From the NCBI GenBank assembly GCA_001799395.1, contig MGTJ01000109.1, forward strand, positions 1-43,216: a stretch of 43,216 bases of DNA, read 5' to 3'. Every line of letters starts with the position of its first letter. Position 1 is the first letter of the stretch. The DNA is from Desulfobacterales bacterium RIFOXYA12_FULL_46_15 (lineage in GTDB: Bacteria > Desulfobacterota > Desulfobacteria > Desulfobacterales > Desulfobacteraceae). Below, in pieces: positions 1 through 43,216 of the stretch. The translations under genes were made by a program, and so were the position numbers. The notes under the pieces were generated by a model that was not told the origin of the DNA, searched no databases, and worked only from the letters and a program-made list of their open reading frames with translations.

Positions 1-81
1 TCCCGGAACCGGGATGAATCATGAAGATAAATATACCTGATAAAATAGTTTATTGGATCGTCATGCTAAAAAGGAAGAGAA

Positions 82-1266
82 ATGGAAACAAAAGAATTAT
101 TAAAAATAGCAGATACTAAACTGCTCAAGGTCACGAACCGGCCTGACATAATTATGCAAAGCGGACAGGGTCTCAATCTCATTGATACGGAAGGAAATGT
201 TTATCTGGACTTTATCGGCGGATGGGCCGTGAACTGCCTGGGACATTCACCCAAAGTGATTTCCGATGTTCTTACAGAGCAATCCCGGACACTGATCAAT
301 GCCAGTCCTTCTTTTTACAATGTACCCATGCTGGAATATGCAGAGCTGCTAACCTGCCATTGCTGTTTTGACCGGGTGTTCTTCACCTCAACCGGAGCAG
401 AAGCCAATGAGGGAGCCATAAAGCTGGCCAGAAAATACGGCAGCAAATTCAAGAACGGCGCATCCGATATTATCACAACCCTTCGCGGATTTCATGGAAG
501 GACCCTCACCACCATGTCCGCAACCGGTAAAAAAGAATGGGAAAAACTGTTTGAACCCAAAACCCAAGGGTTTATCAAAACCATATTCAATGATGTTGAA
601 TCGGTTCAAAAAGCTGTCACAAAAGATACCTGCGCCATTATGATAGAACCGGTCCAGGGTGAAGGCGGGGTCAATGTTGCCGATCAGGACTATGTCAAAA
701 AGTTGAGACAGTTATGCAGTGAAGAAAATATTCTTCTTATTTTTGATGAAATTCAGACCGGCATGGGAAGAACCGGAAAGCTGTTCTGTTATGAACATTA
801 CGGTATTGAGCCGGACCTCATGACCCTTGGCAAGGGAATCGGAGGAGGATTTCCGCTTTCAGCACTGCTGGCAAAAGAACGATTGAATATTTTTGACCCA
901 GGCGACCAGGGCGGCACTTATACGGCACAGCCATTGGCTATGTCTGTCGGGTTGGCGGTTCTCAAAGAACTTTTGAACAAGGACCTGGTTACACACACCC
1001 GGAAAATGGGTGATCTGATGATGAAAAGGCTGGCCGAACTATCAGAGCATTATGAAATCGAGAATATCCGAGGCAAGGGATTGTTGATTGCATTTGACCT
1101 CACTAAAACAAAAGGTGCTGATTTTGTTGCCAAATGCTTGAAAGACAGGCTTCTGATCAATTCTCCAAAAGAAACATCCATCCGGCTGATGCCGCCGCTG
1201 GTGGTAACTGAAGAAGAAATAGAAAAGGCAATATCGATCTTTAAAATCAATCTTGCCGAAAGATAA
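82..1266 (+). CDS. Class III PLP-dependent aminotransferase, acetylornithine/ornithine type
   Basis: 394 residues, the usual length for ArgD-like enzymes. Family marks seen: an early TEGNVYLDF stretch, the GAEANEGAIKLARKY segment near 105-119, the FDEIQTGMGRTG motif with the cofactor-contacting Asp at 222, and the PLP lysine in TLGKGIGGGFP (Lys251). Known for the family: transfer of an amino group from an omega-amine to 2-oxoglutarate, in cytosolic arginine biosynthesis or degradation. The ATG follows a ggaagagaa ribosome site. No other arg genes are in view, so 4-aminobutyrate or another omega-amino acid remains possible. A methyltransferase follows 64 bp downstream in the same direction and could be co-transcribed. 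Confidence 0.88.
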   Translation: METKELLKIADTKLLKVTNRPDIIMQSGQGLNLIDTEGNVYLDFIGGWAVNCLGHSPKVISDVLTEQSRTLINASPSFYNVPMLEYAELLTCHCCFDRVFFTSTGAEANEGAIKLARKYGSKFKNGASDIITTLRGFHGRTLTTMSATGKKEWEKLFEPKTQGFIKTIFNDVESVQKAVTKDTCAIMIEPVQGEGGVNVADQDYVKKLRQLCSEENILLIFDEIQTGMGRTGKLFCYEHYGIEPDLMTLGKGIGGGFPLSALLAKERLNIFDPGDQGGTYTAQPLAMSVGLAVLKELLNKDLVTHTRKMGDLMMKRLAELSEHYEIENIRGKGLLIAFDLTKTKGADFVAKCLKDRLLINSPKETSIRLMPPLVVTEEEIEKAISIFKINLAER

Positions 1267-1330
1267 ACAGCATAACTAAACAGATACAGGCACTGGCCTG
1301 CATCTATGACAATAAAAACGAAGGGGTAAT

Positions 1331-2179
1331 GTGACACGTTTAGAAGAATCAAAGATAAAAGAACATTATCATTCAGACAATCTGCTGCAAAAGATAAAGG
1401 ATGCATTGCAAAAAGCCGGGAAAGACCTTACCCGGCTTGAATTAAAAGATCTTGCCCCTGTGGATCAGCTTCATACTGGCGGTGCCCTGTCCAGCATTGA
1501 ACTTTTCAGAAAAGCCGGGTTTTTACCCGATGAACAGGTGCTGGATGCAGGCTGCGGCATTGGCGGATCATCAAGGCTTCTGGCCAAAGAATTCAATTGC
1601 CGGGTGACTGGTCTTGATCTTTCAGACCTTTTTATCGAATGTGCCGTCTTTTTGACAAACTGCACCGGGCTTGAAGAAAAGGTCAGGTTTCAGGAAGGCT
1701 CCGTCATTGACCTGCCATTTGAGGATCACTCCTTTGATGCGATCCTGTGTCAGCATATTCTCATGAATATCGAGGATAAGGCTGCTGCGGTTAAAGAATT
1801 TTACCGGGTGCTGAAACCGGGCGGAAAACTGGTGCTCCATGAAATTTCCCAAGGCCTGGGCCAGGGCATATGCTATCCGGTCCCCTGGGCATCTAAAGCA
1901 TCCCTGTCCTTTCTTGAACCATGGGAAGACCTGGCCTGCATCATTCAACAGGCAGGATTTGAAAAAGCCTTTGTTTCTGATGAAAGCCGGAAAGCATCTT
2001 TATGGTGGGAAAAGGTGAAAAAGGCATCTGAAACTCACACCCAGAGGCCAGACTCCCTCGGCCCCGGTATTGTTTTTGGGGAAAATGCCATTTTTTTCGG
2101 GCAAAATATGGCTGCCAATTTTAAGAATAATACCGTTTGTCTGATTGAAGCCCTTTTCAAAAAAGGGAAGGATGATTAA
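1331..2179 (+). CDS. SAM-dependent class I methyltransferase (UbiE / sarcosine-dimethylglycine methyltransferase-like)
   Basis: 282 residues starting at GTG. Motif I is VLDAGCGIGG (70-79), the acidic ribose-binding residue lies in TGLDLS (about 94-99), and the post-motif LKPGGKLVLHE strand is present. The preceding LAPVDQLHTGG stretch resembles the substrate lid of glycine/sarcosine/dimethylglycine N-methyltransferases and of sterol/tocopherol C-methyltransferases. The fold and SAM use are clear. The substrate is not determined; a small amine or an isoprenoid/quinone are both possible. It sits between an aminotransferase and ferritin, which says little about the substrate. Confidence 0.8.
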   Translation: MTRLEESKIKEHYHSDNLLQKIKDALQKAGKDLTRLELKDLAPVDQLHTGGALSSIELFRKAGFLPDEQVLDAGCGIGGSSRLLAKEFNCRVTGLDLSDLFIECAVFLTNCTGLEEKVRFQEGSVIDLPFEDHSFDAILCQHILMNIEDKAAAVKEFYRVLKPGGKLVLHEISQGLGQGICYPVPWASKASLSFLEPWEDLACIIQQAGFEKAFVSDESRKASLWWEKVKKASETHTQRPDSLGPGIVFGENAIFFGQNMAANFKNNTVCLIEALFKKGKDD

Positions 2180-2216
2180 TGTCTATGATCATGAACCTAT
2201 TATATCAGGAGGCACC

Positions 2217-2726
2217 ATGATTTCACAGAAACTTCAGGATGCATATAACCAACAGATCAACCGTGAATTATTTTCAGAATACCTTTACCTTTCCATGGCT
2301 GCATATTTTAACTCTGCCGGGTTAAAAGGGTTTGAAAACTTTTTCCTGATCCAGGTCCGGGAAGAAAGACTGCATGCCATGAAAATGTATCAATTTGTCA
2401 ATGACCGGGGGGGTAGGGTTTATTTAAAAGCCCTTGAAGCCCCTGAAACAGAATTTAAAAATGCCCTTGAAACATTCGAAAAGGCCTATGGTCATGAGAA
2501 ACTGGTTTCAAGGCTGATCAACGACCTGATGGATCTGGCCATCAGGGAAAATGATCATGCTGCAAAAAGCCATCTTAACTGGTTTGTTGAAGAGCAGGTG
2601 GAAGAAGAATCCACAATGGAAACCATTGTGAATAAATTAAAACTCATCGGCGGTGAAGGCCACGGTCTTCTTATGCTGGACAATGAACTGGCCCAGCGGG
2701 TGTTCACACCGCCGCCGGTAAAATAA
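2217..2726 (+). CDS. ftnA: Non-heme ferritin (FtnA-like iron storage protein)
   Basis: 169 residues from the ATG at 2217, which has a strong aggaggcacc ribosome site. A longer frame opens at 2145 inside the upstream gene but lacks such a site. The four-helix-bundle ferroxidase ligands match E. coli FtnA numbering: Glu17, Glu50, His53, Glu94 and Gln127, with Glu130 also present. Known for the family: 24-mer cages that oxidise Fe(II) and store iron, protecting anaerobes during oxygen exposure. There is no heme-ligand Met as in bacterioferritin. An intrinsic terminator follows immediately. Confidence 0.95.
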   Translation: MISQKLQDAYNQQINRELFSEYLYLSMAAYFNSAGLKGFENFFLIQVREERLHAMKMYQFVNDRGGRVYLKALEAPETEFKNALETFEKAYGHEKLVSRLINDLMDLAIRENDHAAKSHLNWFVEEQVEEESTMETIVNKLKLIGGEGHGLLMLDNELAQRVFTPPPVK

Positions 2727-2746
2727 CAACTCTCTTTTTTGAATAT

Positions 2747-2791
2747 AAAGAGGCTGATACCCTTTCAACGGATATCAGCCTCTTTGTTTTT
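2747..2791 (+). terminator. Rho-independent terminator after ferritin
   Basis: A 13-bp perfect inverted repeat (aaagaggctgata at 2747-2759, tatcagcctcttt at 2773-2785) with a 13-nt loop is followed by gtttttgg. It lies 20 bp past the ferritin stop, between convergent genes. The other strand carries no T-run after the stem, so it should act mainly on plus-strand transcription. Confidence 0.85.
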
Positions 2792-2808
2792 GGTTCTCTT
2801 AAAAAAAA

Positions 2809-3609
2809 TTATCCGAAGAATGACGACAACTGATCTTTAAATATTTCTCCTGTTATTTTCTCAATCATTTTATCGATTTTTTGTCCTGCATTTTCAACTG
2901 CATTATAGAGAAATTGATCTTCTCCGCTGTTGTTTTCCTTCATATTCCCCAGATGATGCCTGAAGAGCTTTTCAATGGGTTTTTGAGCCTTATCCATCAG
3001 CTTTTCTTCAAGCTGGTCAATCATTTCAGCCATTTTTTCAAAAAATGTATCCGGATTTTCCAAGACAGGCTCAGGAATGGCGCCTATTGTATCTGCTTCA
3101 ATTTCAGATGTGGCCACATAGGATTTTTGATACATAATCTCAGCAGTATAAGCATCGATTGAATCATAGCCCCCCATGGAAAGCGCAGCTGCAACGGCAT
3201 CATCCATACTGCCGCCGGTCATTTTTGAAATGACCTCATCAATACCTTTGACAATAGACTCAATATCCAGGAGTTCCTGTTCATTTAAATCCCCTTCAAC
3301 GGAAAATATAAAGTTTTCCCCTGAAGCAAGGGTGATTTCCCTTTGATTCTGAGTCACGGCCGTTTTTCCGGCATTGGTTTGCAGGACACCCCTGCTGTTA
3401 TACAAAGAAGCATCAAGTTTTGAGTAAGTGCCGGATGAAAGAGTGACCAGATCCCCTTCCCTGGTCTTGATGGTTAATCCGGCATCAAGGCTCTCATAGG
3501 CGCTATAGGATTGTTTTTTTACATAGTTTGAGAATTGAGAGTCAGACAAGGGGTTATTATACCTGGATGATGGTTCTGCCGAAAAAGGCTGGCTTTGTAT
3601 GCTGCTCAT
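2809..3609 (-). CDS. Unknown protein (DUF5610-like), possibly flagellar-regulon
   Basis: 266 residues, no signal peptide or membrane segment. The N-terminal third (QSYSAYESLDAGLTIKTREG, then short beta-rich stretches to about 110) and the helical middle (SIVKGIDEVISKMTGGSMDDA) resemble, from memory, proteins annotated as DUF5610; this is a weak recognition. The C-terminal third is strongly helical and charged and probably coiled. The ATG has a good aaggagaaacaat ribosome site. A sequence matching the sigma-28 (FliA) promoter lies about 50 bp upstream, which suggests motility-linked expression. No flagellar gene is adjacent, and no function is claimed. Confidence 0.75.
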   Translation of the reverse strand: MSSIQSQPFSAEPSSRYNNPLSDSQFSNYVKKQSYSAYESLDAGLTIKTREGDLVTLSSGTYSKLDASLYNSRGVLQTNAGKTAVTQNQREITLASGENFIFSVEGDLNEQELLDIESIVKGIDEVISKMTGGSMDDAVAAALSMGGYDSIDAYTAEIMYQKSYVATSEIEADTIGAIPEPVLENPDTFFEKMAEMIDQLEEKLMDKAQKPIEKLFRHHLGNMKENNSGEDQFLYNAVENAGQKIDKMIEKITGEIFKDQLSSFFG

Positions 3610-3661
3610 ATTGTTTCTCCTTTAAAAAACAGGGAATTGTTAACTATTTACGGTAGAATGT

Positions 3662-3688
3662 TTATCGGCCGGCTGTCACAATTAATTA
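3662..3688 (-). promoter_or_regulatory. Sigma-28 (FliA)-type promoter for the unknown protein at 2809-3609
   Basis: On the minus strand a perfect GCCGATAA -10 box (3669-3662) is preceded after 15 bp by TAAT (3688-3685), against the FliA pattern TAAA-N15-GCCGATAA. The expected transcription start is roughly 45 nt before the ATG at 3609. The 8-base exact -10 match in the right place and orientation is the evidence; activity is inferred. Confidence 0.6.
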
Positions 3689-3734
3689 AAATAAATTATT
3701 TATTGAAGGATTTTTTATTGATATAAAAATTCAT

Positions 3735-4324
3735 ATGGATTGTTTTTCATTTACAAGACAAAAATTTCTATCCCTTTCCATTGAGAACCGGAACAAACAG
3801 CTTGTTAAATGGTGATCCGGGTTTTATCAGAAACTGACCACCAACCGGGTAAATCCCGCATCTCTCGATCTTTTTACCCGGCAATACAATGAAATCCTGA
3901 CCTGGGGCGGCATGGAACATTTTATTAAACCTGGCTCCTTTGACCCGCGGTTATGGCTTGAATGTATTTCCGACCGGATCTGCTTTCACCGTTCAGTCAC
4001 AGGACAGATTCTCCGGGATTATGACCTGCTTGAAGCCGTTCGGACCACAGATGCAGAAGCCTCCCCCATTCTGACGGATATCAACTGTCATATCGCCCTT
4101 GACGGGATACGGAGCCTTTATAATACAGGCTCCATTTTAAGGATCTGTGACGCTGCAGGGTTTAAATCCGTCATTCTTGGCAACACACTGGGAAAGGATC
4201 ATCCAGGGGCAAAAAAAACTCCATTAATATTGCGACAGCCGCGAGTGTTATTTGTTTTCAAGTGGTAACATCCCTTTCGATTTCAAGCCGGCAGCCCTCT
4301 ATCTCGATGACATCACCGGGATGA
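3735..4324 (+). pseudogene. Decayed SpoU/TrmH-family RNA 2'-O-methyltransferase
   Basis: The frame begins at ATG 3735 (MDCFSFTRQKFLSLS), hits TGA at 3813-3815, then continues in the same frame through the helical N-terminal domain (FHRSVTGQILRDYDLLEAVR) into the start of the SpoU fold (ALDGIRSLYNTGSILRICDAAGF). At an eight-A tract (4211-4218) the frame shifts, and the other frame reads KNSINIATAASVICFQ, which is the family's C-terminal SAM-binding motif (KNSLNVA...). The roughly 75 residues normally between these parts are missing. This gives two independent lesions: a nonsense codon and an internal deletion with frameshift. A shorter 118-residue frame from 3912 exists but cannot make a complete knot fold. 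The 3' remnant runs into the S4 gene on the other strand. Confidence 0.8.
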
Positions 4325-4485
4325 ATTTTCTTTTGCTTCTGCGTTTCAACCCTGCCATTTAATTTCACCAACCCTTCCGCAATCATGTACTTTGCTTCCC
4401 CGCCGCTTGCCGCAAGGTTTTCAAACTTCAAGACCTTATGCATTTCAGTGGGTATTTTTGTCAGCCTTACAATTCTTGTTTCCAT
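4258..4485 (-). CDS. S4-domain RNA-binding protein (YbcJ-like)
   Basis: 75 residues from the ATG at 4485, with gggagaat upstream. A longer frame from 4698 overlaps the apbE promoter and start and has no S4 homology upstream. The S4 pattern is clear: KFENLAASGGEAKYMIAEGLVKLNGRVETQKQKKIHPGDVIEI. Known for the family: small stand-alone S4 proteins bind structured RNA and are often linked to ribosome assembly or rescue. It is divergent from apbE and its 3' end overlaps the remnant of the RNA methyltransferase pseudogene. Confidence 0.85.
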   Translation of the reverse strand: METRIVRLTKIPTEMHKVLKFENLAASGGEAKYMIAEGLVKLNGRVETQKQKKIHPGDVIEIEGCRLEIERDVTT

Positions 4486-4620
4486 ATTCTCCCAAATTAA
4501 ACGATGCACCGGCCCGGAACATCTTAAAATATTCCTGCCCCGGATTGTAATGCGTCTTGCAATAACACGAGGATACATATATTGAATGGAAAAATAAACC
4601 ATTAAGGATATTTTTATCAT

Positions 4621-5652
4621 ATGAAATTTTATAAATTGATCCTTGTTTATATGTTTTTCTTTTTTCTGATTTTTCAATCGCAGGGATTTTCCTTTCATTC
4701 AAAGACCGAATATGCTCTGTCAGGAAAAACCATGGGGACTTTTTACAACATTAAATTTCTGGCAGACAAGAATGAAGACCTTGATTCATGGCAGACCCGG
4801 GTGGATATCTGCCTCAAGGATATCAATAAAACATTTTCAATGTTTGACCCTGAAAGCCGGCTCTCAGTGTTTAACCGGCTGGAAATCAAAAAAAACATGA
4901 AAGCCCCTCCGGATTTTTATTCCGTGCTTTTAACTGCGCAAAAGCTATATCAGATGACCCATGGCGCATGGGATGGAACGGTTAAACCCCTTGTGGACCT
5001 CTGGGGATTCGGGACTCGGAAAAAAGAAGATAAAATCCCGGAACCTTCAGAAATCACCCTTGCTTTATCAAAAACCGGATTTCATCATATCCGGCTCATG
5101 GAAAATCATACAATATCTAAAGATACTGATCTGACGCTTGATTTGAGCTCCATTGCAAAAGGATACGGCGTAGATGCCGTTGCCGCTCTGTTTATGTCTT
5201 CAGGCATCAGTAATGTTCTGGTTGAAATCGGCGGCGAGCTTTATGCAGCCGGTAAAAACAGAAAAGGGGAACCCTGGTCCGTAGGCATCAGCAGACCGGA
5301 TAAAGACAATTCAAAACAGGATCTGTATAAAATTGTCCGGCTGAGCAACCAGGCCATTGCCACCAGCGGCAATTACAGAAATTTCTTTGAAATGAACGGA
5401 AAATCCTATCACCATATTATTGACCCGAAAACCGGATTCCCGGCAGATGGTCGTATTGTAAGCGCCTCGGTCATCTCAGAAGACTGCACCTTTGCAGACG
5501 GACTTGCCACTGCCCTCATGGTCATGGATGTAAAAGAAAGCCTCAGGCTCGTCAACAGCCTTGAGGGTACCGAATGCATGATCATAGAAAAAAACGGAGA
5601 CGTTTTGGAAAGCCGGATGTCTAAAAATTTTCAGCGTTTTTTATCGGATTAA
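4621..5652 (+). CDS. apbE: FAD:protein FMN transferase (ApbE)
   Basis: 343 residues. The N-terminus (residues 1-25) is a signal-anchor or signal peptide without a lipobox cysteine. ApbE motifs follow: GKTMGTFYNIKF (about 34), DLSSIAKGYGVDAVA from Asp174, VEIGGELYAAGKN, WSVGISRP, GNYRNFF, IIDPKTGFPA, and ADGLATALMVMD near the end. Known role: Mg-dependent covalent attachment of FMN to Thr or Ser in periplasmic flavoproteins such as RnfG/NqrC subunits, consistent with a sodium- or proton-pumping anaerobe. The 3' end overlaps the convergent radical SAM gene by 12 bp. No Rnf/Nqr genes are in the window. Confidence 0.93.
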   Translation: MKFYKLILVYMFFFFLIFQSQGFSFHSKTEYALSGKTMGTFYNIKFLADKNEDLDSWQTRVDICLKDINKTFSMFDPESRLSVFNRLEIKKNMKAPPDFYSVLLTAQKLYQMTHGAWDGTVKPLVDLWGFGTRKKEDKIPEPSEITLALSKTGFHHIRLMENHTISKDTDLTLDLSSIAKGYGVDAVAALFMSSGISNVLVEIGGELYAAGKNRKGEPWSVGISRPDKDNSKQDLYKIVRLSNQAIATSGNYRNFFEMNGKSYHHIIDPKTGFPADGRIVSASVISEDCTFADGLATALMVMDVKESLRLVNSLEGTECMIIEKNGDVLESRMSKNFQRFLSD

Positions 5653-6570
5653 ACTTTCATACTTTCTGCCCTGAAATGTATCCCTTCTTTCAAGCTCATC
5701 CTGGATCATATTAAAAGTTTCCCGGTACCCGGCCGCCCACAGGGGCGCTCTTAATTCATCCGGGTGGGGGTCTCCTGTGATCCTCTGGATAATGATATGT
5801 TCCGGCAACAATTCCAGGAAATCACAAACGATATCGACATATTCCGCCTGCGTGAGGGGGGAATACTCCCCCTGCTGCCACATTTTTTCAAGAAAAGTTC
5901 CCTGGATGACATAAAGCAGATGGATCTTAATCCCATTAATCCCGCTGCCGGCCAGTATCTTCGCCGTATCGAGCATCATTTTTCTGTTTTCACCCGGAAG
6001 CCCCAGGATGACATGGGTGCAGATCTGAATCCCCCGGTTCAGGGTCAGGTTCACAGCATGGACAAAATCCTGAAAGGTATGTCCCCTGTTGATGAGGCGT
6101 AATGTGTCATCATGAACAGACTGAAGCCCGTATTCGATCCAGACAAGATGCTCTTTTGTATAGGTTTCGATCAGATTGAGCTTTTCTACGTCGATGCAAT
6201 CGGGCCTCGTACCAATGGCCATACCCACCATGCCGTCACAGGAAAAGGCTTCATCATACATGGCTTTCATATGGTCAACCGTGGCATAGGTATTGGAATA
6301 GGATTGAAAATAAGCCAGAAATTTTTTTGCCTTATATTTCTTAATACTCCCGATTTTCCCGGTCTCGATCTGCTCTCTTATAGACAATCCTTTTTCAGAC
6401 AGGCCTGAGCCTGAACCTTTCTCATTGCAATAAATGCACCCTGACCGGGAGAGCCGACCGTCCCGGTTGGGGCAGGACAGACCGGCATCAATGGAAATCT
6501 TCTGTACCCTCTCACCGAATAAGCCTCTTAAATAGGCATTATAATCCGAATACCGTTTTTTTTTCCCCAT
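5641..6570 (-). CDS. TIGR01212/YhcC-family radical SAM protein
   Basis: 309 residues. Near the N-terminus is the family signature RYSDYNAYLRGLFGERVQKISIDAGLSCPNRDG, with the iron-sulfur cysteines spaced as Cys33, Cys45 and Cys48 (CIYC). Mid-protein motifs include GTRPDCID, EYGLQS, NRGH, HVILGLPGE and KIHLLYV. Radical SAM chemistry is assigned from the fold. The precise reaction of YhcC proteins is not settled; some links to tRNA modification and anaerobic metabolism are suggested for the wider family. Convergent with apbE and divergent from mnmG. Confidence 0.9.
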   Translation of the reverse strand: MGKKKRYSDYNAYLRGLFGERVQKISIDAGLSCPNRDGRLSRSGCIYCNEKGSGSGLSEKGLSIREQIETGKIGSIKKYKAKKFLAYFQSYSNTYATVDHMKAMYDEAFSCDGMVGMAIGTRPDCIDVEKLNLIETYTKEHLVWIEYGLQSVHDDTLRLINRGHTFQDFVHAVNLTLNRGIQICTHVILGLPGENRKMMLDTAKILAGSGINGIKIHLLYVIQGTFLEKMWQQGEYSPLTQAEYVDIVCDFLELLPEHIIIQRITGDPHPDELRAPLWAAGYRETFNMIQDELERRDTFQGRKYESLIR

Positions 6571-6719
6571 CTGCCCTTGCCCTTCTCCCTGAAAGTAAAT
6601 ATCTCTGGCCGGCCAAATCAGCCGTTTTTTTAAAAAATATCATTTAATGGAATTGTTATAAAGTCATTTTTCAAACCCGAGGTTGACCAAATCTTCAGGC
6701 AAGGATATACTTTGCCGCC

Positions 6720-8618
6720 ATGAATTCAGACTATAAAGATTATAAAAATTATGATGTTATTGTTATCGGTGCCGGTCATGCCGGGTGCGAGGCTGCCCTT
6801 GCATCGGCACGCATGGGCTGTGCGACCCTTCTTTTAACCATTGACATGGATAAGATTGCCTCCATGCCCTGCAGCCCCTCCATCGGCGGAATGGCCAAGG
6901 GGCAACTGGTCAAGGAAATTGACGCCCTGGGCGGTCAGATGGCCAAAATCACCGACTCTTCGGCCATTCAGTACAAAACCCTGAATACCAGCAAAGGTCC
7001 TGCGGTTCATTCGACCCGGACCCAGAACGACAAAGGCCTGTATTCAAGAAATATGAAGGCTGTGATCGAAAAAATAAAAAACCTGGATTTAAAACAAGCC
7101 ATGGCCCATGAACTCGGGGTTGAGAATCAGACTATAACCGGAATCGTGGACCAGACCGGGTTTGAATATTCGGCAAAAGCCGTTGTTATTGCCACAGGAA
7201 CTTTCCTCAAAGGGACGGTTCATATTGGGGCATCAAAAATCCAGGCAGGGCGGGCCGGAGAATTTTCATCCATCGGGCTTGCACAGAATCTTGCCGATCT
7301 CGGTTTTACGGTCGGCCGGATGAAAACCGGAACCCCGCCGCGGCTCCATGCAGATACCATCGATTTTTCACAATTTACCGCTCACCCGTCGGACAGCGCC
7401 CCAAAGCCGTTTTCCTTTTCAACAAAAACCATCACCAACCCCATGCTGCCGAGCTATATGGGCCGCACCAACCAGGACACCCATGACATTGTCCGGCAGA
7501 ACCTGCAATATTCAGCACTTTACGGAGGTCATATCAAGGGCCGGTCTGCACGCTACTGCCCTTCCTTTGAGGATAAAATCGTCAAGTTTCCCGAACGGGA
7601 AAGCCACCATGTCATCCTGGAATATGAGGGGCTTCACACAAAGGAGATTTATGCGTCCGGTCTCGGCAACAGCCTTCCCCTGGAGATCCAGTACAGAATC
7701 GTCCGATCCGTAAAAGGGCTGGAGTCGGCCAGGATCATGAGGCCTGCATATGCCATTGAATATGATTATATCAATCCCCTTGAGCTGAAACCGACCCTTG
7801 AAACCAAAAAAATCAAAGGGCTGTTTCTTGCAGGGCAGATCAATGGTACATCCGGGTACGAAGAAGCCGGAGCCCAAGGATTATGGGCAGGGATTAACGC
7901 TGCCTGTATGGCTCAGAAACGGCCGCCCTTTGTTCTGGATCGATCCGATGCCTATATGGGGGTCATGGTGGATGACCTTGTGACACGGGGCACCAATGAG
8001 CCCTACCGCATGTTTACTTCCAGAGCGGAATACAGGCTTCTGCTCAGGGAAGACAACGCAGATCTGAGACTCTCCAGGGCCGGCAATGAGCTGGGCCTTG
8101 TGGATAGCGATGTAGTGAAATTCTGTGAAGAGATAAAAAAGCAGTCAAAAAAAGAAATCAAACGGATTAAAACCTTTGTGGTAAAACCCACCCCTGCCGT
8201 CAACGACTTTCTCCTGACCAAAGGAACAGCCCCCATCACTAACGGGGTAAAGCTTGAACAACTGCTGAAACGTGCGGAACTGGATTATGCTTCCCTTAAA
8301 AATTTATTCCCTCCGCCGGAACCTGTTTTAAAAAGGGCCGAGGAACAGGCTGAGATCGAAATCACATATGAAGGATATATCCTGCGCCAGCTCAATGAGA
8401 TCAAAAAATACAAGGATCTTGAACGGATCCGGATACCGGACGGATTTGATTATTCCGCTGCCCCGGGACTTTCAAATGAATTAAAGGAAAAACTATACCG
8501 GATACTTCCCGCATCCCTGGGACAGGCGTCCAGGATTGACGGGATGACACCGGCCGGCATTTCCGTCCTGATGGTCGCAATTTTGGCTTTCCAAAATAGA
8601 AACAAGAACTTGACTTAA
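6720..8618 (+). CDS. mnmG: tRNA uridine-5-carboxymethylaminomethyl(34) synthesis protein MnmG
   Basis: 632 residues, normal length. The FAD-binding start is [22 protein letters not shown] (about 13-34), followed by [51 protein letters not shown], the second nucleotide-binding [23 protein letters not shown] and the C-terminal helical MnmE-binding region ([18 protein letters not shown] onward). Known role: with MnmE it installs cmnm5 at U34 of tRNAs. It is the first gene of a co-directional block with dnaJ-like, hpt and a zinc-ribbon gene. mnmE is not in view. Confidence 0.98.
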
Positions 8619-8689
8619 AACAATTCAAACTTACTATAAGAAGCACAAATAATTAAATTAATTGGATTTATGAGTAAAAGGAACCCTGT

Positions 8690-9631
8690 ATGGCTGATGA
8701 CTATTATAAAATTTTAGGTATTGAAAAAAATGCCGGCCCTTCTGAAATAAAAAAAGCCTATCGAAAACTAGCCATGAAATATCATCCCGACAAAACCAAG
8801 GGAGATAAATCTCTGGAAGAAAAATTCAAAAAGATCAGCGAGGCCTATGCGGTCTTAAGTGACCCTGAAAAAAGAAATCAATACGATACATATGGATCTG
8901 CCGGTTTTCAGCAGCGATTCTCCCAGGAAGATATTTTCAGAAATTTTGATTTAGGTGATATTTTAAAGGAATTCGGGTTTGGCGGACCCATGGGGGGGGG
9001 ATTCTCAAATGCCGGCAGGGGCGGCAGGCAAGGCGGCTTTTCCGGTGGTAACCCGTTTTTTCAGAATGCCGGTCAGGGCGGTTTCGGGCAGAGGCAAAGG
9101 CCCCCGGCCAAAGGGAAAGACATTGAATACGAAATTCCTCTGACACTTCATGAACTCATCAATGGCACAAAAAAAACCATCACCATCAGCCAGGGCGGCA
9201 GCACCCGGGCCATTGAAGTCAATATTCCCAAAGGACTGACCGAAGGCAAAAAAATCCGGCTGGCCGGAAAAGGTGAAACAAGTCCCAACGGTGGTCCGGC
9301 AGGTAATCTCTACATCCGCTCCCAATTTATCCCGACAGACGGATGTACCATTGAAGGCAATGACGTGCTGGTTTCAAAACAGGTTCCACTAACCCATACC
9401 CTGCTCGGAGACACCCTTGAAATTGTCACACCGGACGGGATGACCCTCAACCTGAAAATCCCGGCCGGCACAAACCATAAGGCAAAAATGCGGATCCCGG
9501 GCCGGGGAATTCCTGAGATGAAAGGAAATGATTGCGGAGATCTCTTTATTGTGATTAATATTATCATGCCAAAGGAATTGACGGCCAAACAAAAAGAAAT
9601 TATCCAACAACTTAAAAAAACAGGACTATAA
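8690..9631 (+). CDS. Class B DnaJ/CbpA-type co-chaperone
   Basis: 313 residues. The J domain occupies 1-70 with HPD at 32-34 (YHPDKTKGD). A Gly/Phe-rich linker spans about 90-145 ([15 protein letters not shown]...). The DnaJ C-terminal beta domains cover about 155-310 ([48 protein letters not shown]). The four CxxCxGxG zinc repeats of DnaJ proper are absent, so it is a CbpA/DnaJ2-type protein that recruits substrates to DnaK and stimulates its ATPase. It lies 71 bp after mnmG and 8 bp before hpt. Confidence 0.93.
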
Positions 9632-9639
9632 TCCATAAC

Positions 9640-10155
9640 ATGCCTGAATTCATCCCCTTGATATCTGAACAGGAAATACATGAACAGATTCAAAAAACCG
9701 GACAACGGATTTCTATTGACTATAAAACAAAAGACCTTGTTCTTGTAGGTATCCTGAAAGGATCATTTATTTTCCTTGCCGATCTTTCCCGAAGGATAAC
9801 CATAGACCATGAGATCGATCTGATCGGCGCTTCATCCTATCATGGGACAACTTCGACCGGCAATCTGGTATTTACCAAAAAGCCGGATCTGAATCTCGAA
9901 AACCGGGATGTCCTCCTGGTGGAAGATATCGTCGATACAGGCCAGACCCTGATCAAGATAATTGAATCCATTATTTCGTTAAACCCTCGTTCCATAAAAA
10001 TCTGTGCGCTGATTGACAAACATGAACGGCGTAATGTAAAAATTGATGTGGATTATTCATGTTTTTCGCTTGAAAAAGGGTTTATTGTCGGGTATGGACT
10101 GGACTATAATGAAAAATATAGAAACCTTCCTGCCATCTATGACCTGAAACTTTAG
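9640..10155 (+). CDS. hpt: Hypoxanthine phosphoribosyltransferase
   Basis: 171 residues. The PRPP-binding motif DVLLVEDIVDTGQTL lies near residue 90-104, with the upstream LVGILKGSFIFLADLSR flexible-loop region and the C-terminal GFIVGYGLDYNEKYRNLP purine-binding stretch, all diagnostic for Hpt. Known role: purine salvage, converting hypoxanthine (and guanine) plus PRPP to the nucleotide. It starts 8 bp after the dnaJ-like stop, so the two are probably translated from one message. Confidence 0.95.
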   Translation: MPEFIPLISEQEIHEQIQKTGQRISIDYKTKDLVLVGILKGSFIFLADLSRRITIDHEIDLIGASSYHGTTSTGNLVFTKKPDLNLENRDVLLVEDIVDTGQTLIKIIESIISLNPRSIKICALIDKHERRNVKIDVDYSCFSLEKGFIVGYGLDYNEKYRNLPAIYDLKL

Positions 10156-10188
10156 GAAACCTTAAAACTTCAGAATAAGAGGAACCCA

Positions 10189-11685
10189 ATGATTATTACC
10201 TGTAATCAGTGCTCAACAAGTTTCAATCTTGACGCTGCTCTTGTCAAGACAAACGGTTCAAAAGTTCGTTGCAGTGTCTGCAAAAATATTTTTACAGCCT
10301 ATCCATTGCCCCGGAAACCGGAACAGGCCGGTGAAACACAGCCGGATGGCATTCCTGAATCAGCCCCGGCTCCTGACGACATTTCCGGTTTTGAAATGGA
10401 AGACAATGATTTTTCTTTTGAAGAAAATGATTTTGATCTGAATGCCGGTAATGGGGAAAAAATACCGGACGAAAAAGAATTTGAGTTTGAAACAGAAGAT
10501 ATTTTAATTGATGTTGATGAACAAAAAGACGCTGATGTTGATGGAATTGAATTTGAACCCATGAAAGCTGAGCCTGAAGAATTAACGCTCAGCATGGAGG
10601 AAAGCGAACCAGACCTCCATATTGAAAAGGGGACGGATATTCTTGCAGATAATTTTAATGATACGGATTCGCATGGGCAAGAAGAAACTCTTACAAAGGA
10701 AGAAGGAATAAATGCAGTAGAAGAAGAAAAAGCAGAGTTTGAGCTTGAATTTGATATGGACGATGATCCAGCCGGTAACGCTGATCAATTTCCCCTTAAA
10801 ATCGTACAGGAACCCGAAGATCAGGAAGATGTGCTGGCCCTTGAAGACACAGAAGATAAAGGTTTTAATGAGCTTGATGAAATAGTGCTGGAAGATGATT
10901 TTTCAGACTATGATGAAGTGTTGGCACAGGAAACCGACCCCCATGAGGCTTCAGAGGCTTCAGAGGCTTCAGAAGATGCAGAAGATGCAGAAGATGCAGA
11001 AGATGCAGAAGAAAAATTCGAAAAAGATATTCAGGGACAAGAAACAATAGAAGCAAGATCTTTGATTGAAAAAGTGACGCCCTTGATGGATTTACCGGAA
11101 AGATCTTTAAGAAAGGAGAAAAAGCCTCTGATCAGCCTTCCTCTTCTGATGCTTCTCCTGATCTTTTTTCTAACGGCCGGGGCCTATATTACCAGCATCC
11201 TGACCGGATACAAAATCCCTCATCTTTCCGACGTTAACATCCCTTTCTTTGAAAAATATCTGAAAAAAACCGCTCCTGCTGCAACGGAGCCAAAACCGTT
11301 CCCCAGTGAAAACAGCGTAAACGGAAGATTTGTTTCCAACACCGGCAGCGGACCTCTGTTCGTCATTACCGGGCGTGTGGACAACCCATCCGGTATTGCG
11401 TTAAGCCATATCGAAGTTCAAGGGACCTTATCCACAAAAGAGATACCGGTTGCCAAGACAAAAAATGTGTTCTGCGGGAATATCATAACAGAAGAAATGT
11501 TGAAATCAGGCAATTTAGAAGAAATGATGAAACTTCTTGAAATCAGGGAAGGTGCCCATAACTCCAATGTGGATATTAAACCTGGTGCGGGTGTCCCTTT
11601 TATGATCGTATTTTCCGATCTCCCTGAAAAACTACAGAATTTTAATGTCAAGGTGGTAGGGTTTGATAAAACAGCCGGTAAATAA
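10189..11685 (+). CDS. MJ0042-type zinc-ribbon, single-pass membrane protein (DUF3426-like C-terminus)
   Basis: 498 residues. A zinc ribbon with Cys5/Cys8 and Cys28/Cys31 opens the protein. It is followed by about 280 very acidic, low-complexity residues with a short tandem repeat (EAS x3, then EDA x4), a single transmembrane helix at about 314-336 (LISLPLLMLLLIFFLTAGAYI), and a beta-rich C-terminal domain (FVITGRVDNPSGIALSHIEVQGTL...) of DUF3426 type, predicted outside the membrane. The topology would place the zinc ribbon in the cytoplasm. These proteins are common in delta-like proteobacteria, but their role is unknown. ATG follows aagaggaaccca. Confidence 0.85.
   Translation: MIITCNQCSTSFNLDAALVKTNGSKVRCSVCKNIFTAYPLPRKPEQAGETQPDGIPESAPAPDDISGFEMEDNDFSFEENDFDLNAGNGEKIPDEKEFEFETEDILIDVDEQKDADVDGIEFEPMKAEPEELTLSMEESEPDLHIEKGTDILADNFNDTDSHGQEETLTKEEGINAVEEEKAEFELEFDMDDDPAGNADQFPLKIVQEPEDQEDVLALEDTEDKGFNELDEIVLEDDFSDYDEVLAQETDPHEASEASEASEDAEDAEDAEDAEEKFEKDIQGQETIEARSLIEKVTPLMDLPERSLRKEKKPLISLPLLMLLLIFFLTAGAYITSILTGYKIPHLSDVNIPFFEKYLKKTAPAATEPKPFPSENSVNGRFVSNTGSGPLFVITGRVDNPSGIALSHIEVQGTLSTKEIPVAKTKNVFCGNIITEEMLKSGNLEEMMKLLEIREGAHNSNVDIKPGAGVPFMIVFSDLPEKLQNFNVKVVGFDKTAGK
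10945..11007 (+). repeat. In-frame 9-nt tandem repeats encoding acidic tripeptides
   Basis: Three copies of gaggcttca (10945-10971) are directly followed by four copies of gaagatgca (10972-11007), coding EAS x3 and EDA x4 inside the acidic linker of the zinc-ribbon protein. Because the units are 9 nt, copy-number change would keep frame and only alter linker length. Confidence 0.9.
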
Positions 11686-11694
11686 AAATACATA

Positions 11695-11722
11695 TTGACA
11701 ATGGAAGCTTTCTTGTGATACT
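11695..11722 (+). promoter_or_regulatory. Sigma-70 promoter for tRNA-Met
   Basis: TTGACA at 11695-11700, a 16-bp spacer, then GATACT at 11717-11722 preceded by TG plus one base (extended -10). The expected start is near 11730, about 14 nt before the tRNA. The perfect -35 box begins 10 bp after the stop of the zinc-ribbon gene. Confidence 0.65.
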
Positions 11723-11743
11723 TTTGCCGGGTTTTTGGTTCAT

Positions 11744-11820
11744 GGCGACGTAGCTCAGCTGGTCAGAGCATGCGGCTCATATCCGCAGGGTCCGGGGTTC
11801 AAGTCCCTGCGTCGCTACCA
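11744..11820 (+). tRNA. tRNA-Met (anticodon CAT)
   Basis: A 77-nt cloverleaf with encoded CCA. The acceptor is GGCGACG/CGTCGCT with a G-U closing pair, the D arm is GCTCAGCTGGTCAGAGC, the anticodon stem TGCGG/CCGCA holds loop CTCATAT (anticodon CAT), and the T arm has TTCAAGT. The acceptor end pairs, and the anticodon stem lacks the three stacked G-C pairs of initiator tRNA, so elongator Met is favoured. A tRNA-Ile2 with lysidine-modified CAT cannot be fully excluded by eye. Confidence 0.93.
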
Positions 11821-11829
11821 AGTCTATAC

Positions 11830-11875
11830 AAAGGCCGGTAGTCATGGCATCCCAACATGATTACCGGCCTTTTTG
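11830..11875 (+). terminator. Rho-independent terminator after tRNA-Met
   Basis: Inverted repeat aaaggccggtagtcatg (11830-11846) pairing with catgattaccggccttt (11856-11872, one G-U pair) over a 9-nt loop, then a T-run. It ends 24 bp before the stop of the convergent TonB receptor gene and may serve both strands, since the stem starts with an A-run. Confidence 0.85.
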
Positions 11876-11898
11876 TCAGATCTCTTATATTGTGTGCC

Positions 11899-14031
11899 TT
11901 AAAATTTTACACCCATTGTGACGAGAATTTCAAAGGGGTCGCCAAGAGTGCCTTTATCTGCCCAGGTATTGTTTACATAAGTGGGATAGAGATATTCATT
12001 GTTCAGGATATTGGAACCCCGGATGTTCAGGTATACCCCTTTATCGAACAGGTCGTTGAATCTCAGGTTTGCACCAAGGAGAAAATGACCGTCCACTGAT
12101 TGGCCGATCCTTCCCCCGGCCCCGCCGTTTAAAGCAGCATTCCATTCAGTTTCCATTTCATCTACATAGGTTCCGGTTAGTGCAAAACTTATGGTACCTG
12201 TAAAATCGTAGGATAATTTTGCATATCCAAGAAGATGCGGGGAATAGGCAACCTCTATGTGTCCATACCCGTCCCGTTGATCTTCAGTGTCCTGATATGT
12301 CAGGCTGAAATCTGCATGGAATTTTTCACAGGGATTTGTAAGAATGGACAATTCGGCGCCATTGGTGACAAGTTTTCCGCCATTGGAAGAATATTGCACA
12401 AGCTGATTTCCAACCAGGGAATTGTTCCTGACGATCAGCCGGTCCAAGGTATTGTGAAACACGGATAAATTGGCGGTTATTTTTGATGAAGGAACCGTCA
12501 TGTAATTAAGTTCAAAGGTTTCTATTTCTTCCGGCTCAAGGTTTGGCCGGCCGCTTACAAACTGGTCCCTGTTCTGAAAAAAGGAAGGTCTTGCAATGGC
12601 CTGACTGTAAAGAAATTTGAATACATTCTGATCATTATATGAATAGATGGCGGCAAGGCTGGGAATGAGATCGATATCATCTTCATCATATTCACGTTGC
12701 GTAAGCGTATTAGCCGGCTGCCCCGGCTTATTGTCATGAATCATGGTATAACCAAGCAATTTCTCAGCCCTGAGTCCGCCAACCAGCCTGAATTTTTCAT
12801 TCAGCAAATAATTCATCTGTGTAAAGGCAGCTAAAAGCTCAATATCATCTGTTGTGGTATCATCATAAATGAGATTGAAAATATTGACATCGGCATGAAA
12901 TTCCGGATCTTTGGTCATTTTATAATATAAACCTGTGGTAACCAGGAAATCATCTGTAACATTAATAAAAGAATTGGCCTCAAACTCATACATATCGGCT
13001 TCACCGCTCGTTTCTCCGGCATCACTGCCTGTAAATACGGCTGAAGTGATATCCCAATCCAAATCAAATGAAAAATGGTGATAGATCATTTTTGTATCAA
13101 TCCTGACCGCTTCACTGATCTGATTCTCATATCCGACCGCAATTTTGGCTGAATCACGGTTGTAGGCACTTCCTTCTGAAACGGCAGGTCTGAAAATGGC
13201 TGCCTCATCCGTACTTTGATTAAACATCATATCTGTATAAAAATGTTTATATTTTCCTGAGAATATGAAATTTTTTGAATCCCGTTCAAGCCTTTCCTTG
13301 GTGGTATTATTTGAAGAATTAATACCCCAGAAGGTTAACGCAGACATGTCGGTCACCATTTTATCCCAATCCTGATCCGGCCCGTCAGTTGCTGAATACC
13401 CGGCGCTTAAAGAATATTTGAATTCTCCTTCAGTTTCTGAAATCTTTGCAACAGCTCTTTCTGCCATATTTCCGTAGGAAACAGAGGCCAGGGATGTTCC
13501 ATCATAGGAATCGTTGGTAATGATATTAATGGCACCAAAAAAAGCGCCCTGGCCATACATGACAGACATCGGACCCCTGACCACTTCAATTCTGTCAATG
13601 GCTTCTACGGGAATATTGAAATTAGCCATAACATTGAAATCAAACACACCTTCAGCCTGGGAAACACCATTTACAAGAAAAATGATATTCCGGGGCGTTC
13701 CGGAATAAAAACCGCGAACCCCATAAGTTTTCCGGTATGCGCCCAGGTCATCAATGACATACATGCCAGGAACATTTTCAAGAATTTCCTCCAGGCTCAT
13801 ATAGCCGTATTTTTCAATGTCCTTTCTGGTGATGATAACGGCACTGGCCGGGATATCTGCAATTCGTTCCTCTTTTTTTCCGGCTGTGATGATCTTTACA
13901 TTCAGCATTTCCTCAATTGACATGTTTAAGATATCTTCCGGAGCAATGGATTTTTTATCCCTGGCAAAAAGCGGATAATCCTCAAAGCCCACAAGAATAA
14001 ACAAAATCAATACAATCTTTAAGTACTTCAT
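11899..14031 (-). CDS. TonB-dependent outer-membrane receptor
   Basis: 710 residues. There is a signal peptide (about 1-24, ending near FAR). A short N-terminal stretch (ILNMSIEEMLNVKI) precedes the plug domain (about 50-165: IPASAVIITRKDIEKYGYMSLEEILENVPG, YGVRGF, IDRIEVVRGPMSVMYGQGAFFGAINIITN). A 22-strand-type beta barrel follows to the terminal GVKF, where a C-terminal Phe is typical of BAM substrates. Ligand unknown: siderophore, cobalamin, metal complex or glycan are all possible. It lies 138 bp downstream of the NRPS-PKS/ACP/KAS III genes on the same strand, so uptake of that product or a metal complex of it is a reasonable guess. Its ATG follows aaggacctcatcaaa. Confidence 0.92.
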   Translation of the reverse strand: MKYLKIVLILFILVGFEDYPLFARDKKSIAPEDILNMSIEEMLNVKIITAGKKEERIADIPASAVIITRKDIEKYGYMSLEEILENVPGMYVIDDLGAYRKTYGVRGFYSGTPRNIIFLVNGVSQAEGVFDFNVMANFNIPVEAIDRIEVVRGPMSVMYGQGAFFGAINIITNDSYDGTSLASVSYGNMAERAVAKISETEGEFKYSLSAGYSATDGPDQDWDKMVTDMSALTFWGINSSNNTTKERLERDSKNFIFSGKYKHFYTDMMFNQSTDEAAIFRPAVSEGSAYNRDSAKIAVGYENQISEAVRIDTKMIYHHFSFDLDWDITSAVFTGSDAGETSGEADMYEFEANSFINVTDDFLVTTGLYYKMTKDPEFHADVNIFNLIYDDTTTDDIELLAAFTQMNYLLNEKFRLVGGLRAEKLLGYTMIHDNKPGQPANTLTQREYDEDDIDLIPSLAAIYSYNDQNVFKFLYSQAIARPSFFQNRDQFVSGRPNLEPEEIETFELNYMTVPSSKITANLSVFHNTLDRLIVRNNSLVGNQLVQYSSNGGKLVTNGAELSILTNPCEKFHADFSLTYQDTEDQRDGYGHIEVAYSPHLLGYAKLSYDFTGTISFALTGTYVDEMETEWNAALNGGAGGRIGQSVDGHFLLGANLRFNDLFDKGVYLNIRGSNILNNEYLYPTYVNNTWADKGTLGDPFEILVTMGVKF

Positions 14032-14076
14032 TTTGATGAGGTCCTTCCAGTCGTCAAAACATTCATAGCAGAATAG

Positions 14077-14099
14077 TAAAAATCCTCTAATTTTGAGGA
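14077..14099 (-). terminator. Weak hairpin plus T-run between KAS III and receptor genes
   Basis: On the minus strand, tcctc-aaaatta-gagga (14099-14083) is followed by tttttac. The stem is only 5 bp, so it could be a weak terminator or attenuator that partly separates the receptor from the biosynthetic genes. Function is speculative. Confidence 0.3.
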
Positions 14100-14169
14100 C
14101 GCTATCAAATAAAATATCCCTTGGTCAACTGTTTTTTATCCATATGCGTAAGAAACCAAGCTTTGGGGG

Positions 14170-15207
14170 TTATATTTCAAGAATTGCGGTTCCCCATGAA
14201 AACCCGGAACCAAATCCGGAGATCAGGACCCTGTCTTCTGACTTGATGATTTCCTGATCCAGGGCTTCCCTGAGAGCCATGGGGATCGAGGATGAGGATG
14301 TATTACCGATATACTGGTAATTCCTAAAATTCTTCTCAGGCGGAATCCTAAGAAGCCTTTGTAATGAATCTAAAATGAGTTTGCTGCCCTGGTGAAAGAC
14401 AAACAGGTCAATATCATCCATGGATAAATGATTACGGTTTAAAAGCATTCTGACCTGTCTTGGGATATGAGATCCGACCTGGGCCATCAATCTTTTTCCA
14501 TCCAGGGACAGATTCTCCGGGGTCCTGATATTACCGCTCTCATCAATGGTCTGTCTTTTTGTTTCTTCGGAAACCGGCATCCTGCAAAGACCGGCAGGGA
14601 TATAAACGGCATCATAAGCTTTTCCCATGGCTCCGAAATCCATGTCAATAATCCCTCTGGAAGATTGAGAGGCACTCACCCAGGTTGCAGAAGCACCATC
14701 ACTGAACAAGGGTTTACAGGCCCTGTCCTGGTCATGAATAAATTTGGTCAAAGACTCGGCCGTTACAATCAGAATGTTTTTTGCTACGCCTGTGGCGATA
14801 AGCCCCTTTGCCACAGCCAGGGAATATACAAAGCCGGAACAGGCCAAACCGATATCCAGACAGAAAACAGTATGGGGGAAATTCAATTCTTTATGCAGGA
14901 TATAGCTGTTTTGGGGAAACAGATAATCCGGTGTAGTGGTACAAAAAAGGATACTGTCTATTTTTTCATATAGCCCAGGATTCTGGTCAAACAATTTGTT
15001 GCAGGCCAGAACGCCCATATCCAATGACGTTTCCTTGGCATCTGAAACCCTGCGGGTTAAAACGCCGGTTTTATCTTCTATTTTTTCCATGTCCCAGCCC
15101 TGGTTCAGGGCTGACAAATCAGCACTGGTAAGTCTGTTTTGAGGCAGGTAACAGGCAATATCATTGATTTTCATTCTCATCTGAAACGAGCAAGGTAATA
15201 TCTCCAT
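14170..15207 (-). CDS. FabH-like ketoacyl-ACP synthase III, accessory to the NRPS-PKS
   Basis: 345 residues with the complete KAS III catalytic triad: Cys123 (DIGLACSGF), His272 (VFHQGSK) and Asn302 (YIGNTSSSS). The GxGSGxSWGxxxL end motif is present. The start ATG overlaps the ACP stop by one base (TGATG), indicating translational coupling; internal ATGs at residues 10 and 12 are alternatives with poorer ribosome sites. Known for the family: decarboxylative condensation of acyl-CoA with malonyl-ACP, or acyl transfer. Away from fab genes and coupled to an ACP and NRPS-PKS, it more likely builds or loads the acyl starter, or transfers an acyl group to the product, than serving housekeeping fatty acid synthesis. 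Confidence 0.85.
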   Translation of the reverse strand: MEILPCSFQMRMKINDIACYLPQNRLTSADLSALNQGWDMEKIEDKTGVLTRRVSDAKETSLDMGVLACNKLFDQNPGLYEKIDSILFCTTTPDYLFPQNSYILHKELNFPHTVFCLDIGLACSGFVYSLAVAKGLIATGVAKNILIVTAESLTKFIHDQDRACKPLFSDGASATWVSASQSSRGIIDMDFGAMGKAYDAVYIPAGLCRMPVSEETKRQTIDESGNIRTPENLSLDGKRLMAQVGSHIPRQVRMLLNRNHLSMDDIDLFVFHQGSKLILDSLQRLLRIPPEKNFRNYQYIGNTSSSSIPMALREALDQEIIKSEDRVLISGFGSGFSWGTAILEI

Positions 15208-15512
15208 CAGGGGTTCAGCCCTTCTTTTTTTATCATCTCCGTTAAATATTCCGCAAGCCGGCCGGCGTTACCGAAAGGTCCGTCAGGCTCAAAATTTTCT
15301 TCATCCGACGAAATACTGATGAACATGCCGAGGGTATTATCCATCCATTCTTCAATCGCATTGATCAGATCCAGAAAAGCCATTGAATCCAATTGCGATG
15401 ACTCGCCGATAATAACGGTCTCCTCAGATACTTCAAGACCCAGCCCCTCTTCCTGGTTGATTCTTTCCAGAATCTCAAGAATCATATGACTTATTGTTTC
15501 TCTTTTAATCAT
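15207..15512 (-). CDS. Stand-alone acyl carrier protein-like
   Basis: 101 residues from the ATG at 15512, which has aaagg 5 nt upstream; a GTG directly before it is an alternative. The 4'-phosphopantetheine site is the Ser in SQLDSMAFLDLI (Ser43), followed by a helix-III-like region and a longer-than-usual acidic insert (SSDEENFEPDG). Predicted to carry an acyl or malonyl group for the overlapping KAS III and possibly to donate to the NRPS condensation domain in trans. It starts 15 nt after the NRPS-PKS stop. It could also be a divergent PCP, but no partner A domain is free. Confidence 0.78.
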   Translation of the reverse strand: MIKRETISHMILEILERINQEEGLGLEVSEETVIIGESSQLDSMAFLDLINAIEEWMDNTLGMFISISSDEENFEPDGPFGNAGRLAEYLTEMIKKEGLNP

Positions 15513-15527
15513 CACAGCCTTTAATTT

Positions 15528-18500
15528 TTACCGGTTGATATTTAATAAATCCCTAATATGCCGTTTCATCTGTCTGGCCATCACATTTACATTGGGTGCA
15601 CTGTTCATGGTGATATGATTGCCCGGAACCGTGTAGACGTTCGCACCTGTTTCAGCCAGGGGCAGCCAGGCCATTTCAGCGTGAGCATCATAGTCTTCAA
15701 GCGGTTCATTTGCCCTGAAAAACATCAGAAAACTCATGATCGGGCCGGGAGTATATCTGCGCATGGCTTCCACATGGATTTTGATCATATTGATAAAATC
15801 GCTTGAGAACCGGTCCGGAATCATGTCCCCTTTATTTTGAGCCTGCGCTTTTTGAATAATACAGTCGATCTGGCGGTTTGGATCATCTTCGAATCCATAC
15901 AATTCTTTTTCCAGGTTTCCTGCAGAATCAAGGATATTGGGAAAGAGCCGGCACAGGATCTGGGCATTGCTCTTTACAGGCGGCACCATATGGCCTGGGC
16001 CGGGAGTGTCTGCCATATAGATGAATTCAATCTTGTGGCCTCTTTTGATGAGCTGTTGAGCCGCCTCATAGGCTACCATTCCGCCAAATGAAGACCCTCC
16101 AAGCCAATAGGGGCCTTTTTTCTGGATTTTCATTATCTGATCTACATGATGCGCTGCTATTTCTTCTATGGATTCCAGGGGCCTGTCGTTCCCGTGAAGT
16201 CCTTTTGCCTCAATGCCGTATATGGCATTGGGAATATTAAGGGCATGAACCAGATCAAGATAAAAATACAAATGCCCTGCCCCGGGATGGCATAAAAAAA
16301 GGGCTGGAGACAAACAACCTTTTTTAAGCTCGACAATATATTCCGATGCAGCCCTTGGGTCTGTTTTAAGGGATTTTGAGACTGACCGGTCACGGATATA
16401 CCGTGCCAGGCTGCCAATGGTTGAACAACTGATCAATATATTGGCGGACAGGTCGATATCAAATCTATCGCGCAATTGCTCCAGCATCATGACAGCGAGC
16501 AGGGAATCACCCCCTAGTTTAAAAAAATCATCTTGAACACTTAAATTGTGTAACCCGAGAAACTCTTCCCAGATATGGGCGACGGTCTTTTCAACAGTGT
16601 CGTTAAATTTTATAACCGGTTTGCTTTCCGGCTCATTATCGGAACCGGTATTTAAAGCCGGAAGATTTGCCGTCTCTTCAACCCAATATCGTTTTCGTTC
16701 AAAAGGATATGAAGGCAATGAAATAAAACCAGGGTTGCCCTGGTGGAGTTTTTCCCATTTAGGACAAAGCCCGTTGTTCCATAATACACCCACGGCATTC
16801 AGCAGAAAGGCTTTATCATCTGCAATCTCCCCGGGTGCCCGGACCGTTGGTAAAACCAGATGATCGCGCTGCCTGCCGGGATTCTGCAAGGCCAGGCTTG
16901 AAAGCGTTCTGCCTGGTCCTGTTTCAATCATGGCCATTTTGGGATAATGATCAAACAAGGTTGCAAGGCCATCTGAGAAATGTACCGGATTCCTCATCTG
17001 CAAAACCCAGTAGGATGGGTCTGTGGCCTGGGCTTTTGTCAACCAGGTGCCTGTTAAACTTGAAACAATAGGGATTTGAGGCGGATTCAAATGAAAACTG
17101 CTGAGAACGGTCCGGTATTTTTCCAGGATCGGGTCCAGCATCCCGGAATGAAACGCATGGGATATTTTAAGCGGGACCACAGGGATATTAAAATTCTTAC
17201 AGATACCCTTGAATTTTTCCATATCCTGTCCGGCTCCTGATACCACGGTTCTTAAAGGAGTGTTGACAGCGGCAATACAAATGCTTCCGAAAATCAATTC
17301 TTTTACCTTTTCTTTTGCACACCCCACGGACATCATCTTGCCTGCAGGAAGTTCCCGGATCAACAGTCCCCTTTGAACAACGGCATCCAACGCCTCTTCC
17401 AGGGAAAACACCTTGGCGATACACGCAGCCACATATTCCCCCAGGCTGTGACCGATCATCACATCCGGGTCAATCTCCCAGTGCATTAAAAGCCTTGCCA
17501 GGGCATATTCGAAAATAAACAAGGCCGGCTGGGTAATGGCGGTTTCAGATAAGGCATTGGTATCCCAGATGTTTTTACCTTTATTAAAAAGGTTAAACAT
17601 TTCAGCATTGATCCGGGAAATGATGTCAAGACATTCGTCTACCTGTTTTTTAAAGAAAGGCTCCCGGGAATAGAGATCCTTTCCCATATTCATGTATTGG
17701 GAGCCCTGCCCTGTAAACATAAAGACCACTGGAGGCCTTGTATTTTTTAAAAGATATTCGTGATCTTGTGTTTCAATGACGTAGGTGAGCTGTTCAATGG
17801 CACGTGCATTGGAATCGGCAACAAAAAATGTCCTGAAATCAAAATTTCTTCTGCCTTTCTGGAGAGTGTAGGCAATATCGGCAAGGTTTTTATATTGTTT
17901 TTGCTCCAGATGGCCTTTCAGATTACGGGCTGCCGTGATAAGGGCTGTCCGGGTCTTTGCGGAAATCGGGAAAATATGCCATCCGGGTTCGCCGGCATCT
18001 GACGGTGTAACATCCTCATATTCCTCTAAAATAGTATGGGCGTTGCAGCCGCCAAGCCCAAAGGAGCTGACCCCGGCTCTTCTGGGCAGTTTATCGGTTG
18101 TCCACGGTTTAAGTTTGGTATTGATATAAAACGGGGGATCTGAAAATTTGATATGGCTGTTGGGCTGTTCATAATGGATACTGGGCGGCAGCATTTTATG
18201 CTTGATGGCCAGGGCGGTTTTAATAACACCGGCCACACCCGAAGCAGTATCGGTGTGCCCGATATTTGCCTTGACCGCTCCAACGGCACAGGACCCTTTT
18301 TTCAAATGATATCCGCTGAACACGGTTTCCAATGCTGCGGTTTCAATGGGATCACCCACATTTGTGGCAGTTCCGTGGGCTTCAATAAAGGATATCTGTC
18401 CCGGGACCACGCCTGCATTGATCTGGGCGGACCTGATCACTTCTGCCTGTCCCGTAACTGAAGGGGCAGTGAATCCTGCCTTTCCGATCCCGTCGTTATT

Positions 18501-21500
18501 GATGGCCGAACCTGCGATAATCGCATAAATATGTCGTCTTTCATTGATGGCGTCGGAAAGCCGCTTTAATACAACAATGCCCACACCCTGGCTTGGGATG
18601 GTACCGGAAGCATCCCTGTCAAAGGGCCGGCACTGGCCGCTGGATGACAGGATCATGCCTTCCCGGTATAGATAACCTTTTTTAAGGTTCCCTAAAGAAA
18701 TGCCGCCTGCCAGTGCAATATCGCAATCCCCGTTGAACAGCCCGCTGCAGGCCATGTGAATCCCGGTCATGGATGTGGAGCAGGCAGTTTGAATGGTTGT
18801 CATGGGGCCTTTGAGATTCAGTTTGTATCCGATGCGGCTGCTCAAAAAATCAATGCTGTTGCCGATCATGAGGTTAAAATCCCCCATCTGGTCCCGGATT
18901 TTCCGGTGCCGGCTCAAATGATCTGTATAATAGGCATTCTGACCGCAACCCGCGTAAATGCCTGTAATGTCATCGGTCCGGTGCGGATCGATCCCGGCAT
19001 CCTCAAGGGCTTCCCAGGCACATTCCATAAAAATGCGGTGCTGAGGATCAATGATCCTGGCCTCCATGGGGGTGATATTAAAAAAATCGGCATCAAATTG
19101 GTCAATGCCGGCCAGCCAGCCGGATCTCGGAATAAAATGCCTATGGCGGATTAACCTTTCCGAAATACCGTTTTCGAGTAATTCCTGTTTTGAAAAATCG
19201 GAAATGGATTCAACCCCGTTTTTAATATTCTGCCAGAATTCATCTTTGCCGGCTGCTCCAGGATAGCGGCAGGCCATTCCAATGATGGCAATTTTGGAAG
19301 TATGTGGTGTTTTATATCTTTTAATGACTGCAACAGAACCGTTTTTCGATTTTTTGATATACCTTTTATCCGCTTCGGAGCGATCCAGGAAATTTGCCAG
19401 GGAGTACACAGTGGGATATTGATAAAGATCTATCAAAGATATCTCTTTATCAAAATGCTGTTTTAGTTTTGAAAACACAGACACCATTAAAAGGGAATGG
19501 CCGCCAAGATCAAAAAAATTGTCCTGTATGTTAATTCCGGAAAGCTTTAAAACATCTTCCCATATATCTGAAACAATTTTTATAGAATTGGCCTGACTCG
19601 CTTCTATTGTCTTTAAACAGGGATGCGCTTTTTGAACCTTTGGTTTCGGCAGGCCATTCCGGTCGATTTTACCATTGGGAGTTAACGGCAGCATCCCGAT
19701 CAGGGTGATATGGGCCGGCATCATATAAAGGGGTAGCTTTTTTCTGATAAATTCCCTGATGTCTTTATCCGTTACCTGGCTTCCGGATTCAGGCACCACA
19801 TATGCCAGGAGGATATTATCCCCGGAGGAATCTTCAGACACTGTTGCAACAGATTCTTTCACATTTGGACATAAATTGATAATGGTCTCAATTTCTCCAA
19901 GTTCGATCCTGAACCCCCTTATTTTAACCTGGCAATCCATGCGGCCTATAAAAGCGATATCACCGCCGGGCAAAAGCCGCACAAGATCACCGGTTTTAAA
20001 TAACCGGCAATCTTTGTCTTTAGCAAAGGGATTGGGAATAAACCGGTTCCGGGTCAGCTCCGGCCGGTTTAAATATCCCCTGGCCAGCCCTGGCCCTCCT
20101 AAATACAGCTCGCCGGGCATACCCTCAGGAACAGGCTGCATATAGGGGTCGAGAATATGAATCCGGGTTTTTGACATGGGCCGGCCAAGGGGCGGGGCAT
20201 GGTCTAAATGGGGCTCAACCAGGGCATAGGCGGCACAGACGGTTTCCTCGGTAGGTCCATAAAAATTAAATACTTTTTTGATATGGTTAAGAGAATACAG
20301 GTCATTGACCAATTCCTGCCTGAGTGGTTCTCCTCCCATTCCAACGGATGTCACAGATGCAGGGATGGCCTTTAATTCAAATAATGCCTTGATCAGTGAA
20401 GGGGCGGCACTGATCAGTGTTATTCTGTCTTTTGCCGGCAAAGCAGACAACATCAGCGGGTTCTCAATGAGTATAAGGGTCCCGCCAAGCCCCAGGGTGC
20501 CGAAAATATCTACGACGGACGGATCAAAATTTAAAGAAGTGGCAGCCAGCACACCTGACATTTCTTTTTGGGAAAATACCCCGGAATAGGAGTTAAACAG
20601 GGCAGATACGCTATTATGCTCTATAACCACTCCTTTGGGCCGGCCTGTTGTGCCTGAGGTATAAATCACATAGGCCATGTTTGATAATTTTACAGCCACG
20701 GAAGGATTTGTGGTCTGTTTGGATTTTATAACATCCCTGGCATCTTCAACGGTAATAATATTTTTTGAATCTGCCGGCAGACAGTTTCGATGTCTTTTTT
20801 GTGTGAGGACGAAGGCAATATCGGCATCCTTTATAATGAAATCCAGCCGGTCCCTGGGATATTGGGGGTCCAGCGGAACATAGGCAGCCCCTGCTTTTAA
20901 TACACCCATCAGACAGACAATGGTAAAGGCGGTACGGTCCATACAGATTCCCACCAAAATTTCAGGGCCTATACCCAGATCCGTCAGATAGTGTGCCACC
21001 TGGTTGGCCCTGCAATTCAATTCAAGATAGGTCAGTTCTTCATGGCCGTCAATCAAGGCGATTTCATCGGGTCTCAAACCGGCCTGGGCTTCAAACCAGT
21101 GATGAACACAGGCATTCTTTTTAAACCGGCTGGGTTTATATTTCCATCCCTTCAGTATCTGTTTTATTTCAGTATTGCCGAGTAAGGGTAAACGGTTTAC
21201 AGACTGACTAGGAAAATTCACCATCCCGTGTAAAAGGGATATAAAAGCATTGGCCATTCCCATCATGCCCGGCCGGTTAAAAACCGTTTCATTATATTGC
21301 CAGTGAATCAGAAAATTTCCATCAGCCTTTAATATTTCAAGAACCAGATCGGAATCGTCTGTCTGGCCCCTTAGATCAATTTGTTCCCAAATCATTCCAT
21401 TGATCTGCCATTCGATTTTCCCTGAATCTTTCACAGTTACAAATGGTTTTTTCCTTTTTTGAAATGCTTCATAATCGACCCAGTTGAATGTTGCCTGGGC

Positions 21501-22556
21501 AAAAGGCCTATGAGATGCATCACGGGTCATTTGTAATATTTCCGGAAGTTCTGAAAACGGGAAATCCTTATGGAGCATGGCAGAAAAAACAGTTTTATGC
21601 ATTTGTTTTAAAAACGGCATTAATGCCGGATCTTCTGAAAAATCCGACTTTAAAACGACCGGGTTGACAAAATAGCCTGCCACATCCTTGTATGGCAATG
21701 TCCTGCCGGACATAGGAGAGACCACAAAAATCGTATCCTGATATGAATACCGGTGCAGCAGAATACTGAAAGCAGACAGAAAAAAAGTGTAGGGGCTGAT
21801 CCCCGTTTTTTTCGACAAATTTATAATCCGGGAAGATAACCCCTTAGGAATCATTAATGTATACTGATCCCCCCTGTAATTTGAAACAGGCGGCCTTGGC
21901 TTGTCCAGGGGAAGATTGAGAACGGACGGCTGTTTACTGAGCTGTTTTTTCCAATATCGGGACAGCTTTTCTTTTTTGATTCCATGAAACCCGGCAGATT
22001 GGTATTTTATAAATTCCCCGTATCTGAAGTCTGTATCCTTCTCTTCCTGTTCATGAAGACGGCCGGTTTCAAATATGGACGAGAGATCTTCCATCATCAT
22101 GATAATGGAACCATAGTCTGCGGCAATATGATGAATGCTAAAAAAAAGGATATCATTGTTCCGGCTTTTATGAAAAAGTTTCCACCGGGATACAGGGCCG
22201 TTTTCCAGGTCAATGGGCCGGTATGTTTCTTCTTTTAAAACAGAATTCAGAAAGGCTTTGCTGAAGCCTGTACAATCCGTCTCTTCAAATTTCAGCAGGA
22301 TATCCGGATGGACTTTTTGATAAAGGTCTCCGTCATCATTTACATGATAGGTTGTTCTCAATATAGGGTGAACAGCACAAATCGTCTTTAATGCATCTTT
22401 TAAAACCATAATATCGGGGAAGCACGGGATATGCCAGGCCAGGCTGATATTGAAGGCGCATTGGTCAGGGGAAATATTTTTAACAAACCATAATGCTTTT
22501 TGACCCAAAGACAGGGGATAGATGATATCTTTTTTACAAATTTTACAGGCACTCAT
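15528..22556 (-). CDS. Hybrid NRPS-PKS megasynthase: C-A-PCP-KS-AT-ACP-TE
   Basis: 2342 residues. Condensation domain about 10-450, with HHIAADYGS at 142-150 (second His and Asp kept, the usual Gly is Tyr148). Adenylation domain about 480-970, with core YTSGTTGRPKG (632-642) and the A10 lysine Lys963. PCP Ser1021 (GGHSL). Ketosynthase 1088-1515 with Cys1259, His1394 and His1434. Acyltransferase 1610-1905 with Ser1704 in GHSLGEY and HAFH at 1800-1803, the malonyl-CoA type. ACP Ser2018 (GGDSL). Type I thioesterase 2080-2342 with Ser2156, Asp2183 and His2314. There is no KR, DH, ER or epimerase, so the line should join an acyl donor, one amino acid and one malonate and release an unreduced beta-keto product by hydrolysis or ring closure. 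All active sites look intact. The start is supported by aaagga 11 nt upstream and a promoter. No PPTase or exporter is in the window. Confidence 0.95.
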   Translation of the reverse strand: MSACKICKKDIIYPLSLGQKALWFVKNISPDQCAFNISLAWHIPCFPDIMVLKDALKTICAVHPILRTTYHVNDDGDLYQKVHPDILLKFEETDCTGFSKAFLNSVLKEETYRPIDLENGPVSRWKLFHKSRNNDILFFSIHHIAADYGSIIMMMEDLSSIFETGRLHEQEEKDTDFRYGEFIKYQSAGFHGIKKEKLSRYWKKQLSKQPSVLNLPLDKPRPPVSNYRGDQYTLMIPKGLSSRIINLSKKTGISPYTFFLSAFSILLHRYSYQDTIFVVSPMSGRTLPYKDVAGYFVNPVVLKSDFSEDPALMPFLKQMHKTVFSAMLHKDFPFSELPEILQMTRDASHRPFAQATFNWVDYEAFQKRKKPFVTVKDSGKIEWQINGMIWEQIDLRGQTDDSDLVLEILKADGNFLIHWQYNETVFNRPGMMGMANAFISLLHGMVNFPSQSVNRLPLLGNTEIKQILKGWKYKPSRFKKNACVHHWFEAQAGLRPDEIALIDGHEELTYLELNCRANQVAHYLTDLGIGPEILVGICMDRTAFTIVCLMGVLKAGAAYVPLDPQYPRDRLDFIIKDADIAFVLTQKRHRNCLPADSKNIITVEDARDVIKSKQTTNPSVAVKLSNMAYVIYTSGTTGRPKGVVIEHNSVSALFNSYSGVFSQKEMSGVLAATSLNFDPSVVDIFGTLGLGGTLILIENPLMLSALPAKDRITLISAAPSLIKALFELKAIPASVTSVGMGGEPLRQELVNDLYSLNHIKKVFNFYGPTEETVCAAYALVEPHLDHAPPLGRPMSKTRIHILDPYMQPVPEGMPGELYLGGPGLARGYLNRPELTRNRFIPNPFAKDKDCRLFKTGDLVRLLPGGDIAFIGRMDCQVKIRGFRIELGEIETIINLCPNVKESVATVSEDSSGDNILLAYVVPESGSQVTDKDIREFIRKKLPLYMMPAHITLIGMLPLTPNGKIDRNGLPKPKVQKAHPCLKTIEASQANSIKIVSDIWEDVLKLSGINIQDNFFDLGGHSLLMVSVFSKLKQHFDKEISLIDLYQYPTVYSLANFLDRSEADKRYIKKSKNGSVAVIKRYKTPHTSKIAIIGMACRYPGAAGKDEFWQNIKNGVESISDFSKQELLENGISERLIRHRHFIPRSGWLAGIDQFDADFFNITPMEARIIDPQHRIFMECAWEALEDAGIDPHRTDDITGIYAGCGQNAYYTDHLSRHRKIRDQMGDFNLMIGNSIDFLSSRIGYKLNLKGPMTTIQTACSTSMTGIHMACSGLFNGDCDIALAGGISLGNLKKGYLYREGMILSSSGQCRPFDRDASGTIPSQGVGIVVLKRLSDAINERRHIYAIIAGSAINNDGIGKAGFTAPSVTGQAEVIRSAQINAGVVPGQISFIEAHGTATNVGDPIETAALETVFSGYHLKKGSCAVGAVKANIGHTDTASGVAGVIKTALAIKHKMLPPSIHYEQPNSHIKFSDPPFYINTKLKPWTTDKLPRRAGVSSFGLGGCNAHTILEEYEDVTPSDAGEPGWHIFPISAKTRTALITAARNLKGHLEQKQYKNLADIAYTLQKGRRNFDFRTFFVADSNARAIEQLTYVIETQDHEYLLKNTRPPVVFMFTGQGSQYMNMGKDLYSREPFFKKQVDECLDIISRINAEMFNLFNKGKNIWDTNALSETAITQPALFIFEYALARLLMHWEIDPDVMIGHSLGEYVAACIAKVFSLEEALDAVVQRGLLIRELPAGKMMSVGCAKEKVKELIFGSICIAAVNTPLRTVVSGAGQDMEKFKGICKNFNIPVVPLKISHAFHSGMLDPILEKYRTVLSSFHLNPPQIPIVSSLTGTWLTKAQATDPSYWVLQMRNPVHFSDGLATLFDHYPKMAMIETGPGRTLSSLALQNPGRQRDHLVLPTVRAPGEIADDKAFLLNAVGVLWNNGLCPKWEKLHQGNPGFISLPSYPFERKRYWVEETANLPALNTGSDNEPESKPVIKFNDTVEKTVAHIWEEFLGLHNLSVQDDFFKLGGDSLLAVMMLEQLRDRFDIDLSANILISCSTIGSLARYIRDRSVSKSLKTDPRAASEYIVELKKGCLSPALFLCHPGAGHLYFYLDLVHALNIPNAIYGIEAKGLHGNDRPLESIEEIAAHHVDQIMKIQKKGPYWLGGSSFGGMVAYEAAQQLIKRGHKIEFIYMADTPGPGHMVPPVKSNAQILCRLFPNILDSAGNLEKELYGFEDDPNRQIDCIIQKAQAQNKGDMIPDRFSSDFINMIKIHVEAMRRYTPGPIMSFLMFFRANEPLEDYDAHAEMAWLPLAETGANVYTVPGNHITMNSAPNVNVMARQMKRHIRDLLNINR

Positions 22557-22616
22557 ATTTTTTTATCCTTTATTACTTTCCTCCTTCTCATCAGGCGAAA
22601 TGCAAAATACGGCCAA

Positions 22617-22645
22617 CTCATATTAAAATTTGCCCATATAGTCAA
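22617..22645 (-). promoter_or_regulatory. Sigma-70-like promoter of the NRPS-PKS operon
   Basis: On the minus strand, TTGACT (22645-22640), 17-bp spacer, TATGAG (22622-22617). It lies about 60 bp before the NRPS start codon in the divergent intergenic region. The leader holds two purine-rich sites, gaaggaggaaag and aaagga. A 9-bp tandem repeat sits just upstream of the -35 box. Confidence 0.5.
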
Positions 22646-22665
22646 GTTCCTTATTTTGTTTGAAA

Positions 22666-22683
22666 AATACCTGTAATACCTGT
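22666..22683. repeat. 9-bp tandem direct repeat in the divergent promoter region
   Basis: Two exact adjacent copies of aatacctgt. They lie 21 bp upstream of the -35 box of the NRPS-PKS promoter and 27 bp upstream of the TTGACA of the opposite transcript. The position fits a direct-repeat activator or response-regulator site, but no regulator is assigned. Confidence 0.5.
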
Positions 22684-22709
22684 CAAAACAAAAGAGGTTG
22701 TTTTTGGTC

Positions 22710-22738
22710 TTGACAGTATGGTTTTGATCAGATACTTA
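22710..22738 (+). promoter_or_regulatory. Putative promoter for the YfiR/kinase operon
   Basis: TTGACA at 22710-22715 with a weak -10 (TACTTA at 22733-22738 after 17 bp, or GATACT at 22731-22736 after 15 bp). It directs transcription toward the YfiR-like gene. Only the -35 box is a strong match. Confidence 0.4.
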
Positions 22739-22776
22739 GGAGTTCGTTTTTATTTTAACGATTATAATGGTTAAAG

Positions 22777-23367
22777 TTGCAGGGCATTATTAAATATAAC
22801 CCCAGAAATAAGGCAACAGGATATAAAGGTTCTTCCTTTTTTAAAACGGTTGCCTTTTTTATTATCCTGACAATGGTTCCGGCTCTTTCATGGGCCCAGC
22901 CGACGGAATATCTTTTAAAAGCCGGGTTTCTTGAAAAGTTCGCAAGATTTACAGACTGGCCGGATACCGGCGATATGAAAAACCCTGATAGCCCTTTTGT
23001 CATTTCTATCATTGGTGCCAGTCCGTTCAAGGGAAGCCTTGAAGAAATTTATAAAAAAGCCGTAATCAAAAACAAACCTGTAATCATCCGATACATTAAT
23101 TCCAAAAATCAAATCCCCGGCACCCATCTTCTTTTTATCTGTGAATCTGAAAAAAACAAACTGGAAGACATTCTTCAAACAGCCCAGAATTACCCTGTGT
23201 TGATTGTAAGTGATACTGAAGGGTTTGCAGAAAAAGGGACCCATATTAATCTTTATACGACTAAAAAAAATACGCTTCATTTTGAAATCAATGTCGGTGC
23301 AGTCAAAAAATCAGGCCTGTCAATACAGCTTGTGCTTCTTGAGATTGCAAAAGTTTTGGGAAATTGA
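22777..23367 (+). CDS. YfiR-like periplasmic protein (DUF4154)
   Basis: About 196 residues from a TTG codon. A stop lies in frame just upstream (22765-22767), so TTG 22777 or a nearby non-ATG start must be used, and no good ribosome site is visible. After a short leader a signal peptide ends near SWAQ (about residue 40). The DUF4154 core follows: YLLKAGFLEKFARFTDWP, FVISIIGASPFKGSLEEI, LLFICESE, PVLIVSDTEGFAEKGTHINLY and a final FEINVGAVKKSGLSIQLVLLEIAKVL. Known for the family: YfiR is a periplasmic regulator of a membrane signalling enzyme. Here it lies 10 bp before a CHASE8 sensor kinase, its likely partner. Confidence 0.82.
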   Translation: MQGIIKYNPRNKATGYKGSSFFKTVAFFIILTMVPALSWAQPTEYLLKAGFLEKFARFTDWPDTGDMKNPDSPFVISIIGASPFKGSLEEIYKKAVIKNKPVIIRYINSKNQIPGTHLLFICESEKNKLEDILQTAQNYPVLIVSDTEGFAEKGTHINLYTTKKNTLHFEINVGAVKKSGLSIQLVLLEIAKVLGN

Positions 23368-23377
23368 AGGGGTATCT

Positions 23378-26300
23378 ATGATTCTGTCAAACATTCAATC
23401 CATAAAAAACCGGATCATTGCCATTATTCTCCTTATCTGTGTAATGACTATCGGCACGGCAATTACCATTGTCACCATCATGGATATCAGCAGGATAAAA
23501 AAAAACATAGCTGACCAGGCATCCATTGCCGCCGGATTAGTGGGTCAAAGCTGTGTCAGTGCCCTGACCTTTAATTACCCGGATACGGCAGAAAAAAACC
23601 TGAAAATGCTTCAGTCTTTTCCGGGCATGATCAATGCCTGGATTTTTGATGCCAAGGGCAGCCTGTTCGCCACCTATGGCAAGAAAGAAGCTATAGATCC
23701 TGTTTTTTCAGAATCCCCTGAAGAACCATTCCATTACAAGGGCGAGTATCTTTATATAGGGGCGCCTATTTTGTATGAGAACAAGTCCTATGGAGTGATT
23801 TACCTGAAAATCAGTCCTGAAATCAAACAGGAAATATATTCAAGAATCACGATTGCCACATTATTGGCAGCCATTCTCCTGTTTGTGGCCTATCTCCTGG
23901 CAAATTTTGCTCAGAAAATTGTTTCCGACCCGATCCTGCTGCTGGCCGAAACCGCTGAAAAGGTCTCTGACGAAGCTGATTATTCCATCCGTCTTGAAAA
24001 CAAGAACAAAGGAGAAGTCGGGATTCTGTATGACTCCTTTAACGGGATGCTGGGGACTATCAAGGCCCGTGAGAAAGAAAGGGATATGGCTGAAAAAAAC
24101 CTCCTTTTTAAAGAACAGGTTATTGAATCAAGCACAGGTGCGGTCGCTACAGCCGATTTTGAAGGGGTGGTGACTTACAGCAATCCTGCATTTATGAAAT
24201 TGTTCGGATATATTGAGATCACAAATGTGGTGGGCAGGCCTTTTTCCGTGTTTCTTGAAAACGAAGAAGCTTTTGAATTCATGTTGACATCCCTTTCACG
24301 GCAAAGGGCCTGGACCCGGGAAATCAATGCCCGGCAGAAGGATGGATCGCTTTTTAATGCAATTATCTCAGCCGATACCATTCTTGATGAGAAAGGACGG
24401 GCCGATAGTTTTGTCATTACGGTTTCCGATATCACCGAACTGAGAAAGACCACCCGGGAAATGGAAAGGGAAAACCTTCTTAAGACAGCTTTGCAAGCCA
24501 TTTCAGACCGTCTCAGGGGAGTCCAGAAAATTACCGGCCTTGCAACAGGTCTGTTAACCGGGCTCTCTGAATTTATTGATTTCCAGGTAGGGGCGGTTTA
24601 TATCCTGGATGAAGCCGGCGTTTTGAGTTTAAAAGGCGGTTATGCACTCTTAGAAACCGGAGAGTTTATCGATGAGTTTGAGCTGGGCCAAAGTCTTGTG
24701 GGCCAGGCAGCAATGGAAAAAAAGACTCTCCATATCTCTGATATCCCCCGGGACTATTTCAGAATCAGCTCAGGGTCAGGCCAGTCATCACCCCGGTATC
24801 TATTGGCTGTTCCCTTTATTTATAATGGTGATGTAAAAGGAGTTCTGGAAATCGGATCATTTAATGCATTCCGCCAAATGAATTTTGAGCTTCTGGATAG
24901 ATTGAACGAAACTGTGGGGATTGCCATTAATACGTCACAAGCCAATGAAAAGCTCCATATGCTTCTTGAAAAAACCCAGATGCAATCCGAAAAGCTGCTG
25001 ACACAGACAGAAGAATTGCAGTCTCAGCAGGAAGAGCTTCAACAGACCAATGAGGAACTGGAGGAACAGGCCCAGATCCTTGAGGAGCAGCAAGCCGATA
25101 TCCGGAAAAAGAACCTTGAACTTGAAAAAACCGGTCTGCTTGTGGAACAAAAGGCAAGGGATCTTGAAATCACAAGCCGGTACAAATCCGAATTCATGGC
25201 CAATATGTCCCATGAACTCAGGACACCTTTGAACAGTATTCTTCTTTTGTCAGATGTGCTGACGGAAAACAAGAACGGCAATCTGTCAGAGAAACAGATA
25301 GAATTTATCCGGAATATTCATGAATCCGGGTCCGATCTCCTGGTATTGATCAATGATATCCTGGATCTTTCCAAAATCGAATCCGGACAGATGGAGCTTG
25401 TTTTGGAAGATACCCCTGTTTCTGAATTTGAATCAATAGCACAAAGGGTGTTTGAACCGCTTGCCAAAAAAAAGAACCTGTCCTTTACCATTCATATTGA
25501 TAAAACCCTTCCCAAAGAAATCATGACAGATAAGCAGAAAGCCGAACAGGTATTGAAAAATCTGATTTCCAATGCTTTCAAGTTCACTTCCCAGGGCGGT
25601 GTCACCCTTGCCATAGCCCGGCCCAAACCGGGTGAAAAAGACTTTCCAAAAAACTTTGATCCTGAAAAAACCATTGCTTTCCAGGTATCGGATACAGGTA
25701 TCGGAATTCCAAAAGAAAAATTCGCTATTGTTTTTGAGGCATTTAAGCAAGTCGACGGGACCACCAGCAGGAAATACGGCGGCACAGGATTAGGACTTTC
25801 CATCTCCAGGGAGATTGCCCAATATCTCGGCGGTGCCATCACCTTGAGCAGTGAGCCGGGTAAAGGATCTGTCTTCACGTTCTATCTTCCTTATGTACTG
25901 GAAGAACCGGTTTTGTCAAAATCAAAAAAGAGCCCGGGGATAAAAACTGCCGGCATAAAAGGGATATTACCGGGAAAGGTATCCATACCGGCTATTATCG
26001 ACATTGACACAGGGGTGATCAAAGATGACAGAGATACCCTTGCCTGTGAAGACAGAAGCGTTCTGATTATTGAAGATGACCCGGGATTCGCCAGGATTCT
26101 GTGCGACCTGGCACGGGAGCAGGATTTTAAGGTAATTGTCGCTTCAGACGGTGAAGCCGGGCTCCATTTTGCCGATTTTTACAGACCGTCCGCCATCATC
26201 CTTGATCTGGGCCTTCCCGGGATTGATGGCTGGGCAGTAATGGAAAGGCTTAAGAAAAATCTAAAAACAAGACATATTCCGATACATATTATTTCTGCGG

Positions 26301-27220
26301 AAGAGATACGGCGAAAGGCTCTGAACATGGGTGCAGTCGGTTTTCTTACCAAACCTGTGAGCCTGGAGAAACTTGAAACCGTATTCAAGAAATTTACCTA
26401 TATACTGTCCAGGCCGGTGCGAAAAGCCCTGGTAGTCGAAGACGATGAAGAACAATGCAAATCCATTCAAAAAATTATCGGAAACGGTGATGTAAAAGTA
26501 TTTTGCACCCATTCGATCAGGGAAGCCGAAGATCTGTTGAGTAAAAAAGAATTTGACTGTCTTATCCTGGATCTCAATCTTCCGGATCAATCCGGGGTTG
26601 AATTATTGTCCTTTATCAAACAGGATCAGAATTTAAATGCCATCCCGATCATCGTATATACCGGCAAACCCCTGACCAATGAGGAAGTGGCAATCCTGCA
26701 CGACTATGCCCGGAGCATTACCGTAAAAGGAGTTGATTCGCCGGAAAGACTTCTGGATGAGACAACGCTTTTCCTCCACCGGGTCGAAGCCAATCTTTCC
26801 GAGCCTAACCGGAAGGTTCTCAGACAGATATATGAAAAGGAATCGCGGCTGAAAGGCAAGAGGATACTCCTTGTGGACGATGATATGCGCAATGTTTTTG
26901 CCATTAACAACATTCTTGAGGAAAAAGGGCTGAAAATCATTGTCTGCAAAAACGGCATGGAAGCCGTTAACCACATGAAAACAGACTCAAGAATCGATCT
27001 TGTCCTCATGGATATGATGATGCCGGAGATGGATGGGTATCAGGCCATGCAAGAGATAAGAAAACAAAAGAAGTTTGAAAGGCTTCCCATTATAGCCCTT
27101 ACAGCCAAGGCCATGAAAGGCGACAGGGCAAAATGCATTGAAGCCGGAGCCAATGATTATCTCTCAAAACCCATCGAGAAGGAAAAGCTGTTTTCCATGA
27201 TCCGGGTATGGTTGTATTAA
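23378..27220 (+). CDS. Hybrid histidine kinase: CHASE8-HAMP-PAS-GAF-HisKA-HATPase-REC-REC-REC
   Basis: 1280 residues from ATG 23378 (ribosome site gaagggg); the frame is open back to 23210 within the preceding gene. Transmembrane helices at about 12-34 and 157-178 flank a CHASE8-type periplasmic domain. HAMP is about 180-235, PAS 245-365 and GAF 372-520, followed by a long Gln/Glu-rich coiled coil 522-605. The HisKA phospho-acceptor is His612 (MSHELRTPLNS). The HATPase is about 721-838 with DTGIGIP and GGTGLGL boxes. Three receivers follow with phospho-Asp at 943, 1065 and 1212. Probably senses an envelope signal with the YfiR-like protein. There is no HPt domain, so output may pass to an unseen HPt or regulator, or to the CheR/kinase genes downstream. 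Confidence 0.93.
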   Translation: MILSNIQSIKNRIIAIILLICVMTIGTAITIVTIMDISRIKKNIADQASIAAGLVGQSCVSALTFNYPDTAEKNLKMLQSFPGMINAWIFDAKGSLFATYGKKEAIDPVFSESPEEPFHYKGEYLYIGAPILYENKSYGVIYLKISPEIKQEIYSRITIATLLAAILLFVAYLLANFAQKIVSDPILLLAETAEKVSDEADYSIRLENKNKGEVGILYDSFNGMLGTIKAREKERDMAEKNLLFKEQVIESSTGAVATADFEGVVTYSNPAFMKLFGYIEITNVVGRPFSVFLENEEAFEFMLTSLSRQRAWTREINARQKDGSLFNAIISADTILDEKGRADSFVITVSDITELRKTTREMERENLLKTALQAISDRLRGVQKITGLATGLLTGLSEFIDFQVGAVYILDEAGVLSLKGGYALLETGEFIDEFELGQSLVGQAAMEKKTLHISDIPRDYFRISSGSGQSSPRYLLAVPFIYNGDVKGVLEIGSFNAFRQMNFELLDRLNETVGIAINTSQANEKLHMLLEKTQMQSEKLLTQTEELQSQQEELQQTNEELEEQAQILEEQQADIRKKNLELEKTGLLVEQKARDLEITSRYKSEFMANMSHELRTPLNSILLLSDVLTENKNGNLSEKQIEFIRNIHESGSDLLVLINDILDLSKIESGQMELVLEDTPVSEFESIAQRVFEPLAKKKNLSFTIHIDKTLPKEIMTDKQKAEQVLKNLISNAFKFTSQGGVTLAIARPKPGEKDFPKNFDPEKTIAFQVSDTGIGIPKEKFAIVFEAFKQVDGTTSRKYGGTGLGLSISREIAQYLGGAITLSSEPGKGSVFTFYLPYVLEEPVLSKSKKSPGIKTAGIKGILPGKVSIPAIIDIDTGVIKDDRDTLACEDRSVLIIEDDPGFARILCDLAREQDFKVIVASDGEAGLHFADFYRPSAIILDLGLPGIDGWAVMERLKKNLKTRHIPIHIISAEEIRRKALNMGAVGFLTKPVSLEKLETVFKKFTYILSRPVRKALVVEDDEEQCKSIQKIIGNGDVKVFCTHSIREAEDLLSKKEFDCLILDLNLPDQSGVELLSFIKQDQNLNAIPIIVYTGKPLTNEEVAILHDYARSITVKGVDSPERLLDETTLFLHRVEANLSEPNRKVLRQIYEKESRLKGKRILLVDDDMRNVFAINNILEEKGLKIIVCKNGMEAVNHMKTDSRIDLVLMDMMMPEMDGYQAMQEIRKQKKFERLPIIALTAKAMKGDRAKCIEAGANDYLSKPIEKEKLFSMIRVWLY

Positions 27221-27227
27221 AAAAAAA

Positions 27228-28052
27228 GTGGAAGAAAAATCTGCAGCTATTGATATTGAGATAAAACTTTTCCTGGAGGCTATCTATCTTAAGTCCGGGT
27301 ATGACTTCAGGGAATATGCACCTGAGTCGGTTAAACGCAGAATATTGAGGCGGCTTGCTTTTTCCGGGTTTGAGAATATTTCGGCCATGCAGCACAGAGT
27401 TTTGAATGATAACCATTTTTTAGAACTTCTATTGCAGGATTTTTCCATTAATGTCACTCAAATGTTCAGAGATGCCTCTTTTTATAAGGCATTAAGAAAA
27501 AGCGTCCTGCCGGTTTTAAAGGAAAAGCCTTTTATTAAAATCTGGCATGCAGGATGCTCAACCGGAGAAGAGGTCTATTCCATGGCTATTTTACTAAAGG
27601 AAAAAGACCTGTATGAAAATTCCCGGATTTATGCCACGGATTCCAATATAGATGTCATCCATAAGGCAAAAAAAGGAATTTATTCTCTTGACCGGATCAA
27701 GGAATATACTGCCGGATACCAGAGAGCAGGCGGGAAAGGCTCTTTTGCTGATTACTATACGGCATCCTATGATATGGCAATTATGAATAATAATTTAAAA
27801 AAAAATATTATCTTTTCAGACCATAATCTGGTAACGGATTTTTCATTTGGAGAAATGGACCTGATCATGTGCCGGAATGTCATGATCTATTTTTCAATGG
27901 AGCTTCAAAACAAAGTAATTTCTCTTTTCCTGACCAGCTTGAAAAAAGGAGGATTTCTCTGTTTAGGAGCTAAGGAGACAATTGCCTTTTCAAGTTATTC
28001 GGAATATTTTGAAAATTTTATGAAAAAAGAAAAAATTTTTATGAAAAAATAA
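27228..28052 (+). CDS. CheR-type protein-glutamate methyltransferase
   Basis: 274 residues starting at GTG, 7 nt after the kinase stop across a nine-A tract with no ribosome site, so translation is probably coupled. The N-terminal helical CheR domain (SGYDFREYAPESVKRRILRRL) precedes the SAM-binding core (IWHAGCSTGEEVYSMAI), ATDSNIDVIHKAKKG, and FGEMDLIMCRNVMIYF. Known for the family: methylation of glutamates on chemoreceptors. No chemoreceptor or CheB esterase is adjacent; the clear helical PAS/GAF coiled coil of the neighbouring kinase is one possible substrate, which is inference only. Confidence 0.9.
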   Translation: MEEKSAAIDIEIKLFLEAIYLKSGYDFREYAPESVKRRILRRLAFSGFENISAMQHRVLNDNHFLELLLQDFSINVTQMFRDASFYKALRKSVLPVLKEKPFIKIWHAGCSTGEEVYSMAILLKEKDLYENSRIYATDSNIDVIHKAKKGIYSLDRIKEYTAGYQRAGGKGSFADYYTASYDMAIMNNNLKKNIIFSDHNLVTDFSFGEMDLIMCRNVMIYFSMELQNKVISLFLTSLKKGGFLCLGAKETIAFSSYSEYFENFMKKEKIFMKK

Positions 28053-28142
28053 AGTCTTGTTGATATTGCTTCAATTTATGAAATGAATTATGAATAATAT
28101 GTTAGTAATTTTCAGTCAATAAAATCAGGTGTTGAATGAATA

Positions 28143-30146
28143 ATGGATGAACCTATCAAAATTCTTGGTGTTGATGACAGGCCTAAGAATTTACTGGCAC
28201 TTGAGGCTGTTCTTGAAGAGCTTGATATCTGCTTTGTCAAGGCACATTCCGGTCAGGAAGCCCTTGAATATGTTTTCAGGCAGGAATTTGCCCTGATTCT
28301 TCTAGATGTGCAGATGCCTGAAATGGATGGGTTTGAAACAGCCTCCCTCATCAGAAGCAACAAACGGTCCGAACATATCCCCATTATCTTTGTAACTGCC
28401 ATCAGTTTTGAAAAAAAACACGTCTTTAAAGGCTATGACGTCAGCGCGGTGGACTATCTTTTCAAGCCCATAGATCCGAATATCCTCAGAAGCAAGGTAA
28501 AAGTATTTATTGAGCTGTTCAGACAAAAGGAAAAATTGAAAAAGAAAGCCCTGGAGCTGGAGCAGGCCAATTTACAGATACTTGAACAGCAAAAAGCCTT
28601 GAAGAAGAGTGAAATCCGTTTCAGGACCGCATTTGACCAGTCTTTTCAGTTTATGGCCATCCTTGATGTCAAGGGAAAAGTCCTGGAGCTTAATGATCTA
28701 TCCTGTAAAGCCTGCGGCAGCACTGAGAAGAAAATGATCGGCCGGTATTTGTGGGATACCTGGCAGTTTAAAGATCAAGAAGAAAAAACAGCGTTAAAGC
28801 ACCATATTGAAAAAGCTGCAAAAGATGAGTCTACAAATGACGAAACCGTATTCTACAATGAAAAAGGGGCAAAGCTTGCCATCCTTCGTACCATCTCACC
28901 GGTTAAAGATGAGTTTGGAAGAGTGATTCATATATCGGTTCAATGCCAGGATATTACAGAAAGAAAAAGAGCTGAAGAAGAAAAACTGATGCTTGAAACA
29001 CAACTTCGCCAGGCTCAAAAAATGGAAGCCCTGGGAACCCTTGCAGGCGGTATTGCCCACGATTTTAACAATATTCTCAGTGTAATTTTCGGATATACCG
29101 ATATGGCGCGCAGAAGACTCTCTGACAATTCTCCTGTGCATACACACCTTTCCAAAATTTTCTCAGCAGCAGAAAGAGCCAGGGATCTGGTCAAACAAAT
29201 CCTTGGTTTTACCCGGCAGACAGAAATTGCAAAGGTCCCTTTCCAGCCGTCACTTCTTGTTAAAGAAACCATCAAGCTGTTGAGGGCCTCCATCCCCGCA
29301 ACCATTCAAATCCAGGCTGATATCGATCCTAAATGCGGCTGGATCTCTGCAGACCCTACCCAGTTTCATCAAATCCTTCTGAATCTTTGCACCAATGCCT
29401 ATCATGCCATGGAATACACCGGCGGGAGGATAGATATATCCCTGTACGAGACCAGGGTCGATGAATCGGAACTTTCAAAAAACAAAGACCTTCTGCCCGG
29501 TCAATATGCCAGGCTTTCGGTCAGGGATACCGGAACCGGGATGGACAAGGATATCCTGGAAAAAATTTTTGATCCCTATTTTACAACCAAGGAAATCGGA
29601 AAAGGGACGGGCATGGGCCTTTCCATTGTGCATGGCATTGTAAAACGGCATAAGGGGTTCATCCTTGTTGAAAGTATAGCCGGTGAAGGGTCTGTGTTTC
29701 ATATCCATTTTCCCATTATCAAAGAAAAAACCTCTGTTGAGGTCTCCTCCCCAACAATCATTCCAAAGGGACTTGGAAAAATATGTCTGATTGATGATGA
29801 ACCCGATTTTCTTGAAATGGCCCAGGATATGATGAAAACCCTGGGATATGAGGTGATTGTAATACAAAACAGCTTTGATGCCTTAAAATTGTTTCAAAAA
29901 AACCCGGAACAGTTTGACCTTGCTGTAACCGACCAGATCATGCCGGGTATGACCGGAATGGATCTGGCCCTGAAAATGTTGGAAATCAGGCCTGGTTTCC
30001 CCATTATTTTGTGTACCGGCTACAGCCAGAATCTTACAAAAGAAAAGATCAGGAAGGCAGGATTAAAGGAAATGCTGTTTAAACCCCTGGTTGTCGAAGA
30101 TCTCTCCAAAGCGATCCAAAAAGCTCTTGAGAGCGAGAGCACATAG
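28143..30146 (+). CDS. Soluble hybrid kinase REC-PAS-HisKA-HATPase-REC
   Basis: 667 residues, no membrane segments. An N-terminal receiver has phospho-Asp55 (LILLDVQMPEMDG) and a coiled linker follows (about 125-150). A PAS with PAC end (VQCDITERKRAEEE-like region) spans about 150-285. HisKA has His306 in GGIAHDFNNILSV, the type linked to HWE/NtrB-like kinases. HATPase carries DTGTGMD and GTGMGLS. The terminal receiver has Asp597 (AVTDQIMPGMTG). It would receive phosphate at the N-terminus and regulate its own kinase core, a plausible downstream member of the same pathway as the CHASE8 kinase. It lies 90 bp after cheR. The ribosome site is weak. Confidence 0.9.
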   Translation: MDEPIKILGVDDRPKNLLALEAVLEELDICFVKAHSGQEALEYVFRQEFALILLDVQMPEMDGFETASLIRSNKRSEHIPIIFVTAISFEKKHVFKGYDVSAVDYLFKPIDPNILRSKVKVFIELFRQKEKLKKKALELEQANLQILEQQKALKKSEIRFRTAFDQSFQFMAILDVKGKVLELNDLSCKACGSTEKKMIGRYLWDTWQFKDQEEKTALKHHIEKAAKDESTNDETVFYNEKGAKLAILRTISPVKDEFGRVIHISVQCQDITERKRAEEEKLMLETQLRQAQKMEALGTLAGGIAHDFNNILSVIFGYTDMARRRLSDNSPVHTHLSKIFSAAERARDLVKQILGFTRQTEIAKVPFQPSLLVKETIKLLRASIPATIQIQADIDPKCGWISADPTQFHQILLNLCTNAYHAMEYTGGRIDISLYETRVDESELSKNKDLLPGQYARLSVRDTGTGMDKDILEKIFDPYFTTKEIGKGTGMGLSIVHGIVKRHKGFILVESIAGEGSVFHIHFPIIKEKTSVEVSSPTIIPKGLGKICLIDDEPDFLEMAQDMMKTLGYEVIVIQNSFDALKLFQKNPEQFDLAVTDQIMPGMTGMDLALKMLEIRPGFPIILCTGYSQNLTKEKIRKAGLKEMLFKPLVVEDLSKAIQKALESEST

Positions 30147-30312
30147 ATCCAAACAAAGAATAAATCCCACCGGTTATTTTCCGATAATTAATTGTTCTTG
30201 ACTTATAGAATAATATCAATTAAAAATATTTCCATCAAACGCTGGAAGCATTTGACAGGTTTTTTTTATTGCGTTTTTTTTTAATTATTCTAACGTGTTC
30301 AGGAGGAAACCC

Positions 30313-32436
30313 ATGGCTTTGAATCTCAAATCAATCGGAGAAAAGATCGGCCCCCTTACCAGGAAGTATTCCCACAAGGATGCCATCCTGTATGCCCTTG
30401 GGGTGGGTGCTGGTTTTTCCGATCTGGAATACTGCTATGAAAAGGATCTCAAAGTAATTCCAAGTTTTTCCATTGCCTCAATTTTCGACACCCTTGCAGA
30501 CTTTGCCCTTAAAGCTCAAGTAAACCTGGCCGGCATCCTGCATGGAGAGCAGGATCTGATCTTTCACAATCCCACCCCGCCCGAAGGAATGCTCACAACA
30601 AACGGCAGGATTGAGAAGATATACGACAAAGGCAAGGACAAAGGGGCTCTCCTCGTCGGAAAGAGTGAAACATGTCATGCCAACGGGGACAGTCTTTTTA
30701 CCAGTATATTCTCCCTTTTCTGCCGCCTTGACGGCGGGTTTGGCGGCGAAAATTGTCCAAGAACCGAATTCAGCTTTCCCCAAAGAGATCCCGATTTTCT
30801 GGTTACTGAAACCCCCCTGCCAGACCAGCCCCTGATCTACCGGCTTTCAGGAGATATCTTCCCCCTGCATGCCGATCCCAAGTTTGCCAGGGACTCAGGG
30901 TTTGAAAAACCGATCATGCACGGCCTTTGCACCCACGGGTTTGCCTGCAGGGCTTTGATCAGCCAACTGATCCCGGGGCAGCCTGAAAAGGCAAGGCGGA
31001 TGAAATGCCGTTTTTCCAGTCCCCTCTATCCTGGTTTTCCCATTAAAACCCTGATCTGGAAAACCGGACAGGGCAGTGCGGTATGGAAAACCGTAAATGC
31101 CCATACAAATGAGGTCATCATCACTAACGGCATTTTTGAATATGGTGATATCCCCAAGGATGAAATCCGGTTTGACGACCAGGTGGCCGTCGTAACCGGT
31201 GCCGGCTCGGGCCTGGGACGGGCCTATGCGTTGGAGCTTGCAAGGCGCGGGGCAAAGGTGGTGGTCAATGATTATGGCCTTAGCCCTGATGGTTCAGGCC
31301 ACGGTTCTTCAACCCCGGCACAGGTTGTGGTGGACGAGATAACAAAGGCCGGAGGCCGGGCAGTGGCCAATTTTGATAACGTGGCAACCCCCCAGGGGGG
31401 AGAAAATATCGTAGCCACAGCCCTGGAAGCATTCGGCACGATTGATATCCTGATCAGTAACGCCGGCATCCTGAGAGACAAGAGCTTTGTGAAAATGGCG
31501 CCCGAGTACTGGGAATCCGTCCTTAACGTCCATCTCTACGGCACTTACAATGTCACCCGGCCGGCATTCAAGGTCATGAAGGAGAAAAAATACGGCCGGA
31601 TTGTCATGACCACCTCGGCAGCCGGGCTGTTCGGCAATTTCGGCCAGGCCAACTACTCTTCTGCCAAGCTTTCCCTGGTGGGGTTGATGAACACATTAAA
31701 GCTTGAGGGAGAAAAATACGATATCAAGGTAAATACTGTGGCCCCTTTTGCTGCGTCACGCCTGACCGAGGGGATCATCCCCCCTGAAGTATTTGAAAAA
31801 TGCAAACCTGAATATGTCTCTCCCATGACCCTTTATCTATGTTCCAGGCGATGCCCTGTTACCGGCAATATTTATAATGCCGGTATGGGATTTTTTAGCC
31901 GGGCCGCCATTTTCACAGGTCCCGGGGCCGTGGTGGGTGACCAGGAGAAAATGCCGGATGCCGATGCTGTCCAGGCAAAAATAAAACAGATATCCAGTCT
32001 TAAAAATGCAAAAGAATATTTTAATCTCAACGACCAGGTCATGGATCTTTTAACCTGTCTTGACTCACCGCCTGAGGCTATAGGCCGGGACGATGAGGAT
32101 GACACAGGTTCCGGATTCAAAACGACAGATTCTGTTTTTAATGCCATGTCAGATCTGTTCAAGCCCGATGCTGCAGCAGGGATCGATGTGGTGTTCCAGT
32201 TCATTATCACGGGGAACAACGACGGGGACTGGTCCTGCACCATAAAGGAGGAGACCTGCACGGTCAGGCAGGGAAGGCATGATTGCCCCACCTGCACCCT
32301 GAAAATGGATTCACAAAATTTCATTGCCATGATGAACAAGCAACTGACCCCGATGCAGGCTTATTCGTCAGGCAAGCTGATAATTGAAGGGGATATCATG
32401 AAATCCCAGCTCATAGAGAAGCTGTTTAAACTGTAA
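30313..32436 (+). CDS. Multifunctional beta-oxidation enzyme: (R)-enoyl-CoA hydratase 2 - DHB4-type SDR - SCP2
   Basis: 707 residues from ATG 30313, which has a perfect aggagg 6 nt upstream. Hydratase 2/MaoC double hot-dog spans 1-280, with the motif RLSGDIFPLHADP carrying catalytic Asp181 and His186 and IMHGLCTHG after it. The SDR spans about 285-545: TGAGSGLGRAYALELARRGAKVVVND, then Ser435, Tyr448 and Lys452, with GNFGQANYSSAKL as in peroxisomal DHB4/MFE-2; the NNAG motif reads SNAG. An SCP2-like lipid-binding domain is about 605-705. It should hydrate trans-2-enoyl-CoA to (3R)-hydroxyacyl-CoA and oxidise it to 3-ketoacyl-CoA. The domain order is permuted relative to animal MFE-2 (SDR-hydratase-SCP2). 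Confidence 0.9.
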   Translation: MALNLKSIGEKIGPLTRKYSHKDAILYALGVGAGFSDLEYCYEKDLKVIPSFSIASIFDTLADFALKAQVNLAGILHGEQDLIFHNPTPPEGMLTTNGRIEKIYDKGKDKGALLVGKSETCHANGDSLFTSIFSLFCRLDGGFGGENCPRTEFSFPQRDPDFLVTETPLPDQPLIYRLSGDIFPLHADPKFARDSGFEKPIMHGLCTHGFACRALISQLIPGQPEKARRMKCRFSSPLYPGFPIKTLIWKTGQGSAVWKTVNAHTNEVIITNGIFEYGDIPKDEIRFDDQVAVVTGAGSGLGRAYALELARRGAKVVVNDYGLSPDGSGHGSSTPAQVVVDEITKAGGRAVANFDNVATPQGGENIVATALEAFGTIDILISNAGILRDKSFVKMAPEYWESVLNVHLYGTYNVTRPAFKVMKEKKYGRIVMTTSAAGLFGNFGQANYSSAKLSLVGLMNTLKLEGEKYDIKVNTVAPFAASRLTEGIIPPEVFEKCKPEYVSPMTLYLCSRRCPVTGNIYNAGMGFFSRAAIFTGPGAVVGDQEKMPDADAVQAKIKQISSLKNAKEYFNLNDQVMDLLTCLDSPPEAIGRDDEDDTGSGFKTTDSVFNAMSDLFKPDAAAGIDVVFQFIITGNNDGDWSCTIKEETCTVRQGRHDCPTCTLKMDSQNFIAMMNKQLTPMQAYSSGKLIIEGDIMKSQLIEKLFKL

Positions 32437-32455
32437 TGATAAGGAGAATGATACA

Positions 32456-34834
32456 ATGATCGGCATTAGTTCTTATGGCGCATATATCCCAAGGCTGAGG
32501 CTGGACCGGTCAGCCATCTACCGGAACGTGGGCTGGTTCGCCCCTGCTGTGATAGCCGTTGCACAGGGCGAACGATCCATGTGCTACTGGGATGAAGATT
32601 CGGTTACCATGGCAGTGGCAGCTTCCCGGGACTGCATCAAGGGCAAAGATAAAAAGCGCATTGACGCGATGTATATGGCTTCTACCACCATGCCCTTTGC
32701 AGATCGGCAGAACGCGGGTATTGTAGCATCCGCCCTCAACCTGCCCGAAGATATCATCACCTCTGATTTTACCGCTTCCCAGAAGGCCGGCAGCACCGCC
32801 CTGATTGCGGCTCTTGAATCGGTCAAAAGCAAGGAGCGGAACCAGATACTTGTGGCTGCGGCAGACAAGCGCGAGACCAAGAGCGCCTACTTTTATGAAA
32901 TGTGGTTCGGCGACGGTGCTGCCTCCCTCATGGTGGGAGATACGGATGTTATTGCAGAATATAAAGGATCCTATTCTGTTTCATGTGATTTTATCGATCA
33001 TTACCGGGGAAGCGGCAATGCCTTTGACTATGTCTGGGAGGAGCGCTGGGTGAGGGATGAAGGGTATGCAAAGATTATCCCCAGAGCAGTAAACGGTCTC
33101 ATGAAAAAACTCAACATTACCATGGATGACGTGGACAAGCTGGTCTATCCCTGCTTTTTCAAGCGGGACCATGGTGAGATTGCCAAAAAACTGGGCGCCG
33201 CACCTGAAAAAGTGGTGGATAACCTGCATGAAGTCTGCGGAGAGACCGGAGCGGCTCACTGCATCCTCATGTTTGTATCTGCCCTTGAACAGGCAGAACC
33301 CGGGGACGGCATTCTCATGGCAGGCTTTGGCCAGGGGTGCAACGCCCTGTTTTTCAAGGTCACGGAAAACATTAAAAAACTTGTCCCGCGACAGGGGGTC
33401 AAAACAAGTCTTGATAACAAGCTGACCACGGATAATTATCTTCGGTTTCTTATATTCAGGGATCTGATCAAGACCGAAATGGGAATCCGGGCCGAAGCAC
33501 CCACCCAGACCGCCATGACCACGCTCTGGCGCAAACGGAAAATGCTTCTCGGGCTTGTGGGCGGAAAGTGCGCTTCCTGCGGTACAGCCCAGTTTCCCAA
33601 AACCGATGTCTGCGTAAACCCGGGCTGCAATTCCGTAAAGACCCAGGCAGATCATGAATTCGCTGACACCCCTGCCAAAATCAAGACATTTACCTCAGAT
33701 CTTCTGGCCGTATCCGTGGATCCCCCCCATAACTACGGTATGATCCAGTTTGAAGGCGGGGGGCGCATGATGGCCGATTTTACAGACTGCTGTGAAGCAG
33801 ATCTCAAGGTGGGGCTGCCCATGCAGATGACCTTTAGAATAAGGAGCCGGGACAGGGAACGCGGATTTGTCAATTACTTCTGGAAGGCAACCCCGGTTCC
33901 GGGTGCTGCCCGGCAGATGGACAGGATATCCTTTCAGGACAAGGTCGCCATTGTCACCGGAGCCGGGGGCGGACTGGGGCGGGTTTACGCCCTTGAGCTT
34001 GCCAGGCGGGGAGCAAGCGTTGTTGTCAACGACTTCGGATCTGCCCCGGACGGTTCTGGCAAAGGGTCTTCTTCTCCTGCCCAGATTGTTGTGGATGAAA
34101 TAAAAGCGGCCGGTGGCCAGGCGGTAGCCAATTTTGATAACGTGGCAACCCTCAAAGGAGGTGAAAATATCGTTAAAACGGCTATGGACGCCTTTGGACG
34201 GGTGGATATTCTGGTAAACAATGCCGGTATTTTAAGGGATAAAAGTTTTGTTAAACAGGATGACAAGACCTGGAATTCCGTTCTTGATGTCCACCTTAAC
34301 GGTGCCTATTACGTGACCCGGCCGGCATTCAAGGTCATGAAGGAGCAAGGATTCGGCAGGGTCGTGATGACCACGTCTGCTGCCGGGCTTTACGGCAATT
34401 TCGGCCAGGCCAACTATTCCGCTGCCAAACTGGGGATTGTGGGGCTAATGAACACCCTGAAGATCGAAGGCGCCCAATATGACATCAAGGTCAATACCAT
34501 CGCTCCCATTGCCGCATCAAGACTGACCCAAGAGATCATGCCGCCCGAAATTTTTGAAAAGAGCAAGCCTGAATTTGTTTCCCCCATGGTTCTCTATCTT
34601 TGCAGTGACAAATGCCACGAGACCGGCCAGATTTTTAATGCCGGGCTTGGCTTTTATAACCGGGCTGCCATGGTTACGGGCGTTGGTGTAAAAATCGGAG
34701 ACGAGGGCAATCCCCCGACATTGGAGATGATCCACAAAAATTTTGAAAGGATCAACAATCTTGAAAATGCCAAAGAGATGACAGACGCCGCCACTGCCGT
34801 GTTTGCCCTTATTAATCCGTCTGCCGATGCCTGA
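32456..34834 (+). CDS. Fusion of HMG-CoA-synthase-like domain, zinc ribbon/OB (DUF35) and DHB4-type SDR
   Basis: 792 residues; the start follows aaggagaatgataca. The HMGCS/thiolase-fold domain spans 1-335 (GISSYGAYIPRLRL...). Where active synthases have an ACxAGT-type motif this protein reads TASQKAGST (106-114), and the usual His- and Asn-containing motifs read YPCFFKRDHGE (231-241) and CGETGAAH (261-268), so the site looks degenerate. A zinc ribbon with Cys372, Cys375, Cys386 and Cys391 plus an OB fold extends to about 475. A complete SDR (492-745; Ser641, Tyr654, Lys658) is paralogous to that of the preceding gene. Predicted as a CoA-ester-binding scaffold for the thiolase plus a second 3-hydroxyacyl-CoA dehydrogenase. 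Confidence 0.85.
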   Translation: MIGISSYGAYIPRLRLDRSAIYRNVGWFAPAVIAVAQGERSMCYWDEDSVTMAVAASRDCIKGKDKKRIDAMYMASTTMPFADRQNAGIVASALNLPEDIITSDFTASQKAGSTALIAALESVKSKERNQILVAAADKRETKSAYFYEMWFGDGAASLMVGDTDVIAEYKGSYSVSCDFIDHYRGSGNAFDYVWEERWVRDEGYAKIIPRAVNGLMKKLNITMDDVDKLVYPCFFKRDHGEIAKKLGAAPEKVVDNLHEVCGETGAAHCILMFVSALEQAEPGDGILMAGFGQGCNALFFKVTENIKKLVPRQGVKTSLDNKLTTDNYLRFLIFRDLIKTEMGIRAEAPTQTAMTTLWRKRKMLLGLVGGKCASCGTAQFPKTDVCVNPGCNSVKTQADHEFADTPAKIKTFTSDLLAVSVDPPHNYGMIQFEGGGRMMADFTDCCEADLKVGLPMQMTFRIRSRDRERGFVNYFWKATPVPGAARQMDRISFQDKVAIVTGAGGGLGRVYALELARRGASVVVNDFGSAPDGSGKGSSSPAQIVVDEIKAAGGQAVANFDNVATLKGGENIVKTAMDAFGRVDILVNNAGILRDKSFVKQDDKTWNSVLDVHLNGAYYVTRPAFKVMKEQGFGRVVMTTSAAGLYGNFGQANYSAAKLGIVGLMNTLKIEGAQYDIKVNTIAPIAASRLTQEIMPPEIFEKSKPEFVSPMVLYLCSDKCHETGQIFNAGLGFYNRAAMVTGVGVKIGDEGNPPTLEMIHKNFERINNLENAKEMTDAATAVFALINPSADA

Positions 34835-34892
34835 CAACCGGCGGACGGGGATGAAAAATATTGGATCTGAATAGATAAAGGAGGATATATCC

Positions 34893-36101
34893 ATGGCAAC
34901 AGGAATTAAAGATAAAATCGCAATTATTGGTATGGGATGCACCAGGTTTGGTGAACGCTGGGATGTGGGGGCGGAGGAACTCATGGTGGAAGCCTTTGAA
35001 GAATGCATCAACGATGCCGGGCTGGAAAAAAACCAGATAGAAGCAGCCTGGCTGGGCACCTGCATGGAAGAGGTCAACGTGGGAAAGACAGCCATGCCCC
35101 TTGCCACTGCACTGAGACTGCCCATGATCCCGGTGACCCGCGTTGAAAACTACTGCGCCACCGGAACGGAAGCCTTTCGGGGTGCCTGTTATGCAGTGGC
35201 GTCCGGGGCTTATGACATCTGTCTGGCCATGGGTGTTGAAAAGCTTAAGGATACTGGTTACGGTGGGCTTCCCAACCCGGGTTCGAGTGCCGGGACCCTG
35301 ATCTGGCAATGGTGGCCCAATCTTTCGGCCCCTGGTGCCTTTGCTCAGCTTGCCAGTGCCTATACCGCCAAATACAATGTGTCCGGCCAGGACCTGAAAC
35401 AGGCCATGGCCCATATTTCAGCTAAAAGCCATGATAATGGCCTGCTCAACCCCAAGGCCCATCTTCAAAAGAAAATTACCGTGGAACAGGTCATGGCAGC
35501 ACCTATTATCGCCCATCCCCTGGGCCTTTTTGACTGCTGCGGTGTCAGTGACGGTGCTGCCTGCGCCATTGTCACCACTCCTGAAATAGCAAAAAAACTG
35601 GGAAAAAAAGATGCTGTTACGGTTAAGGCATTACAGCTTGCCCTTTCAAACGGAGAAGAGGTCGGGTTCAATGACTGGGACGCAGACCACTTCATGACCA
35701 CGAGCAAATGCAGCATCAGGGCCTACAAAGAAGCCGGCATCGAGGATCCCAGAAAGGAGATCTCCATGATGGAGGTTCATGACTGCTTTTCAATCACAGA
35801 ACTGGTGACTATGGAAGACTTGCATATTTCCGAAAGGGGAAATGCCATCAAGGATATCCTGGACGGTTTTTACGATAGAGGCGGCGGCCTGCCCTGTCAG
35901 GTTGACGGCGGGTTGAAATGTTTCGGCCATCCAATCGGTGCGTCAGGCATCAGGATGCTCTATGAGATGTACTTACAGTTGCACGGCAGGGCTGGCAATC
36001 GCCAGATAGAAAACCCTAAATATGGTCTTACGCATAATCTTGGGGGATTTCCTTTCCAGAATATCTGCAGTATTTCCATTATCGGCAAAAAAGATGCGTA
36101 A
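34893..36101 (+). CDS. SCPx-type thiolase / CoA-cleaving enzyme
   Basis: 402 residues; ribosome site aggagg. The nucleophile is Cys88 (VENYCATGTEAF), with His296 (VHDCFSITE) and His346 (CFGHPIGASG). The second catalytic Cys of classical thiolases is absent: the C-terminal motif reads THNLGGFP with Asn382. From known families, this pattern is shared with SCPx-like enzymes that act on alpha-branched or bulky substrates together with a DUF35 Zn-finger partner, such as BbsAB of toluene degradation and the aldolase Ltp2 of steroid side-chain degradation. The DUF35 domain of the upstream gene is the likely partner. Expected product: acetyl-CoA or another short acyl-CoA plus a shortened acyl-CoA. 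Confidence 0.88.
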   Translation: MATGIKDKIAIIGMGCTRFGERWDVGAEELMVEAFEECINDAGLEKNQIEAAWLGTCMEEVNVGKTAMPLATALRLPMIPVTRVENYCATGTEAFRGACYAVASGAYDICLAMGVEKLKDTGYGGLPNPGSSAGTLIWQWWPNLSAPGAFAQLASAYTAKYNVSGQDLKQAMAHISAKSHDNGLLNPKAHLQKKITVEQVMAAPIIAHPLGLFDCCGVSDGAACAIVTTPEIAKKLGKKDAVTVKALQLALSNGEEVGFNDWDADHFMTTSKCSIRAYKEAGIEDPRKEISMMEVHDCFSITELVTMEDLHISERGNAIKDILDGFYDRGGGLPCQVDGGLKCFGHPIGASGIRMLYEMYLQLHGRAGNRQIENPKYGLTHNLGGFPFQNICSISIIGKKDA

Positions 36102-36119
36102 TGATCCGGAGGAACCATC

Positions 36120-37268
36120 ATGTTTGAACTGAACAGATCTCAAAAAGAGATACAAAATGCCGCCAGGCAGTTTGCCAAAGGCGAATTTGACAGCCACCTG
36201 GCACTTGAGCTTGAAGAAAGCCGGGAATTTCCGAAAAAGATATGGCAAAAAGCGGCAGGACTGGGCTTTGTCGGGATTCAGTTACCTGAAGAATATTCAG
36301 GCGGCGGCCTTGGTCTTGTGGAAGCATGCCTGATTGCCGAAAATTTCTGCAGGGTTGATTCCACCTTTGGAATGGCACTCACCCTAGCTGGCGCAGGGTC
36401 GGAAGCGGTAGCCCGTTTTGCCGATGCCGGGTTGAAACAGACCATTCTTCCAAAAATCTGTGAAGGTGAGCTGCTTTCAGGCATTGCCTTTTCAGAAACC
36501 GACTATGGACTTGATCTGTCATCCATTAATACCATTGCCAAGCCGGCCGGCGATACCATTCTTATCAACGGGAAAAAAACCCATGTGGCCAACCTGGGAA
36601 CCAACGGGATCTATCTTGTGCTCTGCAAAACAGAGCTTAACCAGGCCCCCCCTGAAGAAAGCCTGAGCATGGTCCTTGTCAAAGGGGACCAAAGAGGAAT
36701 GAGCATTGAGGATTCCGGAAGGAAATTCGGGGCAAACATGACAGCAAGCGCCACCATAACCTTTGACAACGTTACCGTGCCAGGATCAAATCTAGTGGGA
36801 AAAAATGGAAAAGGGTGGTCCCAGGCCGGAAAATTGCTTGATGAACTCAAAATCCTGACCGCAGCCCAGGCCCTTGGCACAGCCCAGGGAGCCCTTGACC
36901 GTGCGCTGGGACATGTCAAACAAAGGGAGCAGTTTAACCGGAAACTTGGAAGGTTCCAGATTACCAGGCACAAAATCGCACTAATGGCAACAAAAGTGGA
37001 ACTTGCACGGCTGATCACCTTTCAGGCGGCTGATATGTTTGACAAGGGCATGGCAGATAGCACCTATATCTCAATGGCAAAAATGGTTTCTGCGCGAACC
37101 GCTGTGGAGGTGGCAGATGAGGCTATCCAGCTTTTCGGAGGATACGGGTACATGAAAGAGTCACAAGTTGAGCGCTTTTTCAGGGATGCAAAGGTTGCCG
37201 AACTTTGCTTTGGCGGCCTGACAGCCATGAAGGATATGATCGGTGAAGCAGTCATCGGAAAGATATGA
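36120..37268 (+). CDS. Acyl-CoA dehydrogenase, probable non-catalytic or divergent subunit
   Basis: 382 residues with the three ACAD domains. Seen: IAFSETDYGLDL (a changed version of TEPxAGSD), GKKTHVANLG, REQFNRKLGRFQ and LFGGYGYMKESQVERFFRDAKV. The catalytic Glu of the usual YEGTSEIQ motif is missing: the sequence is ELCFGGLTAM (361-370, Phe364 at the Glu position). The alternative Glu of IVD/LCAD enzymes also appears shifted by one residue (LLDELKIL, Glu242). With the following dehydrogenase it may form a mixed tetramer like ChsE1-ChsE2. Ribosome site ccggaggaaccatc, 18 bp after the thiolase. Confidence 0.88.
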   Translation: MFELNRSQKEIQNAARQFAKGEFDSHLALELEESREFPKKIWQKAAGLGFVGIQLPEEYSGGGLGLVEACLIAENFCRVDSTFGMALTLAGAGSEAVARFADAGLKQTILPKICEGELLSGIAFSETDYGLDLSSINTIAKPAGDTILINGKKTHVANLGTNGIYLVLCKTELNQAPPEESLSMVLVKGDQRGMSIEDSGRKFGANMTASATITFDNVTVPGSNLVGKNGKGWSQAGKLLDELKILTAAQALGTAQGALDRALGHVKQREQFNRKLGRFQITRHKIALMATKVELARLITFQAADMFDKGMADSTYISMAKMVSARTAVEVADEAIQLFGGYGYMKESQVERFFRDAKVAELCFGGLTAMKDMIGEAVIGKI

Positions 37269-37312
37269 TAACCCAAAGCCAAATCGCATATTAGAAAAAG
37301 GACACATATAAA

Positions 37313-38455
37313 ATGGATATCCTCAAATTCTCCAAAGAACATGAAAAATTCCGTGAACGCCTGGCAGGGTTTCTTGCCAAAGAGGTCACCCCTTTTATGG
37401 ACCAGTGGGAAAAGGACCGGATTGTTCCCAAGAGCATCTGGAAAAAGGCCGGAAGGGCCGGTTTTCTCTGCCCGTCCGTCTCAAAGGAATATGGCGGGCT
37501 GGGAGGGGACTTCCTCTATTCGGTCATTGTTTCTGAAGAATTTTCACGAATCGTGCACAGCGGTCTTGCCGCAAGCCTTCACAGTGATGTTGTTGTCCCC
37601 TATATTGAGTCTTTCGGGTCTGAAGAACAGAAAAAAAAATACCTTCCCGGGTGTGTCTCAGGAGATATCATCACAGCCATTGCCATGACAGAACCGGATG
37701 CCGGCAGTGATCTTGCCGGCATGAAAACAACGGCTGTCGGGCAGGGCGACCAGGTGGTGATCAACGGGTCCAAGACATTCATATCCAACGGTATCAACTG
37801 CGACCTAGTGGTGCTTGCAGCCATTGATCCGGCAATTACAGACAAGCATCAGGCAGTATCCCTTTATCTGGTGGAAGACAAAACCCCTGGGTTTAAACGG
37901 GGCCGGCATCTGGATAAAATGGGATGGAACAGTCAGGACACGGCGGAACTCTTTTTTTCCGACTGCCATATCCCCAAAGCCAACCGGCTGGGAGAGGCTG
38001 GATCAGGATTTATACAGCTCGTGATGAAACTGCAGCAGGAACGACTGGTCTGTGCCATGGGCGCTGTCTTTGCTGCAGAGCGCATCATGGAATTTGCAAA
38101 TGAATACTGCAAAAAGACTATGGTGAAAGAAAAGCCCCTGAACCGGTTCCAGGCGGTTCAGTTCGCCATTGTCGAGATGACGACAGATGTCAAGCTGGGC
38201 AGGACATTTGTGGAAAAACTCTGCGCTGACCACATGGAAGGAGAAAATATCGTGATTGAAACCTCCATGGCCAAATACTGGACCACGGATATGGTCAACC
38301 GGGTTGCAGAGCGGTGCATGGATTTGTTCGGCGAGTCTGCCGTGCTCGAATCCAACATCATGGCCCGGATAAAACGGGATGCCAGGGTGATGTCCATATT
38401 TGCCGGCACCAACGAGATTATGAAAGGGATCGCAGCAAAATTTATGGGGATGTAA
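37313..38455 (+). CDS. Acyl-CoA dehydrogenase (catalytic subunit candidate)
   Basis: 380 residues. AIAMTEPDAGSDLAGMKTTA (122-141) and NGSKTFISNG are canonical FAD/substrate motifs. The C-terminal motif is IFAGTNEIMK with Ala364 where MCAD-type enzymes have Glu, but helix G carries Glu243 (QQERLVCAMGA), the base position used by isovaleryl- and long-chain acyl-CoA dehydrogenases. It is therefore predicted active, forming the alpha-beta double bond and passing electrons to ETF. No ETF genes are in the window. It sits 44 bp after the other dehydrogenase. Confidence 0.92.
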   Translation: MDILKFSKEHEKFRERLAGFLAKEVTPFMDQWEKDRIVPKSIWKKAGRAGFLCPSVSKEYGGLGGDFLYSVIVSEEFSRIVHSGLAASLHSDVVVPYIESFGSEEQKKKYLPGCVSGDIITAIAMTEPDAGSDLAGMKTTAVGQGDQVVINGSKTFISNGINCDLVVLAAIDPAITDKHQAVSLYLVEDKTPGFKRGRHLDKMGWNSQDTAELFFSDCHIPKANRLGEAGSGFIQLVMKLQQERLVCAMGAVFAAERIMEFANEYCKKTMVKEKPLNRFQAVQFAIVEMTTDVKLGRTFVEKLCADHMEGENIVIETSMAKYWTTDMVNRVAERCMDLFGESAVLESNIMARIKRDARVMSIFAGTNEIMKGIAAKFMGM

Positions 38456-38476
38456 GCTTTAAAAAGGAGACTTTCG

Positions 38477-40186
38477 ATGATCCAAAACGATGACATAAGG
38501 CCGTGGATAAAATCCTATGATAAAGGATTGGCTCCGGATATTGAGATTCCTGACAAGACCTGTGTTGACCTTCTGGAAGAAAGTATGAAGGAAAATCCGG
38601 ACAGGCCCGTAATTTACTATATGGACAAGATTTTTCGCTTCAGGGATCTGGATGATCTGTCTGCAAGATTTGCTTCTTATCTGTACAAAAAGGGAATCGG
38701 ACCTGGCAAGGTGGTGGGCATAAACCTTCCAAACATCCCCCAATATCTGATTGCCCTTTCAGGTGCGTTTCGCGCAGGGGCGACCGTAACCGGCATATCC
38801 CCCCTGTTGTCTCCCCATGAAATGGCGTATCAAATAAATAACGCCAATGTACAGGCCCTGGTGACCCTGGATGTGCTGTTCGAGAAGAATTTATTGAAAA
38901 TCAAAGACGAGGTTCCCGGACTGGAAACAGTTATCACAACAGGTGTTGGAGATTATCTTGGGCCTGCCAGGCGAATACTGGGCAGTCTGCTGGGAAAGAT
39001 TCCAAAGGGGAAATGCATGCCTATCCCTGGAAAAGATGTTTTGCGGTTTCATCATGTGTTAAAAGAAACCCGGGCCCTGCCCCCTAAAATTAAAATAAGC
39101 CCTGAGGAGACCTGTCTGATCCAGTATACCGGCGGAACAACCGGGATACCGAAAGGGACGATTCTCACCCACGCCAATATGACGGCAAACTTCACCCAGA
39201 TATCTGCATGGGTCAATTTTAACGCCGGCTGTGACGTCCTGTGCTCTGCCTTTCCGCTCTTTCACCTGGCAGGACTTATGTTTAGCATGGCAGCCATGGC
39301 CAGCCAAAATCCCCAGTGCCTGATACCGGACCCGAGAAATACCGGACATATCTGCAGGCAAATCGCAAAATACAGCCCCACTGTCATGGCAAATGTCCCG
39401 ACCCTCTACCAGATGCTTCTTGAAGAGCCTGTCTTTAAAACCCTGGATTTTTCATCAACCCGGATTCTCATATCCGGGGCAGCCCCTTTTTCCATAGAGA
39501 GTATCCACGCCCTGGAAGCTGTGGTGGGTAAAGGCAAGGTCATGGAAGTCTACGGAATGACCGAAGCCAGCCCCATCCTGACCATGAACCCTTTTCAGGG
39601 GGAAAAAAAGCCCGGGTCGGTCGGGCTTCCGGTTCACAATACCAGGATTAAGCTGGTTGACATAGAGACCGGAACCAGGGAGGTCGATTTTGATGAAGAG
39701 GGCGAAATCATTGCATCAGGTCCCCAGATCACGGGGGGATATCACAACAGGCCCGAAGAGACCGCCAATGCCCTGAGACGTTTTAAAGGATCAACCTGGT
39801 TGTATTCAGGTGATATCGGAAAAATGGACAAAGACGGCTATCTCTATATTGTCGACCGCCTTAAGGATATGGTCATTGTCGGCGGATACAAGGTTTTTTC
39901 AAGAGAGGTCGAGGAAAAACTCGGCCAGCACCCTGATGTAGAATTCTGCGCCATTGTCGGGGTCCCTGATCCTGACAGGCCGGGAAGTGAAATTGTAAAG
40001 GCCGTGATTCAAATGGCGGCAGATTCCACAAAAAAAGATGCCAAAAAACTGGAACAGGAAATCATATCTTTTTGCAAGGAAAATATGGCATCCTTCAAAG
40101 CACCGAGAATCGTAGAGATTGTCGATGAAATCCCTCTTACTTCAGTGGGAAAGGTTGACAAAAAAGCACTCAGGAAGGTAAGATGA
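38477..40186 (+). CDS. AMP-forming acyl-CoA ligase (FadD-like)
   Basis: 569 residues. ATP-binding YTGGTTGIPKG at 217-227, VYGMTEASP in the core, YSGDIGKMDKDGYLYIVDRLKDMVIVGGYKV for the hinge, and the C-terminal catalytic lysine in SVGKVDKKALRK (Lys559). Known reaction: carboxylate + ATP + CoA to acyl-CoA + AMP + PPi. As the last enzyme of the operon it should activate the entry substrate. Specificity cannot be read from the sequence; the SCP2 and SCPx parts of the operon suggest a bulky or branched acid. Ribosome site aaaaggagactttcg. Confidence 0.93.
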   Translation: MIQNDDIRPWIKSYDKGLAPDIEIPDKTCVDLLEESMKENPDRPVIYYMDKIFRFRDLDDLSARFASYLYKKGIGPGKVVGINLPNIPQYLIALSGAFRAGATVTGISPLLSPHEMAYQINNANVQALVTLDVLFEKNLLKIKDEVPGLETVITTGVGDYLGPARRILGSLLGKIPKGKCMPIPGKDVLRFHHVLKETRALPPKIKISPEETCLIQYTGGTTGIPKGTILTHANMTANFTQISAWVNFNAGCDVLCSAFPLFHLAGLMFSMAAMASQNPQCLIPDPRNTGHICRQIAKYSPTVMANVPTLYQMLLEEPVFKTLDFSSTRILISGAAPFSIESIHALEAVVGKGKVMEVYGMTEASPILTMNPFQGEKKPGSVGLPVHNTRIKLVDIETGTREVDFDEEGEIIASGPQITGGYHNRPEETANALRRFKGSTWLYSGDIGKMDKDGYLYIVDRLKDMVIVGGYKVFSREVEEKLGQHPDVEFCAIVGVPDPDRPGSEIVKAVIQMAADSTKKDAKKLEQEIISFCKENMASFKAPRIVEIVDEIPLTSVGKVDKKALRKVR

Positions 40187-40290
40187 AAACATTATGAAAA
40201 ACAATGGTGCATTATCAGGAATAACCGAACTTGATCTGAGCCGTTGCAGTACAAACAAAATTTATCATCAAAAATATAGGAACAAGGTAG

Positions 40291-40914
40291 ATGGCAACCC
40301 CCCTTGAAAAGGCAAGACAGCAACCCGAATCGATGAAGGCAAAAATCCTTACATCTGCCAGAAAACTTTTCGGAGAATACGGATTCCACGGAACAACCAC
40401 CCGGATGATCGCCTCAGATGTGGGGATTGACATATCCACCCTCTATTACCACTGGGGTGAAAAAGGAGATCTGTATGAAGCCGTGATCGTTGACATGAAC
40501 GACGGCATCCGGGCAAAACTCACACAGGTGGAACAGATTATCAAGGGCCGCCCCCTGGCAGAGCGCATTGAAATTGCCGTGGATGAACTGGTTGACTACC
40601 TTTTCGAACATTCTGAATTATCAAACCTCGCCATTTTCAGTTATTTTACCAAAAACCGCCACAACAGCAGCGTTGATGAACGTATCCCGGAATTCATATC
40701 CGATATTGCCTATTCCATGGATCTTTCCACAAAACGGGGAAACGCCTCACCTTTTGCAAAGATGAAGGTGCTGAGCATCATGAACGCCATCCACAATTAT
40801 GTATCAGGAGAAGCCTTTTTTCTGCCCATGCTGGGAATCACACGGGAAGAATATATCTGCCTGACCAAGGAGACGGTTAAATTTTTTACGCTATCGAATT
40901 TCGTGGATGGATAA
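40291..40914 (+). CDS. TetR-family transcriptional regulator
   Basis: 207 residues. The N-terminal helix-turn-helix (about 15-62: ILTSARKLFGEYGFHGTTTRMIASDVGIDISTLYYHWGEKGDLYEAV) is typical TetR/AcrR; the C-terminal half is a helical ligand and dimer domain. It lies 104 bp after the CoA ligase in the same direction and is probably a local repressor of the beta-oxidation operon responding to an acyl-CoA or the free acid, as FadR/PaaR-type TetR proteins do. Operator sites were not convincingly found upstream of 30313. Confidence 0.88.
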   Translation: MATPLEKARQQPESMKAKILTSARKLFGEYGFHGTTTRMIASDVGIDISTLYYHWGEKGDLYEAVIVDMNDGIRAKLTQVEQIIKGRPLAERIEIAVDELVDYLFEHSELSNLAIFSYFTKNRHNSSVDERIPEFISDIAYSMDLSTKRGNASPFAKMKVLSIMNAIHNYVSGEAFFLPMLGITREEYICLTKETVKFFTLSNFVDG

Positions 40915-41009
40915 AACTGGGGTAAGAATATAGTAGACAATCAAGACAGTTTTCTGTTCAATTAACGCGTTGATTTCCAGTACTGTCCGGTTTTTAGGAT
41001 TAGTATTTA

Positions 41010-41059
41010 TGGCGCGCCCGGAGGGATTCGAACCCCCGGCCTACGGATTCGAAGTCCGC
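41010..41059 (-). other. Truncated tRNA-Arg (TCG) 3' half, integration attachment site
   Basis: Read on the minus strand it is a perfect tRNA 3' half: anticodon stem GCGGA/TCCGT around loop CTTCGAA (anticodon TCG, Arg), variable AGGCC, T stem and TTCGAAT loop, acceptor strand CGGGCGC, discriminator G and CCA. The D arm and 5' acceptor strand are absent; AT-rich DNA takes their place. This is what remains on one side when an element recombines into a tRNA gene; the complete copy is expected at the other end, beyond the window. A tyrosine integrase starts 167 bp away. Confidence 0.85.
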
Positions 41060-41185
41060 AAAATATAACATTGAAAGGAGTTGAAACCTATTCCGAAATA
41101 TAATAAAATATATATAAAATCAGGATATTTAAAAAAACATCATAATTATATCACTTGCTTTCAATGCAAAACAATTGTATGAATT

Positions 41186-41204
41186 TGCTTACATAGTGCT
41201 TACA
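41186..41204. repeat. Two TGCTTACA direct repeats upstream of the integrase
   Basis: Exact copies at 41186-41193 and 41197-41204, with 11-bp periodicity (one helical turn), 22 bp before the integrase start codon. The position suggests arm-type integrase or excisionase binding and possible autoregulation. Confidence 0.5.
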
Positions 41205-41226
41205 CAAAAAAGCAAGGGGGGTGACT

Positions 41227-42528
41227 ATGGGGGTAAACTTCACAGAAGGCAGGATAAACAATTTTAAATGTCCACCGAATAAAAAACAAATTTTCTTATG
41301 GGATTCCGACGTAAAAGGTCTTGGACTGCGAGCGACACCCGGAGCAAAAGTCTTTATCTTTCAAGGACGATTAAACGGAAAAAGCTTCCGGTTCAAGATC
41401 GGGGATTCGCGGACATGGCTACTGGATGCCGTTAGAAAAGAGGCTCGGAGAATACAGTCTCTTATAGATAAAGGCATAGACCCCCGACAAGACAAACAAG
41501 ATCAGTTACAAAAAACAGAAGATCGTCAGCAGGCCGAAAGCTGCCAGGGCATAACAGTGAAAGAGGTCTGGGATATTTATATTGAAAAACGGCGCAATGC
41601 AGAAAAAAACGGATGGGGCGCAAGGCATTACCTGGACCACATTAAGATTTCACAGCCAGGAGGAACCCCTGTTCTTAAAGGTAAAAGACTGACAAAGGCG
41701 GGACCATTGGCGGCATTAATGCCGTTGAAGCTTTCTGATATCACCCAGGAGGTAATTGAGGATTGGTTAAAGACAGAAGGCAAAAACAGAGGGGCCAGGG
41801 CCAGACTCGCTTTCTCTTTGTTGCGAGCTTTCTTAAAATGGTGTGAATCTGAAAAGGAATACAGAGGGTCAATACATCCAAACGTATGCAGCAGCAAATT
41901 AAAAAAAGAGTATATTCCGAAAATGAAAACCAAAGATGACTGTCTGCAAAAAGAACAATTGCAGGTATGGTTCCAGGCGGTTCAGGGGCTAAACAACAAG
42001 ATCATATCAGCATACCTTCAGAGCTTACTATTAACCGGGGCCAGGCGTGAAGAATTGGCGGGACTTAAATGGGAAGATCTTAATTTTCAATGGCATTCCA
42101 TGACAATCCACGACAAAGTAGAAGGGGAAAGGACAATTCCCTTGACACCATATGTATCCTTCCTTCTTGCAGCACTACCACGGAAAAATGAATATGTTTT
42201 TTATTCACAGACGGCAGCAGATCATAAAATATCAGAACCCCGACACGCACACAACAGAGCAATCAATGTTGCAGGAATCGATCATCTTACCATCCATGGG
42301 TTAAGACGGTCTTTTGGGACCCTTTCAGAATGGGTTGAATGCCCGGTTGGCGTTGTCGCACAGATAATGGGTCACAAACCTTCAGCTATTGCAGAAAAGC
42401 ATTACCGCCGGCGACCTCTGGACCTGCTGCGGATGTGGCACACAAAAATTGAGAAATTTATCCTGGACCAGGCAGGCATTGCACAACCAGAGCCTGGCCA
42501 GACTGGATTGAAAGTAGTAGGCGAATAG
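41227..42528 (+). CDS. Tyrosine site-specific integrase (DUF4102 arm domain)
   Basis: 433 residues from ATG 41227, which has a gggggg tract 6 nt upstream; a GTG two codons earlier is possible. The N-terminal arm-binding domain is about 1-90 (KGLGLRATPGAKVFIFQGRLNGKSFRFKIGD), the core-binding helical domain about 100-220, and the catalytic domain carries Arg (TGARREELAGLKW), Lys (HDKVEGERTIPL), the HGLRRSFGT box, MGHKPSAIAEKHY and the Tyr nucleophile in that last motif. Family knowledge: P4-type island integrases that use tRNA genes, agreeing with the adjacent tRNA-Arg fragment. Confidence 0.95.
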   Translation: MGVNFTEGRINNFKCPPNKKQIFLWDSDVKGLGLRATPGAKVFIFQGRLNGKSFRFKIGDSRTWLLDAVRKEARRIQSLIDKGIDPRQDKQDQLQKTEDRQQAESCQGITVKEVWDIYIEKRRNAEKNGWGARHYLDHIKISQPGGTPVLKGKRLTKAGPLAALMPLKLSDITQEVIEDWLKTEGKNRGARARLAFSLLRAFLKWCESEKEYRGSIHPNVCSSKLKKEYIPKMKTKDDCLQKEQLQVWFQAVQGLNNKIISAYLQSLLLTGARREELAGLKWEDLNFQWHSMTIHDKVEGERTIPLTPYVSFLLAALPRKNEYVFYSQTAADHKISEPRHAHNRAINVAGIDHLTIHGLRRSFGTLSEWVECPVGVVAQIMGHKPSAIAEKHYRRRPLDLLRMWHTKIEKFILDQAGIAQPEPGQTGLKVVGE

Positions 42529-42535
42529 CATATCT

Positions 42536-42608
42536 TCCCGGCCATAGGCATGACCTGATCAGTTGGGCCGAACAGCCACCACATGCCCCACGATGGCTCT
42601 GGCCGGGA
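42536..42608. repeat. Nested inverted repeats between integrase and cargo gene
   Basis: An outer 9-bp perfect inverted repeat (tcccggcca 42536-42544, tggccggga 42600-42608) encloses ggcatg (42547-42552)/catgcc (42582-42587). The folded form would be a branched hairpin in the 115-bp spacer. There is no T-run after the outer stem, so it is not a clear terminator; it may be a structured leader or a protein-binding site. Confidence 0.45.
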
Positions 42609-42643
42609 TCTTAAACTCAAGGGGCAAGCATGAAGGGGCGATC

Positions 42644-43216
42644 ATGAATCCATTTCCAGAACTCGACATAGACCGGTTAAGAGACAGTGCCCGTCACTGG
42701 ATCAAAGATGTTCGTGGGGATTTAGGCATTGGCATTGAGAGAATAACACTCTACCAATACCGTGCCAGCATTCCAATGGCAGCATTTTTGGGCCTAAATT
42801 TAAGGGATGACGAGGCAGGTACTAGTCCGCTGAAATATGCCGTTATCTTTACTCTCATTTGCCCCGGTGAAGCTCCGGAATCAAACGATCATGCAATGTG
42901 TCCGCATTCAAGTATTGAGAGCTTTGTCTCCCGATATACCAGCCATGAGGACGGCATACCAACCTTTGCATTGGACAGCATCAAGGAGGCTTATAAAGCC
43001 GATGCTCCGGCCAATTATTCAGAACAATGGACGTTCTTACCGGATTGTAACGGGCCAGGTTGTAAGGGGATCGCTTTGCCGACAGAAGTCAAGATAGATG
43101 AACCATCCGCTCTTTTATTTGATGAAGACAAGAGCTTCAGCCTGCTGATAAAAAACTGGGAAAAAGAAACTTCTGGGAAAAATCAGGTCAGGCTCAAATT
43201 ACCACCGTCACAAAAC
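42644..43216 (+). CDS. Partial open frame of unknown function, cut by the window end
   Basis: 191 codons open from ATG 42644 (MNPFPELDIDRLRDSARHW) to the last base with no stop; the upstream aaggggcg is a fair ribosome site. The translation has ordinary composition, including IKDVRGDLGIGIERITLYQYR, a Cys pair in DCNGPGC and a final charged stretch. No family was recognised. As the first gene after the integrase it should be element cargo, a regulator or a phage-like function. The spaced Cys residues could bind metal, but this is not demonstrated. Confidence 0.6.
   Translation, partial: MNPFPELDIDRLRDSARHWIKDVRGDLGIGIERITLYQYRASIPMAAFLGLNLRDDEAGTSPLKYAVIFTLICPGEAPESNDHAMCPHSSIESFVSRYTSHEDGIPTFALDSIKEAYKADAPANYSEQWTFLPDCNGPGCKGIALPTEVKIDEPSALLFDEDKSFSLLIKNWEKETSGKNQVRLKLPPSQN

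What the first reader, a model, noticed from the sequence alone, without database searches (positions are those of the whole stretch)
30313..34834. A peroxisomal-type MFE-2 apparently split over two proteins that each carry one of two paralogous SDR modules
Two consecutive genes end or continue in DHB4-like SDRs with the same unusual GNFGQANYSxAKL active-site stretch. One is hydratase2-SDR-SCP2, the other HMGCS-like-zinc ribbon-SDR. Fungal MFE-2 (Fox2) is known to carry two tandem SDR domains that pair with each other plus a hydratase; here the two SDRs sit in different polypeptides, so SDR-SDR pairing could dock the hydratase protein onto the thiolase-scaffold protein. Toluene degraders also use a paired-paralogue SDR (BbsC-BbsD). 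The pairing itself is inference.
Basis: partly seen in the sequence, partly recalled or inferred. Interest (0 to 1): 0.82.

Follow-up and report, generated by a model that had tools for sequence, protein, structure and literature searches.

The report
Duplicated dehydrogenase bridging hydratase and thiolase scaffold
Two neighbouring genes of sulfate-reducing bacteria each carry a near-copy of the same fat-breaking enzyme part, one fused to the previous enzyme of the pathway and one fused to the scaffold of the next, and the copies appear to keep overwriting each other except in one small region, which suggests, without proof, a shared assembly line for breaking down fatty acids.

Summary
Gene A (30313-32436) is hydratase2-SDR-SCP2; gene B (32456-34834) is HMGCS-like-DUF35-SDR; a thiolase follows. 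Both SDRs are DHB4/MFE-2 type, 67% identical, with intact catalytic residues. The pair is no local oddity: of 123 distinct B homologues (searches in the window's phylum, plus 80 named loci), 113 of the 114 with upstream sequence have an MFE-2-type SDR frame just upstream. Most B proteins end in an extra SCP2 domain that the window copy lacks, so the unit is a duplicated SDR-SCP2 module, not a split MFE-2. B's HMGCS part has lost its catalytic residues, like PhlA of PhlABC: B plus thiolase looks like a PhlABC-type scaffold carrying a dehydrogenase. The two SDR cores show concerted evolution within operons, while their C-terminal subdomains stay distinct; in human MFE-2 that part gives dimer contacts and lies near the substrate. 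This fits co-assembly, but also two homodimers with different substrate preference. Covariation at a mapped contact is negative, the subdomains of A and B co-vary only weakly, and five genomes keep A without B's SDR. No genome was seen to have B without A. SDR-SDR docking remains plausible, unproven.

The parts
30313..32436 (+). Gene A: MFE-2-like protein, hydratase 2 - SDR - SCP2, 707 aa
   Evidence: Pfam; PDB sequence hits; AF2 model mean pLDDT 78.8, pTM 0.48; Foldseek
30313..31152 (+). Hydratase-2 part of A (double hot-dog). Invariant Glu43, Asp181, His186; Phe183 where stand-alone hydratases have Asn
   Evidence: D, H and E 115 of 115, F 110 of 115; Foldseek to 1s9c. That Glu43 is the human catalytic Glu is recalled, not tested
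31162..32028 (+). SDR-A (DHB4 type), Ser435 Tyr448 Lys452
31849..32010 (+). C-terminal subdomain of SDR-A (about human MFE-2 229-282), the region that escapes homogenisation
   Evidence: boundaries approximate
32110..32433 (+). SCP2 domain of A
   Evidence: Pfam (617-706)
32456..34834 (+). Gene B: HMGCS-like - DUF35 - SDR, 792 aa (most homologues end in a further SCP2, open frames about 910-950 aa)
   Evidence: AF2 mean pLDDT 76.1, pTM 0.63; Foldseek
32456..33460 (+). HMGCS-like pseudoenzyme part of B: Cys position is Gln109, His position Pro, Glu position Thr
   Evidence: alignment to 6esq and PhlA; 0 of 120 fused homologues have Cys there
33518..33901 (+). DUF35 (zinc ribbon + OB fold) of B, Cys372/375/386/391
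   Evidence: Pfam; four Cys in 121 of 121
33917..34801 (+). SDR-B (DHB4 type), Ser641 Tyr654 Lys658
34610..34771 (+). C-terminal subdomain of SDR-B (about human 229-282), distinct from A
   Evidence: boundaries approximate
34893..36101 (+). SCPx/BbsB-like thiolase, expected partner of B's DUF35
   Evidence: NCBIfam PRK06157 706.9 bits over cut-off 403; active Cys and His in 140 of 140
36120..37268 (+). acyl-CoA dehydrogenase 1
   Evidence: Pfam
37313..38455 (+). acyl-CoA dehydrogenase 2
   Evidence: Pfam
38477..40186 (+). AMP-forming acyl-CoA ligase
   Evidence: Pfam
40291..40914 (+). TetR-type regulator
   Evidence: Pfam

Best explanation
The operon encodes a full beta-oxidation cycle through (3R)-hydroxyacyl-CoAs, built as a multienzyme assembly. 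Protein B uses its dead HMGCS domain and its DUF35 domain to hold the thiolase, as PhlA and PhlB hold PhlC, and carries a dehydrogenase (SDR). Protein A carries the (R)-hydratase, a second copy of that dehydrogenase and an SCP2 domain. The two SDR-SCP2 modules are paralogues whose catalytic core is kept alike by gene conversion within each operon, while the C-terminal subdomain is kept different. I think it most likely that A and B co-assemble through SDR-SDR dimerisation, so that hydration, dehydrogenation and thiolysis happen in one particle. Shown: domain content, intact SDR and thiolase residues, lost HMGCS residues, conserved A-B-thiolase order, concerted evolution with a divergent island. 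Inferred by homology: the B-thiolase complex. Inferred and open: A:B pairing, any hand-over of intermediates, stereochemistry and substrate.
For: Of 123 distinct B, 102 have full A upstream on the same strand (gap under 1600 bases), 11 have an SDR(-SCP2) frame without hydratase upstream (6 real, Smithellaceae and kin; 5 cut by contig ends), 9 have at most 285 bases upstream, 1 (L222) has A elsewhere in the genome; thiolase downstream in 109 of 112 with room. In the order, listed rows give B in 102 of 389 genomes, 91 of them with A; the other 11 have B cut off at a contig end, two of these with the tail of A still visible. SCP2 in A/B: both 60, only B 18, only A 10, neither 0 of 88. Same-operon A/B SDR identity 0.732 against 0.690 between operons; 0 of 5000 permutations reach it. 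A/B-discriminating columns: 17 of 56 in the C-terminal subdomain, 1 of 224 before it; same-operon silent sites 0.554 core, 0.450 C-terminal, 0.500 SCP2. Human MFE-2 domains are active as dimers, with contacts in that C-terminal part (PMC3538638, passages). DUF35 bridges HMGCS-like and thiolase subunits in PhlABC and the archaeal complex (PMC6392133, passages; PMC12329534, passages).
Against: Five genomes have A without B's SDR: G306 and G128 (no B found), G229 (B deleted), G036 (frameshifted remnant of B), G173 (pieces of a B-like HMGCS-DUF35 that ends before the thiolase without SDR). In G306 and G128 the lone A keeps mostly A-type residues in the island, so the island does not need B as partner. 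The core, including the dimer helices, is nearly the same in A and B, so nothing there forbids homodimers. Residue pair 232-273', an inter-subunit contact in human MFE-2, shows no significant association within A, within B, or across (Fisher p 0.47, 0.47, 0.21, 0.08); B and stand-alone SDRs keep the human-like acid/aromatic pair while A mostly has Val with Leu/Met/Trp/Ile. Partial mirror-tree correlation of the two C-terminal subdomains is weak (0.13), below B subdomain-thiolase (0.41) and DUF35-thiolase (0.47). Tandem homologous segments can convert and operon genes can stay together without binding. In Shy-Sal long flexible linkers were judged inconsistent with direct channelling (PMC12329534, passage).
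Confidence: 0.45

Rival explanations
1. Two separate homodimeric dehydrogenases with different substrate range. A:A (with the hydratase) and B:B (on the thiolase scaffold) form separately; the C-terminal subdomains differ because they help shape the acyl pocket, as the two SDRs of fungal Fox2 differ in chain-length preference (recalled). Co-occurrence reflects the shared pathway only.
For: The part that differs also holds residues described as important for substrate binding in human MFE-2 (PMC3538638, passages). B's subdomain co-varies with the thiolase (partial r 0.41) more than with A's subdomain (0.13), as a shared acyl substrate would give. Five genomes keep A without B's SDR, and lone A keeps its A-type island in G306 and G128. 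Both SDRs have intact catalytic residues.
Against: No genome with B was seen to lack A where the assembly allows the question, and Smithellaceae and kin keep an SDR(-SCP2) gene in A's place beside B even without the fused hydratase. At least one SCP2 per pair is kept in 88 of 88, though about two double losses are all that chance would give.
Confidence: 0.38
2. No physical or functional coupling beyond the operon: gene conversion is a by-product of two similar segments about 2.8 kb apart, the C-terminal segment merely evolves fast, and the adjacency is ordinary operon conservation.
For: Conversion needs only proximity and similarity; G229 (L189) looks like the same recombination going to a deletion that leaves one hydratase-SDR-SCP2 gene beside the thiolase. 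The C-terminal segment is poorly conserved also among A and among B.
Against: The divergent segment is flanked by homogenised core and homogenised SCP2: less alike than both in 62 of 62 loci that have both SCP2, and A and B keep characteristic residues there, such as Tyr237 in A (113 of 115) and Asn277 in B (110 of 120). The SDR duplication is kept over many families.
Confidence: 0.17

Closest known systems
Fungal MFE-2 / Fox2 (PDB 2et6, Candida tropicalis)
   Same: Two paralogous DHB4-type SDRs plus a hydratase 2 in one pathway; 2et6 is the first sequence hit for both A and B
   Different: In Fox2 both SDRs are in one chain; here each is in its own protein, one fused to a PhlA/PhlB-like scaffold. 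The tree does not pair A with one Fox2 SDR and B with the other: A and B are closest to each other and to bacterial stand-alone SDRs (the Fox2 rows are long branches, their place is unsure)
Animal MFE-2 / D-bifunctional protein (1zbq, 1gz6, 3oml, 1s9c)
   Same: SDR, hydratase 2 and SCP2 in one chain (A)
   Different: Domain order hydratase-SDR-SCP2 instead of SDR-hydratase-SCP2 (order recalled; PMC3538638 states SCP-2L is C-terminal after the hydratase); Asn to Phe two residues after the catalytic Asp in 110 of 115
PhlABC / archaeal thiolase-HMGCS-DUF35 complex (5m3k, 5mg5, 6esq, 6et9)
   Same: HMGCS-fold subunit, DUF35, thiolase; HMGCS part without catalytic residues as in PhlA
   Different: HMGCS and DUF35 are one chain and carry an SDR (and usually SCP2)
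BbsAB and BbsCD of toluene degradation
   Same: DUF35-bearing thiolase and a paralogous SDR pair in one pathway
   Different: BbsCD has inactive subunits (title of the paper cited in PMC10818641, seen); here both SDRs look active; the bbs genes are separate genes as named there
ChsH1-ChsH2-Ltp2 and Shy-Sal
   Same: A DUF35 domain fused to the enzyme of the preceding step docks it on a thiolase-fold enzyme (abstract and passages)
   Different: There the fused enzyme is the hydratase; here it is the dehydrogenase, and the hydratase sits on A
Unfused operon in the same genome (contig C88, locus L025)
   Same: Two ACADs, HMGCS-DUF35, thiolase, SDR, hydratase 2, ligase
   Different: SDR and hydratase are separate genes; hydratase has GDKNPLH

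Membership tests
MFE-2 (D-bifunctional protein), for A | DHB4-type (3R) SDR with Ser-Tyr-Lys | tested here: met
   115 of 115 A
MFE-2 (D-bifunctional protein), for A | hydratase 2 double hot-dog fold with Asp/His dyad | tested here: met
   Pfam, Foldseek, Asp and His 115 of 115
MFE-2 (D-bifunctional protein), for A | hydratase-2 signature Asn (GDxNPLH; signature recalled) | tested here: not met
   Phe in 110 of 115, Asn in 3
MFE-2 (D-bifunctional protein), for A | domain order SDR-hydratase-SCP2 of animal MFE-2 | tested here: not met
   order is hydratase-SDR-SCP2
MFE-2 (D-bifunctional protein), for A | (R)-specific hydratase and dehydrogenase activity | not testable with these tools
   needs assay
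Fox2-type paired SDRs | two SDRs in one polypeptide | tested here: not met
   no frame with two SDRs was listed
Fox2-type paired SDRs | SDRs form a pseudo-heterodimer | not testable with these tools
   no complex prediction available; covariation at one contact not significant, mirror-tree weak
PhlABC-like HMGCS/DUF35/thiolase complex, for B + thiolase | HMGCS-fold part | tested here: met
PhlABC-like HMGCS/DUF35/thiolase complex, for B + thiolase | DUF35 with four zinc cysteines | tested here: met
   121 of 121
PhlABC-like HMGCS/DUF35/thiolase complex, for B + thiolase | thiolase encoded next door with active Cys/His | tested here: met
   109 of 112 with room; 140 of 140
PhlABC-like HMGCS/DUF35/thiolase complex, for B + thiolase | physical complex | not testable with these tools
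   needs pull-down or structure
Active HMG-CoA synthase, for B | catalytic Cys, His, Glu | tested here: not met
   0 of 120 have Cys; His position Pro in 119, Glu position Thr in 119 of 120
BbsCD-type SDR with pseudoenzyme subunit | one of the two SDRs inactive | tested here: not met
   Ser/Tyr/Lys intact in 115 of 115 A and 120 of 120 B

The most novel reading that the evidence does not exclude
A bacterial trifunctional particle for the (R)-pathway of beta-oxidation: two SDR-SCP2 modules, held alike by gene conversion in their catalytic core but forced to stay different in the C-terminal subdomain, form an A:B heterodimer that docks the (R)-hydratase onto a PhlABC-type thiolase scaffold. The divergent subdomain is the pairing code, and gene conversion keeps the two halves compatible while selection keeps them from merging.
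Probability: 0.3. Interest if true: 0.78.

Novelty: new variant of a known kind. Interest (0 to 1): 0.56.

Why it matters
It links two known building principles, MFE-2 and the DUF35-thiolase scaffold, through a repeated dehydrogenase, and offers a genetic test case for how a paralogous enzyme pair stays similar enough to share a fold yet distinct enough not to be interchangeable. It may also give a role (scaffold, not synthase) to HMGCS-like genes in degradation clusters, one of which was left unassigned in the estradiol cluster of Novosphingobium (PMC7793797, passages; I did not check whether that gene carries a DUF35). Named hosts include Desulfosarcina alkanivorans and D. widdelii and MAGs of the Syntrophus/Smithella group.

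Tried and rejected
Rejected: MFE-2 split over two proteins (A is complete in itself; B is a second module copy). Rejected: a KSQ-like decarboxylase role for the Cys-to-Gln change in HMGCS, because the position is Gln in only 90 of 120 and Leu in 21, and the unfused relatives have various residues. Rejected: BbsCD-type pseudoenzyme pair. Rejected: A and B SDRs as two clean sister clades; in several loci A and B of one operon group together (quick tree of 104 of 278 rows, SH-aLRT only; 31 of 101 inner branches open). Not significant: covariation at contact 232-273; contact 243-253 was only tabulated. Weak control: ACAD/ACADb same-operon against cross-operon identity 0.258 and 0.252, n=18, too distant a pair to rule out a composition effect by itself; the silent-site contrast within the same genes is the better control. 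Found nothing on this fusion or operon: literature searches (open-licence papers only, listings read; this does not show that it is unpublished). Plasmid collection: 59 records with HMGCS-DUF35 relatives, none covering 80% of B. The structure models are single chains and say nothing on A:B.

Full report
What is there. The window holds a plus-strand run of A (30313-32436), B (32456-34834), thiolase (34893-36101), two acyl-CoA dehydrogenases, an acyl-CoA ligase and a TetR regulator. A is hydratase 2 - SDR - SCP2; B is HMGCS-like - DUF35 - SDR. The SDRs are 67% identical and both proteins find Candida Fox2 (2et6) first in the PDB by sequence. The shared active-site stretch is the signature of the DHB4/MFE-2 family, not a peculiarity of this pair.

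How widespread. In 389 genomes of the same order the listed rows give B (whole or cut) in 102 and A in 101, both in 91 (read off by hand); four more genomes have A cut at a contig end (G038, G142, G196, G312). The 11 genomes with B only have B cut off at a contig end; in G275 and G329 the tail of A is still visible (coordinates, contig lengths). The 10 genomes with A only: G157 has a piece of B beside A; G320, G356 and G363 have A at a contig end; G355 has a piece of B on another contig; the other five are real departures. G306 (one contig) and G128 show no B at all; in G229 A is directly followed by the thiolase; G036 has a frameshifted remnant of B; G173 has pieces of a B-like HMGCS-DUF35 gene that stops before the thiolase without an SDR. 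In an even draw of 395 genomes of the phylum, 19 have full-length B at E up to 1e-150. These genome searches were confined to the window's phylum. In the named collection the best 80 of 172 relatives are titled Desulfobacterales, Desulfobacteraceae, Syntrophaceae, Smithellaceae, Desulfomonile and the like, or only Deltaproteobacteria, Proteobacteria or Thermodesulfobacteriota. Of 26 sampled genomes of the window's genus only 2 have B.

Order of genes and domains. Of 123 distinct B, 102 have A upstream on the same strand, 11 have an SDR frame without hydratase upstream, 9 have at most 285 bases upstream, and 1 (L222, genome G183) has A elsewhere in the genome. Six of the 11 are real: in Smithellaceae and kin an SDR-SCP2 or SDR gene without hydratase stands before B; the other five are cut by contig ends. 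The thiolase follows in 109 of 112 with room. Among 88 adjacent pairs with complete frames, SCP2 is in both proteins in 60, in B only in 18, in A only in 10 (the window's state), in neither in 0. Independent losses would give about two double losses, so this is suggestive only. In two loci HMGCS is split off from DUF35-SDR-SCP2 (L152, L153). The same genome has a second operon with the same kinds of enzymes unfused (L025).

What the parts can do. SDR Ser/Tyr/Lys: 115 of 115 in A, 120 of 120 in B. Hydratase Asp, His and a Glu: 115 of 115, but the Asn of the usual motif is Phe in 110 of 115, whereas three of the four stand-alone hydratases in the loci show Asn (the fourth gave no motif match). 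HMGCS: the Cys position is never Cys (Gln 90, Leu 21 of 120), His is replaced by Pro in 119 and Glu by Thr in 119 of 120. DUF35: four Cys in 121 of 121. Thiolase: Cys and His in 140 of 140 (all). PhlA likewise lacks the Cys and Glu, and PhlB, a DUF35 protein, mediates its binding to the thiolase-like PhlC (PMC6392133, passages). So B is best read as scaffold plus dehydrogenase.

Models. AF2 gives mean pLDDT 78.8 (pTM 0.48) for A and 76.1 (pTM 0.63) for B. Foldseek matches the SDRs to human and rat DHB4, the hydratase to 1s9c, and the HMGCS part to PhlABC and 6esq; TM-scores by target length are about 0.75-0.88 for these. The match of B's SDR to DHB4 has a high rmsd (9.4-9.6 A over 296 columns), against 4.0 A for A, so B's model is poor in part, and its C-terminal SDR segments have low pLDDT. 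The tool folds single chains only.

Concerted evolution. The SDR tree does not separate A from B cleanly: in L169, L172, L279, L126 and L140 the A and B of one operon group together (SH-aLRT 94-99). Over 88 loci the same-operon A/B identity is 0.732, cross-operon A/B 0.690, A/A 0.719, B/B 0.710; no permutation of 5000 reached the observed mean. Own B is the closest B for A in 17 of 88, median rank 6, and A is closer to its own B than to any other A in 8, so the effect is partial and strong only in some lineages. The longest exact DNA match is up to 98 bases within an operon and at most 38 in 400 cross-operon A/B pairs (59 in 400 A/A pairs). SCP2 behaves alike: 0.678 against 0.601, n=59 (all). 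Gene conversion between the two modules is the natural reading.

The island. In human numbering the same-operon excess is present in residues 5-200, small in 201-228 and absent in 229-300. Columns that tell A from B (divergence above 0.2) are 17 of 56 after residue 228 and 1 of 224 before it (related sequences, so not independent). Four-fold degenerate sites, same operon: core 0.554, C-terminal subdomain 0.450, SCP2 0.500; core above C-terminal in 70 of 95 loci, Wilcoxon p 2.7e-7. In all 62 loci with both SCP2 the subdomain is less alike than both its neighbours in amino acids; general fast evolution of this segment contributes, since A/A and B/B are also low there. In L169 the silent-site counts are 109 of 120, 5 of 15 and 38 of 47 for core, subdomain and SCP2. 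In human MFE-2 this part gives dimer contacts (E232-W273', W249-W249') and holds residues near the substrate (PMC3538638, passages). Mapped contact positions are more A/B-divergent than random columns (mean 0.106 against 0.057; 96% of random draws lower), while the two helices usually used in SDR dimers (recalled) are below average (0.034 and 0.020).

Does it mean pairing? The island is where a pairing code would sit, but also where substrate preference would sit. B and stand-alone SDRs mostly keep an acid at 232 and Trp or Phe at 273; A mostly has Val and Leu/Met/Trp/Ile. Association of 232 with 273 is not significant within A, within B or across. The lone A of G306 and G128 keep mostly A-type residues in the island although no B is there, which speaks against the island serving A:B pairing alone. 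Mirror-tree partial correlations, 77 loci: A core-B core 0.53, DUF35-thiolase 0.47 (partners in solved complexes), HYD2-HMGCS 0.46 (not expected to touch, so shared history is not fully removed), B subdomain-thiolase 0.41, HYD2-A core 0.30, A core-thiolase 0.28, A subdomain-thiolase 0.21, A subdomain-B subdomain 0.13 with permutation p about 0.01. So the better signal ties B's subdomain to the thiolase, which fits shared substrate or contact. G229 looks like a natural deletion: its single gene has B-like residues at most island positions and a SCP2 whose nearest match is a B SCP2 (0.71 against 0.66 for the nearest A; the means are equal, 0.58).

Verdict. Anatomy, conservation and the scaffold reading are solid; concerted evolution is well supported. 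A:B docking is plausible (about 0.45) against separate homodimers with different preference (0.38). The substrate is unknown; hosts with alkane-degrader or syntroph names and an SCPx-like thiolase suggest long or branched acyl chains (inference). No paper describing the fusion was found in the held library.

Noticed in passing
window 30853-30870 (A residues 181-186): In the fused hydratase the Asn of the GDxNPLH motif is Phe in 110 of 115 homologues while Asp and His are invariant; the stand-alone hydratase of the same genome has Asn. May mark a changed substrate or activity.
   Followed up: partly
L025 (same genome, contig C88): A parallel unfused operon with two ACADs, HMGCS-DUF35, thiolase, SDR, hydratase 2 and ligase.
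   Followed up: partly
L189 (G229): Probable deletion by recombination between the two SDRs, leaving one hydratase-SDR-SCP2 gene directly before the thiolase.
   Followed up: partly
L188 and L303 (G173, same genus as G229): Pieces of a B-like HMGCS-DUF35 gene that ends before the thiolase without an SDR, in a genome with a full gene A.
   Followed up: partly
L154 (G036): Gene B reduced to a frameshifted remnant of its HMGCS part beside an intact gene A.
   Followed up: no
L295-L300 (G038, G142, G158, G196, G312): Assemblies break inside the SDR core of this operon in five genomes, as would happen if the A and B cores were near-identical repeats.
   Followed up: no
window 41221-42528: Tyrosine integrase with an Arm-DNA-binding domain just downstream of the operon's TetR gene; no tRNA beside it (the one tRNA found is at 11744-11820). 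The operon's B gene is in only 2 of 26 sampled genomes of the genus, so lateral gain is possible.
   Followed up: no
window 15528-22556 (-) and 14170-15207 (-): A 2342-aa hybrid NRPS-PKS (condensation, adenylation, KS, AT, carriers, thioesterase) beside a KAS III gene and a TonB receptor: a compact biosynthetic cluster.
   Followed up: no
plasmid records: HMGCS-DUF35 relatives, several annotated beside acetyl-CoA acetyltransferases, in Sphingobium, Sphingomonas, Variovorax and others; none of 59 records covers 80% of B, so no SDR fusion there.
   Followed up: no
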